Positions 1 through 64,000 of a stretch of 64,000 bases of DNA are shown piece by piece. Below the pieces are notes generated by a model. It was not told where the DNA came from. It worked only from the letters and a program-made list of their open reading frames with translations, and did not search any database. Every line of letters begins with the position of its first letter. Within the stretch, counting starts at the first letter, position 1. The DNA comes from an uncultured Alphaproteobacteria bacterium (GTDB taxonomy: Bacteria > Pseudomonadota > Alphaproteobacteria > HIMB59): contig CACLUR010000001.1 of NCBI GenBank assembly GCA_902610175.1, positions 372,001 through 436,000 of the forward strand. The letters are read 5' to 3'. The position numbers and the translations under genes are program-made.

Positions 1-931
1 CAAATATTTCATCAATTAAAAAAATAGTAATCTTGTTACGATTTAGAAATTTCGCACAACTTAGAAGAAAGCTTAATATTAACATTTTAGATTGAGCAGA
101 AGATAGCTGAGAAATATTTTTTTGATTGTGTGTTATTTCAAAAACTGATTTTTTTGGATCATGTTTTGATTGAAGTTTATGATCATTTGGCCATTGATTC
201 TCATCAGAGAGGTCTTTTTGAAATTTTTCTAAAAACCTATCAGTCTGAGTAAGTCCAAAACTTGGATTAATTTCAAAGTCAAAAAAAAGTATATTGTTAT
301 CTGATACAAAATTTTGGTACTCAAAAAGAAATTTTTTTTTAATCTCAATAATAGCACTACCTATGTCAAATAATTGTTTATCTAATGAAACAAGCCATGA
401 GATATCTTTAGAAGATTGTAATATTCTTCTTTTTTCTCTTCTTAAAATTGTATATTTGCTTAGAAAACTAAATAGCTTGGGATCAAAATAACATATAATT
501 CGGTTAATAGTATTTCTTTGATATTGGGCATCCTTAATAAAATAAACTTTATCTGTTTCTGTTAACCAAAATAATTGAAAAATATTTAAAAGTTTTTGTT
601 GTTGTACTTTTTTATCATTTAAAAAATATTGTTTTGTCCATCTTTCATCTTTGTTACTCATCATAACAGTTAAATGATTTTCTAAATCCTCATGGACAAA
701 ATCAAAAGTTATAGAAGTTTTTAATTCTTCCTGTTTTTTATAAATAAAATTTTGTATCACATCTTTTCTAAAACCCGTACCAGGGCATAAAAAACTTATA
801 GACTCCAATAGATTTGTTTTGCCAACAGCATTTTTTCCTTTAAACAAAGTATGTTCAAAGTTAAAAATTTCTTTTTTGTTGATGAAATTTCTATAGTTCG
901 AAAGCTGTAAACCCTTTAATGGTGGGGGCAA
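1..931 (-). CDS. recF: DNA replication and repair protein RecF (partial, 3' end cut by window)
   Basis: RecF is an SMC/ABC-type ATPase that loads RecA at gaps behind stalled forks. About 310 codons are visible. They start at a TTG directly next to the dnaN stop, which gives an N-terminus resembling RecF (LQLSNYRNF). Walker A is GKNAVGKTN at residues 32-40. Near the window edge lies a Walker B-like stretch (ITIFLIDEIF). The ABC signature reads LSSAQSK where RecF usually has S-x-G-Q-x-K. No ATG lies near the 5' end, so the TTG start is inferred from adjacency and homology. It is the last visible gene of the dnaA-dnaN-recF series. Confidence 0.9.
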   Translation of the reverse strand, partial: MPPPLKGLQLSNYRNFINKKEIFNFEHTLFKGKNAVGKTNLLESISFLCPGTGFRKDVIQNFIYKKQEELKTSITFDFVHEDLENHLTVMMSNKDERWTKQYFLNDKKVQQQKLLNIFQLFWLTETDKVYFIKDAQYQRNTINRIICYFDPKLFSFLSKYTILRREKRRILQSSKDISWLVSLDKQLFDIGSAIIEIKKKFLFEYQNFVSDNNILFFDFEINPSFGLTQTDRFLEKFQKDLSDENQWPNDHKLQSKHDPKKSVFEITHNQKNISQLSSAQSKMLILSFLLSCAKFLNRNKITIFLIDEIF

Positions 932-2041
932 TTAAACTCTCATAGGCATTAAAATAAATAAACTTGTTGTATCCTTGGGGTCCTTTACTATTACTGGTGA
1001 TGATTGGTTTAGTAACTCTAGAATCAAAGTATCTCCTTCAACAACATCTTGTAAATCCAATATATATTTTGAATTAAAGAGTATTTCAAGACCATCTGCA
1101 GCGTAATTTGCTGCGACCTCTTCATCGCCTTTGTTACTGTCAGTGCTTGTGGCCATTATCTTAATACTATTATTTTCAAATTGTAACTTAACTGTTGGTG
1201 TTTTGTCTTGATTAACAGTTGAGACCCTATCAATTGCATTAAAAAAAGGATCTGCCTCAACTTGTAATAATTTGTCATTGGATACAGGTATAACTTTTTC
1301 ATAATCTGGAAATGTTCCATCTATTAGTTTACTTACTATTATGAAATTACCTGCTTCTAGACTCACTTGTGTATCAGTACATATTATTTTAACCTTATCC
1401 TCAAAATCACCTAAAATGCGATCTAATTGAAGTATAAGTTTTCTTGGGAGTATAATTCCAGGTATATTTATGACATTTTTTAAATCTAGCTCTGTCTTAG
1501 CAAGTCTGTGGCCGTCTGTAGCAACACACCTCAAAGTTGACTTCGGTCCGTTAGTTACAGTGTGTAAATATATACCATTTAAGTAGTATCTCGTCTCTTC
1601 AGCAGATATAGCAAATTTTGTTTTATTAAAAAGCCTTTTAATCTCAGAAATTGTTAGCTCGAATGAGTTTGTTTGTTCTAAAGGAACGAATTTTGGGAAT
1701 TCATCTGCAGATAATGCATTTAACTCAAAGACTGAGTTATCAGAATTAATTATTAATCTGTTTCCCTCTAATTTACATTTTACAATAGAGTTTTTTTTTG
1801 TCTTACGAATTATATCAGTTAAAATTCTTGAATTTACAGTTGCTTCTCCGCTTTTTGATGAGTCGGTTGACACAAATTCTCTGATGGAAATATCCATATC
1901 TGTCGATCTAATTTCTATTTGGTTATTATCGCATTTTATATAAATGTTGGAGAGAATTGGAATTGTAGATCTACTGTCAACAATTGAGCTAACGTGAGTT
2001 AATACTCTTAAAAAAGCCTCTCGGCTTACTCTAAAATCCAT
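932..2041 (-). CDS. dnaN: DNA polymerase III beta subunit (sliding clamp)
   Basis: The clamp is a ring-shaped dimer that tethers DNA polymerase III to DNA and docks many repair proteins. The 369 residues match the usual length of about 370 and show three successive clamp folds. The start MDFRVSREAFLRVLTHVSSIV and the end ILMPMRV are typical; the C-terminal P-M-R motif contributes to the pocket that binds client proteins. The ATG directly follows the dnaA stop with no intervening base, and recF begins at the base after the dnaN stop. This suggests one transcript with coupled translation. Confidence 0.97.
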   Translation of the reverse strand: MDFRVSREAFLRVLTHVSSIVDSRSTIPILSNIYIKCDNNQIEIRSTDMDISIREFVSTDSSKSGEATVNSRILTDIIRKTKKNSIVKCKLEGNRLIINSDNSVFELNALSADEFPKFVPLEQTNSFELTISEIKRLFNKTKFAISAEETRYYLNGIYLHTVTNGPKSTLRCVATDGHRLAKTELDLKNVINIPGIILPRKLILQLDRILGDFEDKVKIICTDTQVSLEAGNFIIVSKLIDGTFPDYEKVIPVSNDKLLQVEADPFFNAIDRVSTVNQDKTPTVKLQFENNSIKIMATSTDSNKGDEEVAANYAADGLEILFNSKYILDLQDVVEGDTLILELLNQSSPVIVKDPKDTTSLFILMPMRV

Positions 2042-3442
2042 TTAAGAAGTTTGCAATATTCTAGTCAAAAGTTCAATATCTTCTGCTAGGTTAGGATCAT
2101 TTACCATAATTTCTTCGATAGTTTTAATAGCATGAATAACAGTGGTATGATCCCTACCACCAAACTTTCTACCAATTTCAGGTAAAGATCTTGTTGTGAT
2201 AGACTTTGCTAAATACATTGCAACTTGTCTTGGACGCGCCACAGATCTTGACCTTCTCGGTGAATGCATATCAGAAAGTTTAATGTTGTAATGCTCAACA
2301 ACTTTCTTTTGAATTTCATCAATTGTAATTTTTCTTGAGTTAGTTCTCAGCAAATCTTTTAAAACATCTTTGACTAGGTCAACAGATATCGCTGATTCCT
2401 GAATTGAGGCATGAACTGCTAATCTATTCAAGGCGCCTTCCATTTCTCTTACATTATTAGTGATTTTATTTGCTAAAAATTCCATTACTTCATGATTTAG
2501 AGGTAAAGATTTTTGTTCTGCTTTAGCCTGAAGAATGCCTAGTCGTAGCTCATAAGTCAAAGGGTGGATATCTGCGACTAATCCCCAGCCTAGTCTTGAC
2601 TTTAACCTGTCCTCTAAGCCATCAAGATCAGCGGGAGATTTATCAGCTGAAATGATAATTTGTCTTTTTTTATCAATTAAAGTATTAAATGTATGAAAGA
2701 ATTCTTCCTGTGTATTATCTTTACCAATAATAAACTGTACATCGTCAATCATTAGCACATCTACTGATCTAAATTGTTCTTTAAAACTCATAATGTTTTT
2801 AAATCTAAGAGCTTTAATAAACTGATACATAAATTTCTCAGCAGTTAAATAAACAACATTTTTTTTGGGATTTCTTTTTTTAATATTCCAGGCAACTGCG
2901 TGCATTAAATGTGTTTTTCCTAGACCAACACCTCCATACAAAAATAATGGATTAAAACTTACAACTTCTGATTGTGCTACTCGTTGAGCAGCTGCATAAG
3001 CTAGCTCGTTGGGTTTACCGACAATAAAATTATCAAAAGTAAATTTTGGATCTAATGGTGCTGAAATATCATCGTAATATGTGTCTTCATCATCATCTTT
3101 ATCCTCATAAATTACTTCGGTACCAGGAATAATACGTTTGTTATTCTCTTTAACAAGTACAGCTAATTTATCGATACTATGACCTTGGTCCATATATGCT
3201 TTTTTAATAACAGAAGCATAATTTTTGATTATCCAATCACGAAGAAATCTTGTTGGGACTGAAAGAGTGAGAGAGGTGTCAATATGTGACTCGAAATAGA
3301 TTGGTTTAATCCAGTTTTGGAAGGTATCTTTATCAAGTGATTTTTTTAATTCAGATGTGATCTTCGACCAAGACACATCTATGCCACCTTGATGCTTTTC
3401 GTCTTCCACTAACTTAATTCCTTCCTCTAAAAGATGGTACAT
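2042..3442 (-). CDS. dnaA: Chromosomal replication initiator DnaA
   Basis: DnaA is the AAA+ initiator that binds DnaA boxes and opens the origin. Domain I (about residues 20-90) carries the DnaB-binding fold with FQNWIKPI. A short acidic linker follows (about 112-125). Walker A GGVGLGKTH is at 170-178 and Walker B DVLMIDDVQF at 228-237. The domain IV DNA-binding signature RDHTTVIHA is at 430-438. At 466 residues it is a normal length. The upstream 73 bases are almost pure A/T. Gene order rpsT-dnaA-dnaN-recF is widespread in Alphaproteobacteria. Confidence 0.97.
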   Translation of the reverse strand: MYHLLEEGIKLVEDEKHQGGIDVSWSKITSELKKSLDKDTFQNWIKPIYFESHIDTSLTLSVPTRFLRDWIIKNYASVIKKAYMDQGHSIDKLAVLVKENNKRIIPGTEVIYEDKDDDEDTYYDDISAPLDPKFTFDNFIVGKPNELAYAAAQRVAQSEVVSFNPLFLYGGVGLGKTHLMHAVAWNIKKRNPKKNVVYLTAEKFMYQFIKALRFKNIMSFKEQFRSVDVLMIDDVQFIIGKDNTQEEFFHTFNTLIDKKRQIIISADKSPADLDGLEDRLKSRLGWGLVADIHPLTYELRLGILQAKAEQKSLPLNHEVMEFLANKITNNVREMEGALNRLAVHASIQESAISVDLVKDVLKDLLRTNSRKITIDEIQKKVVEHYNIKLSDMHSPRRSRSVARPRQVAMYLAKSITTRSLPEIGRKFGGRDHTTVIHAIKTIEEIMVNDPNLAEDIELLTRILQTS

Positions 3443-3515
3443 TTAAGCATGAAAAGTTAAAAAAGAAGAATAAAAAAAAATGTTTTTTTTTAAAAAAATA
3501 ACTTGAAAAAAAAAA
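3443..3515. other. AT-rich dnaA leader
   Basis: This 73-base gap between rpsT and dnaA consists mostly of A and T runs, including stretches of nine or ten T or A. It must hold the dnaA leader and any rpsT terminator. I see no good DnaA box in it. The composition would suit a DNA-unwinding element, but nothing proves that. Confidence 0.35.
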
Positions 3516-3782
3516 TTATTTTGAAATTGCGGTTATATCTTTTTGTAATTTTGAGATAGTTCTAGATGCCTTATTAAGGTGCATGATTTTCTTTTTAGTG
3601 GATTTATGCAATACGGACATAACTACTTTTAGTTTCTCCATTGATTCCTCTACCTTTTTATCTTTAATGAGTTTATCAATTGCCTTTAGCTGAGTTGAGA
3701 CATTTGATTTTACAGCCTTGTTAATTGTTTTTTTTGTATCAGACTGTCGAAGCCTTTTTTTTGCTGATTTATGTTGTGGCAT
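3516..3782 (-). CDS. rpsT: 30S ribosomal protein S20
   Basis: S20 binds 16S rRNA early in assembly of the small subunit body. The 88-residue product begins MPQHKSAKKRLRQSDTKK, the standard S20 N-terminus, and is strongly basic and helical throughout. Length matches the family (85-90). It lies between mutM and dnaA on the same strand, as in many Alphaproteobacteria. Its 59-base upstream gap contains an inverted repeat and a DnaA-box-like site, so its transcription could be tied to replication signals. Confidence 0.96.
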   Translation of the reverse strand: MPQHKSAKKRLRQSDTKKTINKAVKSNVSTQLKAIDKLIKDKKVEESMEKLKVVMSVLHKSTKKKIMHLNKASRTISKLQKDITAISK

Positions 3783-3791
3783 ATAAAAATA

Positions 3792-3836
3792 TTATTAACA
3801 GGTTGTTCGTCTAAAAGCGTTAATAACTTATACACA
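3792..3836. promoter_or_regulatory. Inverted repeat plus DnaA-box-like site upstream of rpsT
   Basis: A perfect 8-base dyad TTATTAAC ... GTTAATAA (3792-3799 and 3819-3826, 19-base spacer) is followed at 3828-3836 by TTATACACA, which fits the DnaA-box consensus TTATNCACA. The left arm read as TTATTAACA is one mismatch from a DnaA box. This could be part of an origin or an operator for rpsT and dnaA. A single good box is weak evidence for oriC. Confidence 0.4.
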
Positions 3837-3841
3837 TTTTT

Positions 3842-4660
3842 TTATTTTTGTAAAGCAGGCGAAAAAAAAGTTGAACGCCCATTTTGGATGATTTTTTTTA
3901 TCCTATAGGTCTTTTTTTTGTATATTACATGTTTCTTTTGATAAACCTTAAATAAACTCTGAAAACTTCCTAGGGTTCCATCTGGAGATTTATAATCATT
4001 TATTGAAGAGCCGCCATTTTTTAAAGATAGTTTCAATACAAATTTACAAGAGCTTAATAACTGAAATATTTCTGATTTTTTAAGAGTGTACGTTAATCTT
4101 TGAGGATTTAACTTTGAATGAAAAAGAGCCTCATTAGCGTATATGTTCCCAATACCCACTATTAAACTTTGATCAAGTAAAGCTTGTTTTAAAGAGATTT
4201 TTTTTCTTATAAGTTTGTTATATATCTCATTTAAGTTAACCTTGTTAATTAATAAATCAGTGCCATAGTTATTAAAAAAAAATTTAACTTCTTTTGAGTC
4301 TTTAAGCCTAAAAAACATACCAAATCTGCGAGGATCATTATAAACAATTTTAAATTTGTTAAATTGTAGAATAACATGATCGTGTTTTTCTTTTTTATAA
4401 TTCTCGTTTAAATAAAACTTTAATCGACCGCTCATTCCCAGATGAATAATTATATTATTACCGTTTTCCAATCCTATGATTATGTATTTTGCAAAACGTT
4501 TAACAGAGATGATTTTTTTCAGTGATATTTGCTCGAGATCTTTAAAGCTTAAATTTTTCCTTAATTTTTTTTGTGACTTTTTAATAGAAATGATTTTTTT
4601 TCCTTTAACTTTTGACTTTAAATATCTTATTGTTGTTTCTACTTCAGGTAGTTCGGGCAT
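3842..4660 (-). CDS. mutM: Formamidopyrimidine-DNA glycosylase MutM (Fpg), zincless finger
   Basis: Fpg is a bifunctional glycosylase and AP lyase that removes 8-oxoguanine. The N-terminus MPELPEVETT is canonical: Pro2 is the nucleophile and Glu3 the catalytic acid, so the start is certain. The H2TH region (about residues 150-215) keeps QALLDQSLIVGIGNIYANEALF. At the C-terminus the finger retains the damage-binding NGRSTFF motif (about 258-264), but all four zinc-ligand cysteines are missing and the end reads SPALQK. It is therefore a zincless-finger variant, as in NEIL1-like and plant Fpg. Its ATG overlaps the divergent ubiE ATG. Confidence 0.93.
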   Translation of the reverse strand: MPELPEVETTIRYLKSKVKGKKIISIKKSQKKLRKNLSFKDLEQISLKKIISVKRFAKYIIIGLENGNNIIIHLGMSGRLKFYLNENYKKEKHDHVILQFNKFKIVYNDPRRFGMFFRLKDSKEVKFFFNNYGTDLLINKVNLNEIYNKLIRKKISLKQALLDQSLIVGIGNIYANEALFHSKLNPQRLTYTLKKSEIFQLLSSCKFVLKLSLKNGGSSINDYKSPDGTLGSFQSLFKVYQKKHVIYKKKTYRIKKIIQNGRSTFFSPALQK

Positions 4661-5360
4661 GATAACTAAAAATAATTCAAATAATTATAATATTACAGAT
4701 ATTTTTGAAAATGTATCTCATGCAAAATATGACTTAATGAACGATATTATGAGTCTCGGAATACATAGACTTTGGAAAAAATATTTTGTTGATCTTGTAT
4801 TATCAAAACATACTGGCAATGAGAAAATTTTAGACATTGCAAGTGGTAGTGGAGATATTTTTAATTTGCTTGCTATTTCAAAAAATCTTTATGCTTTAGA
4901 TCCTGTTTCTGAAATGCACAATATATCAAGAAAAAAAAATAGTTCTAAAAAAATTAATTACGAAGTTGGTTATGCAGAAAATTTGCCATATAAAAAAAAT
5001 TTTTTTCAAATTATAACATGTACCTATGGTGTAAGAAATTTTAAAAATCGAAAAAATGGTTTTTCTGAGATTTATAGATGCCTTAAAAAAAATGGTTATT
5101 TTTTTATTATGGAATTCGGTATTCCAAAAAGAGATTTGTTAAAAAGTTCATACAAAAACTTTTTAAAATATGTTTTACCTTTTACTGGAAGCATCATCTC
5201 CAATGATAGATATAGTTATAAATACTTAGCTGAAAGTATTATTTCTTTTCCTAGTCAAAATAACCTTCTTAAAGAACTGATAAATACAGGTTTTTCTCAT
5301 ATTAAAACTATTGATTTCATTTCTGGAGCTAACAGCATATATATAATGCAAAAAAAATGA
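4659..5360 (+). CDS. ubiE: Ubiquinone/menaquinone C-methyltransferase UbiE
   Basis: UbiE is an SAM-dependent C-methyltransferase of quinone biosynthesis. From the ATG at 4659 it encodes 233 residues, against 251 in E. coli. The conserved N-terminal block HAKYDLMNDIMSLGIHRLWK (21-40) fixes the start region. SAM motif I is LDIASGSGD (58-66), followed by a YAENLPY block and YGVRNF. The open frame extends upstream into mutM antisense sequence, which I reject as coding. The ATG shares bases with the divergent mutM start, so its promoter must lie inside mutM. The stop overlaps the coaC ATG as ATGA. Confidence 0.92.
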   Translation: MITKNNSNNYNITDIFENVSHAKYDLMNDIMSLGIHRLWKKYFVDLVLSKHTGNEKILDIASGSGDIFNLLAISKNLYALDPVSEMHNISRKKNSSKKINYEVGYAENLPYKKNFFQIITCTYGVRNFKNRKNGFSEIYRCLKKNGYFFIMEFGIPKRDLLKSSYKNFLKYVLPFTGSIISNDRYSYKYLAESIISFPSQNNLLKELINTGFSHIKTIDFISGANSIYIMQKK

Positions 5361-5875
5361 AAATTTTAATAATAATAACGGGGAGTGTTGGCTGTTATAA
5401 GTCTTTAGATCTAATTCGTGAGTGCCAAAAAAAAGCAATTGAATATGAAGTTATTGCAACTAAAAACACTTATGAGTTTATTTCTAAACTACTACTTGAA
5501 ACAATTTCCAATAAGCCAGTGTATTCAGAGCTCTTCGATTTAGATATGGAAAAAAAAATTGGTCACATAAAATTAGCGCGAGATAATACTCATATTATTG
5601 TTTACCCTGCGACAGCTAATATAATTTCAAAATTTGCAAAAGGTTTTTGTGACGACCTAGCTCTAACATGTATGATTGCTGCAAACAAACCTATATATTT
5701 TGCACCTGCAATGAATAAAGAAATGTGGGCTAATCAAATTATTCAAGACAATGTGAACTATTTAAAGAAAATTGGCCATCATTTTATTGGCCCAGATGAT
5801 GGATCTTTAGCCTGTGGTGAGTATGGTAGTGGTCGATTAGTTGATCCTAGTGAAATAATTAGTCAACTTAAGTAA
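5357..5875 (+). CDS. coaC: Phosphopantothenoylcysteine decarboxylase (CoaC half of split CoaBC)
   Basis: This flavoprotein decarboxylates 4'-phosphopantothenoylcysteine in coenzyme A synthesis. The 172 residues cover the complete HFCD-type domain: ITGSVGCYKS (about 7-16), the active-site His in KKIGHIKLAR (H70), the substrate-clamp PAMN (117-120) and the catalytic Cys in SLACGEYGSGR (C153). In most bacteria this domain is fused to CoaB. Here a TAA (5873-5875) ends it at VDPSEIISQLK, exactly where the linker to CoaB should be, and the next ORF continues in the same frame. It overlaps the ubiE stop by 4 bases. Confidence 0.92.
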   Translation: MKILIIITGSVGCYKSLDLIRECQKKAIEYEVIATKNTYEFISKLLLETISNKPVYSELFDLDMEKKIGHIKLARDNTHIIVYPATANIISKFAKGFCDDLALTCMIAANKPIYFAPAMNKEMWANQIIQDNVNYLKKIGHHFIGPDDGSLACGEYGSGRLVDPSEIISQLK

Positions 5876-6514
5876 TTGAAACAGGCATTAATAACTATTG
5901 GGTGCACTCGAGAGTATATAGATCCAGTAAGATTTATATCAAATGAGTCATCAGGTCGGCAAGGCATAGCTTTAATTAAAAGCCTATTAAAATTTAATTA
6001 TAAAGTTATTTGTTTACATGGATATCTTCAAACAAAACAAATAATTTCAAAAAATGTTAAATTTATCTTCACTCCTACAGCAGATGATATGTTAAAGGAA
6101 GCAAAAAAATATAAGTCTATCGACTTAGGAATTTTTAATGCTGCGGTAAGTGATTATAAAGTTAAAAAATATAATAAACTGAAAATTAAGAAAAAAAATG
6201 GAATGTCTTTAAAATTAATCAATAACCCTGATATTTTAAGATCAATGTCATTTGGAAAATATAAACCTAAGGTTACAGTCGGATTTGCTTATGAAACAAA
6301 TGATGTATTACAAAATGCAAAAAAAAAATTGCTTTCCAAAAATTGTGATTATCTAGTTTTGAATTTTCCAACAACGAAAGATAAAATTTTTAATTCAAAA
6401 TACAATAACGGTATTTTAATTGGAAGGTCAGGTGACTTTTTAAATTTAGGATATGTAAGTAAAACAATTTTTGCAAATAAGATTGTTAAATACATTAGCA
6501 ATAGAAAGAATTAG
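5876..6514 (+). CDS. coaB: Phosphopantothenate-cysteine ligase (CoaB half of split CoaBC)
   Basis: CoaB joins cysteine to 4'-phosphopantothenate using CTP. The frame starts with TTG immediately after the coaC stop and in the same phase. The N-terminal block ITIGCTREYIDPVRFISN (about 6-23) and SSGRQG (25-30) form the nucleotide-binding loop seen in all CoaB domains. Further on are NAAVSDYKVKKY and the KIKK segment with NPDIL, then GFAYETND. At 212 residues it matches the isolated CoaB domain. No Shine-Dalgarno separates it from coaC, so translation depends on re-initiation or stop-codon readthrough. Confidence 0.9.
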   Translation: MKQALITIGCTREYIDPVRFISNESSGRQGIALIKSLLKFNYKVICLHGYLQTKQIISKNVKFIFTPTADDMLKEAKKYKSIDLGIFNAAVSDYKVKKYNKLKIKKKNGMSLKLINNPDILRSMSFGKYKPKVTVGFAYETNDVLQNAKKKLLSKNCDYLVLNFPTTKDKIFNSKYNNGILIGRSGDFLNLGYVSKTIFANKIVKYISNRKN

Positions 6515-6515
6515 A

Positions 6516-6959
6516 GTGGTTTGTATTAAAGTAAAAAAGATAAATGATAACATTACTCTTCCAAGTTATGAGACATTATCTAGTGCAGGAATGGATATAA
6601 GAGCATTCTTACCAAATGGAAAAGTTAGCATTTCACCAAAAGAAACAAAACTTATTGGAACTGGATTATTTTTTGAAATTCCAAATGGATTTGAAGTTCA
6701 AATAAGACCTCGAAGTGGGCTAGCTTTAAAAAACTTTATTACTGTTCTTAACAGTCCAGGAACTATAGATGCGGACTATCGAGGGGAAATAAAGGTGATT
6801 TTAATTAATCATGGATTAGAAATGTTTGAGGTTGAAGATAAAATGAGAATTGCACAAATAGTTGTGTCAAAATATGAAAAGGTTAATTTTGAATTAGTAA
6901 GTGATTTAAGTGAAAGTGAGAGGGGGAGTGGTGGTTTTGGATCAACAGGAACAAAGTGA
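6516..6959 (+). CDS. dut: Deoxyuridine 5'-triphosphate nucleotidohydrolase (dUTPase)
   Basis: Dut hydrolyses dUTP to dUMP, keeping uracil out of DNA and feeding dTMP synthesis. All five motifs of the trimeric family are present: SAGMDIRA, RPRSGLALK, the catalytic block GTIDADYRGEIKVILIN, RIAQIV and the C-terminal RGSGGFGSTG arm. I chose GTG at 6516, two bases after the coaB stop. It gives 147 residues, the family norm; an in-frame ATG at 6471 would add residues from inside coaB. Dut commonly follows coaBC in Alphaproteobacteria. Confidence 0.93.
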   Translation: MVCIKVKKINDNITLPSYETLSSAGMDIRAFLPNGKVSISPKETKLIGTGLFFEIPNGFEVQIRPRSGLALKNFITVLNSPGTIDADYRGEIKVILINHGLEMFEVEDKMRIAQIVVSKYEKVNFELVSDLSESERGSGGFGSTGTK

Positions 6960-7680
6960 AAAACTGATTGAGGAATTTGGAAGACAAATTTTAGTTCCTG
7001 GGATTAATGAGGAAGGGCAACAAAATATCTCTAGGAAAAAAATTTGTATAATCGGCTTAGGTGCTCTAGGAACTGTTGCATCTCAATATCTTGTTCGAGC
7101 TGGAGTTGGTGAAATACATCTTGTTGATCATGATATTATAGAGAAGTCGAATTTACATCGTCAAATTAATTATGATAAAGATGATGTTGGTAAATCAAAA
7201 TCAGTCACCTCAAAACATAGACTTAAAAATATAAATGACTCAACAATAATAAAAGAGCATTCGTTAAATTTCCAGTCTTTCATAAAAAAAAATCTAGATA
7301 ATAATTTTGATTTAATATTTGATTGCACGGATAATCACCAGAATAAAATTTTTTCTTCAAAATTTTCCAAAGCTAATAAAATTTCATTTGTATCGATATC
7401 AATTAACTCTTCAGAGGGTATATACTTTGCACAAAACAATGAAGAAAATAATCCATCATGTTTTGAGTGTCTTTTTCCTAAAGCTGATCAGAATCACCGT
7501 TGTCTTAACAGTGCAATGGTAGGTCCAGTTGCAGGATTTGTTACTAGTTTTGCTTGTATGAAAATTATATTCGCCCTTGCAAAAATTAAAACTCAACTGA
7601 AAAGTGAAATCAATTTGATAGACCTTTTGACTTCAGACATAAACAAACTACAATTAACAAATAAAGATTGTCCTCATTAA
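6937..7680 (+). CDS. ThiF/MoeB/HesA-family adenylyltransferase (E1-like)
   Basis: Proteins of this family adenylate the C-terminal glycine of ubiquitin-like sulfur carriers (ThiS, MoaD). The nucleotide-binding loop GLGALGTVASQYL follows EFGRQILVPGINEEGQ, and DHDIIEKSNLHRQ binds ATP-Mg. One CxxC zinc pair (CFECLFP) is clear, but the usual second pair is reduced to a terminal DCPH, so the C-terminus is short. The start is uncertain: TTG at 6937 has a G-rich ribosome site (AGAGGGGGA) upstream, while GTG at 6910 also works. Either overlaps dut. I cannot separate MoeB from ThiF activity; no carrier gene is adjacent. Confidence 0.8.
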   Translation: MDQQEQSEKLIEEFGRQILVPGINEEGQQNISRKKICIIGLGALGTVASQYLVRAGVGEIHLVDHDIIEKSNLHRQINYDKDDVGKSKSVTSKHRLKNINDSTIIKEHSLNFQSFIKKNLDNNFDLIFDCTDNHQNKIFSSKFSKANKISFVSISINSSEGIYFAQNNEENNPSCFECLFPKADQNHRCLNSAMVGPVAGFVTSFACMKIIFALAKIKTQLKSEINLIDLLTSDINKLQLTNKDCPH

Positions 7681-7681
7681 T

Positions 7682-8200
7682 ATGAATACATTTACACCTC
7701 AATCTAGTTATAGTTACGAAGAAATAATTGAATGTGGTAAAGGAAATTTATTTGGAAAGGGAAATGCCCAACTACCAGCACCTCCTATGCTCATGTTTGA
7801 TCGCATCACTAATGTCAATAAAGATGGCGGAGAACATGGGAAAGGAGAAATAACTGCTGAACTCGATATAAATGCAGATTTATGGTTCTTTAAATGTCAC
7901 TTCTTGGGTGATCCAATTATGCCAGGATGTTTGGGTCTTGACGCTTTATGGCAAATGTTGGGTTTTTATCTAGGTTGGCTTGGATATCCAGGAAAAGGCC
8001 GTGCTTTGGGTGTTGGAGAAATAAAATTTGTTGAAGAAATAAAACCAGATAAAGAGTTAATAAAATATAAAGTTAGTTTAAAAAAATCTTTAAATAAAAA
8101 AGGGTTGTCAATAGGATATGGAGATGGGCAGATAATTCACAAAGAAAAAATAATATACTATGCCAATGATTTAAGAGTGGGTTTATTCAATGAGCAATAA
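7682..8200 (+). CDS. fabA: 3-hydroxydecanoyl-ACP dehydratase/isomerase FabA
   Basis: FabA dehydrates 3-hydroxydecanoyl-ACP and isomerises the product to cis-3-decenoyl-ACP, the branch point to unsaturated fatty acids. The 172 residues match the family (about 171). Catalytic His73 lies in [14 protein letters not shown] and Asp87 in CLGLDALWQ. The gene starts one base after the ThiF-type gene and overlaps fabB by 11 bases. Having fabA and fabB together shows the anaerobic unsaturated fatty acid route. Confidence 0.97.
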
Positions 8201-9407
8201 AAGAGTTGTTGTTACTGGATACGGTATTGTTTCTTGTATAGGAGATAACAAAAAAGAAGTTTTACAGAGCTTAAGAGATGTGAAATCTGGGATTAGTCAT
8301 TGCAAGGAATATGAAGAACTTGGAATGAGAAGTCATGTACATGGAAAACCTAAAATAAATATTGAAGAAAATGTAGATCGAAAAATTTTACGTTTTATGG
8401 GGGAAGGTGCAGCATACAATTATATTGCAATGAAAGAGGCAATTGAACATTCAGGTCTCGATGAGGGGCTTATATCTAATGTTAATACCGGGCTAGTGAT
8501 GGGTTCAGGTGGGCCTTCAACGTATCAACTGCAACAAGCATTTGATATAGCAAGAGAAAAAGGTGTTAAAAAAATTGGACCTTATATGGTTACTAGAACA
8601 ATGGCATCAGGAAATTCTGCTACTTTAGCAACTCCTTTTAAAATTAAAGGTGTAAATTACTCCATTAGTTCGGCTTGTTCGACAAGTTTGCACTGCATTG
8701 GCAATGCTTATGATCTCATTAGACATGGGCAACAAGAAATAGTGTTTGCTGGTGGTGGCGAGGAAACCCATTGGACAATGTCAATTTTATTTGATGCCAT
8801 GGGTGCTTTATCAAGCAAATATAATGAAACACCAGAGGTTGCCTCTCGAGCATACGACTCTTCAAGAGATGGTTTTGTCATTGGGGGAGGTGCAGGTGTC
8901 TTAGTTGTTGAGAGCCTTGATAGTGCAAAAGCAAGAGGGGCCAATATTGTTGCAGAAATTCAAGGTTTTGGTCAGACTTCAGATGGATATGACATGGTTC
9001 AACCCTCTGGAGAAGGTGCAGTAAGGTGTATGCAGATGGCAACACAGGGTAGACCTGTTGATTATATCAACGCACATGGAACATCAACACCTGTAGGAGA
9101 CATGATTGAATTAAAAGGTATAAAAGAAGTTTTTGGAGATAAGATTCCACCAACCAGCTCTACAAAGTCACTAACGGGTCATTCATTAGGAGCAACTGGT
9201 GTACAAGAAGCCGTTTACTCTCTTTTAATGATGGAAAATGATTTTATGGTTGAGTCAGCCAATATTACAAACTTAGATGAAAAGGCTGAAGGAATGAACA
9301 TTCTCTTAGAGAGTAAAAATGATATCAAAATCAATTCTATACTTTCGAATAGTTTTGGTTTTGGCGGAACGAATGCATCTATCTATCTAACTAGCTTTAA
9401 TGAGTAA
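8190..9407 (+). CDS. fabB: 3-oxoacyl-ACP synthase I FabB
   Basis: FabB is the condensing enzyme that elongates the cis-unsaturated acyl chain made by FabA. The 405-residue product carries the Cys-His-His triad of KAS I/II enzymes: C163 in [11 protein letters not shown]295 in NAHGTSTP and H330 in [11 protein letters not shown]. Numbering nearly equals E. coli FabB. The gene overlaps fabA upstream and fabI downstream by 11 and 8 bases, indicating a translationally coupled fabA-fabB-fabI operon. Confidence 0.97.
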
Positions 9408-10176
9408 AATTTTAGAGGGCAAAAAAGGATTAGTTGTAGGTATAGCCAATGATCATTCGATTGCATGGGGTATAGCAAAGTCCTTAAGTGATGAAGGTGC
9501 AAGTATGTATTTAACCTATCAGAATGACTCAATCAAAAAAAGAGTTGAGCCGCTATCTGAGAAAATTAATTGCTTAGGAATTATGCCTTGTGATGTATCT
9601 GAAACATCTTCACTTGAAAACGTTTGTAATGGCATTAAAGGAAATATTGATTTTTTTGTTCACGCAGTTGCGTATTCAGATAAAAATGAACTATCAGGTA
9701 AATATTTAAATACCACTAGAGAAAATTTTCTTAAAACACTACATATTTCTGCATATTCATTGACTGAAATGGTAAGAATGCTTTCGACAAAAATGAATGA
9801 TGGTGCATCAATCATGGCCCTTACTTATTATGGGTCCACAAGATATATGCAAAGTTATAATGTAATGGGTGTTGCAAAAGCTGCATTGGAAACATCTATA
9901 AAGTATCTTGCTGTTGATATGGGTGACAGAGGAATTAGAGTTAATGCAATTTCAGCTGGGCCGATGAGAACTTTAGCAGGTGCCGTTATAAACAAATCAA
10001 GAAAGATTTATAATTATACCATTGAAAATTCTCCTATAAAAAAACCATTGTCATTGGAAGATATTGGTAAATCATCTGTTTACTTAATGAGCGATCTTTC
10101 TAAAGGTGTTACAGGAGAAATTCTTTACGTAGATAATGGCTATAACAATGTAGGAATGAGCATTCAAGATTTGTAG
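9400..10176 (+). CDS. fabI: Enoyl-ACP reductase (NADH) FabI
   Basis: FabI performs the last reduction of each fatty acid elongation round. It is an SDR protein of 258 residues with the FabI cofactor pattern [17 protein letters not shown] (11-27) and the Tyr-x6-Lys active site (Y153 and K160 in [13 protein letters not shown]). The substrate loop [10 protein letters not shown] is also typical. It overlaps fabB by 8 bases and closes the fatty acid operon. FabI is the triclosan-sensitive type of reductase, so no FabV or FabK is needed. Confidence 0.96.
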
Positions 10177-10204
10177 AAATGAAAAAAGTATATAAACAGA
10201 CCCA

Positions 10205-10564
10205 ATGAAGAATATCTTTTTAACTCCATTAATATTTTTATTTTTGTTTTTGAGTAAATATGCAATTGCTTTTCACGATGTTGAAGTTGCAAATGAAGAT
10301 GTAGCAGCCTTGGGTGGATTGTGGACTCAAATATATGTGTATGAAGAGTATTGTGCTGATAATCAATATTACGAGGTAATATTAGACAGATTGCCCAACA
10401 GTCCTAGGTTTGATAGATATTCTTCTGAATTAGAGCACTTAACAAACGACCAAGAACTCGCTTGGGAGAGAGGTGGTTTAGGAGCATCAGCTGTAATATC
10501 TGCTGGAGAGACTGACTGTGATACGATGGCTACAGTCATTTGGGAGTGGTTTGGAGAAAACTAA
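10205..10564 (+). CDS. Small secreted protein of unknown function
   Basis: I do not recognise this 119-residue protein. It has a clear signal peptide (hydrophobic core LIFLFLFL, likely cleavage near residue 22 after AIA) and an acidic mature part. Two cysteines (EYCAD and TDCDT) could form one disulfide, and several Trp, Tyr and Glu residues are present (ELAWERGG, VIWEWFGEN). It starts 28 bases after fabI with no visible ribosome site and ends just before a hairpin, so it may ride on the fab transcript. A periplasmic location is inferred. Confidence 0.6.
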   Translation: MKNIFLTPLIFLFLFLSKYAIAFHDVEVANEDVAALGGLWTQIYVYEEYCADNQYYEVILDRLPNSPRFDRYSSELEHLTNDQELAWERGGLGASAVISAGETDCDTMATVIWEWFGEN

Positions 10565-10581
10565 AATCTAATCTTAGAGAG

Positions 10582-10614
10582 AGTAGCACAAATTTTTCTA
10601 AAATCTGCGCTACT
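10582..10614. terminator. Hairpin between convergent genes (possible bidirectional terminator)
   Basis: Nine-base arms AGTAGCACA (10582-10590) and TGCGCTACT (10606-10614) pair with one mismatch, and inner A/T pairing extends the stem. It lies between the plus-strand secreted protein and the minus-strand pnp end. No strong U-run follows on either strand, so termination is plausible rather than shown. Confidence 0.5.
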
Positions 10615-10622
10615 GATTATTT

Positions 10623-12686
10623 TTAGACTTCTTTCATGCTTAGCTTTACTTTACCAGCACGATCTACGTCGAGCACTTTAACTTGAACTTCTTGTCCCTC
10701 AGATAAAACATCAGAGACATTCTCGACTCTTTTTTGTGAAATTTGTGAGACATGAAGTAATCCGTCTCTTGCACCCATAAAGTTTACAAAGGCTCCAAAC
10801 TCAACAATTTTTACAACTTTACCTGTATAGACTTTTCCAACTTCAGGTTCTGCTACAATGTCTTCCACCATTTGTTTAGCTTTATTAATTGACTCTTCGT
10901 TGCTAGATGCAATTTTTACAACTCCATCATCATTGACTTCTAGTTTAGCTCCAGAAACTTCGACTATGTTTTTAATTACTTTACCGCCTGAGCCAATAAC
11001 ATCTTTTATTTTAGCTTTATCAATAGTGATAGAGATTACTTGAGGAGCATGCTTAGAAAATTTTGTACGAGCTTCTGGTAAGGCATCTGACATGACACCA
11101 ATAATATGTTTTCTGCCACCAGATGCTTGATTTAAAGCAATTTCCATAATCTCTTTAGTAATACTGGTAATCTTAATATCCATTTGAAGAGAAGTAATAC
11201 CATCCATAGTGCCAGCAACTTTGAAGTCCATATCACCTAAGTGATCTTCATCACCTAAGATATCGCTAAGCACTACAAAGTCCTCACCCTCTTTGATTAG
11301 ACCCATCGCTATACCACCAATATGTTTTTTAATTGGCACACCCGCTGCCATCAAAGCAAGGGATGAGCCACATACTGTAGCCATAGAACTAGAACCATTG
11401 GATTCAGTTATCTCAGATACTAATCTTAATGTGTATGGGAAATCCTCTTTTTTTGGTAACATTGGATGAACTGCACGCCATGCTAGTTTTCCATGACCAA
11501 TTTCTCTTCTGCCAGTTGCTCCTACTCTTCCTACTTCTCCAACAGAGTAAGGAGGAAAATTATAATGCAACATAAAATGTTGTTTATGCATAGGATCAAG
11601 TGAGTCAATCATTTGCTCATCATCGCCCGTTCCTAATGTGGTAACAACTAATGCTTGAGTTTCTCCACGAGTAAAGAGACTTGAACCATGGGCTCGAGGA
11701 AGGATATCTAATTCACATGTGATTTGTCTTACTTCATCTAATTTTCTTCCATCAATACGGCTTTTATTTTTGATAATATCGCCTCGAACTACGTCTTTTT
11801 CTATATCTTTAATGATTGTTGTTGCGGCTAAAATCTGATCATCTTCAACATTATCGAGAATAGAAGATCTGATCTCTGTCAGTTTTTGACTTCGCTCTTG
11901 CTTATCAACTAAACCGTATGCTTCACGAATAGGATCTGAAATTTTACTTTCAATGTCTTTTTGTAAACCTTCATAAAAATCAGGTAGACTTGGGACTTCA
12001 AAAGTCTTAATTTCTGTTTTGCTTGCAAAGTTTTGAACTTCTTTAATAAATGTCTGATAAAAATCATGTCCAAACATTACTGCCTCTAACATGGTGTTCT
12101 CAGAGAGTTCTTGGGCTTCAGACTCAACCATTAAGACACCCTCTTCTGTTCCAGCCACAACGAGATCTAGTTCAGAGTTTTCCATATCTTGAATAGATGG
12201 ATTTGCAACTAGCTTTCCATCTATAAATCCAACTCTAGCGGAACCTAAAGTACCTGCCACAGGAAGACCTGAAATAGCTAATGCTGCGCCAGTTGCATAC
12301 ATAGCAATAATATCAGGATCGACAACGCTATCATATGATAAGACTGTTAATGTTACTTGAGTTTCATTTTTAAAGTTTTTGTGAAATAGAGGCCTAATAG
12401 GTCTGTCAATTAAACGACTTGTTAATGTTTCTCTTTCAGTAGGTCTAGCCTCTCTCTTAAAAAAACCTCCAGGTATTTTACCTGAGGCATAATATTTTTC
12501 CTGATAATTAACTGTTAATGGGAAAAAATCAATATCAGGTTTTTGTGTTTTTGCTGCACAAATATTAGCCATAACCATTGTTTCACCACAGGTTACAACC
12601 ACAGATGCATCTGCTTGTTTTGCTATTCGATTTGTTTCTAGTGTAATTTGTTGGTTACCCAACTCAAATTTATGTTCTATCTTCAT
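10623..12686 (-). CDS. pnp: Polyribonucleotide nucleotidyltransferase (PNPase)
   Basis: PNPase is a phosphate-dependent 3'-5' exoribonuclease and degradosome partner. The 687 residues contain two RNase PH-like domains (about 1-215 and 300-530), a KH domain with a G-S-G-G loop in [16 protein letters not shown] (about 560) and a C-terminal S1 domain ending KVKLSMKEV. It stops right after S1, lacking the acidic tail of many homologues. A GAGGAAG ribosome site lies directly before the ATG. It follows rpsO as in almost all Proteobacteria, and its reaction links RNA decay to phosphate supply. Confidence 0.97.
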
Positions 12687-12715
12687 CTTCCTCTTTCTTT
12701 ATAGCTAATTAAAAA

Positions 12716-12970
12716 TTATTTTTTTCTTAGCTTTAGTTTATCTGCTACTTCTTTGTACTTTCCTACATTCCTCTTCTTTAAATACGCCATCAATCTATTT
12801 CTTTTACCAACCATCATCAGCAGACCTCTTCGAGAATGAAAATCTTTCTTATGGATTTTGATATGTTCTGTTAACAGATTAATTTTTTTTGTGAGAAAAA
12901 AAATTTGGGACTCTGGCGAACCAGTGTCATTATCAGCACGAGCTATATCGTTTATTTGTATTTCCGACAT
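12716..12970 (-). CDS. rpsO: 30S ribosomal protein S15
   Basis: S15 binds the central domain of 16S rRNA and helps form bridge B4. The start at 12970 is chosen because AAAGGAG precedes the ATG at normal spacing and the product then begins [21 protein letters not shown] longer frame from 12997 adds nine residues with no ribosome site. At 84 residues it is slightly short (usual 89). The conserved core DTGSPESQ, the [19 protein letters not shown] block and KRNRLMAYL are all present. It lies between truB and pnp, the standard order. Confidence 0.95.
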
Positions 12971-13018
12971 CAATACTCCTTTCAAAGTAAACATCATCTG
13001 ACCAGGATGTCGCCCAGT

Positions 13019-13717
13019 TCAAATGGTAATCAGATTAGTATGTAAATCATTTATACTTGAAAAATCAAGGATTTTTTCATAAGGAATAGCTTGATTTATA
13101 TCAAAAGTCCCTATTTTCATTCTTTTAATCATACTTGCATAAGCTATGTCACCAAGGGAATTTGCAAATTCTTCTGCGAATGCCCTTACATAAAACCCCG
13201 AACGGCAATTCAACTCAACCCTCATTTTTGAGTTATTTGAAGATAGAACTTTTATACTTTGAACTGATACTTTTTTATAACGATTTTCTATAGCTTTATT
13301 ATCTCTAGCGAGTTCATAAAAATTTTTACCATTTAATTTATGAGCAGAAAAGTCTGGTATTTTTTGTTCATATGTTCCTATGAACTTTTTTAAATGTAAA
13401 ACTCTTTCATTTATATTATGCGAGGATGACTCCATTTTAAAGAATCTACCCTCTGAGTCTAATGTATTTGTAGAGGCACCAAATCGTATCTCAACCTCAT
13501 AGCTTTTTTTTTCTTGATGTATATTTGGTATTTTCTTCGTAGCTTTATTGATACCTACTAATAATAAACCAGAAGCTAAAGGGTCTAGAGTCCCAGCAAA
13601 GCCAATTTTCTTAAAGGAATAGCGGAACTTCAATTTTCTAATAACTCCAAATGACTCTATGCCCTGTGGTTTATTTATTAATAACCACCCATCACTAAAA
13701 AAGTTTTCTTTTACCAA
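13019..13717 (-). CDS. truB: tRNA pseudouridine-55 synthase TruB
   Basis: TruB makes the universal pseudouridine 55 in the T-loop of tRNA. The 232-residue product shows the N-terminal DGWLLINKPQGIESFG motif and the catalytic Asp45 in GFAGTLDPLASGLL. The C-terminal PUA domain is reduced: the protein ends near residue 232 against about 300 in longer homologues. The start appears to be TTG, four bases after the rbfA stop. It belongs to the nusA-infB-rbfA-truB-rpsO-pnp operon. Confidence 0.94.
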   Translation of the reverse strand: MVKENFFSDGWLLINKPQGIESFGVIRKLKFRYSFKKIGFAGTLDPLASGLLLVGINKATKKIPNIHQEKKSYEVEIRFGASTNTLDSEGRFFKMESSSHNINERVLHLKKFIGTYEQKIPDFSAHKLNGKNFYELARDNKAIENRYKKVSVQSIKVLSSNNSKMRVELNCRSGFYVRAFAEEFANSLGDIAYASMIKRMKIGTFDINQAIPYEKILDFSSINDLHTNLITI

Positions 13718-13720
13718 GAT

Positions 13721-14065
13721 CTATAATTTGTCTAAAAGTGATTGTACTTTTAAAGACTCTTGAAAAGATTCATCAAAAATTAAAGATATTTTTGGAGTAT
13801 ATTTACTTGTAAGAGTTCTCGCTATTAAACTTTGTATTTCTCTCAGATAAAGTTTATTAAATTCCTTAAAATCCTCCTCTGAAATATTGTGTATAAGATA
13901 AATTTTTGCAAATCTTAGATCTTTACTTACTCTTACTTCAGTGATTTCGAAACGAACAGTTGGAAATTTTAAAAGATAATCTTTTTGGGTTACGAGATAT
14001 TCAGATACAAGCCTTTTAATTGAAAGTTCAACTTTTTTGGTTCGAAAACTTGGCTTATTGTCCAC
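13721..14065 (-). CDS. rbfA: Ribosome-binding factor A
   Basis: RbfA is a small KH-fold factor for 16S 5'-end maturation and cold adaptation. The 114 residues carry the expected VSKDLRFAKIYL segment (typical VSPDLRxAxVYv) after FEITEVR, and the end LTSKYTPKISLIFDESFQ. The start is GTG, one base after the infB stop. Context in the translation operon supports the call as strongly as the sequence does. Confidence 0.92.
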   Translation of the reverse strand: MDNKPSFRTKKVELSIKRLVSEYLVTQKDYLLKFPTVRFEITEVRVSKDLRFAKIYLIHNISEEDFKEFNKLYLREIQSLIARTLTSKYTPKISLIFDESFQESLKVQSLLDKL

Positions 14066-14066
14066 A

Positions 14067-16079
14067 CTATAATTCTTTTTGAACTTCCTTAGTTACATAA
14101 AATTCAATTTCATCTTTTTCCAATATATCTGAATAGTCTTTGAAAGAGATACCACACTCATAGTTTTCTCTAACCTCTTTGACATCCTCTTTAAATCGCT
14201 TAAGGGTACCAACTTCTCCTTCGTGTATGATTTTACCTTCTCTAACAAGTCTGATTTTAGCAGAATTTTGGACTATACCGTCAGTAACAAAGCAGCCTGC
14301 AATTGTACCAAACTTTGAGGATTTGAAAGTATCACGAACCTCGGCATGGCCAATAATTTCCTCTTTAGTGTCTGGGGTGAGAAGACCAGATAGCATTTTT
14401 TTCATATCGTCAATTAATTCATATATAATTGAGTAATATCGTATATCTACTTTATCTCGTTTTGCGATTGTTCTTGCTTGTGGGATTGCTCTGATATTAA
14501 AACCAATTACAAGCCCTTGTGCAGAACTTGCTAAACTTACATCACTTTCATTAATTGCACCGATAGCGTTATGGACGACATTAATTTTAACTTCTTCATT
14601 TCCAACTTTTTCAAGTGAAGAAACTATTGCTTCAAGAGATCCTTGAACATCTGCTTTGACAATGATTGGGAGTTTTTTCATATCTCCCTTTGAAACATTA
14701 GCCATCATTTCTTCCAGTGATGATTTTTTAACTGCTTCTGTATTTTCTAATTTTTTTTGTTCTTTTACTTTTTCTGTAATATCTTTTGCGATATCCTCAT
14801 TTGGCATCACATAAACTGTATCGCCTGCTTGTGGCACTGAGTCAAAGCCCAGTACTTCAATAGGCATTCCAGGACTAGCTGATTTAATCCTGCTACCATT
14901 TTCATCAAGTAAAGCTCTAACCCTTCCATAAGATGAACCACATGTAAAATGATCACCTTCTTTAAAAGTTCCATTTTTTACTATCACTGTTGCAACAGGT
15001 CCTTTTCCTGTTTCTATTTTAGACTCAACTACAATTGCTTCAGCGAGTTTGTTGTGTTCGACATTAAGATCTAAGATTTCTACTTGTAATAAAATGTTAT
15101 CTAATAATTTTTCTAGATTTGTTTTTTTAATTGCAGATATTTCAGTTTCTAATACATCTCCACTGTAGCTTTCTACAACTACTTCATGAGTCAATAAATC
15201 ATTTCTAACAATGCTCGGGTCAACATCTGGTAAGTCCATTTTATTGATTGCCAGAACAATAGGAACTTTTGCTGCTTTAGCATGTGAAATTGCTTCAATT
15301 GTTTGAGGTTTAACACTATCGTTGGCAGCAACTACTAATACAACAAGATCTGTCAAATTAGCTCCCCTAGAGCGTATATTTGAGAAAGCTGCGTGACCAG
15401 GTGTGTCCAAAAATGTAATGGGATTATTTTTATGTTGAATTTGATATGCACCAATATGTTGAGTAATTCCACCAGACTCTTTTGAAGTTACGTTAGTATT
15501 TCTAAGTGCATCCAACAAAGATGTTTTACCATGATCAACATGGCCCATTACAGTTACAATTGGAGGCCTGGGTGAAATTTTAGATATTTTTGTTTTTTGA
15601 TGATTTGCTATTTCATCTTTTAAACTGATCGCCTCTTCTCTTTTCGGTGTATGTCCTAATTCTGTAACTATCAACTCAGCTGTGTCTCCATCTATATATT
15701 GATTAGCCGTAGCCATAATTCCACTTTTCATAAGAGCTTTAACAACATCACCTGTTTTTTCAGACATTCTACTTGCTAATTCCTGCACAGAAATTTTTAC
15801 AGGTATGTCAACTTCACGAACAATTTTTTGAGAGCTAGTTAAATTTGGTTTATATTTTGTTTTTTGTTTTTCTCTGTTTCTTTTTATTTTTGCAAGACTA
15901 GGCATTTTTTCGTAGTCTGGTTCTTCATCTAAAAGATTATTAACTGAAATAGAGGATAGTTTTTTTTGAAATGCCGTTGTATTGAGAGTCAGTTTTTTTC
16001 TGGGAGGTGAGGATGTTGTAGATGTAGGCGTAGAAGGTTTAGCCGAAGGTGTATTTATGTTCTTTGTCTCCTTTGTCAT
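14067..16079 (-). CDS. infB: Translation initiation factor IF-2
   Basis: IF-2 is the GTPase that places fMet-tRNA on the 30S subunit and promotes subunit joining. G1 is GHVDHGKT (179-186), G3 DTPGH (225-229) and G4 NKMD (279-282), followed by beta-barrel domains and the C-terminal fMet-tRNA domain. At 670 residues it is short. The variable N-terminal region is only about 90 residues, rich in Thr, Pro and Lys, where many homologues have 250 or more. This fits genome streamlining. It lies 7 bases after nusA. Confidence 0.97.
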   Translation of the reverse strand: MTKETKNINTPSAKPSTPTSTTSSPPRKKLTLNTTAFQKKLSSISVNNLLDEEPDYEKMPSLAKIKRNREKQKTKYKPNLTSSQKIVREVDIPVKISVQELASRMSEKTGDVVKALMKSGIMATANQYIDGDTAELIVTELGHTPKREEAISLKDEIANHQKTKISKISPRPPIVTVMGHVDHGKTSLLDALRNTNVTSKESGGITQHIGAYQIQHKNNPITFLDTPGHAAFSNIRSRGANLTDLVVLVVAANDSVKPQTIEAISHAKAAKVPIVLAINKMDLPDVDPSIVRNDLLTHEVVVESYSGDVLETEISAIKKTNLEKLLDNILLQVEILDLNVEHNKLAEAIVVESKIETGKGPVATVIVKNGTFKEGDHFTCGSSYGRVRALLDENGSRIKSASPGMPIEVLGFDSVPQAGDTVYVMPNEDIAKDITEKVKEQKKLENTEAVKKSSLEEMMANVSKGDMKKLPIIVKADVQGSLEAIVSSLEKVGNEEVKINVVHNAIGAINESDVSLASSAQGLVIGFNIRAIPQARTIAKRDKVDIRYYSIIYELIDDMKKMLSGLLTPDTKEEIIGHAEVRDTFKSSKFGTIAGCFVTDGIVQNSAKIRLVREGKIIHEGEVGTLKRFKEDVKEVRENYECGISFKDYSDILEKDEIEFYVTKEVQKEL

Positions 16080-16086
16080 TCAAAAA

Positions 16087-17589
16087 TTAGCTATTAAGAT
16101 AAATCTCCCTAGCATCCATTATAATTTTTTCTGCAGCAGATTTTTCAACTCTTTTTTGTAATATACCATCTCTACCCACTAGTTCATCAGTTGCTAAATC
16201 TGCAAGGTCTTGACGTGAAAAAATATTGTTCTCAATCAATGTAGCTAAAATTTTATTATCAAACTCTGAGATTCCTTTAACATAATCATCTAGTTTTGAA
16301 GATTGTATTAATTTTTCAAGTTCTGCCTTCTCGTTTTCCATATACTGCTTAGCACGCGCATATATCTCAGCAGCAAGCTCGTTATCAAATCCTTCAATTT
16401 TTTCTATATCTTGGATTGAAGCATTAGCAATTTTTTCAATACTTGTGTATCCCTCGACAGCCAACAATTGTGCGATCATATCTTCGAGATCAAGTTTTTC
16501 AGCGAAAAGAGAGGTGATTTTTTTAAATTCTTCTTGTCTTCTTTCTGCATCTTCTTTTTCAGTTAGTATATCAATTTCAAGATTGGTAAGTATTGAAGCT
16601 AATTTTACATTTTGACCTCTTCTACCAATAGCGATACTTAACTGATCCTCGGGTAAAACTATCTCTACTCTATTTGAGTCTTCGACTTCATTAACCTTTG
16701 CAACTTGTGCGGGCGCTATAGCATTTTGAACATACATCGACTTTAGTTCTGACCAATTTACGATATCGATTTTTTCACCTTGTAATTCATTAACAATAGC
16801 CTGAACTCTTGAACCTCTCATACCTACGCATGCCCCAACTGGATCGATGGACTTATCGTTCGCACGAACTGTAATCTTTCCTCTACTACCAGGGTCTCTT
16901 GCAACAGATAAAATTTCTATTTGACCTTCATATATTTCAGGTACTTCCTGTTCAAATAATTTTGCCATAAACTGAGGGTGAGTTCTTGAAAGAAAAATTT
17001 GATGTCCTTTAGCTTCTTCTTTTATATCAAAAAAGTAAGCTCTAATACGATCACCATTTTTAAAATTCTCTCTTGGAATGAGTTCATCTTTTCTCAAAAA
17101 TCCCTCGGCTTTACCAAGATCAACAATAATATTTCCAAATTCAATTCTTTTTACAATACCCGACAAAACTTCTCCGACACGATCTTTAAAATCATTAAAC
17201 TGTCTTCTTTTTTCAGCTTCTCTAACTCTGGAGTAAATAACTTGCCTTGCCATATTGGCTGTAACTCTTCCGAAGTTTACAGATGGTAAAGGAATTGTTA
17301 TTTGTTTTCCAATTTCAGTATCAGCATCATATTTTTTAGCGTGATCTAATAAAATTTGATTTGCCTGCAAAACAGGATCAATTTTTTCAACCACATCTTT
17401 AATATGAGATAAACTTATATTTCCTGTAAGACGGTCAATAGATGCTTTAATGTTATTGTCCATTCCGTATTTTGATTTTCCAATAATTTCAAAAGACTCT
17501 TCAAGAGCTTCCATTACTATATCCATTTCGATGCCCTTCTCTTGTGAGACGACTTCGGCAACTTTTAATATTTCTGTGTTATTTAGCAT
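16087..17589 (-). CDS. nusA: Transcription termination/antitermination protein NusA
   Basis: NusA binds RNA polymerase and nascent RNA and modulates pausing, termination and antitermination. The 500 residues hold the N-terminal polymerase-binding domain, an S1 domain (about 135-200), two KH domains (RVEIVLPEDQLSIAIGRRGQNVKLA near 310) and two C-terminal helix-hairpin repeats (near 370-420 and 440-490). rimP, its usual upstream neighbour, is absent, and the ylxR gene usual between nusA and infB is also missing. An intrinsic terminator lies only 14 bases before its ATG, suggesting attenuation of this operon. Confidence 0.96.
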   Translation of the reverse strand: MLNNTEILKVAEVVSQEKGIEMDIVMEALEESFEIIGKSKYGMDNNIKASIDRLTGNISLSHIKDVVEKIDPVLQANQILLDHAKKYDADTEIGKQITIPLPSVNFGRVTANMARQVIYSRVREAEKRRQFNDFKDRVGEVLSGIVKRIEFGNIIVDLGKAEGFLRKDELIPRENFKNGDRIRAYFFDIKEEAKGHQIFLSRTHPQFMAKLFEQEVPEIYEGQIEILSVARDPGSRGKITVRANDKSIDPVGACVGMRGSRVQAIVNELQGEKIDIVNWSELKSMYVQNAIAPAQVAKVNEVEDSNRVEIVLPEDQLSIAIGRRGQNVKLASILTNLEIDILTEKEDAERRQEEFKKITSLFAEKLDLEDMIAQLLAVEGYTSIEKIANASIQDIEKIEGFDNELAAEIYARAKQYMENEKAELEKLIQSSKLDDYVKGISEFDNKILATLIENNIFSRQDLADLATDELVGRDGILQKRVEKSAAEKIIMDAREIYLNS

Positions 17590-17635
17590 TATCTTTTCTA
17601 GTTAAAAAAAAAGGCGGGATAACCCACCTCCTCAT
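17579..17635 (-). CDS. Possible 18-residue leader ORF across the nusA attenuator
   Basis: An ATG at 17633-17635, six bases after the trmB stop and in the same frame, opens MRRWVIPPFFLTRKDNAK and then stops at 17579-17581, overlapping the nusA start. Its codons run through both arms of the terminator hairpin. Such a position would let translation disrupt the hairpin. No ribosome site precedes it, so it may be chance. Confidence 0.2.
   Translation of the reverse strand: MRRWVIPPFFLTRKDNAK
17604..17628 (-). terminator. Intrinsic terminator between trmB and nusA (possible nusA attenuator)
   Basis: On the minus strand GGTGGG and CCCGCC form a six-pair stem (one G-U pair) with loop TTAT, followed by nine T residues. 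This is a textbook Rho-independent terminator. It ends 14 bases before the nusA ATG, leaving almost no room for a downstream promoter, so nusA transcription probably has to pass through it. Confidence 0.85.
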
Positions 17636-17641
17636 CGTTGG

Positions 17642-18286
17642 TTAATAATTTTTAAGAACGCTAAAATAGAATAATTTATGATTTTTGTCTAAGGCTTTTT
17701 TCTCAAATTTAGTGTGCAAAGCGTTGGAATCACTATATTTCCAACATTTAGGGCTAATATCTGGCAAGGTGTATTTGAACTTTTTCATCAAGGCTAAAGC
17801 TTCAATAAAATAGTCACCATGATCAGTTGCAAAACGAACAAATCCATTTTTTTTTAGTTTTTTAGTGAGATCTTTTACAAGGAGTTGATTAACAGTTCGT
17901 CTTTTTTTGTGTTTATTTTTTGGCCACGGATCTGGAAAATATATTCTTATTTCTTGAAGATAATTGTTTGGTATGAATGGTAAAAGATCTTGAATGTTTA
18001 AATGGAATACTTGAAGGTTTTTTAAATTATCATCAACAGAGTTTCTGATAGCTCTTAGAACTCCATCAGCAAAAATATCACAACCAATAAAGTTAATTTT
18101 TGAATATAGTTTTGCATCTTCACTAATTTTTTCTCCATCACCAATTCCAATTTCTAAAATTCTTGGTGTTTTGATTTTATTAAATAACCTTTTGTTTGGT
18201 TCTTTAAGAAATTTCGAGTATTGCTCGAGTCTTACAAATGACTTTCCTTTTTTTCTACCAAAGTATTTATTTTTTGATTCGAACAT
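17642..18286 (-). CDS. trmB: tRNA (guanine-N7-)-methyltransferase TrmB
   Basis: TrmB methylates G46 in the tRNA variable loop. The 214-residue protein has the SAM motif ILEIGIGDGEKI (about 43-54) and the family signature YFPDPWPKNKHKKRR (116-130), then RFATDHGDY. It overlaps the end of lnt by 20 bases. In related genomes metK and a regulator often sit between lnt and trmB and rimP follows; none of these are here. Confidence 0.95.
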   Translation of the reverse strand: MFESKNKYFGRKKGKSFVRLEQYSKFLKEPNKRLFNKIKTPRILEIGIGDGEKISEDAKLYSKINFIGCDIFADGVLRAIRNSVDDNLKNLQVFHLNIQDLLPFIPNNYLQEIRIYFPDPWPKNKHKKRRTVNQLLVKDLTKKLKKNGFVRFATDHGDYFIEALALMKKFKYTLPDISPKCWKYSDSNALHTKFEKKALDKNHKLFYFSVLKNY

Positions 18287-19781
18287 ATAAAAAACTAAAT
18301 AAAAAAATTAAGAAAATCATAAGAGTAACTGGAAATAAAGTTGATGAACAATTTGATTTGTATTTATTAATTGGATGTTGATAATCGAGGTAACCTTTTT
18401 TGTTTGTTGAAATAGTCTCAATAATTTTACCCGAATAATCAACAACAGATGTAATACCTGAAGGTGTTGATCTTATGAGAGGTTTTTGGAATTCAACACT
18501 TCTTAAAAGGGAATTAGCCAGGTGTTGATGTGGCCCGTACCATTTACCAAACCAAGAGTCATTTGAAATTTGTATTACCATATCAGCATTACAAACCTCA
18601 GTATTAATTGATTTGTAATTAAAAATAGACTCAAAACAAATCATTGGAACAGCATTTATATTTTTAGGTAATTTTAAGATTTTTTGATTAATTCCAGGAG
18701 TATAGTTCATTCCTAAATTTAAAAACTTGCTTACAAATGGTTTTACAAAGGGAATGTATTCTCCAAATAAAACCAACTTTTGTTTATCATAAAAATCAAT
18801 AATCTTTCCTTGATGATCGATGATATATAGACGATTAAATAATTGGTTTTCCTCGATAGCACTCGACCCAACTATTATTTTTTGATCCTCGTTAATTAAA
18901 GAAGATAATCTACTAAGAAGTCCGTCCCTGTTATTCAAATCAATTGGTAATGAGCCTTCAGGCCAAATTATTAAATCTGCTTTTGGAGAATTAGTAAGAG
19001 CTTCTAAGGTTAATTTTTCATATATTTCAAGGTTTCTTAGAACATCAAATTCTACTAATGACTCATAAAGATTAGGTTGAATTAAAAGAATGTTTAAAGT
19101 TTCATTGTTTGTTTTTCTCTCAGTATTATTTTCAAAAAAACCAAATGCATAAATTAAAACAAGCACTGATGATAGACTAAAAGTTACAACTTTATTTTTG
19201 CAACAGAGAAAATAAATTATTAAACCCACAATCAAATGGATAACTAATCCCAAACCATAAACGCCTAAAAATGGTAGAGATTTTAAGATCCAGATATTTT
19301 TGTAATATATAATTGCACTAGGATTCCAAGGGAAGCCTCCAAAAATAAATTCCTTTAGTATTTCTACTATAGATAAGCCTAGTGGTAATAAGAAGATATG
19401 TAATAATTTTTTTTTAAATGTAACTAAGATGAGAATTGTTGCTGAATAATGTAGGAATGCAATAAATATAGAGAGTAGACCAACTAAAATAATACCTAAG
19501 AATAAATACCCAAAACCTCCTGAATAGAAGGACTGTGTAATCCAACTTAATGTAATTATTTGAGTAAATAAGAAAAAATAAAAAATATTTTTTTTCGAAA
19601 AATTATCATTAGTTAGAATATTATAAAAAATAATTGAAAATGATATGTAATAGAAAATAGATACTCCGAATGGAGGAAGAGAAAATACATAAACAATAGA
19701 AAAAATAATTATTAAGTTTATTGGCCTAGAGAGATAGGGCAGTAGATTATTGAGATTTGACACCACTAACCACAACTTCAA
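18267..19781 (-). CDS. lnt: Apolipoprotein N-acyltransferase
   Basis: Lnt adds the third acyl chain to the N-terminal cysteine of lipoproteins in the inner membrane. Several hydrophobic helices occupy residues 20-215, followed by a periplasmic nitrilase-like domain with the expected triad: Glu275 in IIWPEGSLP, Lys333 in DFYDKQKLVLFGEYIPF and Cys382 in MICFESIF. Length (504) is normal. The first start codon is TTG at 19781, overlapping corC by 35 bases; a GTG at 19763 would shorten this overlap. Confidence 0.95.
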   Translation of the reverse strand: MKLWLVVSNLNNLLPYLSRPINLIIIFSIVYVFSLPPFGVSIFYYISFSIIFYNILTNDNFSKKNIFYFFLFTQIITLSWITQSFYSGGFGYLFLGIILVGLLSIFIAFLHYSATILILVTFKKKLLHIFLLPLGLSIVEILKEFIFGGFPWNPSAIIYYKNIWILKSLPFLGVYGLGLVIHLIVGLIIYFLCCKNKVVTFSLSSVLVLIYAFGFFENNTERKTNNETLNILLIQPNLYESLVEFDVLRNLEIYEKLTLEALTNSPKADLIIWPEGSLPIDLNNRDGLLSRLSSLINEDQKIIVGSSAIEENQLFNRLYIIDHQGKIIDFYDKQKLVLFGEYIPFVKPFVSKFLNLGMNYTPGINQKILKLPKNINAVPMICFESIFNYKSINTEVCNADMVIQISNDSWFGKWYGPHQHLANSLLRSVEFQKPLIRSTPSGITSVVDYSGKIIETISTNKKGYLDYQHPINKYKSNCSSTLFPVTLMIFLIFLFSFLYVRIKK

Positions 19782-20574
19782 GAATTTTTCTTGTTGATAC
19801 CTTGTGAATGGTGAAAGATAATTTTTTATTTATAGTAAATTTTTCTTTTTTCTTTGGTATACGACCAGCTATATTAAATATGATACCGCCTATAGTTCCT
19901 ACATCCTCTTTTAAATCATCTGGGATATTGACATCAAATTCTCTTTCAAAATCATCAACAAGCATCGCGGCATCCATAATTATATTATTGTTTTTTTGTC
20001 GAAACATCGGTGCTTCATCCTTATCGTGTTCGTCTTCAATCTCGCCTACTATTTCTTCCACTAAGTCTTCGATGGTAACCAAACCAGCAACACTATTAAA
20101 TTCATCCATGACAATTGCTAAATGGATGTTTTGTTTTTTCATTTTTTGAAGAAGATTAAAAACAGGTGTAGCAGAGGGAATATAAATGACCTCTCTTAAC
20201 AAACTCTTAATATTAAAGGACTTATTATTGATTTTCTTGAATAAATCCTTGATATGAACCATTCCCAAGCAATGTTCTAAGTCCTTTTTTACGACTGGCA
20301 TTCTTGAGTGAGCTTCTTTATTGATAATTTTAATGATGTTTTCTTTATCAATATTTTGATCAATAAAAATTATTTCACCTCTTGGAACCATTACATCATC
20401 AACTGTTTTTTTGTGTACCTTTAAAAGGTTATTAAAGATTTTTTTTTCTTCATTCTTGGCGATCCCCGAACTATCTGAAGTCGCTGAGATAAGATCAATA
20501 ATATCTTTTTTAAAATTCTCGTCTTGAATTAGTTCTTTGACTAATTTTATGGCTAAATTTTTTTTAATTTTCAT
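19747..20574 (-). CDS. corC: CBS-domain transporter-associated protein (CorC/HlyC family)
   Basis: This is the CorC-type protein, often called hemolysin, linked to magnesium and cobalt efflux and envelope stress. It has 275 residues with two CBS motifs (about 60-180, including the VPRGEIIFID and VAGLVTIEDLVEEIVGEIEDEHD blocks) and a C-terminal CorC_HlyC domain (about 195-275). No membrane segment is present, matching the short cytosolic form. It overlaps ybeY by 11 bases and lnt by 35 bases. Confidence 0.9.
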   Translation of the reverse strand: MKIKKNLAIKLVKELIQDENFKKDIIDLISATSDSSGIAKNEEKKIFNNLLKVHKKTVDDVMVPRGEIIFIDQNIDKENIIKIINKEAHSRMPVVKKDLEHCLGMVHIKDLFKKINNKSFNIKSLLREVIYIPSATPVFNLLQKMKKQNIHLAIVMDEFNSVAGLVTIEDLVEEIVGEIEDEHDKDEAPMFRQKNNNIIMDAAMLVDDFEREFDVNIPDDLKEDVGTIGGIIFNIAGRIPKKKEKFTINKKLSFTIHKVSTRKILEVVVSGVKSQ

Positions 20575-21013
20575 GTACTTTTTTTAAACCTAATAATTTC
20601 ATCAGTGTGTTTTCTAAAAATCTCATATTACTTCTCGATTGTTTATCGTAATGATGATAGCCAAATAAATGATGTAATCCATGACTCACTAGCATGAAGA
20701 AATTTTGTTCATTAATTTTTTTATTGCGATTTAAAATATAACTATCTGCAATAGCGATATCACCTGAAAAGTCTCCATCGGGGAAAGATAACACATCTGT
20801 GATTTTATTTTTATTTTTGAATTTTTTATTCATACTTTTAATTTCTTCATTAGAAACTATTTTTATTGTCAGTTGTGTTTGATGATCAGCTTGGTGGATT
20901 GTTTGAAAATATTCTGACAACTTTTTTAGCTTTTCTTTGGAGGATTTTAGAAATTGCTCTAAATTCTTATCTCCAATTATCTCAATCACAAATTTTTTAT
21001 TACTAATCCTCAA
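20564..21013 (-). CDS. ybeY: Endoribonuclease YbeY
   Basis: YbeY is a zinc-dependent RNase needed for 16S rRNA 3'-end processing and ribosome quality control. The H-x3-H-x5-H zinc motif is visible as HGLHHLFGYHH, preceded by the conserved DVLSFP and GDIAI segments. Length 149 is typical. The start appears to be TTG. It lies 2 bases after phoH, the usual partner, and overlaps corC. Confidence 0.94.
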   Translation of the reverse strand: MRISNKKFVIEIIGDKNLEQFLKSSKEKLKKLSEYFQTIHQADHQTQLTIKIVSNEEIKSMNKKFKNKNKITDVLSFPDGDFSGDIAIADSYILNRNKKINEQNFFMLVSHGLHHLFGYHHYDKQSRSNMRFLENTLMKLLGLKKVHEN

Positions 21014-21015
21014 AA

Positions 21016-21972
21016 TTACTTATCGTAAGCATTAATTATTTTTTCTACTAATGTATGTCTGCATACATCACTACTATTTAAATGAACAAACCCGATGTCT
21101 TTAACTTTTTCTAATTTTTCCATAGCATCCTGCATTCCACTTTTTGCATTATCGGGTAAATCTTTTTGACTTAAATCTCCCGTGATAACCATTTTTGAGT
21201 TTTGTCCTAATCTAGTTAAGAACATTTTCATCTGTGTCGATAAGGTGTTTTGTGCTTCGTCTAAAATGATAAAGGATTTATTTAATGTTCTTCCTCTCAT
21301 AAAGGCAAGTGGAGCTATTTCTATTAAATTATTTACCATTTTTCGGTCAATTTCTTCACCTGGCATCATCTCATACAAGGCATCATAAAGTGGTCGTAAA
21401 TAGGGGTCAATTTTCTCTTTCATATCTCCAGGTAAAAAGCCTAATCGTTCACCCGCTTCAACTGCTGGTCTTGATAATATTAATCGATTAATTTTTCCTT
21501 CTACAAAAAGACTAACTGCATATGCAACAGCTAAGTAAGTTTTTCCTGTTCCCGCTGGACCAACAGCAAAAACGACATCTTTTGATCTCATTTCTTTTAA
21601 AAAGAGCTCTTGGTTTTTAGTCTTGGGATAAATTGTTTTTAATTTTGTATTGATTTGAAATTTCTGATCTTGTTCGATTTGTTCTTTGATATATGTAGGT
21701 TTTGCTAAATCAATATTGTTTTCTATTTCTTCTGCAGAAATATCATTGTTCTTTAATTTTTGGTATAAACCTTGAATAATAAAGTAGGCTTTTTCAACTG
21801 GATCTCTATTACCTTTTATAGATAAAAGGTTGCCTCTTGTGTATAGCTTTACTTTAAATTTATTCTCTAAGACCTTTAAATTTTTATCGTGGTAGCCAAA
21901 TAGGCTTGACAGAAATTGATTATCCTCAAACTCAAGTTGTTTTTGATGGGAAGAAATATTTACAGGACTCAA
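21016..21972 (-). CDS. ybeZ: PhoH-family ATPase (YbeZ)
   Basis: The PhoH family comprises cytosolic P-loop ATPases; YbeZ works with YbeY in RNA processing. The 318 residues have a KH-like N-terminal part and the ATPase core with Walker A GPAGTGKT (138-145) and Walker B in SFIILDEAQN. The ADSRP-like block reads LSRPAVEAGERLGFLPGD. Despite the name, placement with miaB and ybeY points to RNA metabolism rather than the Pho regulon. The start is TTG directly after the miaB stop. Confidence 0.92.
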   Translation of the reverse strand: MSPVNISSHQKQLEFEDNQFLSSLFGYHDKNLKVLENKFKVKLYTRGNLLSIKGNRDPVEKAYFIIQGLYQKLKNNDISAEEIENNIDLAKPTYIKEQIEQDQKFQINTKLKTIYPKTKNQELFLKEMRSKDVVFAVGPAGTGKTYLAVAYAVSLFVEGKINRLILSRPAVEAGERLGFLPGDMKEKIDPYLRPLYDALYEMMPGEEIDRKMVNNLIEIAPLAFMRGRTLNKSFIILDEAQNTLSTQMKMFLTRLGQNSKMVITGDLSQKDLPDNAKSGMQDAMEKLEKVKDIGFVHLNSSDVCRHTLVEKIINAYDK

Positions 21973-23286
21973 CTAAATTTTTTCTCCTAATAATGAGTGT
22001 GTTAAAACCTCTTTGATTTGCACAGGAATTATTTGACCTATTATTTCTTTATCTCCCTGCAGGGCTACACTTTGATTAAATTGTGACTTGCCTTTGATTT
22101 GTCCTGTGTGTTTACCAGCACCATCAATTAATACTTGCACTGTCTTTTTAACAAACTGGTTGTTGTATTCAATTTGTTGTTCATTGAGTAAATCTTGTGT
22201 GATCTTTAAACGCTCATTGAGAATTGCTTCATCTATTTCTTCACGATCAGCCGCAGGCGTACCTGGTCTTGGGCTGTACTTAAAAGAATAAGAGTTCATG
22301 TATTTAACTCTTTCAATTAGATCGATTGTGTCTTCAAAATCTTTGTCTGTTTCTCCAGGAAAACCAATAATAAAGTCCGAGGAAAGTGCTATATCGGGTT
22401 TTACTTTTCTAACCTTTTCGATAATTTCAAAATAATAATCCCTGGTATGTTTTCTATTCATTAATTTTAAAACTTTGTCGGAACCTGATTGAACAGGAAG
22501 GTGAAGATAGGGCATAAGTTTAGAGTTTTCACCATGAAGGAAAATTAGATCATCAGTCATATTCACAGGGTGACTTGTAGAATAAGTAATTCTTTCAACT
22601 CCATCTATTAAACTAATACTGTTAATAAGAGATGCTAGATTATTTGATTGACCTTGAGTGTCTAAACCGTGATAGGCATTAACATTTTGACCTAGAAGTG
22701 TGAATTCCACCACCCCCTGATCAATTAAAGATTTAACCTCATCAGAGATTTCCTTAACTGTTCTTGAATATTCTGATCCTCTTGTATAAGGAACAACGCA
22801 GAAATGACAAAACTTATCACAGCCTTCTTGGATAGTCACAAATGCAGATTTATTCGATGTATTCGTTTTAATATGATTGAGCGTGTCAAATTTTTCAATC
22901 ACATCAAATTCAGTGATAGAGGTTTTTGGTAAGTTATTTTTATCTAAAAATTTATTTAATGACTGAATAGATTGTGGTCCGATCACTAAGTCCACGTAAG
23001 GTGCCCTTTTTTGAATTAATTCACCTTCAGCTTGAGCTACACAACCAGCAACAATAACTTTTTGATCTTCTTTCCCCTTTTTATGAATTTTTCCTAAATC
23101 TGAAAATGTTTTTTCTGTTGCCTTTTCACGGATGTGGCAAGTATTTAAAACTACATAGTCTGCATTTTGAAAGTCATCGGTTTGATTAATATTATGCGAT
23201 AGAAAAATATCTTTCATTTTATCAGAGTCATAAACATTCATCTGACAACCAAATGTTCTAATATAAAATTTCTTATTTGATGGCAT
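21973..23286 (-). CDS. miaB: tRNA-2-methylthio-N6-dimethylallyladenosine synthase MiaB
   Basis: MiaB is a radical-SAM methylthiotransferase acting on i6A37 of tRNA. In numbering from a TTG at 23301, the auxiliary cluster cysteines are C19 (TFGCQMN), C55 (LNTCHIRE) and C87 (VAGCVAQ), and the radical-SAM triad is C161, C165 and C168 in GCDKFCHFC. A C-terminal TRAM domain follows (about 375-440). I prefer the ATG at 23286, five codons later, which gives the common MPSNKKFYIRTFGCQMN start. It overlaps rimI by 14 bases. Confidence 0.95.
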   Translation of the reverse strand: MPSNKKFYIRTFGCQMNVYDSDKMKDIFLSHNINQTDDFQNADYVVLNTCHIREKATEKTFSDLGKIHKKGKEDQKVIVAGCVAQAEGELIQKRAPYVDLVIGPQSIQSLNKFLDKNNLPKTSITEFDVIEKFDTLNHIKTNTSNKSAFVTIQEGCDKFCHFCVVPYTRGSEYSRTVKEISDEVKSLIDQGVVEFTLLGQNVNAYHGLDTQGQSNNLASLINSISLIDGVERITYSTSHPVNMTDDLIFLHGENSKLMPYLHLPVQSGSDKVLKLMNRKHTRDYYFEIIEKVRKVKPDIALSSDFIIGFPGETDKDFEDTIDLIERVKYMNSYSFKYSPRPGTPAADREEIDEAILNERLKITQDLLNEQQIEYNNQFVKKTVQVLIDGAGKHTGQIKGKSQFNQSVALQGDKEIIGQIIPVQIKEVLTHSLLGEKI

Positions 23287-23752
23287 TAAGGGATTTTGCA
23301 AACAAAATTGCGTCTTGCGTATTTGGAGCGTTTATAGACTTACTCCGATAATAGTTTTTTCTTTCATTGTAGGCTTTATAGCCTAATTTTTCATAAAGTT
23401 TAATAGCAAATTTATTAATAGCACTCGCTTCCAGAAAGATTTTAAATGATTTTCCAGTACTTTTGAGTTGTTTTTCAAGCTCTTCTAAAATCATTCTTCC
23501 CAACCCTTGGTTTCTAAATTCAGGCAAAACAGCAATATGTAAAATTTCAAATTCACTGACCTTTTGATCTTGATATAAAAAATGTCCTATCAAAGCACCT
23601 TTGACGTTAGTTTGATCTAGAAGATAAATATTAAAACTTGTTTCTTTATTGAGGTGAAGCTCAATATCTTTTTCACTCCAATTAATCTCTAGTTGGTCTT
23701 TATGATTGATAATCCAATTTTTAGAATCAGATAGAGTATGTGTAAAATTCAA
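23273..23752 (-). CDS. rimI: GNAT acetyltransferase, probably ribosomal-protein-alanine acetyltransferase RimI
   Basis: The 159 residues form a GNAT fold with the acetyl-CoA loop VLPEFRNQGLGRMILEELEKQL (about 94-113) and the C-terminal ASAINKFAIKLYEKLGYKAYNERKNYY typical of RimI. RimI acetylates the N-terminus of S18. In Alphaproteobacteria rimI usually lies between tsaB and miaB. Here it still precedes miaB, but tsaB is 24 kb away. The start is TTG, overlapping the agt stop as TTGA. Confidence 0.82.
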   Translation of the reverse strand: MNFTHTLSDSKNWIINHKDQLEINWSEKDIELHLNKETSFNIYLLDQTNVKGALIGHFLYQDQKVSEFEILHIAVLPEFRNQGLGRMILEELEKQLKSTGKSFKIFLEASAINKFAIKLYEKLGYKAYNERKNYYRSKSINAPNTQDAILFAKSLNAIK

Positions 23753-24741
23753 GCCACAATATTATCATAAAAAACCTTGGAACACTCATACCAGTTAAAT
23801 TTTTTTGTATATTCTTGACATTTTTTTCGATCGATAGTCAAACAATTCAAAACATTATCTTTTAAGTTATCACCAATAAAGCCGTTGACCCCATTAACAA
23901 TAATATCTTTAGGACCTGTTACATCATAAGCAGCGACTGGTGTGCCGGTTGCATTTGCCTCAGTTACCACATTTCCAAAGGTATCAGTCTTGCTAGGGAA
24001 AACCATTACATCTGAACTAGCATAGTAATTCACTAAATTCTGGCCAAACTGGTAACCAACAAATTTTATATCTGTATATTTTTTTTTTAGTTTATTTAAC
24101 TGTGGTCCATCGCCAACGACAACTTTAGTACCTTCTAAATCTAAATCTAAAAAAGCTTGAATATTTTTTTCAGTAGCCACTCGACCGATATAAGAAAATA
24201 TTGGTCCCGGGCCTAAGTCTAATTTTTGATAGTTGCCAAATTTTTGATGATCGACACCTCTTGACCAAACAACGGTATTTTTAAAATTCATATTTATTAA
24301 TTCGGCCTGCATGGATGGGGTAGGAACAAGAACTTTTTTCGCTTTATTGTGAAAATGCTTTATGAAGAAGTAAAAGAAACTTGCAGGTATTTTTATACGT
24401 TGTTGAATATACTCAGGGAAACGAGTATGAAATGAAGTTGTAAAAATAATTTTTTCTGAAAGACATATTTTTCTGGCCAAAAAACCTAGGGGCCCCTCTG
24501 TAGCAATGTGAATATGATCAGGATTGATCTGATCCATCATATTTTTCAATGTTTTTTTGCGAGTAATCACAACTTTAATCTCATTATACGAAGGAAGGCC
24601 AAAGCGAACTTTAAATAACTCAGGGTGTATTACTTCTACCTGCATACCCATTTTTTCCAATTCCGGTATGGTATTCAGATAAGAACGGACGACGCCGTTT
24701 ACCTGAGGTTTCCATGCATCTGTTACTAATAATAATTTCAA
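23749..24741 (-). CDS. agt: GT4-family diacylglycerol glycosyltransferase (Agt-like)
   Basis: This GT-B glycosyltransferase has 330 residues. Its N-terminal domain starts LLLVTDAWKPQVNGVVRSY and its C-terminal domain shows GRVATEKNIQ, VVGDGP and the E-x7-E region in SKTDTFGNVVTEANATGTP. It overlaps plcP by 4 bases. The plcP-agt pair is known in marine bacteria, including SAR11 and Roseobacter relatives, for replacing phospholipids by glycolipids when phosphate is scarce; Agt glycosylates the diacylglycerol that PlcP releases. I infer that role from the pairing and the upstream Pho-box-like site. The sugar donor is unknown. Confidence 0.82.
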   Translation of the reverse strand: MKLLLVTDAWKPQVNGVVRSYLNTIPELEKMGMQVEVIHPELFKVRFGLPSYNEIKVVITRKKTLKNMMDQINPDHIHIATEGPLGFLARKICLSEKIIFTTSFHTRFPEYIQQRIKIPASFFYFFIKHFHNKAKKVLVPTPSMQAELINMNFKNTVVWSRGVDHQKFGNYQKLDLGPGPIFSYIGRVATEKNIQAFLDLDLEGTKVVVGDGPQLNKLKKKYTDIKFVGYQFGQNLVNYYASSDVMVFPSKTDTFGNVVTEANATGTPVAAYDVTGPKDIIVNGVNGFIGDNLKDNVLNCLTIDRKKCQEYTKKFNWYECSKVFYDNIVA

Positions 24742-25526
24742 GCTACAGATACCTTATTAAGAGTTTGTTTTTCTAAAGACTGGATTTTTTTTTCATTCCA
24801 AAAGACTAACTCCAAGTTGCCTTTAAAGTCCTCAACCATTGCACTACAGCTATCTACCCAATCTCCTAGATTATGATATGTCTTGTCACCAATTTTTTTT
24901 ATTTGGGGATGGTGAATATGACCACAAACAATTCCATCACAATTATTTTTTTTTATTCTCTCAAGACATGCATTTTCAAAATTTTCAATATATCGTTGAG
25001 CATCTTTTACTCGTGTTTTTAAATATCCTGATAAAGACCAATACGAAAGACCAAGTTTTCTTCGACAGAAATTTAAAATATTATTAAACCAAACAGAGTA
25101 GTCATAAAGGACGGCACCTATCTTTGCTAACCATTTTGAATTTAGAACTATTCCATCAAATTCATGCCCATGCATTAAGAGAAGTCTTTTATTGTTCGCT
25201 GTTGTATGAATTCTATTTTTTCGAACTTTAATGTTTGCAAATGAAAAACCACAATAATCTGAAAAAACTTCATCATGGTTTCCAGGTATATAATAGACTT
25301 TGGTACCTGAGCGTGCTTTTCGTAAAACTTTTTGTATGAAAGTATTAAAATCAGGATTCCAAAACCAATTTTTTTTTAGACGCCATCCGTCTATAATATC
25401 TCCAAGTAAATAAAGATGATCACAATCATTATATTTTAAAAAGTGTAAGAGCTCCTTTACTTTTGAAGCACGTATGCCAATATGAATGTCTGAAATAAAT
25501 ATGGATCGATGTTTTTTGATTTGCAT
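24738..25526 (-). CDS. plcP: Metallophosphoesterase, PlcP-type phospholipase C
   Basis: PlcP removes the phospho-headgroup from membrane phospholipids during phosphate starvation, giving diacylglycerol. The 262 residues show every calcineurin-like metal motif: D13 and H15 (ISDIHIG), GD at 42-43 (LLGDIIDGW), GNHD (82-85), MHGHEFDG (H119, H121) and CGHIHHP (H203, H205). The closest alternative is an UDP-diacylglucosamine hydrolase (LpxH-like), but pairing with agt, the nearby dgkA and the Pho-box-like site favour PlcP. The divergent SET gene starts 61 bases away. Confidence 0.85.
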   Translation of the reverse strand: MQIKKHRSIFISDIHIGIRASKVKELLHFLKYNDCDHLYLLGDIIDGWRLKKNWFWNPDFNTFIQKVLRKARSGTKVYYIPGNHDEVFSDYCGFSFANIKVRKNRIHTTANNKRLLLMHGHEFDGIVLNSKWLAKIGAVLYDYSVWFNNILNFCRRKLGLSYWSLSGYLKTRVKDAQRYIENFENACLERIKKNNCDGIVCGHIHHPQIKKIGDKTYHNLGDWVDSCSAMVEDFKGNLELVFWNEKKIQSLEKQTLNKVSVA

Positions 25527-25569
25527 AGAATCTAAAAATAGATATATCTACGATTGATAGTATTGAGGA

Positions 25570-25587
25570 TTGTTAAAGTTTTATTAA
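25570..25587 (-). promoter_or_regulatory. Pho-box-like site upstream of plcP
   Basis: Read on the minus strand this contains TTAATAA, four bases, then TTAACAA, an 11-base period as in PhoB boxes. The core plus-strand 17-mer TGTTAAAGTTTTATTAA (25571-25587) recurs exactly upstream of pstS and of the ATP-grasp-like gene. It lies 44 bases upstream of the plcP ATG and directly abuts the ATG of the divergent SET gene. Confidence 0.65.
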
Positions 25588-26106
25588 ATGGACTCTTCAC
25601 AAAAGCTTTATATTAGAAAAAATTCTAAAATTCATGCATCTGGTCTTTTTGCAAAAGCTGATATCAGTGCTGGCACTAGAATCATTGAATATCGCGGGTT
25701 AAAGATAACTAAAGCTCAATCCGACAAGATTGCTGATGTTCACATAGAGGCAAACAAAAGGGCTAAAACAGTCGGGTCTGTTTACATTTTTACACTGAAT
25801 CAAAAATACGACATCAATGGAAAAGTAACATGGAATTTAGCAAAATATATTAATCATTCCTGCGACCCTAATTGTGAAACTGATATCATCAAAGGAAAAA
25901 TATGGATTAGCGCAATTAAAGATATTAAGAAAGGCGAGGAGCTGTCCTACGACTATGGATATGACATGTTTTGTTTCGAGGATCACCCGTGTCGATGTGG
26001 GTCTCAAAACTGTATTGGATATATTGTTCGAAGCAATCTTAGATGGAGAGTTAAAAAAAGGTTAATTGAAAATAAAAAGTCAAGATTTAACAAAAACTTC
26101 ACATAA
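25588..26106 (+). CDS. SET-domain protein (putative lysine methyltransferase)
   Basis: SET proteins transfer methyl groups from SAM to lysine side chains. The 172 residues show SGLFAKADISAGTRIIEY, the knot motifs YINHSCDPNC (87-96) and GEELSYDYGYD (116-126), and a post-SET zinc cluster of cysteines 135, 137 and 142 (CRCGSQNC). All key motifs are intact, so it is probably active. The substrate is unknown; bacterial SET proteins are not histone enzymes in this setting. It is divergent from plcP and 17 bases before dgkA, which places it in the lipid and phosphate island. Confidence 0.85.
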   Translation: MDSSQKLYIRKNSKIHASGLFAKADISAGTRIIEYRGLKITKAQSDKIADVHIEANKRAKTVGSVYIFTLNQKYDINGKVTWNLAKYINHSCDPNCETDIIKGKIWISAIKDIKKGEELSYDYGYDMFCFEDHPCRCGSQNCIGYIVRSNLRWRVKKRLIENKKSRFNKNFT

Positions 26107-26123
26107 GTAGTTAAACTTCAGAT

Positions 26124-26471
26124 ATGGATTTTAAAAATAAAAATATAGTAGATGCTTTTTGGTGTTCAATAGAAGGCCTAAAAATTCTCCTTCAAGAAAA
26201 AGCAGCAAGAAGAGAGCTATTATTGCTTCCCTTGTCTGCTCTATACATCGTAATTTTTCAACCGGCTCTTTTGTTCATACTTTGGCTGATAATTTTACCT
26301 TTGCTCATACTTAGTATTGAGGCTCTAAACACTGCAATAGAATATACCTGTGATAAAATTACTATGGATAAGTCAAACAAAATAAAGAAAGCTAAAGATT
26401 TGGGCTCTGCTGCAATTTTTTTATCTCTAACAGCCTATGGAATAGTTTTATTCTTAGGTTTATTTAATTAA
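26124..26471 (+). CDS. dgkA: Diacylglycerol kinase
   Basis: DgkA phosphorylates diacylglycerol to phosphatidate in the inner membrane. The 115 residues show the family signature E-x2-NTAIE-x3-D (E66-E73, IEALNTAIEYTCD), an N-terminal EGLKILLQEKAARRE helix and three membrane helices (about 33-50, 52-66 and 94-114). Close to plcP and agt it could salvage the diacylglycerol made by PlcP. It probably shares a transcript with the SET gene. Confidence 0.93.
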   Translation: MDFKNKNIVDAFWCSIEGLKILLQEKAARRELLLLPLSALYIVIFQPALLFILWLIILPLLILSIEALNTAIEYTCDKITMDKSNKIKKAKDLGSAAIFLSLTAYGIVLFLGLFN

Positions 26472-26474
26472 TTT

Positions 26475-26553
26475 GGGAAGATTGACATGATTTTTCTACA
26501 AGTAGAGGAGGTCTATGTTTCAATCACAGGGGAAATGCCAATCTTCCACCTAA
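26475..26553. ncRNA. Unclassified structured element between dgkA and arsC
   Basis: The 116-base gap between convergent dgkA and arsC holds a 9-base perfect helix (26476-26484 with 26539-26547, GGAAGATTG and CAATCTTCC). It encloses an ACAT/ATGT helix (26485-26488, 26515-26518) with a nested TCTA/TAGA hairpin, and a TTTC/GAAA helix, forming a three-way-junction-like shape. AGAGGAGG (26504-26511) lies unpaired. On the minus strand the same bases read CCTCCTCT, like anti-Shine-Dalgarno loops of some alphaproteobacterial small RNAs. Neither end has a U-run. I match it to no known riboswitch. Confidence 0.4.
26515..26553 (+). CDS. Possible 12-residue peptide within the structured element
   Basis: An ATG at 26515 with GAGGAGG upstream (3-6 base spacing) opens MFQSQGKCQSST, ending TAA at 26551-26553. 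The ribosome site is among the strongest in the window, while most genes here have none, which argues for some meaning. Codons run through the 3' strand of the closing helix. It could be a leader-type or free micropeptide, or coincidence. Confidence 0.3.
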   Translation: MFQSQGKCQSST

Positions 26554-26587
26554 TAAAATAATCATTTATATTAAATTAAAGTTAAAT

Positions 26588-27058
26588 TTAGATTAAATTT
26601 CCAATTTCTTTTATTTGATCGATATTTAATAAGTTGTTTTGCTTATAATTTTGAACTAGTGCAAGACATCTTTTTTTAAGAACATTGAATACTTTTAAAA
26701 ATTCTATCTCAACTTCCTCTTCAGTGCCTTTAAATTTTGCAGGATCAGCTACACCCCAATGTGCCTTTAATGTATTTTTGAGATACAGGGGGCAAGTTTC
26801 TCCAGCTGCATTATCACACACAGTAATAACCAAATCAAAATTAATATCTGAAAAATCATTCCATGATTGACTTTTCAAATTGTCTAGGAAAATTTTATTT
26901 TTTTCTAATGTTTTGATACTTAATGGATGCACATATCCTGCAGGGTGGCTTCCTGCACTATAAGCATTAAAAAAGTCTTTACCATAATGGTTTAAAAGCC
27001 CCTCTGTTATAATTGATCGACAAGAGTTACCTGTACAAAGTACAAGAATTTTAATCAT
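26588..27058 (-). CDS. arsC: Arsenate reductase (thioredoxin-coupled, low-molecular-weight phosphatase fold)
   Basis: This 156-residue protein has the P-loop CTGNSCR (C8-R14) of low-molecular-weight tyrosine phosphatases plus the redox pair C81 and C89 in TVCDNAAGETCP, and DPAKFKGTEEE. These mark the ArsC branch, which reduces arsenate to arsenite via a cysteine relay. About 20 extra residues follow the usual end. It starts one base after the phoB stop, so it is co-expressed with phosphate genes. That makes sense because arsenate enters through phosphate transporters. No arsenite efflux gene is adjacent. Confidence 0.88.
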   Translation of the reverse strand: MIKILVLCTGNSCRSIITEGLLNHYGKDFFNAYSAGSHPAGYVHPLSIKTLEKNKIFLDNLKSQSWNDFSDINFDLVITVCDNAAGETCPLYLKNTLKAHWGVADPAKFKGTEEEVEIEFLKVFNVLKKRCLALVQNYKQNNLLNIDQIKEIGNLI

Positions 27059-27059
27059 T

Positions 27060-27749
27060 TTAATTTTCTGAATCGATAGAGTAGCCAGCGGATCTAACTG
27101 TTCGAATGAAATCTTTTTCTCCTGTTAAATTCAGCTCTTTTCTGAGTCTTCTTATGTGAACATCAACTGTTCTAGGTTCAACGTAAGCGTCATTTAACCA
27201 AACATTATCCAATAGTTGCTGCCTAGAATAGACTCTACCTTTATTTTCAATAAAAAATTTTAAAAGATTAAATTCAGTCGGTCCTAAATTTAATTTTCTC
27301 TCACCCCTTGTTGCCCTTCTGTTGGTGAGATTAATGTTTATATCATGAAACTTGAGTGAGTCGTTCTCTTCTCTTGCTTTTGTTCTTTTAAGTAATGATT
27401 TAATTCTAGCAAGGATCTCACTTGGAAGAAAAGGTTTGGTTACATAATCCTCCACACCTAATTCAAAACCTCTAATTTTATCATCCTCTTGACCTTTAGC
27501 TGTTAACATTATAATTGGAATTTTTTTTAGATTATCTTTTCTTTTAATTCTCTTTAAAACTTCAATGCCCGATATATTTGGTATCATCCAATCTAATAAA
27601 ATTAAATCAGGCAGCCAATGTTCGATCTCTTGGATTGCAGATTCTCCGTCGTATGAAAATTTTATTTGGTAGTTTTGTTGTTCTAAATGAAATCCAATTA
27701 ATTCTGAGATTGGTTTTTCATCCTCTACAACTAAAATCTTGTCTGTCAT
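27060..27749 (-). CDS. phoB: Phosphate regulon response regulator PhoB
   Basis: PhoB is the OmpR-family activator of the phosphate regulon. The receiver domain (1-120) has the acidic pair at the start (VEDEKP), the phosphorylated Asp53 in LILLDWMIP, a Thr in MLTAKGQ and Lys in YVTKPF. The winged-helix domain (about 130-229) ends with RTVRSAGYSID, and R-T-V-D-V-H-I-R-R-L-R lies in its recognition region. It overlaps phoU by 4 bases. Its kinase phoR lies upstream of pstS rather than beside phoB. Confidence 0.95.
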   Translation of the reverse strand: MTDKILVVEDEKPISELIGFHLEQQNYQIKFSYDGESAIQEIEHWLPDLILLDWMIPNISGIEVLKRIKRKDNLKKIPIIMLTAKGQEDDKIRGFELGVEDYVTKPFLPSEILARIKSLLKRTKAREENDSLKFHDININLTNRRATRGERKLNLGPTEFNLLKFFIENKGRVYSRQQLLDNVWLNDAYVEPRTVDVHIRRLRKELNLTGEKDFIRTVRSAGYSIDSEN

Positions 27750-28429
27750 TCAAAATCAGATTTTTTTAAATCAATATAATGACCTGTAATGTTAAAAATG
27801 ACCTCTTCAGCTATGTTAGTAGCATGATCACCTATTCTTTCTAAGGACTTTGCAATTAAAATTGGCTTAGTGCCTTCATCAACAACACTTGTTTCTTTAT
27901 TGTGCATTCTTTCTATTAAATCAGATAATAAAGATTTGTACTGCCTGTCAATTTCTGCATCTTGATTCCATGAGATCCTTGCCTGTACCTCATCTTTTTT
28001 AAAAAAACTCTCAAGTGTTTGATTAACCATTTTTTGGACACCTTTACCTAAATTATGCATTTGGTCCGTTAAATCCTCGTCAAATGAAGAAGAAATTGAA
28101 ATAGCTCTTTTTGCTAAATTTCTAGAGTGATCTCCCATTCTCTCAAGCTCTTTTGAAACTTTGAGGGCAGTGAAAACTAGTCTTAAATCACTGGCAACGG
28201 GTCTATGTAAAGTCATAATTTCGAAACTTAAATCCCTAACATCTCTTTCCACTTCATCAACTTGTTCATCAAGATTCTGTGTTGTCTGTGCATCAGATGA
28301 GTCTTTAGATTTAATAACATTTACTGCAATTTCAATTTGTTTCTCAACAATATTACTCATTTTAATTAAATTATCTGTAAGATGATTTAACTTTTGTTCA
28401 AAGTTTTTATCTGTGTGTGCTGTTTCCAT
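27746..28429 (-). CDS. phoU: Phosphate-specific transport system accessory protein PhoU
   Basis: PhoU couples the Pst transporter to PhoR and represses signalling when phosphate is ample. It is an all-helical two-repeat protein with the repeated E-x3-D metal-cluster pattern (ELERMGDHSRN and SLERIGDHATNIAEE). I take the ATG at 28429, giving 227 residues; a TTG at 28438 would add three residues and overlap pstB. The gene lies between pstB and phoB. Confidence 0.94.
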   Translation of the reverse strand: METAHTDKNFEQKLNHLTDNLIKMSNIVEKQIEIAVNVIKSKDSSDAQTTQNLDEQVDEVERDVRDLSFEIMTLHRPVASDLRLVFTALKVSKELERMGDHSRNLAKRAISISSSFDEDLTDQMHNLGKGVQKMVNQTLESFFKKDEVQARISWNQDAEIDRQYKSLLSDLIERMHNKETSVVDEGTKPILIAKSLERIGDHATNIAEEVIFNITGHYIDLKKSDFE

Positions 28430-28430
28430 T

Positions 28431-29207
28431 TTAACCAAACCTTCCAGTTATGTAGTCATTTGTTTGTTCTTTATCAGGTTTTGTAAATATCTTACCAGTT
28501 TCTCCATATTCGACAAGGTTACCTAAATGAAAAAACGCAGTTTTAGATGATACTCGTGATGCTTGAGACATAGAATGAGTTACTATAATAATTGTGTAAT
28601 TTTCTTTCAATTCGTTAATTAAATCTTCTATTTTTGCGGTTGCTATTGGATCTAATGCAGAACAAGGTTCGTCCATCAAAATGATTTCCGGTCTTATAGC
28701 AATCGCTCTTGCAATGCACAATCTTTGCTGTTGTCCTCCTGATAAACCGGTAGCAATATCATCCATTCTATCTTTTACCTCTTCATAAAGACCCGCTCTG
28801 TGAAGTGAGTCTTTTACTATTTCATCTAATTCATTTTGAGAAGAAGCAATACCATGAATTTTTGGTCCATAGGCAACATTATCATAAATAGTTTTTGGAA
28901 AAGGATTGGGTTTTTGAAAAACCATTCCAACTTTTTCGCGAAGAGTTTCTACCTGTATATCAGGGCTATATATATCAACATTGCCATTCAACAAAAACTT
29001 ACCTTTAACATTACAAATATCTATTACATCATTCATACGGTTTAAACATCGCAAAAATGTCGACTTACCACAACCTGAGGGTCCTATAAGAGAAGTTACT
29101 TCATTTTTTGGAAAATTAAGAGCAACGTTATTGATTGCCATTTTTTTTCCATAGTGGACATATACCTCACTTGTTTGCAAAGCATAATTGCTGTTTTGAT
29201 CTACCAT
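28431..29207 (-). CDS. pstB: Phosphate ABC transporter ATP-binding protein PstB
   Basis: PstB powers phosphate import. The 258 residues carry Walker [10 protein letters not shown], the Q-loop VFQKPNPFP, the ABC signature [16 protein letters not shown], Walker [13 protein letters not shown] and the switch His in [10 protein letters not shown]. The family-specific [13 protein letters not shown] segment is present. It overlaps pstA by 7 bases and ends just before phoU. Confidence 0.97.
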
Positions 29208-30451
29208 TTCACCTCCAATTTTCTTCTTACCAACACTGCCACAGTATTCATTATAATCAAAAAAGATAAAAGTAGCATTATTCCTGCAGATGTTTTTTCG
29301 AGGAAACCTCTTTCAGCGCTCTCAGACCATAGATATATTTGTGAAGGAAGACCAGTGGCAGGGTCGAATGCCCCTCCCGGTATTTCCATCACAAAAGCAA
29401 CCATACCTACCAATAATAAAGGGGCTGTCTCACCCAAAGCTTGTGCCATTCCAATAATTGTTCCAGTAAGAGTACCTGGCAAAGATAAAGGGATTACATG
29501 ATGAAATACAGTTTGCATTTTAGTAGCCCCCACAGCAAGTGCTCCCTCTCTAATTGAAGGGGGGACGCCTCTGAGCGATGCCCTAGATGCTATAATAATT
29601 GTTGGTAAAGTCATAAAACCTAAAACTAATCCTCCAACTAAAGGGACTTGATATGGCATCCCAAAAACTCCAATTAGCATACCTAAGCCTAAAAGTCCGT
29701 AAACAATAGAGGGAACCGCCGCAAGGTTATTTATATTTACTTCAATAATGTCAGTTATTTTTCCTGGTTTAACAAATTCCTCTAAGTACACAGAAGCCAA
29801 AAGTCCGATTGGAAAAGCAAAACTAAAACAGATCAATAAAGCATAAAAAGACCCCATAAGTGCTCCAAGTATTCCGGCTGTTTCTGGATCTCTTGAGTCT
29901 CCATTTGTGAAAAACCAAAAATTGAATGTCTTAGACATTTTACCTTTGGAGTCTAAAGAGTCTAAGATAGAAAGTTGATAATCATTTATTTTTCGTTGTG
30001 CTTCGGGAACATTTCTTGGATAGTTTCCTTTGACAATTTGGTCAAGATCTGATGAGGCAGATATATCTAAATTGACAGTTTTTCCAATTACATTTGGATT
30101 GTTTGCAATATAATCTCTCAGCTGATAATCAAATTTTCTTGTGTACATTTCTCTGACTTTAATAAAATTTTCTTCATCTAATCCAGGATGGTTTTGGTTA
30201 ATCACTTGATCAGCAAGATCAACATAAGATGCTTTCATTATTTCTTTTTTGGAGGAGTTACTAGAAACCTCTATAAAATTTGGGTCAAAATAAACATCAG
30301 CATTAATAGTTGTTCTAACAAAAGCACCACTGCCGGTAGAAAAAATTTTATACATTAAAATAAGCACGAAGAACAAAGAGAGAGTCATCGCAAACATTCC
30401 ATAAAATTTGAAACGTTTCTCTGCTGCAAGTCTCTTTTCTAAACTACTCAT
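29201..30451 (-). CDS. pstA: Phosphate ABC transporter permease PstA
   Basis: PstA is one of two membrane subunits of the phosphate importer. The 416 residues are longer than the E. coli protein (296) because of a periplasmic insert of about 130 residues after the first helix (about 20-42). The permease core has the EAA-type loop [30 protein letters not shown] (near 306-335). Long PstA forms are common in Alphaproteobacteria. It overlaps pstC by 8 bases and pstB by 7 bases. Confidence 0.94.
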
Positions 30452-31880
30452 ATTTTTCTCTGTACTTTTTTACTATTGTTATAGCAGCAATATTAAGAAT
30501 TAATGTCATTACAAATAAAGTTAGGCCTAAAGCAAAAGCAACTAAGGTTTTTGGATTATCAAACTCGACATCTCCTATCAAACTTGTAACAATCTGTGTT
30601 GTTATTGTAGTCGCTGGCTCCAAGGGATTAAAAGTAAGATTTGCTCTTAGGCTGGCGGCCATAACGACAATCATTGTCTCACCTATTGCCCTAGATATAG
30701 CTAATAAAAATGAGCCCATTATTCCAGCTAGAGCTGCTGGTAAAATTACTTTTTTAATAGTTTCTGATTTAGTTGCTCCAATTGCATAAGAACCCTCTCT
30801 TAAAGATTGAGGAACTGCTTTTATGACATCGTCACTAAGAGAGGAAACAAAAGGTATGATCATAACACCCATCGCTAAACCTGCAGCTAGAGCACTTTCA
30901 GCGGACACCGGTAATCCAACGCCTTCACCGACATCTTTTATGAAAGGTGCCAGTGATAAAGCAGCAAAAAATCCATAAACAACTGTGGGTATGCCAGCAA
31001 GAATTTCAATTATTGGTTTAGCTATATCTCTTACTTTTGATGACGCATACTCTGCTAAATAAATTGCTGTTAGCAGTCCTAAAGGAACAGCGACTAACAT
31101 GGCAACAGATGCAATTAAAAGCGTTCCGGTAAGCAAAGGTACAAAACCAAAAGCCTCTTTTAAAGCCTCTTGATCGAAGCCTTCTGATGCATTGATAACA
31201 AAAGCTCTATTGGGATTCCATGCCGTATTAAAGAAAAAGTCCATAAAATTTACGTACCGAAAAAAATTAATGGCCTCGAAGACAAGAGAAAAGAAGATTC
31301 CAAAAGTAATGAATATTGCAATATAAGAACTGCCCTTGATAACATATGAAATTATTTTCTCAACAATTGGCTGTGCATTTAGTTTTCCTGATATTGATTT
31401 CGTAGCCAAAAATCCTAAAAGCACAGGTAGAATAATAAATAGAGTTAAATTCGACCATCCGTAGATCTTGTCAAAATTTGCTAAATTTTTTGCTGCAATT
31501 ATCTCACTCTCACTGGCCATTTTTAAAATTGATTTATCGCCTACGGTCAAATCAATTTCTGATAAATTAACAATCATAGATAGGTTGCTAATCTTATTCA
31601 TAATTAAACCGAATTTTCCAGAGCTCCATGTAGCGACATCTGGAAATAACACAGGGGACATTACAAACATCTCTTGAAAGTTTGATTTAAAAATAAGTAA
31701 AAAGAACCAAATAATTATTGCTGGAAAAAAAACTAAAAGGACAACGTAATATCCATAATAATCTGGAAGAGAGGAAAGATTTTCATTTTTTTTAAATTTT
31801 AGGCTTAATGCTCTTTTTTTACCATAGAAGTAAAAAGAGTAAGAAAGTATAAAAACAAAAACAAGTGATAAATAAAGCAT
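30444..31880 (-). CDS. pstC: Phosphate ABC transporter permease PstC
   Basis: PstC pairs with PstA to form the phosphate channel. The 478 residues have extra N-terminal helices and a soluble insert (about residues 75-145) before the permease core, which carries the EAA loop REGSYAIGATKSETIKKVILPAALAG (near 360-385). Its separation from pstS by an 80-base gap with a 12-base-pair hairpin suggests pstS is expressed more strongly than the membrane parts. Confidence 0.94.
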   Translation of the reverse strand: MLYLSLVFVFILSYSFYFYGKKRALSLKFKKNENLSSLPDYYGYYVVLLVFFPAIIIWFFLLIFKSNFQEMFVMSPVLFPDVATWSSGKFGLIMNKISNLSMIVNLSEIDLTVGDKSILKMASESEIIAAKNLANFDKIYGWSNLTLFIILPVLLGFLATKSISGKLNAQPIVEKIISYVIKGSSYIAIFITFGIFFSLVFEAINFFRYVNFMDFFFNTAWNPNRAFVINASEGFDQEALKEAFGFVPLLTGTLLIASVAMLVAVPLGLLTAIYLAEYASSKVRDIAKPIIEILAGIPTVVYGFFAALSLAPFIKDVGEGVGLPVSAESALAAGLAMGVMIIPFVSSLSDDVIKAVPQSLREGSYAIGATKSETIKKVILPAALAGIMGSFLLAISRAIGETMIVVMAASLRANLTFNPLEPATTITTQIVTSLIGDVEFDNPKTLVAFALGLTLFVMTLILNIAAITIVKKYREKYE

Positions 31881-31912
31881 ACTGTCCTATTCCTCTATAA
31901 ACTGATTTTGTC

Positions 31913-31938
31913 TTAGGGGCAAGAAATCTTGCCCCTAA
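31913..31938 (-). promoter_or_regulatory. Intercistronic stem-loop between pstS and pstC
   Basis: A perfect 12-base inverted repeat (TTAGGGGCAAGA and TCTTGCCCCTAA) with a 2-base centre follows the pstS stop. On the minus strand no U-run follows, so it is more likely an mRNA-stabilising or partial-termination hairpin that raises PstS over PstC, a common layout for binding-protein operons. Confidence 0.7.
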
Positions 31939-31960
31939 AAATAAGATAATTAATTAATGC

Positions 31961-33037
31961 TTACTTACAAAGTCCGCTTGAAAAAGCGTAACCAGCATCT
32001 TTTAATGGATGTTTTTTTTCAGCACATGCTGCAATATCAAATCCCATTGCATCTAAGCTGTCAGTAACGTTTCTTACTCTATTGATAAGGTCTGGTACCA
32101 TAGGTGCAGCACCAATTTTTGTTAGGTAACCGTTATCACCAATTGCTTCATCACTTACCATCATTTGTGCAAACTCCTGAATGCCAGGTACAACCCCGAT
32201 GTGATCTGCTTTTAAGTATATGAAAAGAGGTCTTGCCATTGGATACTCATAAGTTGCAATGGATTCAGCAGATGGTACTACTCCCTCAACAGTAGATGGT
32301 TGTAATTTATCTCCGTTGTCTTTTAGATAAGAATAACCAAAGTAACCAAAACGTTCTGGATCCTCAACTAGTTTTTGAACAATAAGAGTGTCATTCTCAC
32401 CCATCTCGATGATTTTTCCATCTTCTCTGTAATCAGTACATCCATCGTCACTGCCAGTTACTGCTTCTAATGTACATCCAGCCTCCATTACTTTACCATC
32501 AAATGCATCTCTTGTTCCTGAGGTTGGAGGAGCTACTAATACTTCAATTTTATATGCTGGAAGGCTTGGGTTAATTTCGTTCCAAGTTTGATATGGATTT
32601 TCGACCACTTCACCATCAACAACAACTTTTGCAGCCATAGCTGTAAAGATTTCTTCTCTTGTTAGAGAAAAAGGTTCTGCTTCGTTGGAGTGAGAAAAAG
32701 TAATACCGTCATTAGCCCACATCACTTCAATTACGTTTGTTACACCGGCTTCAAGACATAATTTAGCTTCTTTAGCTTTCATTGGTCGTGACGCTCCAGT
32801 AATATCTGGAAATTCAACTCCCACACCAGCACAAAATGCTTTCATTCCACCACCAGTTCCAATTGGATTGTAAGTGGGGGTTTTAAAACCTGACTCGCCG
32901 AGTCTTTGTGCGTTTACTGTTCCATATGGGTATACTGTTGATGAGCCAACAATATTAATTTGATCTCTTGCAAAAGTTTCAGCAGAGAAAAGTACGCTTA
33001 CTGCTAGAGCAAGAAAAGTTAACATAGATTTTTTCAT
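31961..33037 (-). CDS. pstS: Phosphate ABC transporter substrate-binding protein PstS
   Basis: PstS captures phosphate in the periplasm. The signal peptide spans about residues 1-23 (MKKSMLTFLALAVSVLFSAETFA). The mature part starts RDQINIVGSSTVYPY, with the phosphate-binding Gly-Ser-Ser-Thr turn, and includes GTGGGMKAFC, DITGASRPM and PTSGTRDAF, which supply further ligands. Six cysteines could form disulfides. AAAGGA lies before the ATG, and a three-unit Pho-box-like site lies 60-88 bases upstream, overlapping the phoR stop. Confidence 0.95.
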   Translation of the reverse strand: MKKSMLTFLALAVSVLFSAETFARDQINIVGSSTVYPYGTVNAQRLGESGFKTPTYNPIGTGGGMKAFCAGVGVEFPDITGASRPMKAKEAKLCLEAGVTNVIEVMWANDGITFSHSNEAEPFSLTREEIFTAMAAKVVVDGEVVENPYQTWNEINPSLPAYKIEVLVAPPTSGTRDAFDGKVMEAGCTLEAVTGSDDGCTDYREDGKIIEMGENDTLIVQKLVEDPERFGYFGYSYLKDNGDKLQPSTVEGVVPSAESIATYEYPMARPLFIYLKADHIGVVPGIQEFAQMMVSDEAIGDNGYLTKIGAAPMVPDLINRVRNVTDSLDAMGFDIAACAEKKHPLKDAGYAFSSGLCK

Positions 33038-33096
33038 AGTTAAGTTCCTTTATGTTGTTTAAATTGAGCTAAAAATATCCATTAGAAGTAAATCTT

Positions 33097-33125
33097 ATGT
33101 TACAAATATGTTAAAGTTTTATTAA
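33097..33125 (-). promoter_or_regulatory. Three-unit Pho-box-like site upstream of pstS
   Basis: On the minus strand three 7-base units, TTAATAA, TTAACAT and GTAACAT, are each separated by four A/T-rich bases, an 11-base period matching PhoB binding geometry. It contains the 17-mer shared with the plcP and ATP-grasp sites (33109-33125). The phoR stop codon is inside it. Confidence 0.75.
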
Positions 33126-34387
33126 GCATGCTTTGGAATTGTGATTAAAAACTCTGAGCCTTTTCCAACTTCACTTTTTATGTCAATAAAACCCATGTTT
33201 TTATTCAAAATATGTTTCACAATTGAAAGGCCTAATCCAGTACCACCAACCTCTTTGGATCGAGCACTGTCCACTCTGTAAAATCTCTCGGTAAGCCTTG
33301 AGATGTGCTCTTCTGCAATGCCTATGCCATTATCCTTAAAGGAAATTTCGACATATTCAGTCATATTGCTAGTATTCATTTTTTCACGAGCTTTAATTAA
33401 AATTTTAGCACCATCTTTTGAATATTTAACAGCGTTGTTAACGATATTGACAACCACTTGAATAAATTCTTCATGAGGACATCCAACTAAAAGAGATTGG
33501 TCTAAATTAATATCAACATTTATTTTTTTCTTTAAAATTTTTGACTCCAATGAGTTTATTCCAATTTTAACGGTATTTAATAAATTACAAAATTGGTCAT
33601 TCTCATTAGTTTTTTTATTCTCGATGGAACTTAAACTTAATAGATCATCAATCAAAGAGTTCATTCGATTTGACTGATCTTGAATAATTGAAATAAATTT
33701 TTTTTTATTTTTTTCATCGTCAACAGTTAAAAGTGTTTCTAAATATCCTATTATTGAAGAGAGTGGAGTTTTTAATTCGTGACTTACATTAGCTACGAAG
33801 TCAGTTCTTACCATCTCAAGATTTTTAATTGCAGATATGTCTTTAAAAGCAACGCAAAAAAAATCGTTAATTGGAAATCCTGTAACGTCGTAATATCGGT
33901 CATTTGGTATTAATCTGTTCCACTCAAAATTTTTTTTTGATTTAGTTTTAAGTGCGTTACTTAGATTTTCAGACAAAGATAAGTCTCTTAAACCTATTTT
34001 AAGGTTATCTGCATTTTCTAAATTAAATGTCTCTTTGAAAATATTATTAACGAATATAATATTATAATCGTAATCTATAATAACTATTGAGAGGTCTAAG
34101 GAGTTAAGAATGTCTTGATACTCCAAACTTTGTTTGTCACCAACTTCGATGCGTCTTTCTTTGTCTAAAAGAGTCTCTTCTAAAATATTTCGGACTTTTG
34201 TAAATAACATATTGTCAGATTTTCTTAGGTCAAAAGTTTTTTTTTCAAGATAGCTCTCAAAGAAATAATAAGAAATGAAATAAACTAAACTCTGAGAAAT
34301 AATTGATATTAAAAAAATATTAATTGAAGTACTAAAAAACAAAAATAAGTTTAATGAGAGAACAGCAATAGAAAATACAAATAACAT
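33122..34387 (-). CDS. phoR: Phosphate regulon sensor histidine kinase PhoR
   Basis: PhoR phosphorylates PhoB under phosphate limitation. Two N-terminal membrane helices (about 1-20 and 23-43) are followed by a PAS domain (about 90-185), the HisKA box with His203 in FVANVSHELKTPLSS, the N-box VVNIVNNAVKYS, the G1 box DNGIGI and the G2 box GGTGLGLSIVKH. Length 421 is typical. It lies downstream of sixA and ppk with 1-base spacing, so it appears to sit in a polyphosphate operon rather than with phoB. Its stop overlaps the pstS Pho-box-like site. Confidence 0.93.
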   Translation of the reverse strand: MLFVFSIAVLSLNLFLFFSTSINIFLISIISQSLVYFISYYFFESYLEKKTFDLRKSDNMLFTKVRNILEETLLDKERRIEVGDKQSLEYQDILNSLDLSIVIIDYDYNIIFVNNIFKETFNLENADNLKIGLRDLSLSENLSNALKTKSKKNFEWNRLIPNDRYYDVTGFPINDFFCVAFKDISAIKNLEMVRTDFVANVSHELKTPLSSIIGYLETLLTVDDEKNKKKFISIIQDQSNRMNSLIDDLLSLSSIENKKTNENDQFCNLLNTVKIGINSLESKILKKKINVDINLDQSLLVGCPHEEFIQVVVNIVNNAVKYSKDGAKILIKAREKMNTSNMTEYVEISFKDNGIGIAEEHISRLTERFYRVDSARSKEVGGTGLGLSIVKHILNKNMGFIDIKSEVGKGSEFLITIPKHA

Positions 34388-34388
34388 T

Positions 34389-36473
34389 TTATTGTTTTTC
34401 TATTTTTTTATAGACCTTTTTGGCAGCAGTGCCTCTCCCTGAGAGACTAGGGTTGGTCATAAAATATTTATGTGAGTCTATTTTTAGTTTAGAGTTTATT
34501 TTTTGATAATTTCCATCTGAGTCGAGTATCCAAGTATTTTGATTATCGTTAATGGCAGTGTACATAATTTGATATAAAATTTGTTCGTGAACAGTTTTGT
34601 TATCGATAGGAACTAATGTTTCCACGCGCCTGTCAAAATTTCTAGTCATCCAGTCAGCAGATGAAATATAAATTTTTGCTTTTTTACTGGGTAGTTTATT
34701 GCCTTTTCCGAAACAAACTACACGTGAATGCTCTAAAAATCTTCCTACAATACTTTTAACTTCTATGTTTTCTGACATTCCTTTAACACCAGGAACTAAG
34801 CAGCAGATACCTCTAATTAAACAAGTAATTTTCACTCCTGCTTTAGATGCTTCGTAAAGTTTGTTAATTATTTCTTGATCAACTAAATTATTCATCTTGA
34901 TCCATATGTTAGCTGGCTTTTTAATTTTTGATAAACCTATTTCGTAGTCAATATGTTCGTATAGTTTTTGTCTTAAGTTATATGGAGAGAAAGATATTCG
35001 TTTAAAATCTTTTGCCATGTTGTAACTACTCATATAATGAAATAATTTTATAGCATCAGATGCTAGATCTTTATTACAAGTAAAAAATGATAGATCTGTA
35101 TAAACCTTTGCTGTTTGAGGATGATAGTTACCAGTACCATAGTGAACGTAATGGACTAAATTTTTTTTTTCTCTTCTAGTAACTAAGGAAACTTTTGCAT
35201 GAATTTTTAGATTTAAAAAACCATACACTACTTGAACTCCAGCTTTTTCCAAATTTGATGCCCACTGTAGATTTTTTTCTTCATCAAACCTTGCTTTTAA
35301 CTCAACAACTGCTGTTACAGATTTACCAGCATCAGCAGCACGAATGAGTGCATCAATGATTGGCGATTGATCGCTAGTACGATACAAAGTTTGCTTAATT
35401 GCCACAACGTTTTTGTCGTTTGATGCTTGATCTAAAAAACTAACAACAACATTAAAAGACTCAAAAGGGTGGTGTACAACTAAATCCTTTTTTTTGATTG
35501 CTGCAAAACAATCACCGCCAAAATCATTTATTCGCTGTGGGAAACGAGGTTTAAATTTTTTATAATTTAAATTCTTGTTTTTTATATTTCCAAAGACTTC
35601 TGATAATTGGTCGAACCCCAGTAGATCTTCGTATTCAAAAATTTCATTTTCAGATACATTCAACTCGTTAATGATGAATGATTTAAAATTATTATTAAGA
35701 CTTTTTTGAACATCTAATCTGATTACCTGTCCTCTTTTTCTTTCCCTGACAAGTTTTTTAAACTCTCTGATAAGATCGTCTGCCTCCTCCAAAACCTCTA
35801 AATCACTGTCCCTTATTACGCGAAATAGATTTGTATCAATAACATCAAAATCATGGAATACATCCCCAACATAATTGTTAATTATTGACTCTACGGGATA
35901 AAAATAAATACCCTGTTTATCAATAATTTTAAGAAAGCGTTGTTTTAAATCTGATACTCTCATAACTGAGATAAATTCTTTTTTTGATTTTTTATTTTTA
36001 ATTTTAGCGATAAGACACAAACTTAAATTTGGTATAAAGGGCAAAGGGTGTGTGCTATCAACTGTAATTGGTGTCAGAATCGAAATAATTTCATTCAAAT
36101 AATAATTTTTTATGTGGGACAAATGTTTTTTTAAAAACTTATCTCTTAAAATATAGATTTTATTTTTTTTTAATTCTTTTTCAATTTGACCATACGATTC
36201 ATTTTGCCTTTTAATCAAACCTCTTGTTAATGAGTCAACAATTTTAATTTGATCCTCAATCTTCATTCCATCAAAACTTTTTTTATTAGGAGTGAGTTTT
36301 AACTGTTCAATTAATCCAGCCACTCTTACTGAAAAAAATTCATCTAAGTTTGATGCAGCAATACTTATAAAATTTAGTCGTTCTAAAATTGGGACGTTTT
36401 TATCATAGGATAATTCATTTACTCTCTCATTAAATTTTAGCCAGGATATTTCTCTATTAAAATACTTATTCAT
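34389..36473 (-). CDS. ppk: Polyphosphate kinase 1
   Basis: Ppk1 polymerises the gamma phosphate of ATP into polyphosphate. The 694 residues show the N-terminal FNRELSWL-like start (YFNREISWLKFNERV), the phosphorylated histidine region HYVHYGTGNYHPQTAKVYTD and the second catalytic block FLEHSRVVCFG in the phospholipase D-like C-terminal half. It lies between sixA and phoR on the minus strand, overlapping sixA by 8 bases, and is near divergent ppx, so polyphosphate synthesis and breakdown genes are side by side. Confidence 0.95.
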   Translation of the reverse strand: MNKYFNREISWLKFNERVNELSYDKNVPILERLNFISIAASNLDEFFSVRVAGLIEQLKLTPNKKSFDGMKIEDQIKIVDSLTRGLIKRQNESYGQIEKELKKNKIYILRDKFLKKHLSHIKNYYLNEIISILTPITVDSTHPLPFIPNLSLCLIAKIKNKKSKKEFISVMRVSDLKQRFLKIIDKQGIYFYPVESIINNYVGDVFHDFDVIDTNLFRVIRDSDLEVLEEADDLIREFKKLVRERKRGQVIRLDVQKSLNNNFKSFIINELNVSENEIFEYEDLLGFDQLSEVFGNIKNKNLNYKKFKPRFPQRINDFGGDCFAAIKKKDLVVHHPFESFNVVVSFLDQASNDKNVVAIKQTLYRTSDQSPIIDALIRAADAGKSVTAVVELKARFDEEKNLQWASNLEKAGVQVVYGFLNLKIHAKVSLVTRREKKNLVHYVHYGTGNYHPQTAKVYTDLSFFTCNKDLASDAIKLFHYMSSYNMAKDFKRISFSPYNLRQKLYEHIDYEIGLSKIKKPANIWIKMNNLVDQEIINKLYEASKAGVKITCLIRGICCLVPGVKGMSENIEVKSIVGRFLEHSRVVCFGKGNKLPSKKAKIYISSADWMTRNFDRRVETLVPIDNKTVHEQILYQIMYTAINDNQNTWILDSDGNYQKINSKLKIDSHKYFMTNPSLSGRGTAAKKVYKKIEKQ

Positions 36474-36975
36474 TCTTGTAATTATAACTTTTAAGTCTTT
36501 TTACTAATTGTAGTTCTTTAATTTCACCAGTATTTTTTTTTATCTCACTCCAGGAATTAATATATAGATTAATCTCGCAAAATGCACATGTTGGAAATTT
36601 TATTATTTTATCTTTTGCAATATAGTTAATTAAATCAATAAAAGCTGGATTATGACCTACTATCATTAAATTTTTGTTAATTTTAATTTTTTTTATCCAT
36701 TTAATTAAATCGTTAAAGTTGAAAGTATATAGTTCACTTTCAAAATTAACTTTAATTGAGTCTTTAAATATTTTTTTGCAAGTCTCTTGTGTTCTTTTTG
36801 AATTCGATGAAAAAATTGAGATATCTTTAAAATTTAGTTTTTTAAAAATATGCGTTGCCATTACTTTGCAACTAAAAATCCCCCTCTCAGATAATGGTCT
36901 TTCATGATCGTCTAATTCTAAATTTTTCCAAGAGGATTTAGCGTGACGTAATAAAAATAGTTTTTTTTCAATCAT
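36466..36975 (-). CDS. SixA-type phosphohistidine phosphatase
   Basis: This small histidine-phosphatase protein has 169 residues. The RHG-like motif LLRHAKSSW (His11) is followed by HERPLSERG, and MIVGHNPAFIDLINYI supplies the second histidine. SixA enzymes dephosphorylate phosphohistidine in phosphorelay proteins. Overlap with ppk, whose intermediate is also a phosphohistidine, is suggestive but unproven. Only 11 bases separate it from the divergent ppx frame, so promoters must lie inside neighbouring coding sequence. Confidence 0.85.
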   Translation of the reverse strand: MIEKKLFLLRHAKSSWKNLELDDHERPLSERGIFSCKVMATHIFKKLNFKDISIFSSNSKRTQETCKKIFKDSIKVNFESELYTFNFNDLIKWIKKIKINKNLMIVGHNPAFIDLINYIAKDKIIKFPTCAFCEINLYINSWSEIKKNTGEIKELQLVKRLKSYNYKNE

Positions 36976-36986
36976 CTGTTAAATAT

Positions 36987-38447
36987 ATGCAATATAATAT
37001 GCTTAATAAAAAAGATTCTATTGCAGTAATAGATATAGGGTCAAATTCAGTAAGATTGTGTGTATTTAGGGGCAATATGAGAAGCCCTGATGTGCTCTAT
37101 AATAAAAAATTTTTTTGTGGGTTAGGTGAATACCTTCCAAAAACAAAATTGATCAGCAAAGAGGCTGAAAAAAAATGTATCAACTCAATAATTTTTTTTA
37201 ACTCAATAATTGAAGAAATAAAACCTAACCACTCTGTCGCTTTGTGTACTGCAGCAATTCGAAATGCTTCTAACAAAAAACAAATTACAAATAAGATACA
37301 AAAAGTTTTTAAGGGAAAAGTTTTAACTTTATCTGGAAGACAAGAGGCCTCCTATGCCACACTAGGCGTTCGTTCTGCAATACCTAGGGCCAATGGGACC
37401 ATTATTGATATGGGAGGTGGCAGTCTTGAATTAGCACAAATAACACCACATAAAATTAAAAATATATCTTCTTTTCCTTTGGGTATATTAAACTTCACTA
37501 AAGAACATAAAGAGCATAAAAAAATTAACAAAGAAATAAATTCAAAACATAAAAATCAAAAAATCTTCTATTTAATTGGTGGAGCATTTAGGACAATTGC
37601 AAGATGTTATATTTATTTTAATAAATTGCCCTTTAATGAAATACACAACTTGAGTATCTCTCGGAAAAATTTTTATGAATTAAAATCAGAATTACAAAAA
37701 ATTGGGATTGACGACCTACAAAAAATTCCGAAAATTTCTGTCGACAGAATAAAACATATTCATATTGCAATAGAAGTATTGGACAAGGTGTTAAAATTAT
37801 CAAACTGCGAGCAGTTTATTTATCCAAGATACGGGATTAGAGAGGGTTTCATTTACGAAAATCTTCCCAAAAAGCAAAGGCTTTTAGATCCAACTGAAAT
37901 TTCTTTAGAATTAATAGCTAAAAGTAGATGTCGTTTTTTAATATTTAATAAAAAGACTTTTGCTTGGATTAAAAATGTTTATTTAAAATTTATAAATTTA
38001 AAAATGTCCCCTAACCAACTGAGAGTAATAAAACTCTCATGCATTATTTCAGATTTGGGATGGGAGCAAACAGCCAAAATTAGAGCTTCTTATGCATTCA
38101 ACCTAATATTAAATAGTCCTCTAGTAGGAATAGAACAATCAGAAAAAGTATTTATTGCATATTTAGTGTATTTAAGGCACACGAAAAATATCTTAGACCA
38201 AAGGGTTATTGAAAAAGAATTAAGTACCTATTTATCTTATTTATCAAGTGACGAAAAAAAGTTAGCTTATCAGATTGGGTGTGTATTAAATTTTTTATAC
38301 TCTATAACTAAGGGTTCTTCTTTTTTATTAAAACAGCTTGATCTTAAATCTTTAACATTGGCAGAGCAAAAAAAGGTTTCGTCTATTCAAAAAGTACCAA
38401 AATCAGGCAAAACTGAACAGCTTTATAACCTAATTAGAAAATTTTAA
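36987..38447 (+). CDS. ppx: Exopolyphosphatase (Ppx/GppA family)
   Basis: Ppx releases phosphate from polyphosphate ends; GppA relatives hydrolyse pppGpp. The actin-like N-terminal domain has the phosphate loop AVIDIGSNSVRL (about 13-24) and the second loop IIDMGGGSLEL (about 138-148). At 486 residues it has a C-terminal helical region but a reduced HD-type domain. An ATG at 36999 four codons in is an equally good start. Divergent from sixA-ppk, it completes polyphosphate turnover. Confidence 0.9.
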   Translation: MQYNMLNKKDSIAVIDIGSNSVRLCVFRGNMRSPDVLYNKKFFCGLGEYLPKTKLISKEAEKKCINSIIFFNSIIEEIKPNHSVALCTAAIRNASNKKQITNKIQKVFKGKVLTLSGRQEASYATLGVRSAIPRANGTIIDMGGGSLELAQITPHKIKNISSFPLGILNFTKEHKEHKKINKEINSKHKNQKIFYLIGGAFRTIARCYIYFNKLPFNEIHNLSISRKNFYELKSELQKIGIDDLQKIPKISVDRIKHIHIAIEVLDKVLKLSNCEQFIYPRYGIREGFIYENLPKKQRLLDPTEISLELIAKSRCRFLIFNKKTFAWIKNVYLKFINLKMSPNQLRVIKLSCIISDLGWEQTAKIRASYAFNLILNSPLVGIEQSEKVFIAYLVYLRHTKNILDQRVIEKELSTYLSYLSSDEKKLAYQIGCVLNFLYSITKGSSFLLKQLDLKSLTLAEQKKVSSIQKVPKSGKTEQLYNLIRKF

Positions 38448-38500
38448 TATTAGATTAATATTTTTTTAATTAAAATTACATAATCAATAAATCTAATATT
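38446..38500. repeat. Perfect 11-base inverted repeat downstream of ppx
   Basis: AATATTAGATT (38446-38456) and AATCTAATATT (38490-38500) flank a 33-base A/T-rich spacer in the gap before the choice-of-anchor gene. The left arm overlaps the ppx stop. It could be a weak terminator or an operator. The spacer also holds TTAATAT and TTAATTA with an 11-base period, only faintly Pho-box-like. Confidence 0.4.
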
Positions 38501-38523
38501 CTTTGGTATTTGGAGAATAAATA

Positions 38524-40083
38524 ATGAAATTATTATTATCAATGCTTTTAAGCTTTGTTTTTTTCAATGTAAATGCATTGGAACTTAATAAAATCTCAGG
38601 CTATTCAACTTTTTCATGGGACGAAGGTGGATCAGAAATTTTAGCTTACGACTCTCAAAGAAACAGAATATTTGTAACAAACAATCTAACAAAATCTATA
38701 GATGTTTTAGATATTACAAGATTACCATATACAGAAAAATTAATTTCAATAAAACCAAGAGCAGGTGTTGGTGGAATAAACAGTGTTGCTGTTTCAGAAC
38801 AAGCAGGTTTGCTTGCTTTAGCAATCGAGGCAGAAGACAAACAAGACAATGGTGCTGTTTTGTTCTATAATCTTAATACATTAAAATTGGCTTTTGGGTA
38901 CTCAGTAGGTGCGCTGCCTGATAATGTTGTATTTACTCCGGATGGGAAATATGCATTGGTCGCCAATGAGGGTGAGCCAAATGATGACTACACTGTTGAT
39001 CCCAAAGGATCTGTTTCAATTATTGATTTAAACAAATGGTTTGTTGGCCCTAGTGAAGATAAAATCAGAAATATAAACTTTTATTACAATGGGGCTCCAG
39101 AGGGTGGCAGAATTGTAAAACCTGGATCATCTTTTTTGTATGATGCTGAACCAGAGTTTATAGCAGTTAGCGGTGACTCTAAAAGAGCTTATGTAGCTCT
39201 TCAAGAAAATAACGTTATTGCAAAGATAGATATTAGTTTGGGCATAGTTACTGATTACTTTGGTTTAGGCTATAAAGATTGGTCTCAGTCCGCTCTTGAT
39301 GCTTCGAATAAGGATAACAGAGTTAATATACAGCCTTGGCCGGTTAAAGGAATGTATCAACCAGACACCATGGTAGTTGTCAGTAAAGAGATTAATGGTG
39401 AAATGTATGATTATGTTTTAATGGCTAATGAGGGAGATGCAAAAGATTACGATGGATTCTCAGAAGAGGTAAGGGTCGCTGATTTAACTTTAGACCCTTC
39501 AGTCTTTCCTAATGCCTCAGAGCTACAAAAAAAATCAAATCTCGGTAGGTTAAAAACAACTACTACTATGGGAGATGCTGATGGTGACGGTTTTTATGAA
39601 GAAATCTATACCTACGGCGGAAGATCTTTTTCAATTTTAGACGGTAATACCGGACAAATTATTTATGATAGCGGTAATGATATTGCTGTTAGAACAGCGT
39701 TTTCAGGTTTTTTTAACTGGAATGAGGATGCGGGATCTTTTGATGACAGAAGTGACGATAAAGGTGCAGAGCCAGAGGCTCTTACAGTTGGAGAAATTGA
39801 TGGAAGAACAATAGCTTTTGTAGGTCTTGAAAGACAGGGCGGTATCATGATGTACGATATTACTGGTATGGTAAAACCAAAATTTCTTGGATATTTTAAT
39901 GGTAGAAACTTTTTTGGAGATGGTACAAAACAAACTGGTGGTGACATATCTCCTGAATCATTAGTTTTTATACCTGCCGACAAGACACCTCCACTTTATC
40001 ATGTCAGAAAAGGAACTCCTTTATTGATTGGAGCCTATGAACTTTCGGGTTCAACTGCTATTTACGAAGTTATAATTGATTAG
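38524..40083 (+). CDS. Choice-of-anchor I family secreted beta-propeller protein
   Basis: A signal peptide (MKLLLSMLLSFVFFNVNA, cleavage near 18) precedes a propeller-like repeat protein of 519 residues. Family blocks include GGINSVAVSEQAGLLALAIE, GALPDNVVFTPDGKYALVANEGEPNDD, EPEFIAVSGDSKRAYVALQENN and DADGDGFYEEIYTYGGRSFSI, the last like a calcium loop. Homologues are often labelled alkaline phosphatase, but I see no classical phosphatase catalytic motif and do not claim that activity. GGAG lies 8 bases before the ATG. Its place after ppx suggests, but does not show, a role in phosphate stress. Confidence 0.75.
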   Translation: MKLLLSMLLSFVFFNVNALELNKISGYSTFSWDEGGSEILAYDSQRNRIFVTNNLTKSIDVLDITRLPYTEKLISIKPRAGVGGINSVAVSEQAGLLALAIEAEDKQDNGAVLFYNLNTLKLAFGYSVGALPDNVVFTPDGKYALVANEGEPNDDYTVDPKGSVSIIDLNKWFVGPSEDKIRNINFYYNGAPEGGRIVKPGSSFLYDAEPEFIAVSGDSKRAYVALQENNVIAKIDISLGIVTDYFGLGYKDWSQSALDASNKDNRVNIQPWPVKGMYQPDTMVVVSKEINGEMYDYVLMANEGDAKDYDGFSEEVRVADLTLDPSVFPNASELQKKSNLGRLKTTTTMGDADGDGFYEEIYTYGGRSFSILDGNTGQIIYDSGNDIAVRTAFSGFFNWNEDAGSFDDRSDDKGAEPEALTVGEIDGRTIAFVGLERQGGIMMYDITGMVKPKFLGYFNGRNFFGDGTKQTGGDISPESLVFIPADKTPPLYHVRKGTPLLIGAYELSGSTAIYEVIID

Positions 40084-40096
40084 TAATATTTATTTT

Positions 40097-40122
40097 ACCC
40101 TCTCTAAATTAATAGGGAGGGT
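40097..40122. terminator. Hairpin between convergent genes
   Basis: ACCCTCTCTA (40097-40106) and TAGGGAGGGT (40113-40122) form a 10-pair stem with one G-U pair and loop AATTAA. It lies between two convergent genes and touches the stop of the minus-strand gene. No long U-run follows, so Rho-independent strength is moderate at best. Confidence 0.55.
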
Positions 40123-40976
40123 TAGATTAAATAGCTTTTTCTAAACTTGTCATTAATAAGTGCAATAGCTTTTTTTCCATCCTCAAGTGAAATCTTATCT
40201 GGCGGACCCCAAGCAGTTTTATTGACATCAACAATATAAATTTTTTTCGTATCCCTATCTCTTAAAATGTCTAACTCCCCAAAATCTAGTTTAAATTTTT
40301 TACAAAATTCATTTATTAAACTAATCTCTTCATTTTCAAATAAAGAACAAATTGAGACTATTTTTGAATAAACAGTTTTAGATTTAAAGCGATATTCTTT
40401 TTGAGCAAATTTCACGTAAGCTAATACAATTTCATCTTTAACCCATACGACCCTATAATCGATAGCAAATTCGTTATAAATATTATTAATTAATTTTTGG
40501 TAAACCTTATTTTTATAAATTTTAAATCCTAACGAAGAACTATTTATAATCTTCCCGTCATGTTTTGCATTTTGCTCTGATTTTTCTAAAATTGAACCAT
40601 GAAAGTTTTTTGGATCTAAGCTCAGAGAATAACCAAAAATCTCTAAGAAAACTTTATCAACATTAGATTTACTGATGTCAGTGCAATTTTTATTTATTAC
40701 TATTTTTTTTGGATTTCCAGAGACTTGGTAGTTACTATTAGTTTTGTCATAAAAATATAATTCTATGTCAGCTAGTTCTGGGGAGGACGTAAACCTAACT
40801 GGCAAGCCCCATCTAACTTTAGCTAAAGTATAAAGTGGATTCAAAGGCCTTCTAGGGTAACAGATTATTTTTTTTTTATTTGATGAGGTAGATTCATATA
40901 AGCTAATCAAAAAATAAACATCTCTCAGCCCTCGAAGAATAGTACTAATTACGTCTGAAACAGTTATTGATGACAT
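40122..40976 (-). CDS. ATP-grasp-like protein of unknown function
   Basis: I do not recognise a named family. The 284 residues (from ATG 40976; a TTG at 41009 would add 11) end with a metal-binding pattern like ATP-grasp ligases: GELDILRD (E234) and YIVDVNKTAWGPP (D250, N252). An N-terminal part with GLRDVYFLISLYE and a basic centre rich in Lys and Tyr precede it. ATP-grasp enzymes join carboxylates to amines or phosphates. A Pho-box-like site lies 33-50 bases upstream, so phosphate-stress expression is predicted. It converges on the choice-of-anchor gene and is divergent from glnD. Confidence 0.65.
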   Translation of the reverse strand: MSSITVSDVISTILRGLRDVYFLISLYESTSSNKKKIICYPRRPLNPLYTLAKVRWGLPVRFTSSPELADIELYFYDKTNSNYQVSGNPKKIVINKNCTDISKSNVDKVFLEIFGYSLSLDPKNFHGSILEKSEQNAKHDGKIINSSSLGFKIYKNKVYQKLINNIYNEFAIDYRVVWVKDEIVLAYVKFAQKEYRFKSKTVYSKIVSICSLFENEEISLINEFCKKFKLDFGELDILRDRDTKKIYIVDVNKTAWGPPDKISLEDGKKAIALINDKFRKSYLI

Positions 40977-41008
40977 AAATTGATTCTTTAGACCATTACA
41001 TATATACA

Positions 41009-41026
41009 ATGTTAAAGTTTTATTAA
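41009..41026 (-). promoter_or_regulatory. Pho-box-like site upstream of the ATP-grasp-like gene
   Basis: On the minus strand TTAATAA and TTAACAT are separated by AACT, identical to the first two units at pstS. The 17-mer TGTTAAAGTTTTATTAA occupies 41010-41026. It lies 33 bases upstream of the minus-strand ATG, and its last base is the A of the divergent glnD ATG. Confidence 0.65.
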
Positions 41027-43578
41027 TGAAAGATATCTCTCAAATAAAAAAGAAGTATCAATCAAATAAGGTTAAATTATTTCAAAAATTAGCATCAAGT
41101 AATGATGGCTTCTATTTTAATAAAAATCATACAGATCTTGTGGATACAGTTGTAAAAGAAATAGTTAAAGGAATTTATAATATTTATCCAATAGAAGATT
41201 TCTCTTTAATCGCTGTAGGTGGATACGGAAGACATGACTTGTCACCAAAAAGTGATGTTGACTTATTATTTATTTATAAAAAATCTAATAAAAATATTAG
41301 AGATTTTATTACTCAATTAAATAATACACTGTGGGATATTGGATTAGAAGTTGGGATATCTTTTTTAACAATTAAACAGGCATTAATCGATTCTAAGAAA
41401 GATATAAAGACGATTACAAAATTTGTTGAGACTCGTTTTATAATTGGTGATGAAATTCAATACGGTGAGTTTGTTCGGTCCATTAAAATTTTAATTGGAA
41501 AACAAAATCCACTAAAACTCAGCGAATTAAAGCTTATAGAGTTGGTTGATAGACATGACTATCGAATAGGAATTAAAAGTAATTTAGAGCCGAATATCAA
41601 AGAGGGTATTGGGGGTCTTAGAGATATTCATACCATACTGTGGGTATCAATCTTTATGTTTAATATTTATAAATTAGAAGACTTAACGTCTGTTAATATC
41701 TATACCAAAGAGGAAATTAAAGAATTAAAGAATGCTTGGAAATTTCTTTTAACCATTCGAGCATTTATTCATTTATTTAACGAAAGCAAAGGCGATGTTT
41801 TATCTATTGAAAATCAATTAAAAATTTCAAAAAAACTCTCTTACAAAGATAAAAAGAAGGAAAAAGGAGTGGAGATTTTTATGAAAGATTTGTTTGTGAA
41901 TGTTGCAAAGATTAATTCTCTCTTAAGAACCTTTTATTCAAAGCTTCCAGAGGATTTAATAATCAAAACAATTTATAAAAGAAAACCCACTAAAACTAAA
42001 TCATTAGAAAAAGAATTTATAATTGAAAAAGGTTTTCTGAATTTAAAAAATAATACCGCTAAAAACCTTCAACTAAAATGGGCAAACGTCTTTGAAAAAT
42101 CCTTGGAACATAATTTACTCATTCATCCTCGCTTTTTAAAGACCGTCGAGGAAAAAAGAGAAGTTTTAAAAAAAACCACAAATAAACAGCACCTCCAATC
42201 ATTTTTAAATATTGTCGTCTCCAAAAAAAATCCTATACAGGCCCTTCATGATTTTAATGATACCCAGCTATTTAGCGAAATATTTCCTGAGTTTGGCAGA
42301 GTTTGGGGACAAGTGCAGTTTGATATTTATCATCACTACACCACCGACGAACACTTATTATTAACACTGCACAACCTAAATGAGCTAAGACAAAATTCTT
42401 TTTATAATGAAATATATAGCAGGTTATCCTCAAGAGAAGCCCTTCACATCGCTTTACTATTTCATGACATTGGAAAGAAGGGGCCAAAAAATCATTCTGT
42501 TTATGGAACAGAGTTAACCAACAAGATCCTAAAAAGACTTCCTGTATCAGAAGAAGTGAAAGAATTGACATTGTGGTTAGTTGAAAACCATTTATCAATG
42601 AGCGATACAGCTTTTAAAAATGATACTCAAAGTCCTGAGGCAATTGCTAAATTTACTTCTATTGCAAACACAGAAGAAAAAATAAACTCATTGTTTCTTT
42701 TTACCTTATGTGACATTGCCTCTGTCGGACCAAACGTTCTAAACGAATGGAGAATAAGCCTGCTTAGAAGTTTATTTTATAATGCAAGAGATTTTCTGCA
42801 AAGAGGTCTAGATACAAAAACTTATTCTACTTCTGTTCAAGAATCTTTAAAGAAATCAGTATTACAAAAATCTGATGTTAATTTGAAAAAGTTTATAAAA
42901 AATTCAATAAATGAATTTCCAAATCAATTCTGGGAAGCCTTTTCATCAAGAATGATCGTCGATATCTTTAAAATTTACCAAAGAAATAAAAAAGCAAAGG
43001 TTATTAACTCTGTAAATTTTCTTAATTATGAAAATAAAGAATATAGTGCTGTTGTTGTCACAAGTAAAAATAGACCAGGAATTTTAAAAGATATTGTTTC
43101 GGGGTTTACACACTCTCAATCAAATATTCTTAGTTCTAGAATAATATCTTTAAATAACAATCAAGTAATTGATGTGTTTTGGGTAACCAATTTTTTGAAT
43201 AAAGGTGTTTTAGATTTAAACGAACAAAAAAGAGCAGCTAAACATGTAATGAGTGCTCTTGATCAAAAAGATTTTAAACCCTTACGGTCATTTACCAAAG
43301 GTCTTCTAAAACTTACTGTAAATCCTCAAATTACAATTGATAACGATATGAGTAAGCAAGTCACTACTTTTCAAATATTATCTGGCGATAGGCCTGGATT
43401 ATTAATGGATATTTTAGGAGTATTTCATGACAAACAAATAAGTGTCCAATCAGCAAAAATTTCCACATACGGGGAAAAGGTTTTCGATATTTTTCAATTA
43501 ACGAATAGCAATAACCAAAAAATCAAAGATGAAAAATTACTCAAATCAATAGAAAAAGATTTAATGTCAATTTTTTAG
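41026..43578 (+). CDS. glnD: [Protein-PII] uridylyltransferase/uridylyl-removing enzyme GlnD
   Basis: GlnD senses glutamine and adds or removes UMP on PII proteins. The 850 residues contain the nucleotidyltransferase motif AVGGYGRHDLSPKSDVDLL (63-80), an HD hydrolase domain with LLFHDIGKKGPKNHS (near 480) and two ACT domains (about 675-755 and 785-850) that bind glutamine. All are intact, so nitrogen control via PII is expected. In relatives murJ follows glnD; here trpS follows directly. Confidence 0.95.
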   Translation: MKDISQIKKKYQSNKVKLFQKLASSNDGFYFNKNHTDLVDTVVKEIVKGIYNIYPIEDFSLIAVGGYGRHDLSPKSDVDLLFIYKKSNKNIRDFITQLNNTLWDIGLEVGISFLTIKQALIDSKKDIKTITKFVETRFIIGDEIQYGEFVRSIKILIGKQNPLKLSELKLIELVDRHDYRIGIKSNLEPNIKEGIGGLRDIHTILWVSIFMFNIYKLEDLTSVNIYTKEEIKELKNAWKFLLTIRAFIHLFNESKGDVLSIENQLKISKKLSYKDKKKEKGVEIFMKDLFVNVAKINSLLRTFYSKLPEDLIIKTIYKRKPTKTKSLEKEFIIEKGFLNLKNNTAKNLQLKWANVFEKSLEHNLLIHPRFLKTVEEKREVLKKTTNKQHLQSFLNIVVSKKNPIQALHDFNDTQLFSEIFPEFGRVWGQVQFDIYHHYTTDEHLLLTLHNLNELRQNSFYNEIYSRLSSREALHIALLFHDIGKKGPKNHSVYGTELTNKILKRLPVSEEVKELTLWLVENHLSMSDTAFKNDTQSPEAIAKFTSIANTEEKINSLFLFTLCDIASVGPNVLNEWRISLLRSLFYNARDFLQRGLDTKTYSTSVQESLKKSVLQKSDVNLKKFIKNSINEFPNQFWEAFSSRMIVDIFKIYQRNKKAKVINSVNFLNYENKEYSAVVVTSKNRPGILKDIVSGFTHSQSNILSSRIISLNNNQVIDVFWVTNFLNKGVLDLNEQKRAAKHVMSALDQKDFKPLRSFTKGLLKLTVNPQITIDNDMSKQVTTFQILSGDRPGLLMDILGVFHDKQISVQSAKISTYGEKVFDIFQLTNSNNQKIKDEKLLKSIEKDLMSIF

Positions 43579-43653
43579 GTTTTTTATGTTAGTCAATTTT
43601 AGTCCCTCGATATTATTAGATAATTCTGATATCAATTTTAATAATATTTGAAT

Positions 43654-44658
43654 ATGAGCAGTTTCCAAAAAAGAGTTTTTTCTGGTGTTCAACCAACAGG
43701 AACCCTGCATTTAGGTAACTATCTTGGTGCGATAAAAAACTTTGTAGAGCTTCAAAAAGAATTTGAATGTATTTATTGTGTTGTAGACCAACACGCCATT
43801 ACTGTTGAGCAAAATCCAGCTGAGCTTCGCTCAAACACACTTGAGGTATTAGCATCGTTTATTGCAGCAGGAGTGGACTATAAAAAACAAATTATATTTC
43901 AACAATCAAGTGTAGCAGAACACTCTCAGCTTGCTTGGGTATTTAATTGTGTCAGTCGAATTGGTTGGCTTAATAGAATGACACAATTTAAAGATAAAGC
44001 TGGAAAGAATAAAGAAAATGTTAGTGTTGGCTTAATGGTTTATCCTAACTTAATGGCTGCAGATATTCTTGCTTACCTTGCAACGCATGTTCCCGTAGGT
44101 GATGATCAAAAACAACATTTAGAACTGTCAAGAGACATTGCACAAAAATTTAATAATGATTTTAAAGTAGACTTCTTTCCACTGCCAGAACCACTTATTT
44201 ATGGAAATGCGACAAGAGTTATGAGCCTTCGAGATGGAACTAAAAAGATGTCAAAATCTGATGCATCTGAATTTTCTAGAATTTTATTAACTGATAGTGA
44301 TGATGATATAAGTTCTAAAATAAAAAAGGCAAAGTCTGACTCAGACCTTATTCCTGATGACAAGGATCAATTACAAAATAAACCTGAATGCTTAAATTTA
44401 ATTAATATTTTGTCCGCTTGTTCAAATGAAAGTATTGAAAAAACTCTAGTAAGTTATGCTGGCAAAGAATACTCAAAATTAAAAAATGACCTTGCAGACA
44501 AATTAATTCAAGTCATAGGACCAATTAGAACCGAGATATTAAATCTTCTCAATAATAAAGATGAATTGAATAAAGTCCTAGATATGGGCAGCGAAAAAGC
44601 ATCCACAATTGCAGGCCCTATTCTCAAAGAAGTCTATAAGATAGTCGGTTTTAGATAG
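43654..44658 (+). CDS. trpS: Tryptophan-tRNA ligase
   Basis: TrpS charges tRNA-Trp. The class I signatures are GTLHLGNYLGAI (HIGH-like, near residue 17) and KKMSKSDAS (KMSKS, near residue 195), with the dimer-interface and Trp-binding segments between. I take the ATG at 43654, giving 334 residues (MSSFQKRVFSG); a TTG two codons earlier is also open. The 75-base gap after glnD has no clear signal. Confidence 0.95.
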   Translation: MSSFQKRVFSGVQPTGTLHLGNYLGAIKNFVELQKEFECIYCVVDQHAITVEQNPAELRSNTLEVLASFIAAGVDYKKQIIFQQSSVAEHSQLAWVFNCVSRIGWLNRMTQFKDKAGKNKENVSVGLMVYPNLMAADILAYLATHVPVGDDQKQHLELSRDIAQKFNNDFKVDFFPLPEPLIYGNATRVMSLRDGTKKMSKSDASEFSRILLTDSDDDISSKIKKAKSDSDLIPDDKDQLQNKPECLNLINILSACSNESIEKTLVSYAGKEYSKLKNDLADKLIQVIGPIRTEILNLLNNKDELNKVLDMGSEKASTIAGPILKEVYKIVGFR

Positions 44659-44703
44659 ACACTTTGGCTTGAAATTTCCAATTTTATAGACATATTATTA
44701 GCA

Positions 44704-45261
44704 ATGTTCGTACAAACTGAACCAACGCCTAACCCTGCAACCTTAAAGTTTTTGCCAGGAAAAGAGGTCATGAAAGACGGAACTATGTTCTATCAAAACC
44801 AAGAGTCTGCCTCAAATTCACCTTTGGCAATGAACTTGTTCAATATTAAAGGTGTTGAGGGTGTTTTTTTTGGGTCTGACTTTATCACTATAACCAAAGG
44901 CAAAGATAATGATTGGACGCTTATGAAACCTGCAATTTTGGGTTGTATCATTGAGCACTTTACAATGAACAAACCTATTATCTCAGAGCAATCTGCATCA
45001 ACTGGACATACAATTGATGAGAACGATAGTGATGTTGTAAAAAAGATCAAAGAACTTCTAGATAGTAAAGTAAGACCAGCTGTTGCTATGGACGGTGGAG
45101 ATATCATATTTGACAAATATAATGAGGGAGTTGTATTTCTACAAATGCAAGGGGCCTGTCAGGGATGTCCAAGTTCAACGGCAACTTTAAAAATGGGAAT
45201 TGAAAATATGCTAAAGCATTATATTCCCGAAGTCCGTGAAGTACGACCCGTTGAAGTCTAG
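44704..45261 (+). CDS. NFU-type iron-sulfur cluster scaffold protein
   Basis: The protein has an N-terminal Nfu_N domain (QTEPTPNPATLKFLPGKEV, about 4-22) and a C-terminal NifU-like domain with the cluster-binding CxxC at C152 and C155 (GACQGCPSS). Length 185 fits. Such NFU carriers deliver 4Fe-4S clusters to target enzymes, which here could include MiaB, IspH and Nth. It follows trpS, the usual alphaproteobacterial order, and overlaps the next gene by 26 bases. Confidence 0.93.
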   Translation: MFVQTEPTPNPATLKFLPGKEVMKDGTMFYQNQESASNSPLAMNLFNIKGVEGVFFGSDFITITKGKDNDWTLMKPAILGCIIEHFTMNKPIISEQSASTGHTIDENDSDVVKKIKELLDSKVRPAVAMDGGDIIFDKYNEGVVFLQMQGACQGCPSSTATLKMGIENMLKHYIPEVREVRPVEV

Positions 45262-46087
45262 TCTTTTACTTTTTTTTTTTGGATTTTTTTTAAATTCATC
45301 TCTTAACGCAGGAGAATTTCATAATTGGGTTGATTTAAATAAATATTATAAAAAAAATAATTTTATTCCTGAAATTTTAACGCAAGAAAATATTGGTCAT
45401 CTTCCTATAATATCAGAATTACCTGATGATTTTTCAGAAATACAAGATGTTCCAACAAAGAAAAAACTATTTTACCTCGTAACACTTCCTTTGATTTACA
45501 ATGCGAATGCCTCAATCATGCAAGAACGAAGAATGGTAATCAATATAGAAAAAAAATTTGCTAGAAAAGAATTAAATAAAAACGAAACTGACGAAATTAT
45601 TAAGTTGTCAAAAAAATATAAATTAGATTATAGCGAAATTAACACAAAACTTTTTAGAAAACTTAAACAACGTATTAATATTATCCCAGTGTCACTAGCT
45701 CTTGGACAAGCAATTATTGAAAGTGGTTGGGGACAGTCTAGATTTGCAACTGAGGGTAATGCTCTTTATGGTCAATGGACTACAATTGAAGACAAAGGGA
45801 TCATTCCTCAAGACAGGGATGAGGATAAAACTCACGCTGTTTTAAAATTTAAAAATTTATCAGAGAGTGTTAAAGCGTATATGTTTAATATCAATACCCA
45901 TCAAGCTTATTATAATTTTCGTGTCATTAGACGAATAGATGAGCGCATAAAATACACAGACCCTATTAGTATGAAAGTGAAATATTTAGCAGCCTATGCT
46001 GAGATCGGCGATAAATATGTCGATAAATTAGAGCTGATCATTGCTTCAAATAATCTTCAAGAGTTTGATCGATTTAAATTTAATTAA
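45236..46087 (+). CDS. Bax-type glucosaminidase-domain protein (putative peptidoglycan hydrolase)
   Basis: The C-terminal half (about 145-275) has the glucosaminidase/Bax signature ALGQAIIESGWGQSRFATEGNALYGQW, with the catalytic Glu in AIIESGWG, then HAVLKFKNLSESVKAYMFNIN and a final YAEIGDKYVDKL. A signal sequence is present; the start could be GTG 45236 or TTG 45251, the latter giving a cleaner signal peptide (MKSSLLLFFFGFFLNSSLNA). It is a likely periplasmic cell wall hydrolase. Its stop lies in TTAATTAA shared with the convergent deacetylase. Confidence 0.83.
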   Translation: MKYDPLKSSLLLFFFGFFLNSSLNAGEFHNWVDLNKYYKKNNFIPEILTQENIGHLPIISELPDDFSEIQDVPTKKKLFYLVTLPLIYNANASIMQERRMVINIEKKFARKELNKNETDEIIKLSKKYKLDYSEINTKLFRKLKQRINIIPVSLALGQAIIESGWGQSRFATEGNALYGQWTTIEDKGIIPQDRDEDKTHAVLKFKNLSESVKAYMFNINTHQAYYNFRVIRRIDERIKYTDPISMKVKYLAAYAEIGDKYVDKLELIIASNNLQEFDRFKFN

Positions 46088-47081
46088 CTAAGTACTGATA
46101 ACCAAACCAGAAAATACCATTATTAACTTTTGTGCAATTAAACCTAAGTCTACCTTTTACAGGTAAACGATTAAGTTCAACTAATAATTTATTATTAAGA
46201 TTTGTAATTGTTGGATTAAATGATCCTTGAAAATCACTTATAAAACAATTTATGTTCGAAGAGTCCTCGTTAAAATCTAAAGCATATCTAATGATAGGCT
46301 CACCTTGATAAGGGTTACTAGGTTCAATAAGCACATTATTGAAAGGTAAAACACTTGATGCATCTTTTATTCGATTAATAGATCCGTAATTCTCATTTAG
46401 GGGAAATCTTGGAATAAAATATTTTTGATTAATTGAAAAGGCACCTGAATGTTGTCCAAATGCTGCATCAAAATACTGAGAAACTACTTTTTGTGCTATA
46501 GTACTATTTTCACCAAAAGGATAAGCAAATAAATTTGGAGTAATGCCTAAATTTTCAAAAATAAGATCCTGTGATTTTTCTATTTCATTCACAATTTCAA
46601 TTTCACTAAGACTAGATAAACTTGAATGAGAGTGTGTGTGATTTTGAATATCTACACCACGACTTAGTACACTTTTAAGCTGAGTCCAATTCATATAATT
46701 TTGTCCACCAACGTTTTCTGTATTTAAAAAAAGAGTGACTGGTATCTCATACTTTTCAAAAATAGGTAATCCCACCTCAAAAAATGATAAATAAGCATCA
46801 TCTACAGTTATTGAAATAGTTTTTTTTTGTAATTTATCTTCAAACAAAAGATCTCTAGCTAAAATAAAATTAAACCCTTGATCCTTTAAATACTCTAGAT
46901 GACTTACTAATTGCTCTTCGCGTATATTTGTTGAGGGATACTTATTTTCACCAAATCGATGATACATTAGAATATTATTTGGAATTGTATCATTCACACT
47001 TGTTGCATAGGATGTACTAATTGGAAAAGTAAAATTTGACACAAAAATGATCAGTAAAGTAAAAAATTTTGAAATCGGCAT
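46080..47081 (-). CDS. Polysaccharide deacetylase (CE4, NodB-like)
   Basis: From ATG 47081 the product has 333 residues with a signal peptide (about 1-26, LLIIFVSNFTFPISTSYA). CE4 motifs are MYHRF, ITVDDAYLS (Asp94-Asp95; the family norm is TFDDG), NHTHSHSS (metal His148 and His152) and FAYPFGE. Such enzymes remove N-acetyl groups from peptidoglycan or exopolysaccharide. A short beta-rich C-terminal region of unknown function follows. The first upstream frame would begin further inside tsaB. Its 5' end overlaps divergent tsaB by 35 bases. Confidence 0.82.
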   Translation of the reverse strand: MPISKFFTLLIIFVSNFTFPISTSYATSVNDTIPNNILMYHRFGENKYPSTNIREEQLVSHLEYLKDQGFNFILARDLLFEDKLQKKTISITVDDAYLSFFEVGLPIFEKYEIPVTLFLNTENVGGQNYMNWTQLKSVLSRGVDIQNHTHSHSSLSSLSEIEIVNEIEKSQDLIFENLGITPNLFAYPFGENSTIAQKVVSQYFDAAFGQHSGAFSINQKYFIPRFPLNENYGSINRIKDASSVLPFNNVLIEPSNPYQGEPIIRYALDFNEDSSNINCFISDFQGSFNPTITNLNNKLLVELNRLPVKGRLRFNCTKVNNGIFWFGYQYLVN

Positions 47082-47700
47082 CGATAGCTCTTTATCATAC
47101 TGTTCAATTACTTTATTTAAAAATGAAAAAATCATTTGGGATAAAACTGTAAAAAGTGAGTATGGACATGAAAAAATATTATCGGAATTACTACAAAACT
47201 TAGTAACTAAAACAAAAATAAAGGCTGATCATATCAAAAAATTGCATCTAAATTATGGACCAGCACGCTTTACAGCAATAAGAAATTGTCACTCACTTAT
47301 GAAAGGCTTTTTTATAGATCATAAAGTTGAAATTGTGGGTTATTCTATCTTTGAGCATTTCTTTTTAGGTATTAACAAAAAACTTACTAAAAATGTCTTG
47401 TGTGTGATTGATACAAATAGAAGAGATTTAGCTATTCAAAAGATTGATACTTCAGGGAGATTAGTTGGAAAGACAAAAACTTTAAAAATTGACTCAGACC
47501 TTGAGGATATATTGAGTCAAAACTATTTTTTAATAGGAAATGGATTAGAAAAACTAAAAAAAATTTCTGAATTTACGTTTATTAAAAATAAAATTATTTC
47601 TCCAACAAAATTGAAATCAAATTATTTTATCAAAAACCATTATATGAAAAAATCTAATTATAAGTTCCCAAAAATAATTTATCCCTACTCTCCAATTTAA
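47047..47700 (+). CDS. tsaB: tRNA threonylcarbamoyladenosine biosynthesis protein TsaB
   Basis: TsaB is the actin-like partner of TsaD in t6A37 synthesis. The 217 residues begin FEIGIDSSLSYCSITLF (family GIDTS...), then YGHEKILSELL and LNYGPARFTAIRNCHSLMKGF, corresponding to the GPGSFTGLR block, here degenerate. The conserved start forces the ATG at 47047, inside the 5' end of the divergent deacetylase. rimI, its common neighbour, lies far away. Divergence lowers certainty slightly. Confidence 0.8.
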   Translation: MISKVKNFEIGIDSSLSYCSITLFKNEKIIWDKTVKSEYGHEKILSELLQNLVTKTKIKADHIKKLHLNYGPARFTAIRNCHSLMKGFFIDHKVEIVGYSIFEHFFLGINKKLTKNVLCVIDTNRRDLAIQKIDTSGRLVGKTKTLKIDSDLEDILSQNYFLIGNGLEKLKKISEFTFIKNKIISPTKLKSNYFIKNHYMKKSNYKFPKIIYPYSPI

Positions 47701-47703
47701 AAA

Positions 47704-48168
47704 TTAAAAATTTAAAAAAGAGTATTTTTTTTCCATATACTTTTGATGGTAATCCTCTGCGGGACAGTAATTTTTGACGGGCTCTATAATCGTAGTAATT
47801 TTTTGGTTAAATTGGCTTTCGTTCAATTTGTCTGTGATCTGCTTTGCTATTTCACATTGAGTTTCATCATAATAACCTATCAATGATCGGTATTGAGATC
47901 CTTGATCTGGGCCTTGTTGATTTAAAGTTGTTGGATCATGAATTTGATAAAAAAACTCCACAAGGTTGGTATATGAAACGAGATTTTCATCAAATTTTAA
48001 GAAAACGACTTCGGCATGATTTGTATTACCTTTACAAACTTCTTCGTATGAAGTTTTATCTGTTAAGCCTTGAGAATAGCCTACTTGGGTTTCAATCACA
48101 CCTTTGATCTCAGAAAATTTTTTTTCTGGCCCCCAAAAACATCCTGCACCAAATAATGCTTTAGACAT
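47704..48168 (-). CDS. msrA: Peptide-methionine (S)-S-oxide reductase MsrA
   Basis: MsrA repairs oxidised methionine. The catalytic Cys is in ALFGAGCFWGPE (Cys10), followed by GYSQG and the PTTLNQQGPDQGSQYRS substrate region and AEDYHQKY. At 154 residues it is the short cytosolic form. It overlaps the upstream DUF2805 gene by 8 bases and ends three bases after the convergent tsaB stop. Confidence 0.95.
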   Translation of the reverse strand: MSKALFGAGCFWGPEKKFSEIKGVIETQVGYSQGLTDKTSYEEVCKGNTNHAEVVFLKFDENLVSYTNLVEFFYQIHDPTTLNQQGPDQGSQYRSLIGYYDETQCEIAKQITDKLNESQFNQKITTIIEPVKNYCPAEDYHQKYMEKKYSFLNF

Positions 48169-48379
48169 AATCTTTTCCTTTTAGTTGTGTCTTTTGGGCA
48201 CTTCTTTGGTGAATTCTCTTTCTCCAAATTTCATAGCTTTTATGTTTAATATTTTTTTTCATAATTTTTTTAACATCACCCTCATCAATTTCATAAATTT
48301 TTTTGATATGACTAAAATCTGTTTGATCGTCCCAAGCCATTTGAATTATTTCGCTAATCTGAGATTGATTAAATTTCAT
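48161..48379 (-). CDS. TIGR03643/DUF2805 family protein
   Basis: This 72-residue helical protein shows the family pattern ISEIIQMAWDDQTDF followed by a DEGDVKKIMKK segment and SYEIWRKRIHQRSAQK. The helix-turn-helix-like middle suggests nucleic-acid or protein binding, but the function is unknown. It lies 2 bases after the SMP-30 gene and overlaps msrA, so the three form one transcript. Confidence 0.8.
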   Translation of the reverse strand: MKFNQSQISEIIQMAWDDQTDFSHIKKIYEIDEGDVKKIMKKNIKHKSYEIWRKRIHQRSAQKTQLKGKDYV

Positions 48380-48381
48380 AC

Positions 48382-49293
48382 TTAATGATACAAATCGGGG
48401 ATATTTTCAGATCTATAACAATTTGAAGCATAGCCTTGTTCTTGGGTAACAAACTTAAACAGTTTTCCTGCATGCGGTTGTCTTTCTGCTTCAATGTCGT
48501 TGAGACCAACAGATGCAGTTGTAATAAAAAGCTCATTGAGATTTTTCCCACCAAAAGTGCAACTTGTTACTTTTGAAACAGGAAGTTGTAAAATTAATTT
48601 AAGTGAACCTTTTTTATCAAAACAACAAACTTTGCCACTTCCCCACATTGCTACCCATAAGTTACCATTTTTATCAACTGTCATTCCATCTGGGTTTCCA
48701 TCGATTTTGTTCATGGAAAGAAAAACTTTTTTATTTATTCCATTGCCTGACAAATCATTGATAGAAAAAATATAAATAATTCTTTTTATAGAGTCAGTTA
48801 CATAACCTACATTTCTCTCGTAGTCAAAAACTGGTCCATTTGAAATAATATAAGAGTTATCTGAGTATATTGGTTTTAAATTGGAGTCATGACATATAAC
48901 TTTTCCAGTCTGAGACTTTTGTTGAATATCCATTGTTGATATCCAAATTTGTCCATTTAAATCTATGTCTGCATCGTTAATCCTGTTATTTGGACTATCA
49001 AAATTGATCTTTGTTAGAAGCTGTTTTTTAGATATTGAGGGATGAATTGAATAAAGAGAGTCGTATGAACTCATGATATAATTTTTATTATCTTGTAAAA
49101 GAATATTGGTGACACCGTCTTGTACTGAATATTGACGTTCTTCGTTATTATCTTGATCAGTTTCAATTATTTTATTTTCATAAATATCCACCCATAACAG
49201 CTTATCGTGCCTCCAATCCCAAATTGGTCTTTGACCTAGAACACTTTTATATGATTGATGGCAAACAGACGGTTGCTCGAATTTAATTCTCAC
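48382..49293 (-). CDS. SMP-30/gluconolactonase/LRE-family hydrolase
   Basis: A six-bladed propeller of 303 residues with metal-site blocks of the regucalcin family: IWDWRHDKLLWVDIYENKI, NRINDADIDLNGQIWISTMD (Asn and Asp ligands), SNGPVFDYERNVGYVTDS and DGMTVDKNGNLWVAMWGSGKV (Asp ligand). Members hydrolyse sugar lactones such as gluconolactone; the exact substrate is unknown. The start is GTG. No signal peptide is seen, so it is cytosolic. Confidence 0.88.
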   Translation of the reverse strand: MRIKFEQPSVCHQSYKSVLGQRPIWDWRHDKLLWVDIYENKIIETDQDNNEERQYSVQDGVTNILLQDNKNYIMSSYDSLYSIHPSISKKQLLTKINFDSPNNRINDADIDLNGQIWISTMDIQQKSQTGKVICHDSNLKPIYSDNSYIISNGPVFDYERNVGYVTDSIKRIIYIFSINDLSGNGINKKVFLSMNKIDGNPDGMTVDKNGNLWVAMWGSGKVCCFDKKGSLKLILQLPVSKVTSCTFGGKNLNELFITTASVGLNDIEAERQPHAGKLFKFVTQEQGYASNCYRSENIPDLYH

Positions 49294-49320
49294 AAAGATG
49301 ATTATAAACTAAATATTTAG

Positions 49321-49371
49321 ATGAAAAAAGTATGTTGGAGATTTGTTTTGATTGTCTTATCGTGTTTTTAA
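49321..49371 (+). CDS. Possible 16-residue lipobox-like peptide ORF
   Basis: The ORF MKKVCWRFVLIVLSCF has a basic start, a hydrophobic core and a lipobox-like V-L-S-C, and then stops one residue later. It may be the relic of a lipoprotein or a chance ORF. The 126-base gap holding it also has a perfect hairpin AATTGC-ATGA-GCAATT at 49378-49393. Confidence 0.2.
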   Translation: MKKVCWRFVLIVLSCF

Positions 49372-49377
49372 TATAGA

Positions 49378-49393
49378 AATTGCATGAGCAATT
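49378..49393. repeat. Short perfect hairpin upstream of the lipoprotein gene
   Basis: AATTGC (49378-49383) and GCAATT (49388-49393) flank ATGA. It is followed by TGTGTTC rather than a U-run, so it is probably a regulatory or chance structure in the leader of the lipoprotein gene. Confidence 0.3.
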
Positions 49394-49419
49394 TGTGTTC
49401 TTATTGATTTAAGAGTTTG

Positions 49420-49836
49420 ATGAATTTAGTTAAATTATCTAAATATTTTATTTTTATTTCTTTTCTGATTATAGCAACAGGCTGTGAAACAACTGATGTA
49501 GAAGAGAAAGTAATAAAACCAGAGCCTGTACCTAAAATTATATATACCCCTGAAGTAGAGGAAACAGTTGAGGAAAGTGATGAAATTGTTGAGCATTTCA
49601 AAGGTGTAGAACTATTTTTAAATAAATCGGTAAATGATTTAATTTTAAATTATGGAGATGTTGATTTTTCAAAAATTGAGAGTGTTTATGAATTCCACAG
49701 ATATAACACTGATAATTGTAGAATCTTTATACAAAACAGGTCTGTAGATAAAACAATAATAAATATTACGATTTACAACTATAAAAAGAATTTGTTTATA
49801 GAAACATACTCAAAGGATTTGTGTACTGATATTTAA
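49420..49836 (+). CDS. Small lipoprotein of unknown function
   Basis: A lipoprotein signal is clear: hydrophobic YFIFISFLIIA followed by T-G-C at about residue 21, the acylated Cys. The mature part has a Pro/Glu-rich acidic linker (about 25-60), then a folded region with FLNKSVNDLILNYGDVDFSKIES and two Cys (DNCRIF, KDLCTD) that may pair. The VNDLILNYG segment resembles small outer-membrane lipoproteins of the SmpA/OmlA type, but this is weak. ATG 49420 directly follows a TTG. Confidence 0.65.
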   Translation: MNLVKLSKYFIFISFLIIATGCETTDVEEKVIKPEPVPKIIYTPEVEETVEESDEIVEHFKGVELFLNKSVNDLILNYGDVDFSKIESVYEFHRYNTDNCRIFIQNRSVDKTIINITIYNYKKNLFIETYSKDLCTDI

Positions 49837-49877
49837 AATAGATAATAGTTTAATAATAAATAATATAATTCTTAATT

Positions 49878-50276
49878 ATGAAATTTAAGTATGGGATATT
49901 TATTTTATTTTTCTCAATAAATTGTTTTGCTCATCATCCAGGAAATAAGATAGATGCTGATAAACCTTACCCTTCAATTAATTTAACAGTCATCAAAGAT
50001 AAAATTGATGGTTACAACATTTTTATAGATTTAAAAAATTTTAACTTAAACCCTTCAGAAATTGGAGGTGAAAATATTTCAAACTCCGGATATTTACAGC
50101 TTTTTATAAATGATATAAGAGTCACAAGAATTTATTCTGACTGGGTACACGTACCTCAACGTTTTTTTAATCTGAAAGAAAACTTTATCAAAATTACAAT
50201 TCATTCCTATCTCCATGATCAGTTTACTATTAAGGGGAAACCAATAGAACACATAGTAAAAGTTAACGATAATTAA
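49878..50276 (+). CDS. Secreted protein of unknown function
   Basis: The 132-residue protein has a signal peptide (KYGIFILFFSINCFA, cleavage near 18) leading to a mature N-terminus HHPGNKIDADKPYPS, whose paired histidines could bind a metal. The rest looks beta-rich (NLTVIKDKIDGYNIFIDLKNF, GYLQLFINDIRVTRIYSDWVHVP), like an immunoglobulin-like periplasmic domain. I do not recognise the family. A 41-base gap separates it from the lipoprotein gene. Confidence 0.6.
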   Translation: MKFKYGIFILFFSINCFAHHPGNKIDADKPYPSINLTVIKDKIDGYNIFIDLKNFNLNPSEIGGENISNSGYLQLFINDIRVTRIYSDWVHVPQRFFNLKENFIKITIHSYLHDQFTIKGKPIEHIVKVNDN

Positions 50277-50358
50277 ATTTAAATTAAAGAATTTAAAAAA
50301 ACTTACTCTATGTACAAAAGTTAAATGAATTTCGGATTTTCTAAAAATAAATAGTTAC

Positions 50359-50832
50359 TCAAGCTTTATAAGGAAGTGAAGAGTGATGCAAAACTATTTT
50401 TAATATATCGTTTTCAGTTTTTTTATATCCCCAGCTCTTATCAACTTTGACAGAGGTTCCTTCTTTGTTTATCAACGTTACCCAACCCATCCACATTGCT
50501 ACATTTTGATCTATAAACACAGATGATGTTTCTGATTTGACTTCGAGCCAATCTTTAATTCCAAAACCACTGTCTGTTGGGTACTTTGGGTTATTTCCAA
50601 CAAAGTATGAAAGTGCTCCCTCTTTGTCTAATCGAAATGTTTGATTACCGCCACTAAGAGTTGGTTTAAATAATACTGATCCTAACTCAAACCCATAAAG
50701 ATTATCTAACATTTCGTTTGCAACTAGAGTAGCTTGATCAATACCTTTTTTTTCATAAGCTTGTGAAATTGCAATCATGCCCTCTCCCCAAGCAGTACGA
50801 GCATTCGTTAAATCATTTTCATTTATTGTCAT
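50359..50832 (-). CDS. Conserved protein with possible NTF2/SnoaL-like fold
   Basis: The 157-residue cytosolic protein starts with a helix (DLTNARTAWGEGMIAISQAYEKKG) and continues in beta strands (GFELGSVLFKPTLS, SVFIDQNVAMWMGWVTLIN, DILKIVLHHSSLPY). This helix-then-sheet plan with a late HHSS-P motif resembles SnoaL or CaMKII-association-like NTF2 proteins of marine Proteobacteria. Ligand and role are unknown. It ends 82 bases from the previous convergent gene, a gap with no clear signal. Confidence 0.6.
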   Translation of the reverse strand: MTINENDLTNARTAWGEGMIAISQAYEKKGIDQATLVANEMLDNLYGFELGSVLFKPTLSGGNQTFRLDKEGALSYFVGNNPKYPTDSGFGIKDWLEVKSETSSVFIDQNVAMWMGWVTLINKEGTSVKVDKSWGYKKTENDILKIVLHHSSLPYKA

Positions 50833-50869
50833 TGGCTATGTGTTATTTAACATTTATAAAAATTATTAT

Positions 50870-51769
50870 TCATCTAATACGATTAACTATAAAATTAACA
50901 AGACTCGACATATATAGCAAGGGCTCCCTCTTTTTATTAAAGAAATTTTGCATTGCTTTGTAATTTCTCTTTTGAATCAGTTTTAAATACTTAGTACATT
51001 CATTACGATTAAGCTTATAAGCAATATTTGCTTTTTGTGAGTCTTTTTTAATTTTCTTTCCAACTTTTTTCTCATTTCCCCATCTATCTAGCATATCATC
51101 AGTAACTTGAAAAATTTTTCCAATTGTATCTCCAATTTTTTTTAGCTCTCTTTTTTTATTTAAATTTAATTTTTTTACAGTTAGAAGAAGATTGAAACAT
51201 AAACTGAATAATGCACCTGTTTTTAAAAGATGCATTGTCTCGATATCCTTTATCTTAGAATTTTTTTTCATGTAAATATCCATGGATTGTCCAGCAATTA
51301 AACCCTCCAAACCGTTAGCTTTTGAAAGCATCTGTATTGATTTGATTTTCTGTTTATCAGAGAGATTTTTTGACTCTGCTAGGGTTTTTACTGATAAAAC
51401 TTGAAACATGTCTCCAGCCAAGACAGCAGTGGCCTCATCAAATTTTTTATGCACAGTTAATTTACCCCTTCTATAATCATCGTTATCCATAGACGGTAAA
51501 TCATCGTGGATTAATGAGTGTAGGTGAACACATTCTACCGAAAGGGCAAAGTCATCTAATATTTTCGGCCTAATATTTAAATATAAACCAATTCGACAAA
51601 GCAAGAACGGTCTAATCCTCTTTCCACCAGTTTTGGCAAAATAAATCATTGCCTTTTTAATTCGTTTATCGGGTGACTTTAATTTTTGTATGTGTCTAAT
51701 AAGCTTTTTATCAAAATTCAAAGAAAATGATTTAATTTGCTTTTTCTCGAAGTTTTCACTTATTTTCAT
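50870..51769 (-). CDS. ispA: Short-chain polyprenyl diphosphate synthase (IspA/CrtE-like)
   Basis: This enzyme condenses isopentenyl diphosphate into farnesyl or geranylgeranyl diphosphate. The first Asp-rich motif is DDLPSMDNDD (89-98) and the second QVTDDMLDRWGN (about 220-231). Five residues before the first motif, where chain length is set, stands His (LHSLIHDD) instead of the Tyr of E. coli IspA. I therefore cannot decide between C15 and C20 products. Because no separate crtE is visible beside the carotenoid genes, it is the likely source of geranylgeranyl diphosphate. Length 299 is typical. Confidence 0.88.
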   Translation of the reverse strand: MKISENFEKKQIKSFSLNFDKKLIRHIQKLKSPDKRIKKAMIYFAKTGGKRIRPFLLCRIGLYLNIRPKILDDFALSVECVHLHSLIHDDLPSMDNDDYRRGKLTVHKKFDEATAVLAGDMFQVLSVKTLAESKNLSDKQKIKSIQMLSKANGLEGLIAGQSMDIYMKKNSKIKDIETMHLLKTGALFSLCFNLLLTVKKLNLNKKRELKKIGDTIGKIFQVTDDMLDRWGNEKKVGKKIKKDSQKANIAYKLNRNECTKYLKLIQKRNYKAMQNFFNKKREPLLYMSSLVNFIVNRIR

Positions 51770-51773
51770 TTAA

Positions 51774-51983
51774 TTACAAGTTATCCAAGTAATGAGAGGT
51801 GTGATTATCGAAAATGAATATAATTACACCTATAAAAACAAGGTAAACAAAGAAATTAATGATTTTCTTAGTTTTTTTGTTATTTATGTAGCTTTTATTG
51901 AATTTCAGTATTATCCATAGCAATAGTGTGGATAAAAAGAATAAAAACCCATTAAACAGTACACTATCTTGAAAAATAGCCAT
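51774..51983 (-). CDS. Small two-helix membrane protein
   Basis: From ATG 51983 (GTG 51995 is possible) this gives 69 residues with two hydrophobic helices (about 8-27 and 40-58) split by a basic loop NKSYINNKKTKK. It ends in HTSHYLDNL. Function unknown. It lies 4 bases before ispA on the same strand and is divergent from proteorhodopsin across about 150 bases. Confidence 0.5.
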   Translation of the reverse strand: MAIFQDSVLFNGFLFFLSTLLLWIILKFNKSYINNKKTKKIINFFVYLVFIGVIIFIFDNHTSHYLDNL

Positions 51984-52028
51984 TTTTTTACCCACTATAC
52001 TCCCAAAATATATTAATAAAAGTCATAT

Positions 52029-52062
52029 TAGGTATTTTTTTTTTGCAATTTATACCTATAAT
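52029..52062. promoter_or_regulatory. Proteorhodopsin promoter with overlapping inverted repeat
   Basis: A consensus -10 hexamer TATAAT lies at 52057-52062, about 72 bases before the rhodopsin ATG. A perfect 7-base dyad TAGGTAT (52029-52035) and ATACCTA (52052-52058) with a 16-base A/T spacer covers the -35 region and touches the -10 box, the position of an operator. No good -35 hexamer is visible, which would suit an activated promoter. Confidence 0.5.
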
Positions 52063-52077
52063 CCCCTGAAATTAACA

Positions 52078-52096
52078 AATCCTTACATTTAGGATT
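52078..52096 (+). promoter_or_regulatory. Hairpin in the proteorhodopsin 5' leader
   Basis: AATCCT (52078-52083) and AGGATT (52091-52096) flank TACATTT and would form a short hairpin in the leader, upstream of the strong ribosome site AAAAGGAG (about 52120-52128). It could stabilise this presumably abundant transcript. Confidence 0.35.
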
Positions 52097-52134
52097 CTGT
52101 TATAAGTTTTAGAACTTAAGAAAAGGAGTACTCA

Positions 52135-52902
52135 ATGATTAAGTTTTTAAAATCTATGGCTATCCCAACAGCTGCTCTAGTAGCACTGCCAGGAATAGCT
52201 TCTGCAAGCGTTGGCTTAGCGCCAGACGACTTTGTTGGGATATCTTTTTGGGTTATCTCAATGTGTATGGTTGCCGCTACTGCATTCTTTTTCCTAGAAA
52301 CTAACAACGTATCAGGTAAGTGGAAGACATCTCTTGCACTTGGTGGTCTTGTTTGTCTAGTTGCCGCAGTACACTACTTCTATATGAGAGAAGTATGGGT
52401 AACAACAGGTGATACACCTACTGTTTATAGATATGTTGACTGGTTAATCACTGTTCCATTACAGATGATTGAATTCTACATTATCCTTGCTGCAGTTGCT
52501 GCAGTGTCAGCTGGTATTTTCTGGAGACTGTTAATCGGTACTTTAGTGATGCTTGTTGCTGGTTATGCTGGTGAAGCTGGTTTCATCAACGCATGGGCAG
52601 GATTCATTGTAGGTCTAGCTGGTTGGGCATACATTTTATATGAAATTTTTGCTGGTGAAGCTGGTAAAGCTGCTGCTGACAAATGTCCTGCAGCTGTTCA
52701 AACAGCTTTCAACACAATGAGATGGATCGTTACAGTTGGTTGGGCAATTTATCCATTAGGATATTTCTTCGGTTACTTAACTGGAGGAGCTGATGCTGTA
52801 ACTTTAAACGTTATCTATAACGTTGCTGACGTTGTGAATAAGATTGCTTTTGTCGCAGTTATTTGGGCTGCTGCTGTAGCATCTTCAGGCAAAAAAGCTT
52901 AA
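52135..52902 (+). CDS. Proteorhodopsin (light-driven proton pump, blue-type)
   Basis: A seven-helix retinal protein of 255 residues with an N-terminal signal-like segment. Retinal attaches to Lys236 (VADVVNKIAF). Helix C reads RYVDWLITVPLQMIEFY: Asp102 (acceptor, equals D97), Thr106 and Glu113 (donor, equals E108) form the DTE set of proton pumps. Gln110 is at the tuning site (position 105 of the reference protein), which predicts blue absorption. His80 (AAVHYFY) equals H75. AAGGAG precedes the ATG, and a strong terminator follows the gene. Confidence 0.97.
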   Translation: MIKFLKSMAIPTAALVALPGIASASVGLAPDDFVGISFWVISMCMVAATAFFFLETNNVSGKWKTSLALGGLVCLVAAVHYFYMREVWVTTGDTPTVYRYVDWLITVPLQMIEFYIILAAVAAVSAGIFWRLLIGTLVMLVAGYAGEAGFINAWAGFIVGLAGWAYILYEIFAGEAGKAAADKCPAAVQTAFNTMRWIVTVGWAIYPLGYFFGYLTGGADAVTLNVIYNVADVVNKIAFVAVIWAAAVASSGKKA

Positions 52903-52923
52903 TAAAGCTTTATAACCTATTTA

Positions 52924-52957
52924 AACCAGGCAAGGCTAACTTGCCTGGTTTTTTTTT
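52924..52957 (+). terminator. Intrinsic terminator after proteorhodopsin
   Basis: Eleven-base arms AACCAGGCAAG and CTTGCCTGGTT with loop GCTAA are followed by further T residues (a nine-base T-run from 52949). It is one of the strongest terminators in the window. It separates the highly expressed rhodopsin from the carotenoid operon and would allow only limited readthrough. Confidence 0.93.
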
Positions 52958-52969
52958 GTCTAAATTTCA

Positions 52970-52975
52970 TATACT
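52970..52975 (+). promoter_or_regulatory. Possible -10 element of the crt operon
   Basis: TATACT lies 9 bases before the crtI TTG, so initiation from it would give an almost leaderless mRNA. The upstream 17-19 bases fall in the terminator U-run (TTTTTT), no convincing -35. Readthrough from proteorhodopsin is the alternative. Confidence 0.3.
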
Positions 52976-52984
52976 TTAACTATC

Positions 52985-54472
52985 TTGAGTAAGAGAGTTG
53001 TAGTCATTGGTGGGGGTTTTGGAGGACTAGCCGCTGCATTAAGGTGCAGAAAACTTGGTTTTGATGTCACGCTGCTTGAAAGACTTAACATGCTTGGTGG
53101 AAGAGCAAGAGTTTTCGAAAAAGACGGCTATAGACACGATGCTGGACCAACTGTTATAACAGCGCCCTTTTTATTTGAAGAACTCTTTGAATTATTTGGT
53201 GAAAACTTAAAAGATTACTTAAATTTTAAATCCTTAGACCCTTGGTACAGATTTTACTTTCACAATGGAAAAACTTTTGATTATCGACCATCTATCGAAG
53301 ATACGAATAATGAAATAAGAAAATTTGATGAAAATGATGTTGATGGGTATGACAAATTATTAAAAACATCAAAAGATATTTTTGAGATAGGTTTCGAAAA
53401 GTTGTCGGATAGGCCATTTATTTCCTTTTGGGAAATGGCAAAGCAAATACCGTCGTTAATAAAACTCAAAAGTTATTTAACAGTCAGTCAATTGGTAAAT
53501 AGCAAATTAAAAAACAAGTATCTGCGAAAAGCATTTTCGATACATCCTTTATTAGTTGGGGGAAATCCGTTCACTACAACATCTATATACGCACTAATAC
53601 ACTATCTTGAAAGAAAGTGGGGGGTGTACTTTTGCATGGGAGGCACAGGTAAAATTGTGAAAGAGTTAGAAAATTTAATGTTAAGACAGGGTATTACTAT
53701 TAATAAAGAAACCGATGTAGAGCAAATTTCCATTATAAATGGTAAAGCAGAAAACGTGGTGCTTAATAACGGAAAAAAAATACCTGCGGATCTTGTGATT
53801 TGTAATGCAGATCCTCCTACAGTTTATAGTGAAATGTTACCGTCAGAATACTCCAGAGATAGCCTTCTTAAACCTAAGAAATTTACACATTACTCTATGG
53901 GCCTTTATGTTCTTTTTTTTGGATCGAAAAAAAAATTCTCTGATGTCGCTCACCACACTATTTGGATGTCTGAAAGATATAAAGAGCTCCTTCACGATAT
54001 TTTTGAGAAAAAGATTTTGACTGAGGATTTTTCACTTTATCTTCATCGTCCAACAGCAACAGATGATACTTTTGCACCAGAAGGATGTGATAGTTTTTAT
54101 GTGTTATGCCCTGTTCCTAATCTTCAAGGAAATGTTCAATGGAATTTAGAGGGTCCGAAACTTAAGGATAGAATAGTTGAAGCACTGGATAAAACTATTA
54201 TGCCAGGACTAAAAGAAAACATTGAGGCAGAATTCTGGATGACTCCTGAGGATTTTAAAAATGATTATAGATCAAAATACGGAGCTGGATTTTCCGTGGC
54301 ACCAATTTTTTCTCAATCGGCATGGTTTCGCTATCACAACAAAGATAAGAAAATACCAAATTTATATTTTTCAGCTGCAGGATCACATCCAGGTGCCGGA
54401 ATACCTGGGGTATTGTGCTCTGCTAAGGTAATAGAGAAGCTTATAATTAAGGATTTCAAAGTTAGTCATTAA
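52985..54472 (+). CDS. crtI: Phytoene desaturase CrtI
   Basis: CrtI performs the desaturations from phytoene to lycopene. The 495 residues start with the dinucleotide-binding loop VVVIGGGFGGLAAALRCRKLG (5-25) and GGRARVFEKDGYRHDAGPTVIT. The C-terminal flavin motif is NLYFSAAGSHPGAGIPGVLCSAKV, as in bacterial CrtI. The start is TTG. crtB begins two bases after its stop. It lies 27 bases after the proteorhodopsin terminator. Confidence 0.95.
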   Translation: MSKRVVVIGGGFGGLAAALRCRKLGFDVTLLERLNMLGGRARVFEKDGYRHDAGPTVITAPFLFEELFELFGENLKDYLNFKSLDPWYRFYFHNGKTFDYRPSIEDTNNEIRKFDENDVDGYDKLLKTSKDIFEIGFEKLSDRPFISFWEMAKQIPSLIKLKSYLTVSQLVNSKLKNKYLRKAFSIHPLLVGGNPFTTTSIYALIHYLERKWGVYFCMGGTGKIVKELENLMLRQGITINKETDVEQISIINGKAENVVLNNGKKIPADLVICNADPPTVYSEMLPSEYSRDSLLKPKKFTHYSMGLYVLFFGSKKKFSDVAHHTIWMSERYKELLHDIFEKKILTEDFSLYLHRPTATDDTFAPEGCDSFYVLCPVPNLQGNVQWNLEGPKLKDRIVEALDKTIMPGLKENIEAEFWMTPEDFKNDYRSKYGAGFSVAPIFSQSAWFRYHNKDKKIPNLYFSAAGSHPGAGIPGVLCSAKVIEKLIIKDFKVSH

Positions 54473-54473
54473 G

Positions 54474-55349
54474 GTGACATCATTTAAAACAAATACCTAT
54501 AGCATTAAATCGGAAGGTAAAAGTTTTTATTGGGCAAGTTTTTTTTTGCCAAAAAAAAATAGAATTGCAGCATCAAGGCTCTATAGCATATGTCGATATC
54601 TGGATGACGTGGCAGATAATTCGAAGTTAGATACTTCTTCTCAAATAAAAAATATATTTAATCAAATAAAAGAAAATGAGAGCTCTGAGATAAATATCTT
54701 TTTTAAAAAAAATAATATTAACCTTGGTATTTTAAAGGATCTAATAGATGGTTTGATCAGCGATCAGCAGAACGTCAGAGTTACAGATGAAAAAGAATTA
54801 ATAGATTACTCATACAAGGTTGCTGGAACAGTGGGTTTGATGATGTTACCAATAATTAATACCAAAGATGCTGAAGCAAGAAAGCATGCTATTGATTTAG
54901 GTATTGCTATGCAACTAACAAATATTGCAAGAGATGTTTACGAGGACGCAAAAATGAATAGGTTATATCTACCAAAAGAATGGTTAGGACAAGTCTCAAT
55001 AAGTGACCTGATAGATAATAAGCTAGATGATCAAAAAAAAAAATTGATTAAATTATCTATTAAAAATTTAATAGAACTCTCTGATAAATTCTATGCAAAC
55101 GGTTTTTCTGGTATGAAATTTATTCCTCTTAGAACCAGACTAGCAATATTTTTTGCAGCAAAAATTTACAAAGGGATTGGGGAAAAGATTAAAAGTGGTG
55201 GTTACGTTTACAGGCTTGAAAGAATTTATTTAAACAAATTAGAAAAGTTATGGATTACAATAATTTCTATACCTGAATTTTTATTTTTAAAAAATATTTT
55301 TAAATCCTACAAACCAATTAGGGACTCTTTTAAAAATGAAAATATATGA
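54474..55349 (+). CDS. crtB: Phytoene synthase CrtB
   Basis: CrtB joins two geranylgeranyl diphosphates into phytoene. The 291 residues carry both Asp-rich motifs: DDVAD (44-48, in YSICRYLDDVAD) and DVYED (154-158, in MQLTNIARDVYEDAKMNRLYLP). The start is GTG, one base after the crtI stop, and its end overlaps crtY by 14 bases. The order crtI-crtB-crtY-blh is one of the standard proteorhodopsin cluster layouts. Confidence 0.95.
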   Translation: MTSFKTNTYSIKSEGKSFYWASFFLPKKNRIAASRLYSICRYLDDVADNSKLDTSSQIKNIFNQIKENESSEINIFFKKNNINLGILKDLIDGLISDQQNVRVTDEKELIDYSYKVAGTVGLMMLPIINTKDAEARKHAIDLGIAMQLTNIARDVYEDAKMNRLYLPKEWLGQVSISDLIDNKLDDQKKKLIKLSIKNLIELSDKFYANGFSGMKFIPLRTRLAIFFAAKIYKGIGEKIKSGGYVYRLERIYLNKLEKLWITIISIPEFLFLKNIFKSYKPIRDSFKNENI

Positions 55350-56421
55350 TGTAGCATTTTTGGGCATGGGTGCCAGTGCCCTTGCTACTGCAAAATTAAA
55401 GTATAAGGGAACAAGTATTAGTTTAATTGGTATTGATAAAAATTATAATAGCAAAAGAAATAATTTTTTTGCATTTTGGCTGACAGATTGGATGAAAGAT
55501 TTTGATAGTCTTGCACACAAAAAATGGTTTTGCTGGAACTTTTACTTAACAAATAATCATATAAAACATGAAACTAAGGATTTACCCTATTGCACAATAA
55601 GATACCAAGATTGGAAAAATTATTGCTTAAAAGGTTTAGAAAACTTATCAATAAAAGAGTTCAATGTTCAAAGTATTACGAATTTAAAAAAATACTATGA
55701 AATCAAGCTAGAGAATGGTGAAGAAATTTTTGCTAAGAAAATTTATGATTCTCGTACACCGAAATTAGAAAATAAAAAAGTAAAACAGCATTTTTTTGGA
55801 TACCTAATAGAAACTGAACAAATGATAAATAGTAATAGTGTGACCTTAATGGATTTTCGCGTTGAACAAAAAATGGGGTTACATTTTATGTATTGTTTAC
55901 CAATAGATGAAAATAGAATATTAGTTGAGTCAACAGTTTTTTCTTCAGAAATCCAAGAGGATGATTGGTATCAAAAACAGATATTAGAATACATTGAGAC
56001 AAAATTAAATTTATCTGAATATAAAATAGTTGATGAAGAAAAAGGGGCATTACCAATGTATGATATTGAAAACAAATCAAGTGAAAATTATATTAATATC
56101 GGTTCAAGAGGTGGTGCCACCAAAATATCAACAGGGTATGCTTTTTCCTTTTTTATAAAAAACATAATGTTAAATTTTGAAAATAATAATAAATCTAATC
56201 ACTCATATTTTGATAAATGGATGGATAAGGTATTTGTGAATTATTTACAAAATAATAGTGGAACAGAAAAGGTTTTTATTAATATGGCTTACTCTTTAAA
56301 TGGCAACGAATTTGCATCATTTATGATGGGTGTAGCTGATTTTTCAACAAAATTAAAGGTCATTATGTCAATGCCAAAAATTAAATTTATAAAAAGTGCC
56401 TTAAGCACCATTCGTAATTAA
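55336..56421 (+). CDS. crtY: Lycopene beta-cyclase CrtY
   Basis: CrtY closes both ends of lycopene to form beta-carotene. The 361-residue protein has an N-terminal nucleotide-binding region (VAFLGMGASALATAKL), the IYDSRTP segment (family DxRP-like), and MGLHFMYCLPIDENRILVESTVFS typical of bacterial cyclases, then GSRGGATKISTGYAF. Sequence is more diverged than CrtI or CrtB, but the operon position leaves little doubt. It directly abuts blh. Confidence 0.92.
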   Translation: MKIYDVAFLGMGASALATAKLKYKGTSISLIGIDKNYNSKRNNFFAFWLTDWMKDFDSLAHKKWFCWNFYLTNNHIKHETKDLPYCTIRYQDWKNYCLKGLENLSIKEFNVQSITNLKKYYEIKLENGEEIFAKKIYDSRTPKLENKKVKQHFFGYLIETEQMINSNSVTLMDFRVEQKMGLHFMYCLPIDENRILVESTVFSSEIQEDDWYQKQILEYIETKLNLSEYKIVDEEKGALPMYDIENKSSENYINIGSRGGATKISTGYAFSFFIKNIMLNFENNNKSNHSYFDKWMDKVFVNYLQNNSGTEKVFINMAYSLNGNEFASFMMGVADFSTKLKVIMSMPKIKFIKSALSTIRN

Positions 56422-57237
56422 ATGTATGAATTAAGCTTTATATCTTTACTTGCTCTTTGCATGGTTTCATTCATAGGTGTGCCGCATGGTTCATTTGACG
56501 GAGCTGTAGCTGCACTGTTAGGTTATAAGACAAGAAAAGATTTTTTTATATTTGTATTTTTATATTTAATGATTTCTGCCGCAGTGATTATATTTTGGAT
56601 TTACTTTTCCGTAATTGCTTTAATTTTATTCATTTTAATGAGTATCGTTCATTTTGGATTATGTGACTGGTCCTATCTAGGCTTGAAGAAATATAAATGG
56701 TCTATTTCTTTAACGCATGGTTTAAATATTGTATTTGGGATTATTTTTTTTCACACTAACGAAACATTTGAGATATTTATTTTTTTATCAAATCTATCTT
56801 TTAATCAATTTCAAGAATATCTATATATTGTTTACATTTGTTACTTTTTTCTTTTGATTAGATATGCATATTTGGCAATTAAATTTACAAGATTAAGATG
56901 GGGGATAATAGAAATGTCTATTATTTTATTGGTAATATTTCTAACAGAACCGCTCGTGGCATTTTCTATCTATTTTTGTTTCATTCATACTTTTAAACAT
57001 GTTAAATCAATATTAAAAGATACATCAAAATATCTATCAAATAACAAATTTATAACTATAACTACTATCTCTTTTACTATCTTAACATGGGTCGGTGGCA
57101 GCTTAGCAATTATCTATCTTCATAAGAGTTTTTCTTTTGATGAGTCTTTCATAAAAACACTGTTCATAGGATTAGCGGCATTAACTCTTCCCCATATGAC
57201 TTTAGTAGATATATTTTATAGAAGAAAATTTAATTAA
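56422..57237 (+). CDS. blh: Beta-carotene 15,15'-dioxygenase Blh (retinal-forming)
   Basis: Blh cleaves beta-carotene to two retinals, completing the chromophore pathway. The 271-residue membrane protein has multiple helices and the iron-ligand histidines in FIGVPHGSFDGA, SIVHFGLCDW, CFIHTFKHV and ALTLPHMTLVD. It starts immediately after the crtY stop. The stop codon lies in TTAATTAA shared with convergent ispH, so no terminator separates them. Confidence 0.94.
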   Translation: MYELSFISLLALCMVSFIGVPHGSFDGAVAALLGYKTRKDFFIFVFLYLMISAAVIIFWIYFSVIALILFILMSIVHFGLCDWSYLGLKKYKWSISLTHGLNIVFGIIFFHTNETFEIFIFLSNLSFNQFQEYLYIVYICYFFLLIRYAYLAIKFTRLRWGIIEMSIILLVIFLTEPLVAFSIYFCFIHTFKHVKSILKDTSKYLSNNKFITITTISFTILTWVGGSLAIIYLHKSFSFDESFIKTLFIGLAALTLPHMTLVDIFYRRKFN

Positions 57238-58168
57238 GAAAATTAGGTATTTTAAAGGTGATGTTTTCGTCCTCTTTAAAATTTAAAACTTCGATTGCAT
57301 AAACTTTTTTTATTTGATCAATGAATAAATTTAATTGCTCTTCAGGAGCGGAAGCACTAGCTGTCAAACCTATTGTATTAAATTCTGATAAATTTGAATA
57401 ATCAAACTCATTTATGTTTTCAATTAATTCACTATGTTTACAGCCAAATCTTTTAGCAGTTTCGACTAGTCTAATAGAGTTAGAGCTATTATGTGCCCCA
57501 ATAACATAAAAAGCATCCACTTTTTTTGACATTTCTTGAACAGACAATTGTCTATTTGAAGTTGCATAGCAAATATCTGATTTCTTAGGAGCAAGAATTG
57601 AAGGAAATTTTTTTTTTAAAGCATCTACAATATTTTGTGTATCAAATACTGATAAAGTTGTTTGTGTTATATATGCAAGTTTTTGATTTGAGTGGAAATA
57701 CAATTTTTCAACGTCCTCAATATTTTGAACTAAAGTTAAATTGCTAATATCATTCAATTGCCCCGCTGTCCCGTCAACTTCGGGGTGGTGTTCGTGACCG
57801 ATCATAATTATCTTGTATTCATTTTTTTCTAATTGAATTATTTCTTTATGAATCTTGCTGACTAGTGGGCAGATTGCATCGTAAAATAATAGATTATAAT
57901 CTTTGGCTTTGTTAATTACTCTTTGTGCAACTCCGTGTGCAGAAAAAATAACTGGTTGTTTTGTATTTTTAGGGATCTCCTCTAGTGAGTCTACAAATAC
58001 AACACCTCTTTCTCTTAAATTATTGACAACAAATTTATTATGAACAATCTCATGGCGGACATAAACTGGGGCTCCATATTTCAAAAGGCTTTTTTCAACC
58101 ATCTCGACAGCTCTTTCAACTCCGGCGCAAAAGCCTCTGTGTTTGGCAGTTATAATCTTTTTAACCAC
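57230..58168 (-). CDS. ispH: 4-hydroxy-3-methylbut-2-enyl diphosphate reductase IspH
   Basis: IspH makes isopentenyl and dimethylallyl diphosphate, the last step of the MEP pathway. The 312 residues show the three cluster cysteines (Cys14 in KHRGFCAGVERA, one in YDAICPLVSK, one in SDICYATSNRQ) and the active-site EVDGTAGQ and TQTTLS segments. The start is GTG. Placed beside the carotenoid operon it supplies the same precursors, though it is on the opposite strand and overlaps blh by 8 bases. Confidence 0.95.
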   Translation of the reverse strand: MVKKIITAKHRGFCAGVERAVEMVEKSLLKYGAPVYVRHEIVHNKFVVNNLRERGVVFVDSLEEIPKNTKQPVIFSAHGVAQRVINKAKDYNLLFYDAICPLVSKIHKEIIQLEKNEYKIIMIGHEHHPEVDGTAGQLNDISNLTLVQNIEDVEKLYFHSNQKLAYITQTTLSVFDTQNIVDALKKKFPSILAPKKSDICYATSNRQLSVQEMSKKVDAFYVIGAHNSSNSIRLVETAKRFGCKHSELIENINEFDYSNLSEFNTIGLTASASAPEEQLNLFIDQIKKVYAIEVLNFKEDENITFKIPNFLN

Positions 58169-58200
58169 GGTAGATTGTTATCATATTATTATGAGAAAGA

Positions 58201-61200
58201 TTATTTTATAATTAATAAAAGTTGCTGAGCCTCAATATTTTCACCAGCTTTTACGCAAAGTCTCTCAACTATGCCAGGTTGGTCTGCGTAGATAACTGTT
58301 TCCATTTTCATTGCCTCAATAGTGCATAATTTAGCACCTTTCGGCACTTTTATTCCCTCAGTAACAGCAACATCTACAAGTAAACCGGGTATTGGAGCCG
58401 CAACATGATCTTTGTTGCTAGGATCCGCAATTTCTTTAGCTAGATCGTCCACCGCTATGGAATTGTCTTTAATATCAACTGATCTGGCTTGGCCATTCAA
58501 TTCAAAATATACTGTTCTAAATCCTTTTTCGTTTGGCTCACTTAAAGTGAAATATCTTATTATAAGTGTTTTACCAGGTTCAATAGAAACATATATCTCT
58601 TCTCCTGTATTCATCCCAAAGAAATAGTTTGATGTTGGGATAACACTAGTATTGCCAAATTTCTTTTTGTGTTTTATATATTCATCAAAAACCTCAGGAA
58701 AAAATATTTGTGAAATTGTATCTTTCTCCGAAATAGTCTCACTATACTTCTTTTCCAATTCCTTAGTTCTATTTTTAATTTTTAATGAGGGTAACCTTGA
58801 TCCAAATCTATAATTAATTGGTTTTTTTCCTTTTAAAATTTTCTTTTGGAGTGCTTTTGGAAAACCTTTATATGGTTGACCTAATCGGCCACTAAAGAAT
58901 TCGATGACTGATGCAGGAAAGCCAACGTCCTTTTTAGGGTCTAAAACATCTTGAATTTGAATATTATTCGCCAACATATAAATTGCCATATCACCAACAA
59001 CCTTAGATATAGGTGTGACTTTAATTACATCTCCAAATATTTTGTTCACTTCGGCGTACATTGATGCAAGTTCTGGCCATCTCTCATCTGTAATACCCAT
59101 TGACCTTGCTTGCTCCCTTAAATTAGTGTACTGACCACCTGGCATCTGATGTAAATATACCTCTGACATACTAGTGCGAGTTTTGCTTTCGAAAGGTTGG
59201 TATTGTTTTCTAACACCTTCCCAATAATTTGCGGCAGTCCTGACAACAGCTGAAGAAATTTTTGGATCTCTTTTATTGCCATCAAGTGACTCTAAAACTG
59301 CACCAAAACTAGGTTGCGATGTGAATCCAGACCAAGAGTCGATTGCTACATCAACAATATCTACCCCTGCTTCAGAGGCATTAAGCAATGTTGCAACACC
59401 ATTTCCACTTGTATCGTGAGTATGGAAATGGATTGGAATTTTTATGCTTTTTTTCAACTCTTTGAATAAAATTTTTGCTGCCTTGGGTTTACACAAACCT
59501 GCCATATCTTTGATTGCAAGAAAGTGAACTCCCATTTTTTCAAGCTTTTGGGCCATTTTTAAGTAATAATCAAGTGTATATTTTTTTTCTGCTGGAGATG
59601 ATAAATCGCCAGAGTAACAAATAGAAGCTTCACAGATTTTTCCAGATTTTAATACTTCGTCAATAGAGACTCTCATATTTTCAATCCAGTTTAGTGCATC
59701 AAATATTCTAAAAACGTCAATCCCCGACTGAGCGGAGAGTTGTATAAACCTTCTTAAAACATTATCAGGATAGTTTGTATATCCCAGAGCATTCGACCCT
59801 CTGAACAACATTTGTAATAAAGCTGAGGGCATTTGTTCACGTAATTTTTCTAGACGCTCCCATGGGTCCTCTTTTAAAAATCTTAATGCGACATCAAAAG
59901 TTGCACCACCCCAACACTCGACTGAAAATAAATTTTTGAGTCTTTCTTCATATAGGTCAGTTACACCTAACATATCTTGTGTTCTCATTCGAGTTGCAAT
60001 CAAAGATTGATGAGCGTCTCTAAAGGTAGTATCTGTAATCAATAATTGTTTTTCCTTTAACACAGTCTCTGAAACAGCAGATGGGCCATTAGCATCTAAA
60101 ATTTGTTTATATGTTTTATTGATAGTTTCTTGAGCTTTTTTTGATCTAGATATTCCGTAGTCTGAGAGTTTTGCTGGTGTTGTCTCTCTTAATTTTGGTC
60201 TATTAGCGACTTCCGGATTACCATTGACAATAACCTCTGCTAAGAAATTTAATGTCTTGGTTGCCCTATCTTTTCGACCAGAGAATTGAAACAAACTTTT
60301 TTCACTATCTATAAATTTTGTATGGTACTTGAAAACATCGAAACCTTTGTGGTTAATTAACTTTAATAAAAACGGTATGTTGGTTTTTACACCTCTGACG
60401 CGAAATTCACTCAATGCTCTATTCATTCGTCTCTTTGCTTCAATAGGGGTTTGGCCTTTTGCAGTTACTTTTACTAAAAGAGAGTCATAATAAGGAGTAA
60501 TAACTGTACCAGTAGATGCAGTTCCAGCATCTAGTCTTATTCCCAGGCCACTTGCAGATCTATAAACATTAATTTTACCGTAATCTGGAGCAAAATCATT
60601 AGCGGCATCTTCTGTTGTAACCCTTGATTGGATAGCATGGCCTTTCATATGAATGTGTTTTTGAGTTGGCACACCACATATATCATCTCCAATTTTAGCA
60701 CCAGCTGCTAAGAGGAACTGAGCTTTTACTATATCAATACCAGTAATTTCTTCTGTTACAGTGTGTTCAACTTGAACTCTTGGATTAACTTCAATGAAGA
60801 AGAAATCTCTAGATTTAGCATCCATTAAGAACTCTACAGTTCCCGCACATGAATAATTAACTTGTTTTCCTATTCTAACACCAGCGTTACAAATCTCACT
60901 TCTCTCTTTGTCAGATAGGTAGGCAGCAGGAGCTCTTTCTACTACCTTTTGATGTCGTCTTTGAAGAGAACAATCTCTTTCAAAAAGGTGAACTATGTTT
61001 CCATGCGTATCGCCAATTATCTGAACTTCAACATGAAAAGCTTTTTCGATTAACTTTTCAAAAAATACATCATCTTTTCCAAATGCACTTTTGGCTTCTC
61101 TCCTAGCGGTGTTAATTTGATTTTCTAATTCTGTTTCTTTTCTGATCACTCGCATTCCACGACCGCCGCCGCCCCAGGATGCTTTGAGCATAATTGGATA

Positions 61201-61665
61201 TCCAATTTTTTTTGCAAGATCTTTACATTTTTTTAAATCTTTTGGTAAGGGTCCTGTGGAAGGTATGGTTGGTACTTTAGCTTTGCCTGCAGTTTTTTTA
61301 GCTTCTACTTTATTTCCAAGTGATCGCATAATCTTTGGAGAGGGTCCAACAAAAATAATATTATGTTTTGCACATTCATCAGCAAATTCTGGGTTTTCAG
61401 ATAAGAAGCCGTATCCTGGATGGATGGCATCACAACCTGAATTAACAGCAATTTGAACGATACCTTTGTAATCTAGGTAAGCCTGAATAGGACCTAATCC
61501 TGATCCAACAAGATAGCTTTCGTCTGTTTTGAAGCGGTGCAATGCAAAACGATCCTCGTAAGAGTAAATGGATACAGTCCTAAAGCCCAATTCAGTTGCT
61601 GCACGAGATATTCTAATTGAAATTTCACTTCTGTTAGCAATTAATATTTTCCTAATTTGTTTCAT
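58201..61665 (-). CDS. pyc: Pyruvate carboxylase
   Basis: Pyc forms oxaloacetate from pyruvate and bicarbonate, refilling the citric acid cycle. The 1154 residues have the biotin carboxylase domain (about 1-450, with the glycine loop KASWGGGGRGMRV), the carboxyltransferase barrel (about 535-830, with LLITDTTFRDAHQSL), an allosteric link and the C-terminal biotin domain with the biotinyl lysine in IEAMKMETVIYA (near 1123). It is the single-chain type. Marine rhodopsin bacteria are reported to raise anaplerotic carbon fixation in light, so this neighbourhood is notable but not proof. Confidence 0.96.
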   Translation of the reverse strand: MKQIRKILIANRSEISIRISRAATELGFRTVSIYSYEDRFALHRFKTDESYLVGSGLGPIQAYLDYKGIVQIAVNSGCDAIHPGYGFLSENPEFADECAKHNIIFVGPSPKIMRSLGNKVEAKKTAGKAKVPTIPSTGPLPKDLKKCKDLAKKIGYPIMLKASWGGGGRGMRVIRKETELENQINTARREAKSAFGKDDVFFEKLIEKAFHVEVQIIGDTHGNIVHLFERDCSLQRRHQKVVERAPAAYLSDKERSEICNAGVRIGKQVNYSCAGTVEFLMDAKSRDFFFIEVNPRVQVEHTVTEEITGIDIVKAQFLLAAGAKIGDDICGVPTQKHIHMKGHAIQSRVTTEDAANDFAPDYGKINVYRSASGLGIRLDAGTASTGTVITPYYDSLLVKVTAKGQTPIEAKRRMNRALSEFRVRGVKTNIPFLLKLINHKGFDVFKYHTKFIDSEKSLFQFSGRKDRATKTLNFLAEVIVNGNPEVANRPKLRETTPAKLSDYGISRSKKAQETINKTYKQILDANGPSAVSETVLKEKQLLITDTTFRDAHQSLIATRMRTQDMLGVTDLYEERLKNLFSVECWGGATFDVALRFLKEDPWERLEKLREQMPSALLQMLFRGSNALGYTNYPDNVLRRFIQLSAQSGIDVFRIFDALNWIENMRVSIDEVLKSGKICEASICYSGDLSSPAEKKYTLDYYLKMAQKLEKMGVHFLAIKDMAGLCKPKAAKILFKELKKSIKIPIHFHTHDTSGNGVATLLNASEAGVDIVDVAIDSWSGFTSQPSFGAVLESLDGNKRDPKISSAVVRTAANYWEGVRKQYQPFESKTRTSMSEVYLHQMPGGQYTNLREQARSMGITDERWPELASMYAEVNKIFGDVIKVTPISKVVGDMAIYMLANNIQIQDVLDPKKDVGFPASVIEFFSGRLGQPYKGFPKALQKKILKGKKPINYRFGSRLPSLKIKNRTKELEKKYSETISEKDTISQIFFPEVFDEYIKHKKKFGNTSVIPTSNYFFGMNTGEEIYVSIEPGKTLIIRYFTLSEPNEKGFRTVYFELNGQARSVDIKDNSIAVDDLAKEIADPSNKDHVAAPIPGLLVDVAVTEGIKVPKGAKLCTIEAMKMETVIYADQPGIVERLCVKAGENIEAQQLLLIIK

Positions 61666-61728
61666 AATGGTAAATAAGTTTATTTTTATACATTATTCTG
61701 TTTTTTTTCATAGACAATCTATAGAAAA

Positions 61729-62382
61729 TTAGGGTTTTTTTACTTTTATAGCCTTTGTTCTGTTTGGATAACAATCTGTGCAAATTTTGCATTCAACACC
61801 AAAGCAGCTTCTTGCTTTGCAATATTCTCTTCCGTAAAAAATCATTTGTAAATGAAGTCTGTTCCAAGATGCCTCAGGAAATAATTTTTTAATATCTAAT
61901 TCAGTTTGGACTACATTTTTGCCATTTGTCAGACCCCACCTTTGTGCTAGACGATGAATATGTGTATCTACAGGGAATGCAGGGTGACCAAATCCTTGGG
62001 ACATTACTACACTCGCTGTTTTATGACCAACTCCAGGTAAATTTTCTAAATCTTCAAAAGTCTCTGGAACCCTACCATTGTATTTTTTAATTAATATTTT
62101 TGAGAGTTTAGAAATAGCTTTTGATTTTTTAGGTGCAAGTCCACATGGTTTAATGATTTTATAAATTTTATTAACAGGCACCTTTGCCATATCATGGGGA
62201 TTATTTGCTGTTTTAAATAGTAAAGGTGTAATCTTATTCACACGTTCGTCTGTGCATTGAGCACTTAATAAAACTGCTATTAAAAGCTCATATACATTTT
62301 TATGTTTAAGAGGGATTGGAATATTTGGATAAAATTTGTTTAAATTATCCAATACTACGTTTGCTCTTTCTTGTTTTTTCAT
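61729..62382 (-). CDS. nth: Endonuclease III (Nth)
   Basis: Nth is a DNA glycosylase and AP lyase for oxidised pyrimidines. The 217 residues have the helix-hairpin-helix LPGVGHKTASVVM with the catalytic Lys (about 120) and the catalytic Asp in FPVDTHIHRLAQRWG (about 138). The C-terminal cluster loop has five Cys (188, 193, 198, 201, 204), spacing unlike the standard C-x6-C-x2-C-x5-C. The neighbour DUF2244 is a frequent partner in Alphaproteobacteria. Confidence 0.94.
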   Translation of the reverse strand: MKKQERANVVLDNLNKFYPNIPIPLKHKNVYELLIAVLLSAQCTDERVNKITPLLFKTANNPHDMAKVPVNKIYKIIKPCGLAPKKSKAISKLSKILIKKYNGRVPETFEDLENLPGVGHKTASVVMSQGFGHPAFPVDTHIHRLAQRWGLTNGKNVVQTELDIKKLFPEASWNRLHLQMIFYGREYCKARSCFGVECKICTDCYPNRTKAIKVKKP

Positions 62383-62445
62383 ATTATTATTGGTGTGCTA
62401 TTAAAACTATTATAAATATAAATATAATTTTATAAACTTATAGAA

Positions 62446-62880
62446 ATGACAAGAAAACTTCATATCAAACCAAATAGAAGCCTAACGAATCTTCAAATTT
62501 TATTTTTTTTATTTATTACAGGTTTTTTAATCATTTTTATTGGGGGAAGATTTTTATTAGTCGGTGCTTGGCCAATAATTATATTTGGTATTGTTGAATT
62601 TTCTATTTTGGTCATATGTACATATTTTTTTGTAAAGAGTTTAAAAAGAACAGAAAAAATTTCATTAGAATCAAAATCTATGCAATTAGAGCGGCTTAAT
62701 GGAGATGAGGTTATTGAACAAAACAGTTATAATTTAAATTGGTTAAAGATAAAGAATGAAAAAAATTCATTAAGCGTAAATTATGCTGGAAAGAAAAAAT
62801 TCTTCGCTAGTTTTTTGAGTGAAGATAGAAGGAAAAAATTAAAAAGAATTATTGAGAAGTACAACTCCTCGTCTAGCTAA
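62446..62880 (+). CDS. DUF2244 family membrane protein
   Basis: This 144-residue protein starts with the family motif IKPNRSLTNLQ, then two membrane helices (about 18-38 and 42-65) with GAWPIIIFGIVEFSIL between and a cytosolic C-terminal domain with basic residues. The function is unknown. It is divergent from nth over 63 bases and overlaps convergent dapB by 8 bases in CTAGCTAA. Confidence 0.8.
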   Translation: MTRKLHIKPNRSLTNLQILFFLFITGFLIIFIGGRFLLVGAWPIIIFGIVEFSILVICTYFFVKSLKRTEKISLESKSMQLERLNGDEVIEQNSYNLNWLKIKNEKNSLSVNYAGKKKFFASFLSEDRRKKLKRIIEKYNSSSS

Positions 62881-63652
62881 TCATATCTTTGAAGGTGTAA
62901 AAGCCTTTTTCCTTTGATGATAACCATACTGCTGCTTGAATAGCGCCATCAGAAAAAATTTTTCTGTTATGGGCCTTGTGTGTTAATTCTACAGACTCAT
63001 TGTCACCATGAAATATGACCATATGTTCACCTGGAATATTTCCACCTCTAATAGAGGAGAAACCAATTTCATTTTCTTTTCTTTGGCCCTCTTGATCCTG
63101 ACGTTTAAAATTAAAATTTGATTTGGATAGCCCAAGCTCTGCTACAATCTCTTCTCCGAGCTTTAAAGCTGTTCCACTAGGTGCATCCTTTTTGTGTCGG
63201 TGGTGTGTTTCAATTATTTCTATATCGAAATCTTTTAAGTGTTTTGCAGCTTTTCTTGCTATTTCAAAAAATGTATTAACTCCATAACTCATATTTGGTG
63301 CGTAAAATACTTTTGTTGAATTACTTGTTTGCTTTAAAAGGTTAAAATGGCTCTGATCTAGTCCGGTCGTTCCAATAACTAAACCAGTATTATTAGAAGC
63401 GGCAGCTTCCGTGAAATTAAATAAGGCCTTAGGTGTTGTAAAATCTATAACTATATCTGCTTTTTCAAATGACTCTTCCCTAGTAGTAAAAACATTTTCT
63501 TGAATTTGATTTTCATTTATAAAGCTAGGGTCAATACCTTTAACATCAAATACTCCAACGAGCTCAACGTTATTATTCGATAGAGCTGAATTTATGAGAT
63601 TATTTCCCATTCTTCCTAATGCCCCTGCAATAGCTATTTTTGTCCTAGACAT
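62873..63652 (-). CDS. dapB: 4-hydroxy-tetrahydrodipicolinate reductase
   Basis: DapB reduces 4-hydroxy-tetrahydrodipicolinate on the way to lysine and meso-diaminopimelate. The 259 residues carry the NAD(P) loop IAIAGALGRMGNNLI (6-20), FTTPKALFN, and the signature IIETHHRHKKDAPSGTALKLGE with the catalytic His and Lys. Length is normal. Its stop is shared with the DUF2244 stop region. Confidence 0.96.
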   Translation of the reverse strand: MSRTKIAIAGALGRMGNNLINSALSNNNVELVGVFDVKGIDPSFINENQIQENVFTTREESFEKADIVIDFTTPKALFNFTEAAASNNTGLVIGTTGLDQSHFNLLKQTSNSTKVFYAPNMSYGVNTFFEIARKAAKHLKDFDIEIIETHHRHKKDAPSGTALKLGEEIVAELGLSKSNFNFKRQDQEGQRKENEIGFSSIRGGNIPGEHMVIFHGDNESVELTHKAHNRKIFSDGAIQAAVWLSSKEKGFYTFKDMIS

Positions 63653-63726
63653 GATTAAGACTTGTTATACATAAATTAGTAGATATGGAATAGCAAAATT
63701 ATTAAATTTTATGCTAAAATTAACCT

Positions 63727-63897
63727 ATGATTAGACTTGCATTAATTCTTCTTATTTTATTACTGGCTAGTTTATTAATTTTTAATAAGAAATTTAGGGA
63801 GGCTTTTACAATATCAGTAATACCATTAGTCTTATTAGTTGTAGGACTTATTGGGTATATGATTTACTATATGTTCAGTACTAACTATTTTTCTTAG
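63727..63897 (+). CDS. Small membrane protein (56 residues)
   Basis: ATG at 63727 opens MIRLALILLILLLASLLIF, a membrane helix, a basic turn NKKFREAF and a second helix IPLVLLVVGLIGYMIYYMF, ending TAG at 63895-63897. The two-helix hairpin with a cytosolic basic turn looks like a real small membrane protein. I do not recognise it. It lies 74 bases from divergent dapB and converges on the next partial gene. Confidence 0.55.
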   Translation: MIRLALILLILLLASLLIFNKKFREAFTISVIPLVLLVVGLIGYMIYYMFSTNYFS

Positions 63898-63915
63898 AGT
63901 TTTTAAAATTATGAA

Positions 63916-64000
63916 TTATGTACCTTGCTCGGTTTTAAAACCTAAATTAATCCAATCAATTAAACCTTTGTCCATTTCATAGATACTTCCCTGATACCCT
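63916..64000 (-). CDS. C-terminal end of an unidentified gene (partial, possibly rhodanese-like)
   Basis: An open minus-strand frame enters from the window edge and reads GYQGSIYEMDKGLIDW then INLGFKTEQGT before TAA at 63916-63918. The GSIYE...W...G ending resembles rhodanese-like sulfurtransferase tails (GSIFxWxNxG), but 27 residues are too few for a firm call. Confidence 0.45.
   Translation of the reverse strand, partial: GYQGSIYEMDKGLIDWINLGFKTEQGT

Follow-up and report, generated by a model that had tools for sequence, protein, structure and literature searches.

Putative PhoB boxes at three promoters in the phosphate island of a HIMB59/AEGEAN-169 alphaproteobacterium

Described Pho boxes and the phosphate island

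The Pho box of E. coli has the form CTGTCAT-A(A/T)A(T/A)-CTGT(C/A)A(C/T) (PMC3465305), and Table 2 of that ChIP study lists among the sites of E. coli PhoB some A/T-rich ones as well, for instance CATTAATATATCTGTGAC, ATTTATTAAATCTGTAAT, and GATTAATAAAACTGTAAT. Putative Pho boxes have, in addition, already been reported at the plcP clusters of marine bacteria (PMC4796936), which clusters resemble the locus analyzed here in the presence of PlcP, of a neighboring glycosyltransferase, and of an upstream PhoB site, but differ from it in that neither HIMB59 nor an ATP-grasp-like gene appears in the passages of that paper drawn on here. For the HIMB59 order, the sections of PMC10734472 relevant here describe a flexible phosphate island, fGIp, versions of which exist with and without phoBR. 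No report of a Pho box in HIMB59 was found in the open-licence literature; in view of the earlier boxes at marine plcP clusters, the boxes predicted here are thus a further case of a switch already described, PhoB and its Pho box.

The window—that is, the whole 64-kb stretch of DNA that was analyzed—is from a HIMB59/AEGEAN-169 alphaproteobacterium and lies inside that flexible phosphate island, whose version here would be E-like by its gene content as compared with the same paper. In common with the fGIp the window has the pst operon, phoBR, ppk, ppx, a SixA-like gene, DGK, and SET, as well as a glycosyltransferase, a phosphoesterase, and an alkaline-phosphatase-type gene; the order and names of pstC-pstA-pstB-phoU likewise agree. 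The published account differs in calling the phosphoesterase LpxH and in leaving some genes hypothetical, and the terms 'pho box', 'motif', 'plcP', 'ATP-grasp', and 'glnD' were not found in its main text.

The pst run, all on the minus strand, comprises pstS (31961..33037; PF12849, with the PstS family TIGR02136 below cut-off), pstC (30444-31880), pstA (29201-30451), pstB (28431-29207), and phoU (27746-28438), which four together show Pfam permease, DUF3333, ABC, and PhoU domains, and, as the last gene but one, phoB (27060..27749; TIGR02154). The close relatives of this PstS come from uncultured alphaproteobacterial single-cell genomes and MAGs. A phoR-like histidine kinase (33122..34387, minus strand; HisKA, HATPase_c) had PhoR/PnpS models as its best matches, but below cut-off. 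The plcP-like metallophosphoesterase gene (24738..25526, minus strand; PF00149) is, by position, probably the 'LpxH' of the relevant section of PMC10734472, and its product scored far below cut-off against LpxH models (53.7 of 134 and 43.5 of 190.35). It overlaps a GT4 glycosyltransferase gene (23749..24741, minus strand; PF13692, PF00534, PF13439) and is divergent from a SET-domain gene (25588..26106, plus strand; PF00856); the metallophosphoesterase fold, the glycosyltransferase neighbor, and the predicted Pho control together point to a PlcP. Further genes around the sites encode a diacylglycerol kinase, an LMW phosphatase, a polyphosphate kinase, a histidine-phosphatase-family protein, Ppx, and a choice-of-anchor-I protein.

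The ATP-grasp-like gene (40122..40976, minus strand), divergent from glnD (41026..43578, plus strand; TIGR01693, 555.9 bits against a cut-off of 519.4), is taken to be, by position, one of the hypothetical proteins in the relevant section of PMC10734472. A search of Pfam and NCBIfam gave no match to its product. A profile of ten members run against the PDB retrieved RimK-type ligases (E 7.8e-5, positions 185-266), the match to the RimK Pfam family was weak (3/10 members, best E 0.0033), and the ten aligned members have an ATP-grasp-like pattern in common; the predicted fold model had a pLDDT of 35. Of 385 genomes sampled across the class, 13 contained a match with E no higher than 0.001: the own genome, a second one from its genus, nine relatives at 32-38% identity, and two weak ones. 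No match was found among phage records.

Occurrence and register of the shared motif

The preliminary description of this DNA had pointed to an exact motif at three promoters, and all three coordinates were confirmed: the 17-mer TTAATAAAACTTTAACA (minus strand) occurs at 25571-25587, 33109-33125, and 41010-41026, one copy at each promoter. No other 17-mer had at least three copies in the window, nor did any 17-mer reach that number in 30 order-3 Markov simulations of the window, whose A+T content is about 69%. The number of exact copies to be expected by chance was 0.0003-0.0004 per 64 kb, in agreement with the earlier estimate of well below 0.01, and 0.007-0.009 (about 0.008) per genome. The gaps between motif and ATG were 44 bases at plcP, 71 at pstS, and 33 at the ATP-grasp-like gene, so that, of the 33-60 bases previously given, the lower end stood and the upper end had to be extended. 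The sequences flanking the three copies were unrelated to each other. When the own genome was scanned (1,385,057 bases, 16 contigs), three matches were exact, one differed at a single base, and six differed at two bases, with no fourth exact copy in the whole assembly; a reversed control pattern also gave 10 matches at up to two mismatches, so that only the exact class exceeded chance in that genome. A looser search allowing two mismatches in 52 genomes of the genus was not clearly above control among the matches listed.

In the standard Pho-box register, the core common to all three sites reads NNTTAAT-AAAA-CTTTAAC. The predicted box of plcP (25572..25589, minus strand) is ATTTAAT-AAAA-CTTTAAC and reaches two bases into the ATG of the divergent SET gene, and that of the ATP-grasp-like gene (41011..41028, minus strand) is CATTAAT-AAAA-CTTTAAC and covers the glnD start codon; at both of these sites the third unit is degenerate. 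Before pstS, the register and footprinting in relatives led us to predict four units (33088..33127, minus strand), GCTTAAT-AAAA-CTTTAAC-ATAT-TTGTAAC-ATAA-GATTTAC—the core followed by TTGTAAC and GATTTAC—of which unit 1 overlaps the phoR stop codon. A possible -10 element of pstS, TCTAAT (33081..33086, minus strand), which was picked by eye and is weak, lies 12 bases after unit 3 and is not conserved in all relatives. All three sites contain at least two direct 7-base units with 4-base spacing. The three 7-base units with an 11-base period proposed earlier at pstS kept their period but not their frame, which lay two bases off the standard register.

The PhoP box of Bacillus consists of TTAACA-like repeats every 11 bases. 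The present sites are like it in their A/T-rich letters and in their period, but that resemblance depends on the frame two bases off. A Bacillus-type frame was set aside because footprinting in relatives and the E. coli matrix give the proteobacterial register, and the notion of a new class of box was set aside after that footprinting and the match to that same matrix.

PhoB, its E. coli sites, and the boxes of relatives

The 43 distinct 18-mers in Table 2 of the E. coli PhoB ChIP study (PMC3465305), a set that includes no sequences from these genomes, were turned into a matrix, which we scored at all 127,966 positions of the window. The pstS site ranked 1, the plcP site 3, and the ATP-grasp site 16, all three on the minus strand and in the deduced register, which ranks place the unit sequences within the range bound by a characterized PhoB, that of E. 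coli. Upon correction of the background for A+T composition the sites ranked 2, 24, and 43, with another position first, so that the matrix signal is strong but not unique. The boxes share with the E. coli Pho box the 7-base units every 11 bases, the A/T-rich spacer, and the tandem array at pstS, and the tabulated E. coli PhoB sites include plcP- and phoE-like A/T-rich variants (PMC3465305); the difference lies in the unit, here CTTTAAC (G to T, C to A), which looks much more A/T-rich. The lineage-specific Pho box that had been suggested can thus be upheld only in part, because E. coli PhoB itself is found at A/T-rich sites in that table (PMC3465305). The PhoB of the island scored 307.3 bits against TIGR02154 (cut-off 296.2), possesses both the receiver and the winged-helix domains, and has the recognition helix VEPRTVDVHIRRLRKEL, which differs from that of E. 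coli, VEDRTVDVHIRRLRKAL, at 2 of 17 positions.

Among the relatives, the pstS boxes pass by degrees from CTTTAAC to TTGTCAT/CTGTCAT with the frame unchanged, as exemplified by ACGTAAC-AAAA-CTTTAAC (L031), TTGTCAT-AAAA-CTTTAAC (L040), CTGTCAT-AAAA-CTTTAAC (L073), TTGTAAT-ATTT-TTGCAAC-ATAT-TTGTAAC (L041), and, in a Glaciecola MAG (L045), GTGTCAT-ATTG-CTGTCAT; the second pstS of G014, which had not been used for training, likewise has a clear box (TTGTAAT-AAAA-CTGTAAT-ATTT-CTGTAAT). A matrix made of five window-clade sites and used on the regions upstream of pstS gave its best match on the gene strand, 79-80 bases before the start of the pstS match, in 5/5 B-type islands, and a gene-strand match in all seven scored loci of the second family, whose scores were reached by 0-6 of 100 shuffles; the pstS of G029, of the same genus, scored only 7.3, which value 10 of 100 shuffles attained. 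The plcP core is conserved at 17/17 bases in L039, L040/L158, and G029/L159, and in the plcP leaders of three distant members the 17 core bases are identical, with less than half of the aligned columns down to the ATG being kept. In the second family, no comparable box was seen in the region before plcP.

Loci that lack either a target or the regulator were compared as well. A box is present between the ATP-grasp-like gene and glnD in 15/15 fetched loci containing the former (14 exact, and L039 with 15/17 bases), whereas it is absent in 6/6 D-type loci having glnD without that neighbor, which pattern indicates that the box serves the ATP-grasp-like gene. The phoBR-less islands G011, G020, and G072 have a pstS without a box in 3/3 readable cases, and a search of their genomes (66-81% complete) turned up no PhoB ortholog, so that the presence of the box goes with that of PhoB in the genome. 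In G011, G020, and G033—the pstS of the last starting at a contig end—phoU is followed by a stub in which the opening codons of a response-regulator gene (KILVVEDD) give way to stops, which remnant implies that phoB has decayed there; this stub pattern was not found in G072. The absence is nevertheless partly mechanical, since unit 1 runs into the stop codon of phoR and half a box goes when that gene is lost; the islands without phoBR may also stem from a small number of events. In the B-type islands the box was present in 5/5 and phoB was seen in 4/5; G009 has the box and the tail of phoR, its contig breaking inside pstC, and no phoB was found in that 55% complete assembly. Of the 54 pstS loci followed by 6.5 kb or more of sequence, 43 had a phoB above 200 bits, the other 11 being four outgroup loci (173-179-bit matches), two gammaproteobacterial loci (none), G009, and four phoB-less islands.

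A model scan of the own genome returned the three sites as its top matches, at 31.7, 24.3, and 23.4 bits. Applied to the 52 genomes of the genus, the model—which was trained on some of the sequences that it recovered, many of those genomes being near-identical—gave 82 matches of at least 20 bits. Of these, 35 stood before pstS; the plcP side accounted for 23 and the ATP-grasp side for 15, and coordinates did not place the other 9 (plcP 1, the ATP-grasp gene 3, ugpB 1, no gene assigned 1, and three others). A box was present at 35 of the 40 pstS places, the five exceptions being the three islands without phoBR plus the pstS genes of G033 and G070, which stand at the start of a contig. The box is located upstream of phosphate-stress genes and conserved there. 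As to the defined regulon also envisaged, it holds for the three promoters in the island; outside the island, the own-genome and genus scans, which could miss weak sites, yielded no convincing member.

The best match of the own genome beyond the three sites (18.3 bits, E 0.004) lies before the UgpB-like gene of a ugp-like operon, whose product scored 255.5 bits where the cut-off for UgpB is 411; one copy of that element, in G007, reached 21.6 bits. We rejected ugpB as a fourth target on the grounds that the element persists in G011, G020, and G072, all without a PhoB ortholog, and is degraded in G029, although the latter does have one. Also rejected was a repeated match of about 17 bits in the leader of a second solute-binding-protein gene, where the whole leader is conserved, the phoB-less G072 included; from these two cases, model E-values near 0.005 are unreliable here. 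The E. coli matrix ranked a degenerate site upstream of the choice-of-anchor-I gene (38453-38481) at 168, and at 1033 after correction; the relatives L039 and L044 have the palindrome GTAATTAAAATTAC before that gene.

The proposed switch, its alternatives, and its meaning

A PhoB box is the best explanation of the motif, being supported by the E. coli matrix, the footprinting in relatives, the PhoB ortholog, and the pattern of absences of phoBR and of targets, on which evidence the candidate put forward earlier has held up. We estimate at roughly nine in ten the probability that the 17-mer is the core of three putative PhoB operators in the HIMB59/AEGEAN-169 island, which operators would drive uptake, lipid replacement, and the ATP-grasp-like gene; within that scheme we infer the binding, the phosphate response, the extents of the operons, the promoter geometry, and the enzyme functions. 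At low phosphate, the PhoR of the island would phosphorylate PhoB, whose dimers would bind head to tail to the 7-base units every 11 bases—at one dimer site each for plcP and the ATP-grasp-like gene, and at up to two for pstS—with the boxes standing in for the -35 element. The pstS box would turn on the uptake genes pstSCAB-phoU-phoB and, phoB being the last gene but one of that run, would thereby amplify its own regulator. The plcP gene and the GT4 glycosyltransferase would be switched on for phospholipid replacement, and the ATP-grasp-like gene would be switched on by PhoB too.

Since OmpR-family regulators bind similar tandem repeats, and the own genome has weaker PhoB homologs, another member of that family might bind the cores at plcP and at the ATP-grasp-like gene, where the third unit is degenerate, with PhoB confined to the longer pstS array. 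We regard this arrangement as improbable in view of the 17 identical bases in one frame at all three sites, of the match of the plcP and ATP-grasp sites, too, to the E. coli PhoB matrix, and of the location of all three sites within the phoB-carrying island. Slightly less probable still is that the motif serves SET and glnD, the divergent genes, as a promoter, basal or bidirectional, and not the minus-strand genes as an operator: it does abut or cover the start codons of both divergent genes, but where the ATP-grasp-like gene is missing, glnD has no box (6/6), a consensus scan of the two intergenic stretches found no sigma-70-like promoter above shuffles, and the pstS site has no divergent start. 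That the identity arose by chance in an A/T-rich genome, or reflects a short dispersed repeat, we find hardly credible; the A+T content and the control-level matches at up to two mismatches speak for such an origin, but the 0.008 exact copies expected per genome, the unrelated flanks of the three copies, the frame kept across relatives, and the match to the E. coli matrix argue against it.

With the PhoB box as the preferred reading, the binding of PhoB would perhaps also repress the divergent glnD—a nitrogen sensor—and SET, because the boxes cover or touch their start codons; we consider this extension, by which E-type nitrogen sensing would come under phosphate control, rather unlikely. If true, one gene insertion would have put E-type nitrogen sensing under phosphate control, and D-type cells, whose glnD has no box, would lack such control.

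In this abundant marine clade, the sequence-level evidence suggests that the phosphate island has a PhoB regulon of its own, with the switch and its targets in one transferable cassette. The plcP-like gene is supported as a phosphate-stress gene here, and the uncharacterized ATP-grasp-like gene becomes linked to phosphate stress and thereby gains a testable condition. The Pho box also appears to have shifted toward A/T-rich letters with little change in the recognition helix, and it is missing from pstS where phoB has decayed.

Neighbourhood of the ATP-grasp-like gene

The ATP-grasp-like gene, a predicted target of PhoB through its upstream operator (Pho box), forms one block with the choice-of-anchor-I gene between ppx and glnD (window 38460–41019). 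This block is missing in the D-type relatives L031–L033 and L035–L037, which have no box before glnD; in these loci ppx is directly followed by glnD. Nine distant relatives were compared, and in six of them (L208–L212, L215) a gene of the metallo-beta-lactamase fold, as assigned by Pfam in two relatives and judged by eye in the rest, comes after the ATP-grasp-like gene; it is often preceded by a gene for a PLP-dependent enzyme.

Genes downstream of plcP and outside the island

In the run at window 21016–25526 (minus strand), plcP and the glycosyltransferase gene lie directly upstream of overlapping genes for a GNAT acetyltransferase, a radical-SAM/TRAM protein (miaB-like) and a PhoH-family protein, so that the plcP box, a putative PhoB site, might drive these core genes as well.

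Although, according to PMC10734472, this family has no further P genes beyond the island, the present genome carries a ugpB-A-E-C-like operon outside it (L205 2058–7010, on its contig 2), in which UgpC scored above its subfamily cut-off and UgpB and UgpA below theirs. The leader of this operon contains a conserved element plus a DnaA-box-like sequence, TTATACACA, in many members of the genus.

Island versions and pstS

In G009 (contig 4, L154) a truncated pstC is joined to an NfuA-like gene, which in the window is located elsewhere; this junction represents either a chimaeric assembly or a rearrangement. A second, divergent pstS occurs in G014 (contig 53, L252), with a predicted Pho box of TTGTAAT/CTGTAAT units, and the gene preceding it resembles, by eye, a Pit phosphate transporter.

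Some islands lacking phoBR retain, 3' of phoU, a short phoB-like stub that reads KILVVEDD and then stops (L152 at 8762 and L157 at 5141, both plus strand, and L153); judged from these sequences, the simple island version therefore looks to be a product of loss. Of the 39 genomes of the genus that yielded a PstS match, 15 encode a protein of 100% identity, although each genome represents a different species, and this identity across species agrees with the published exchange of the island.
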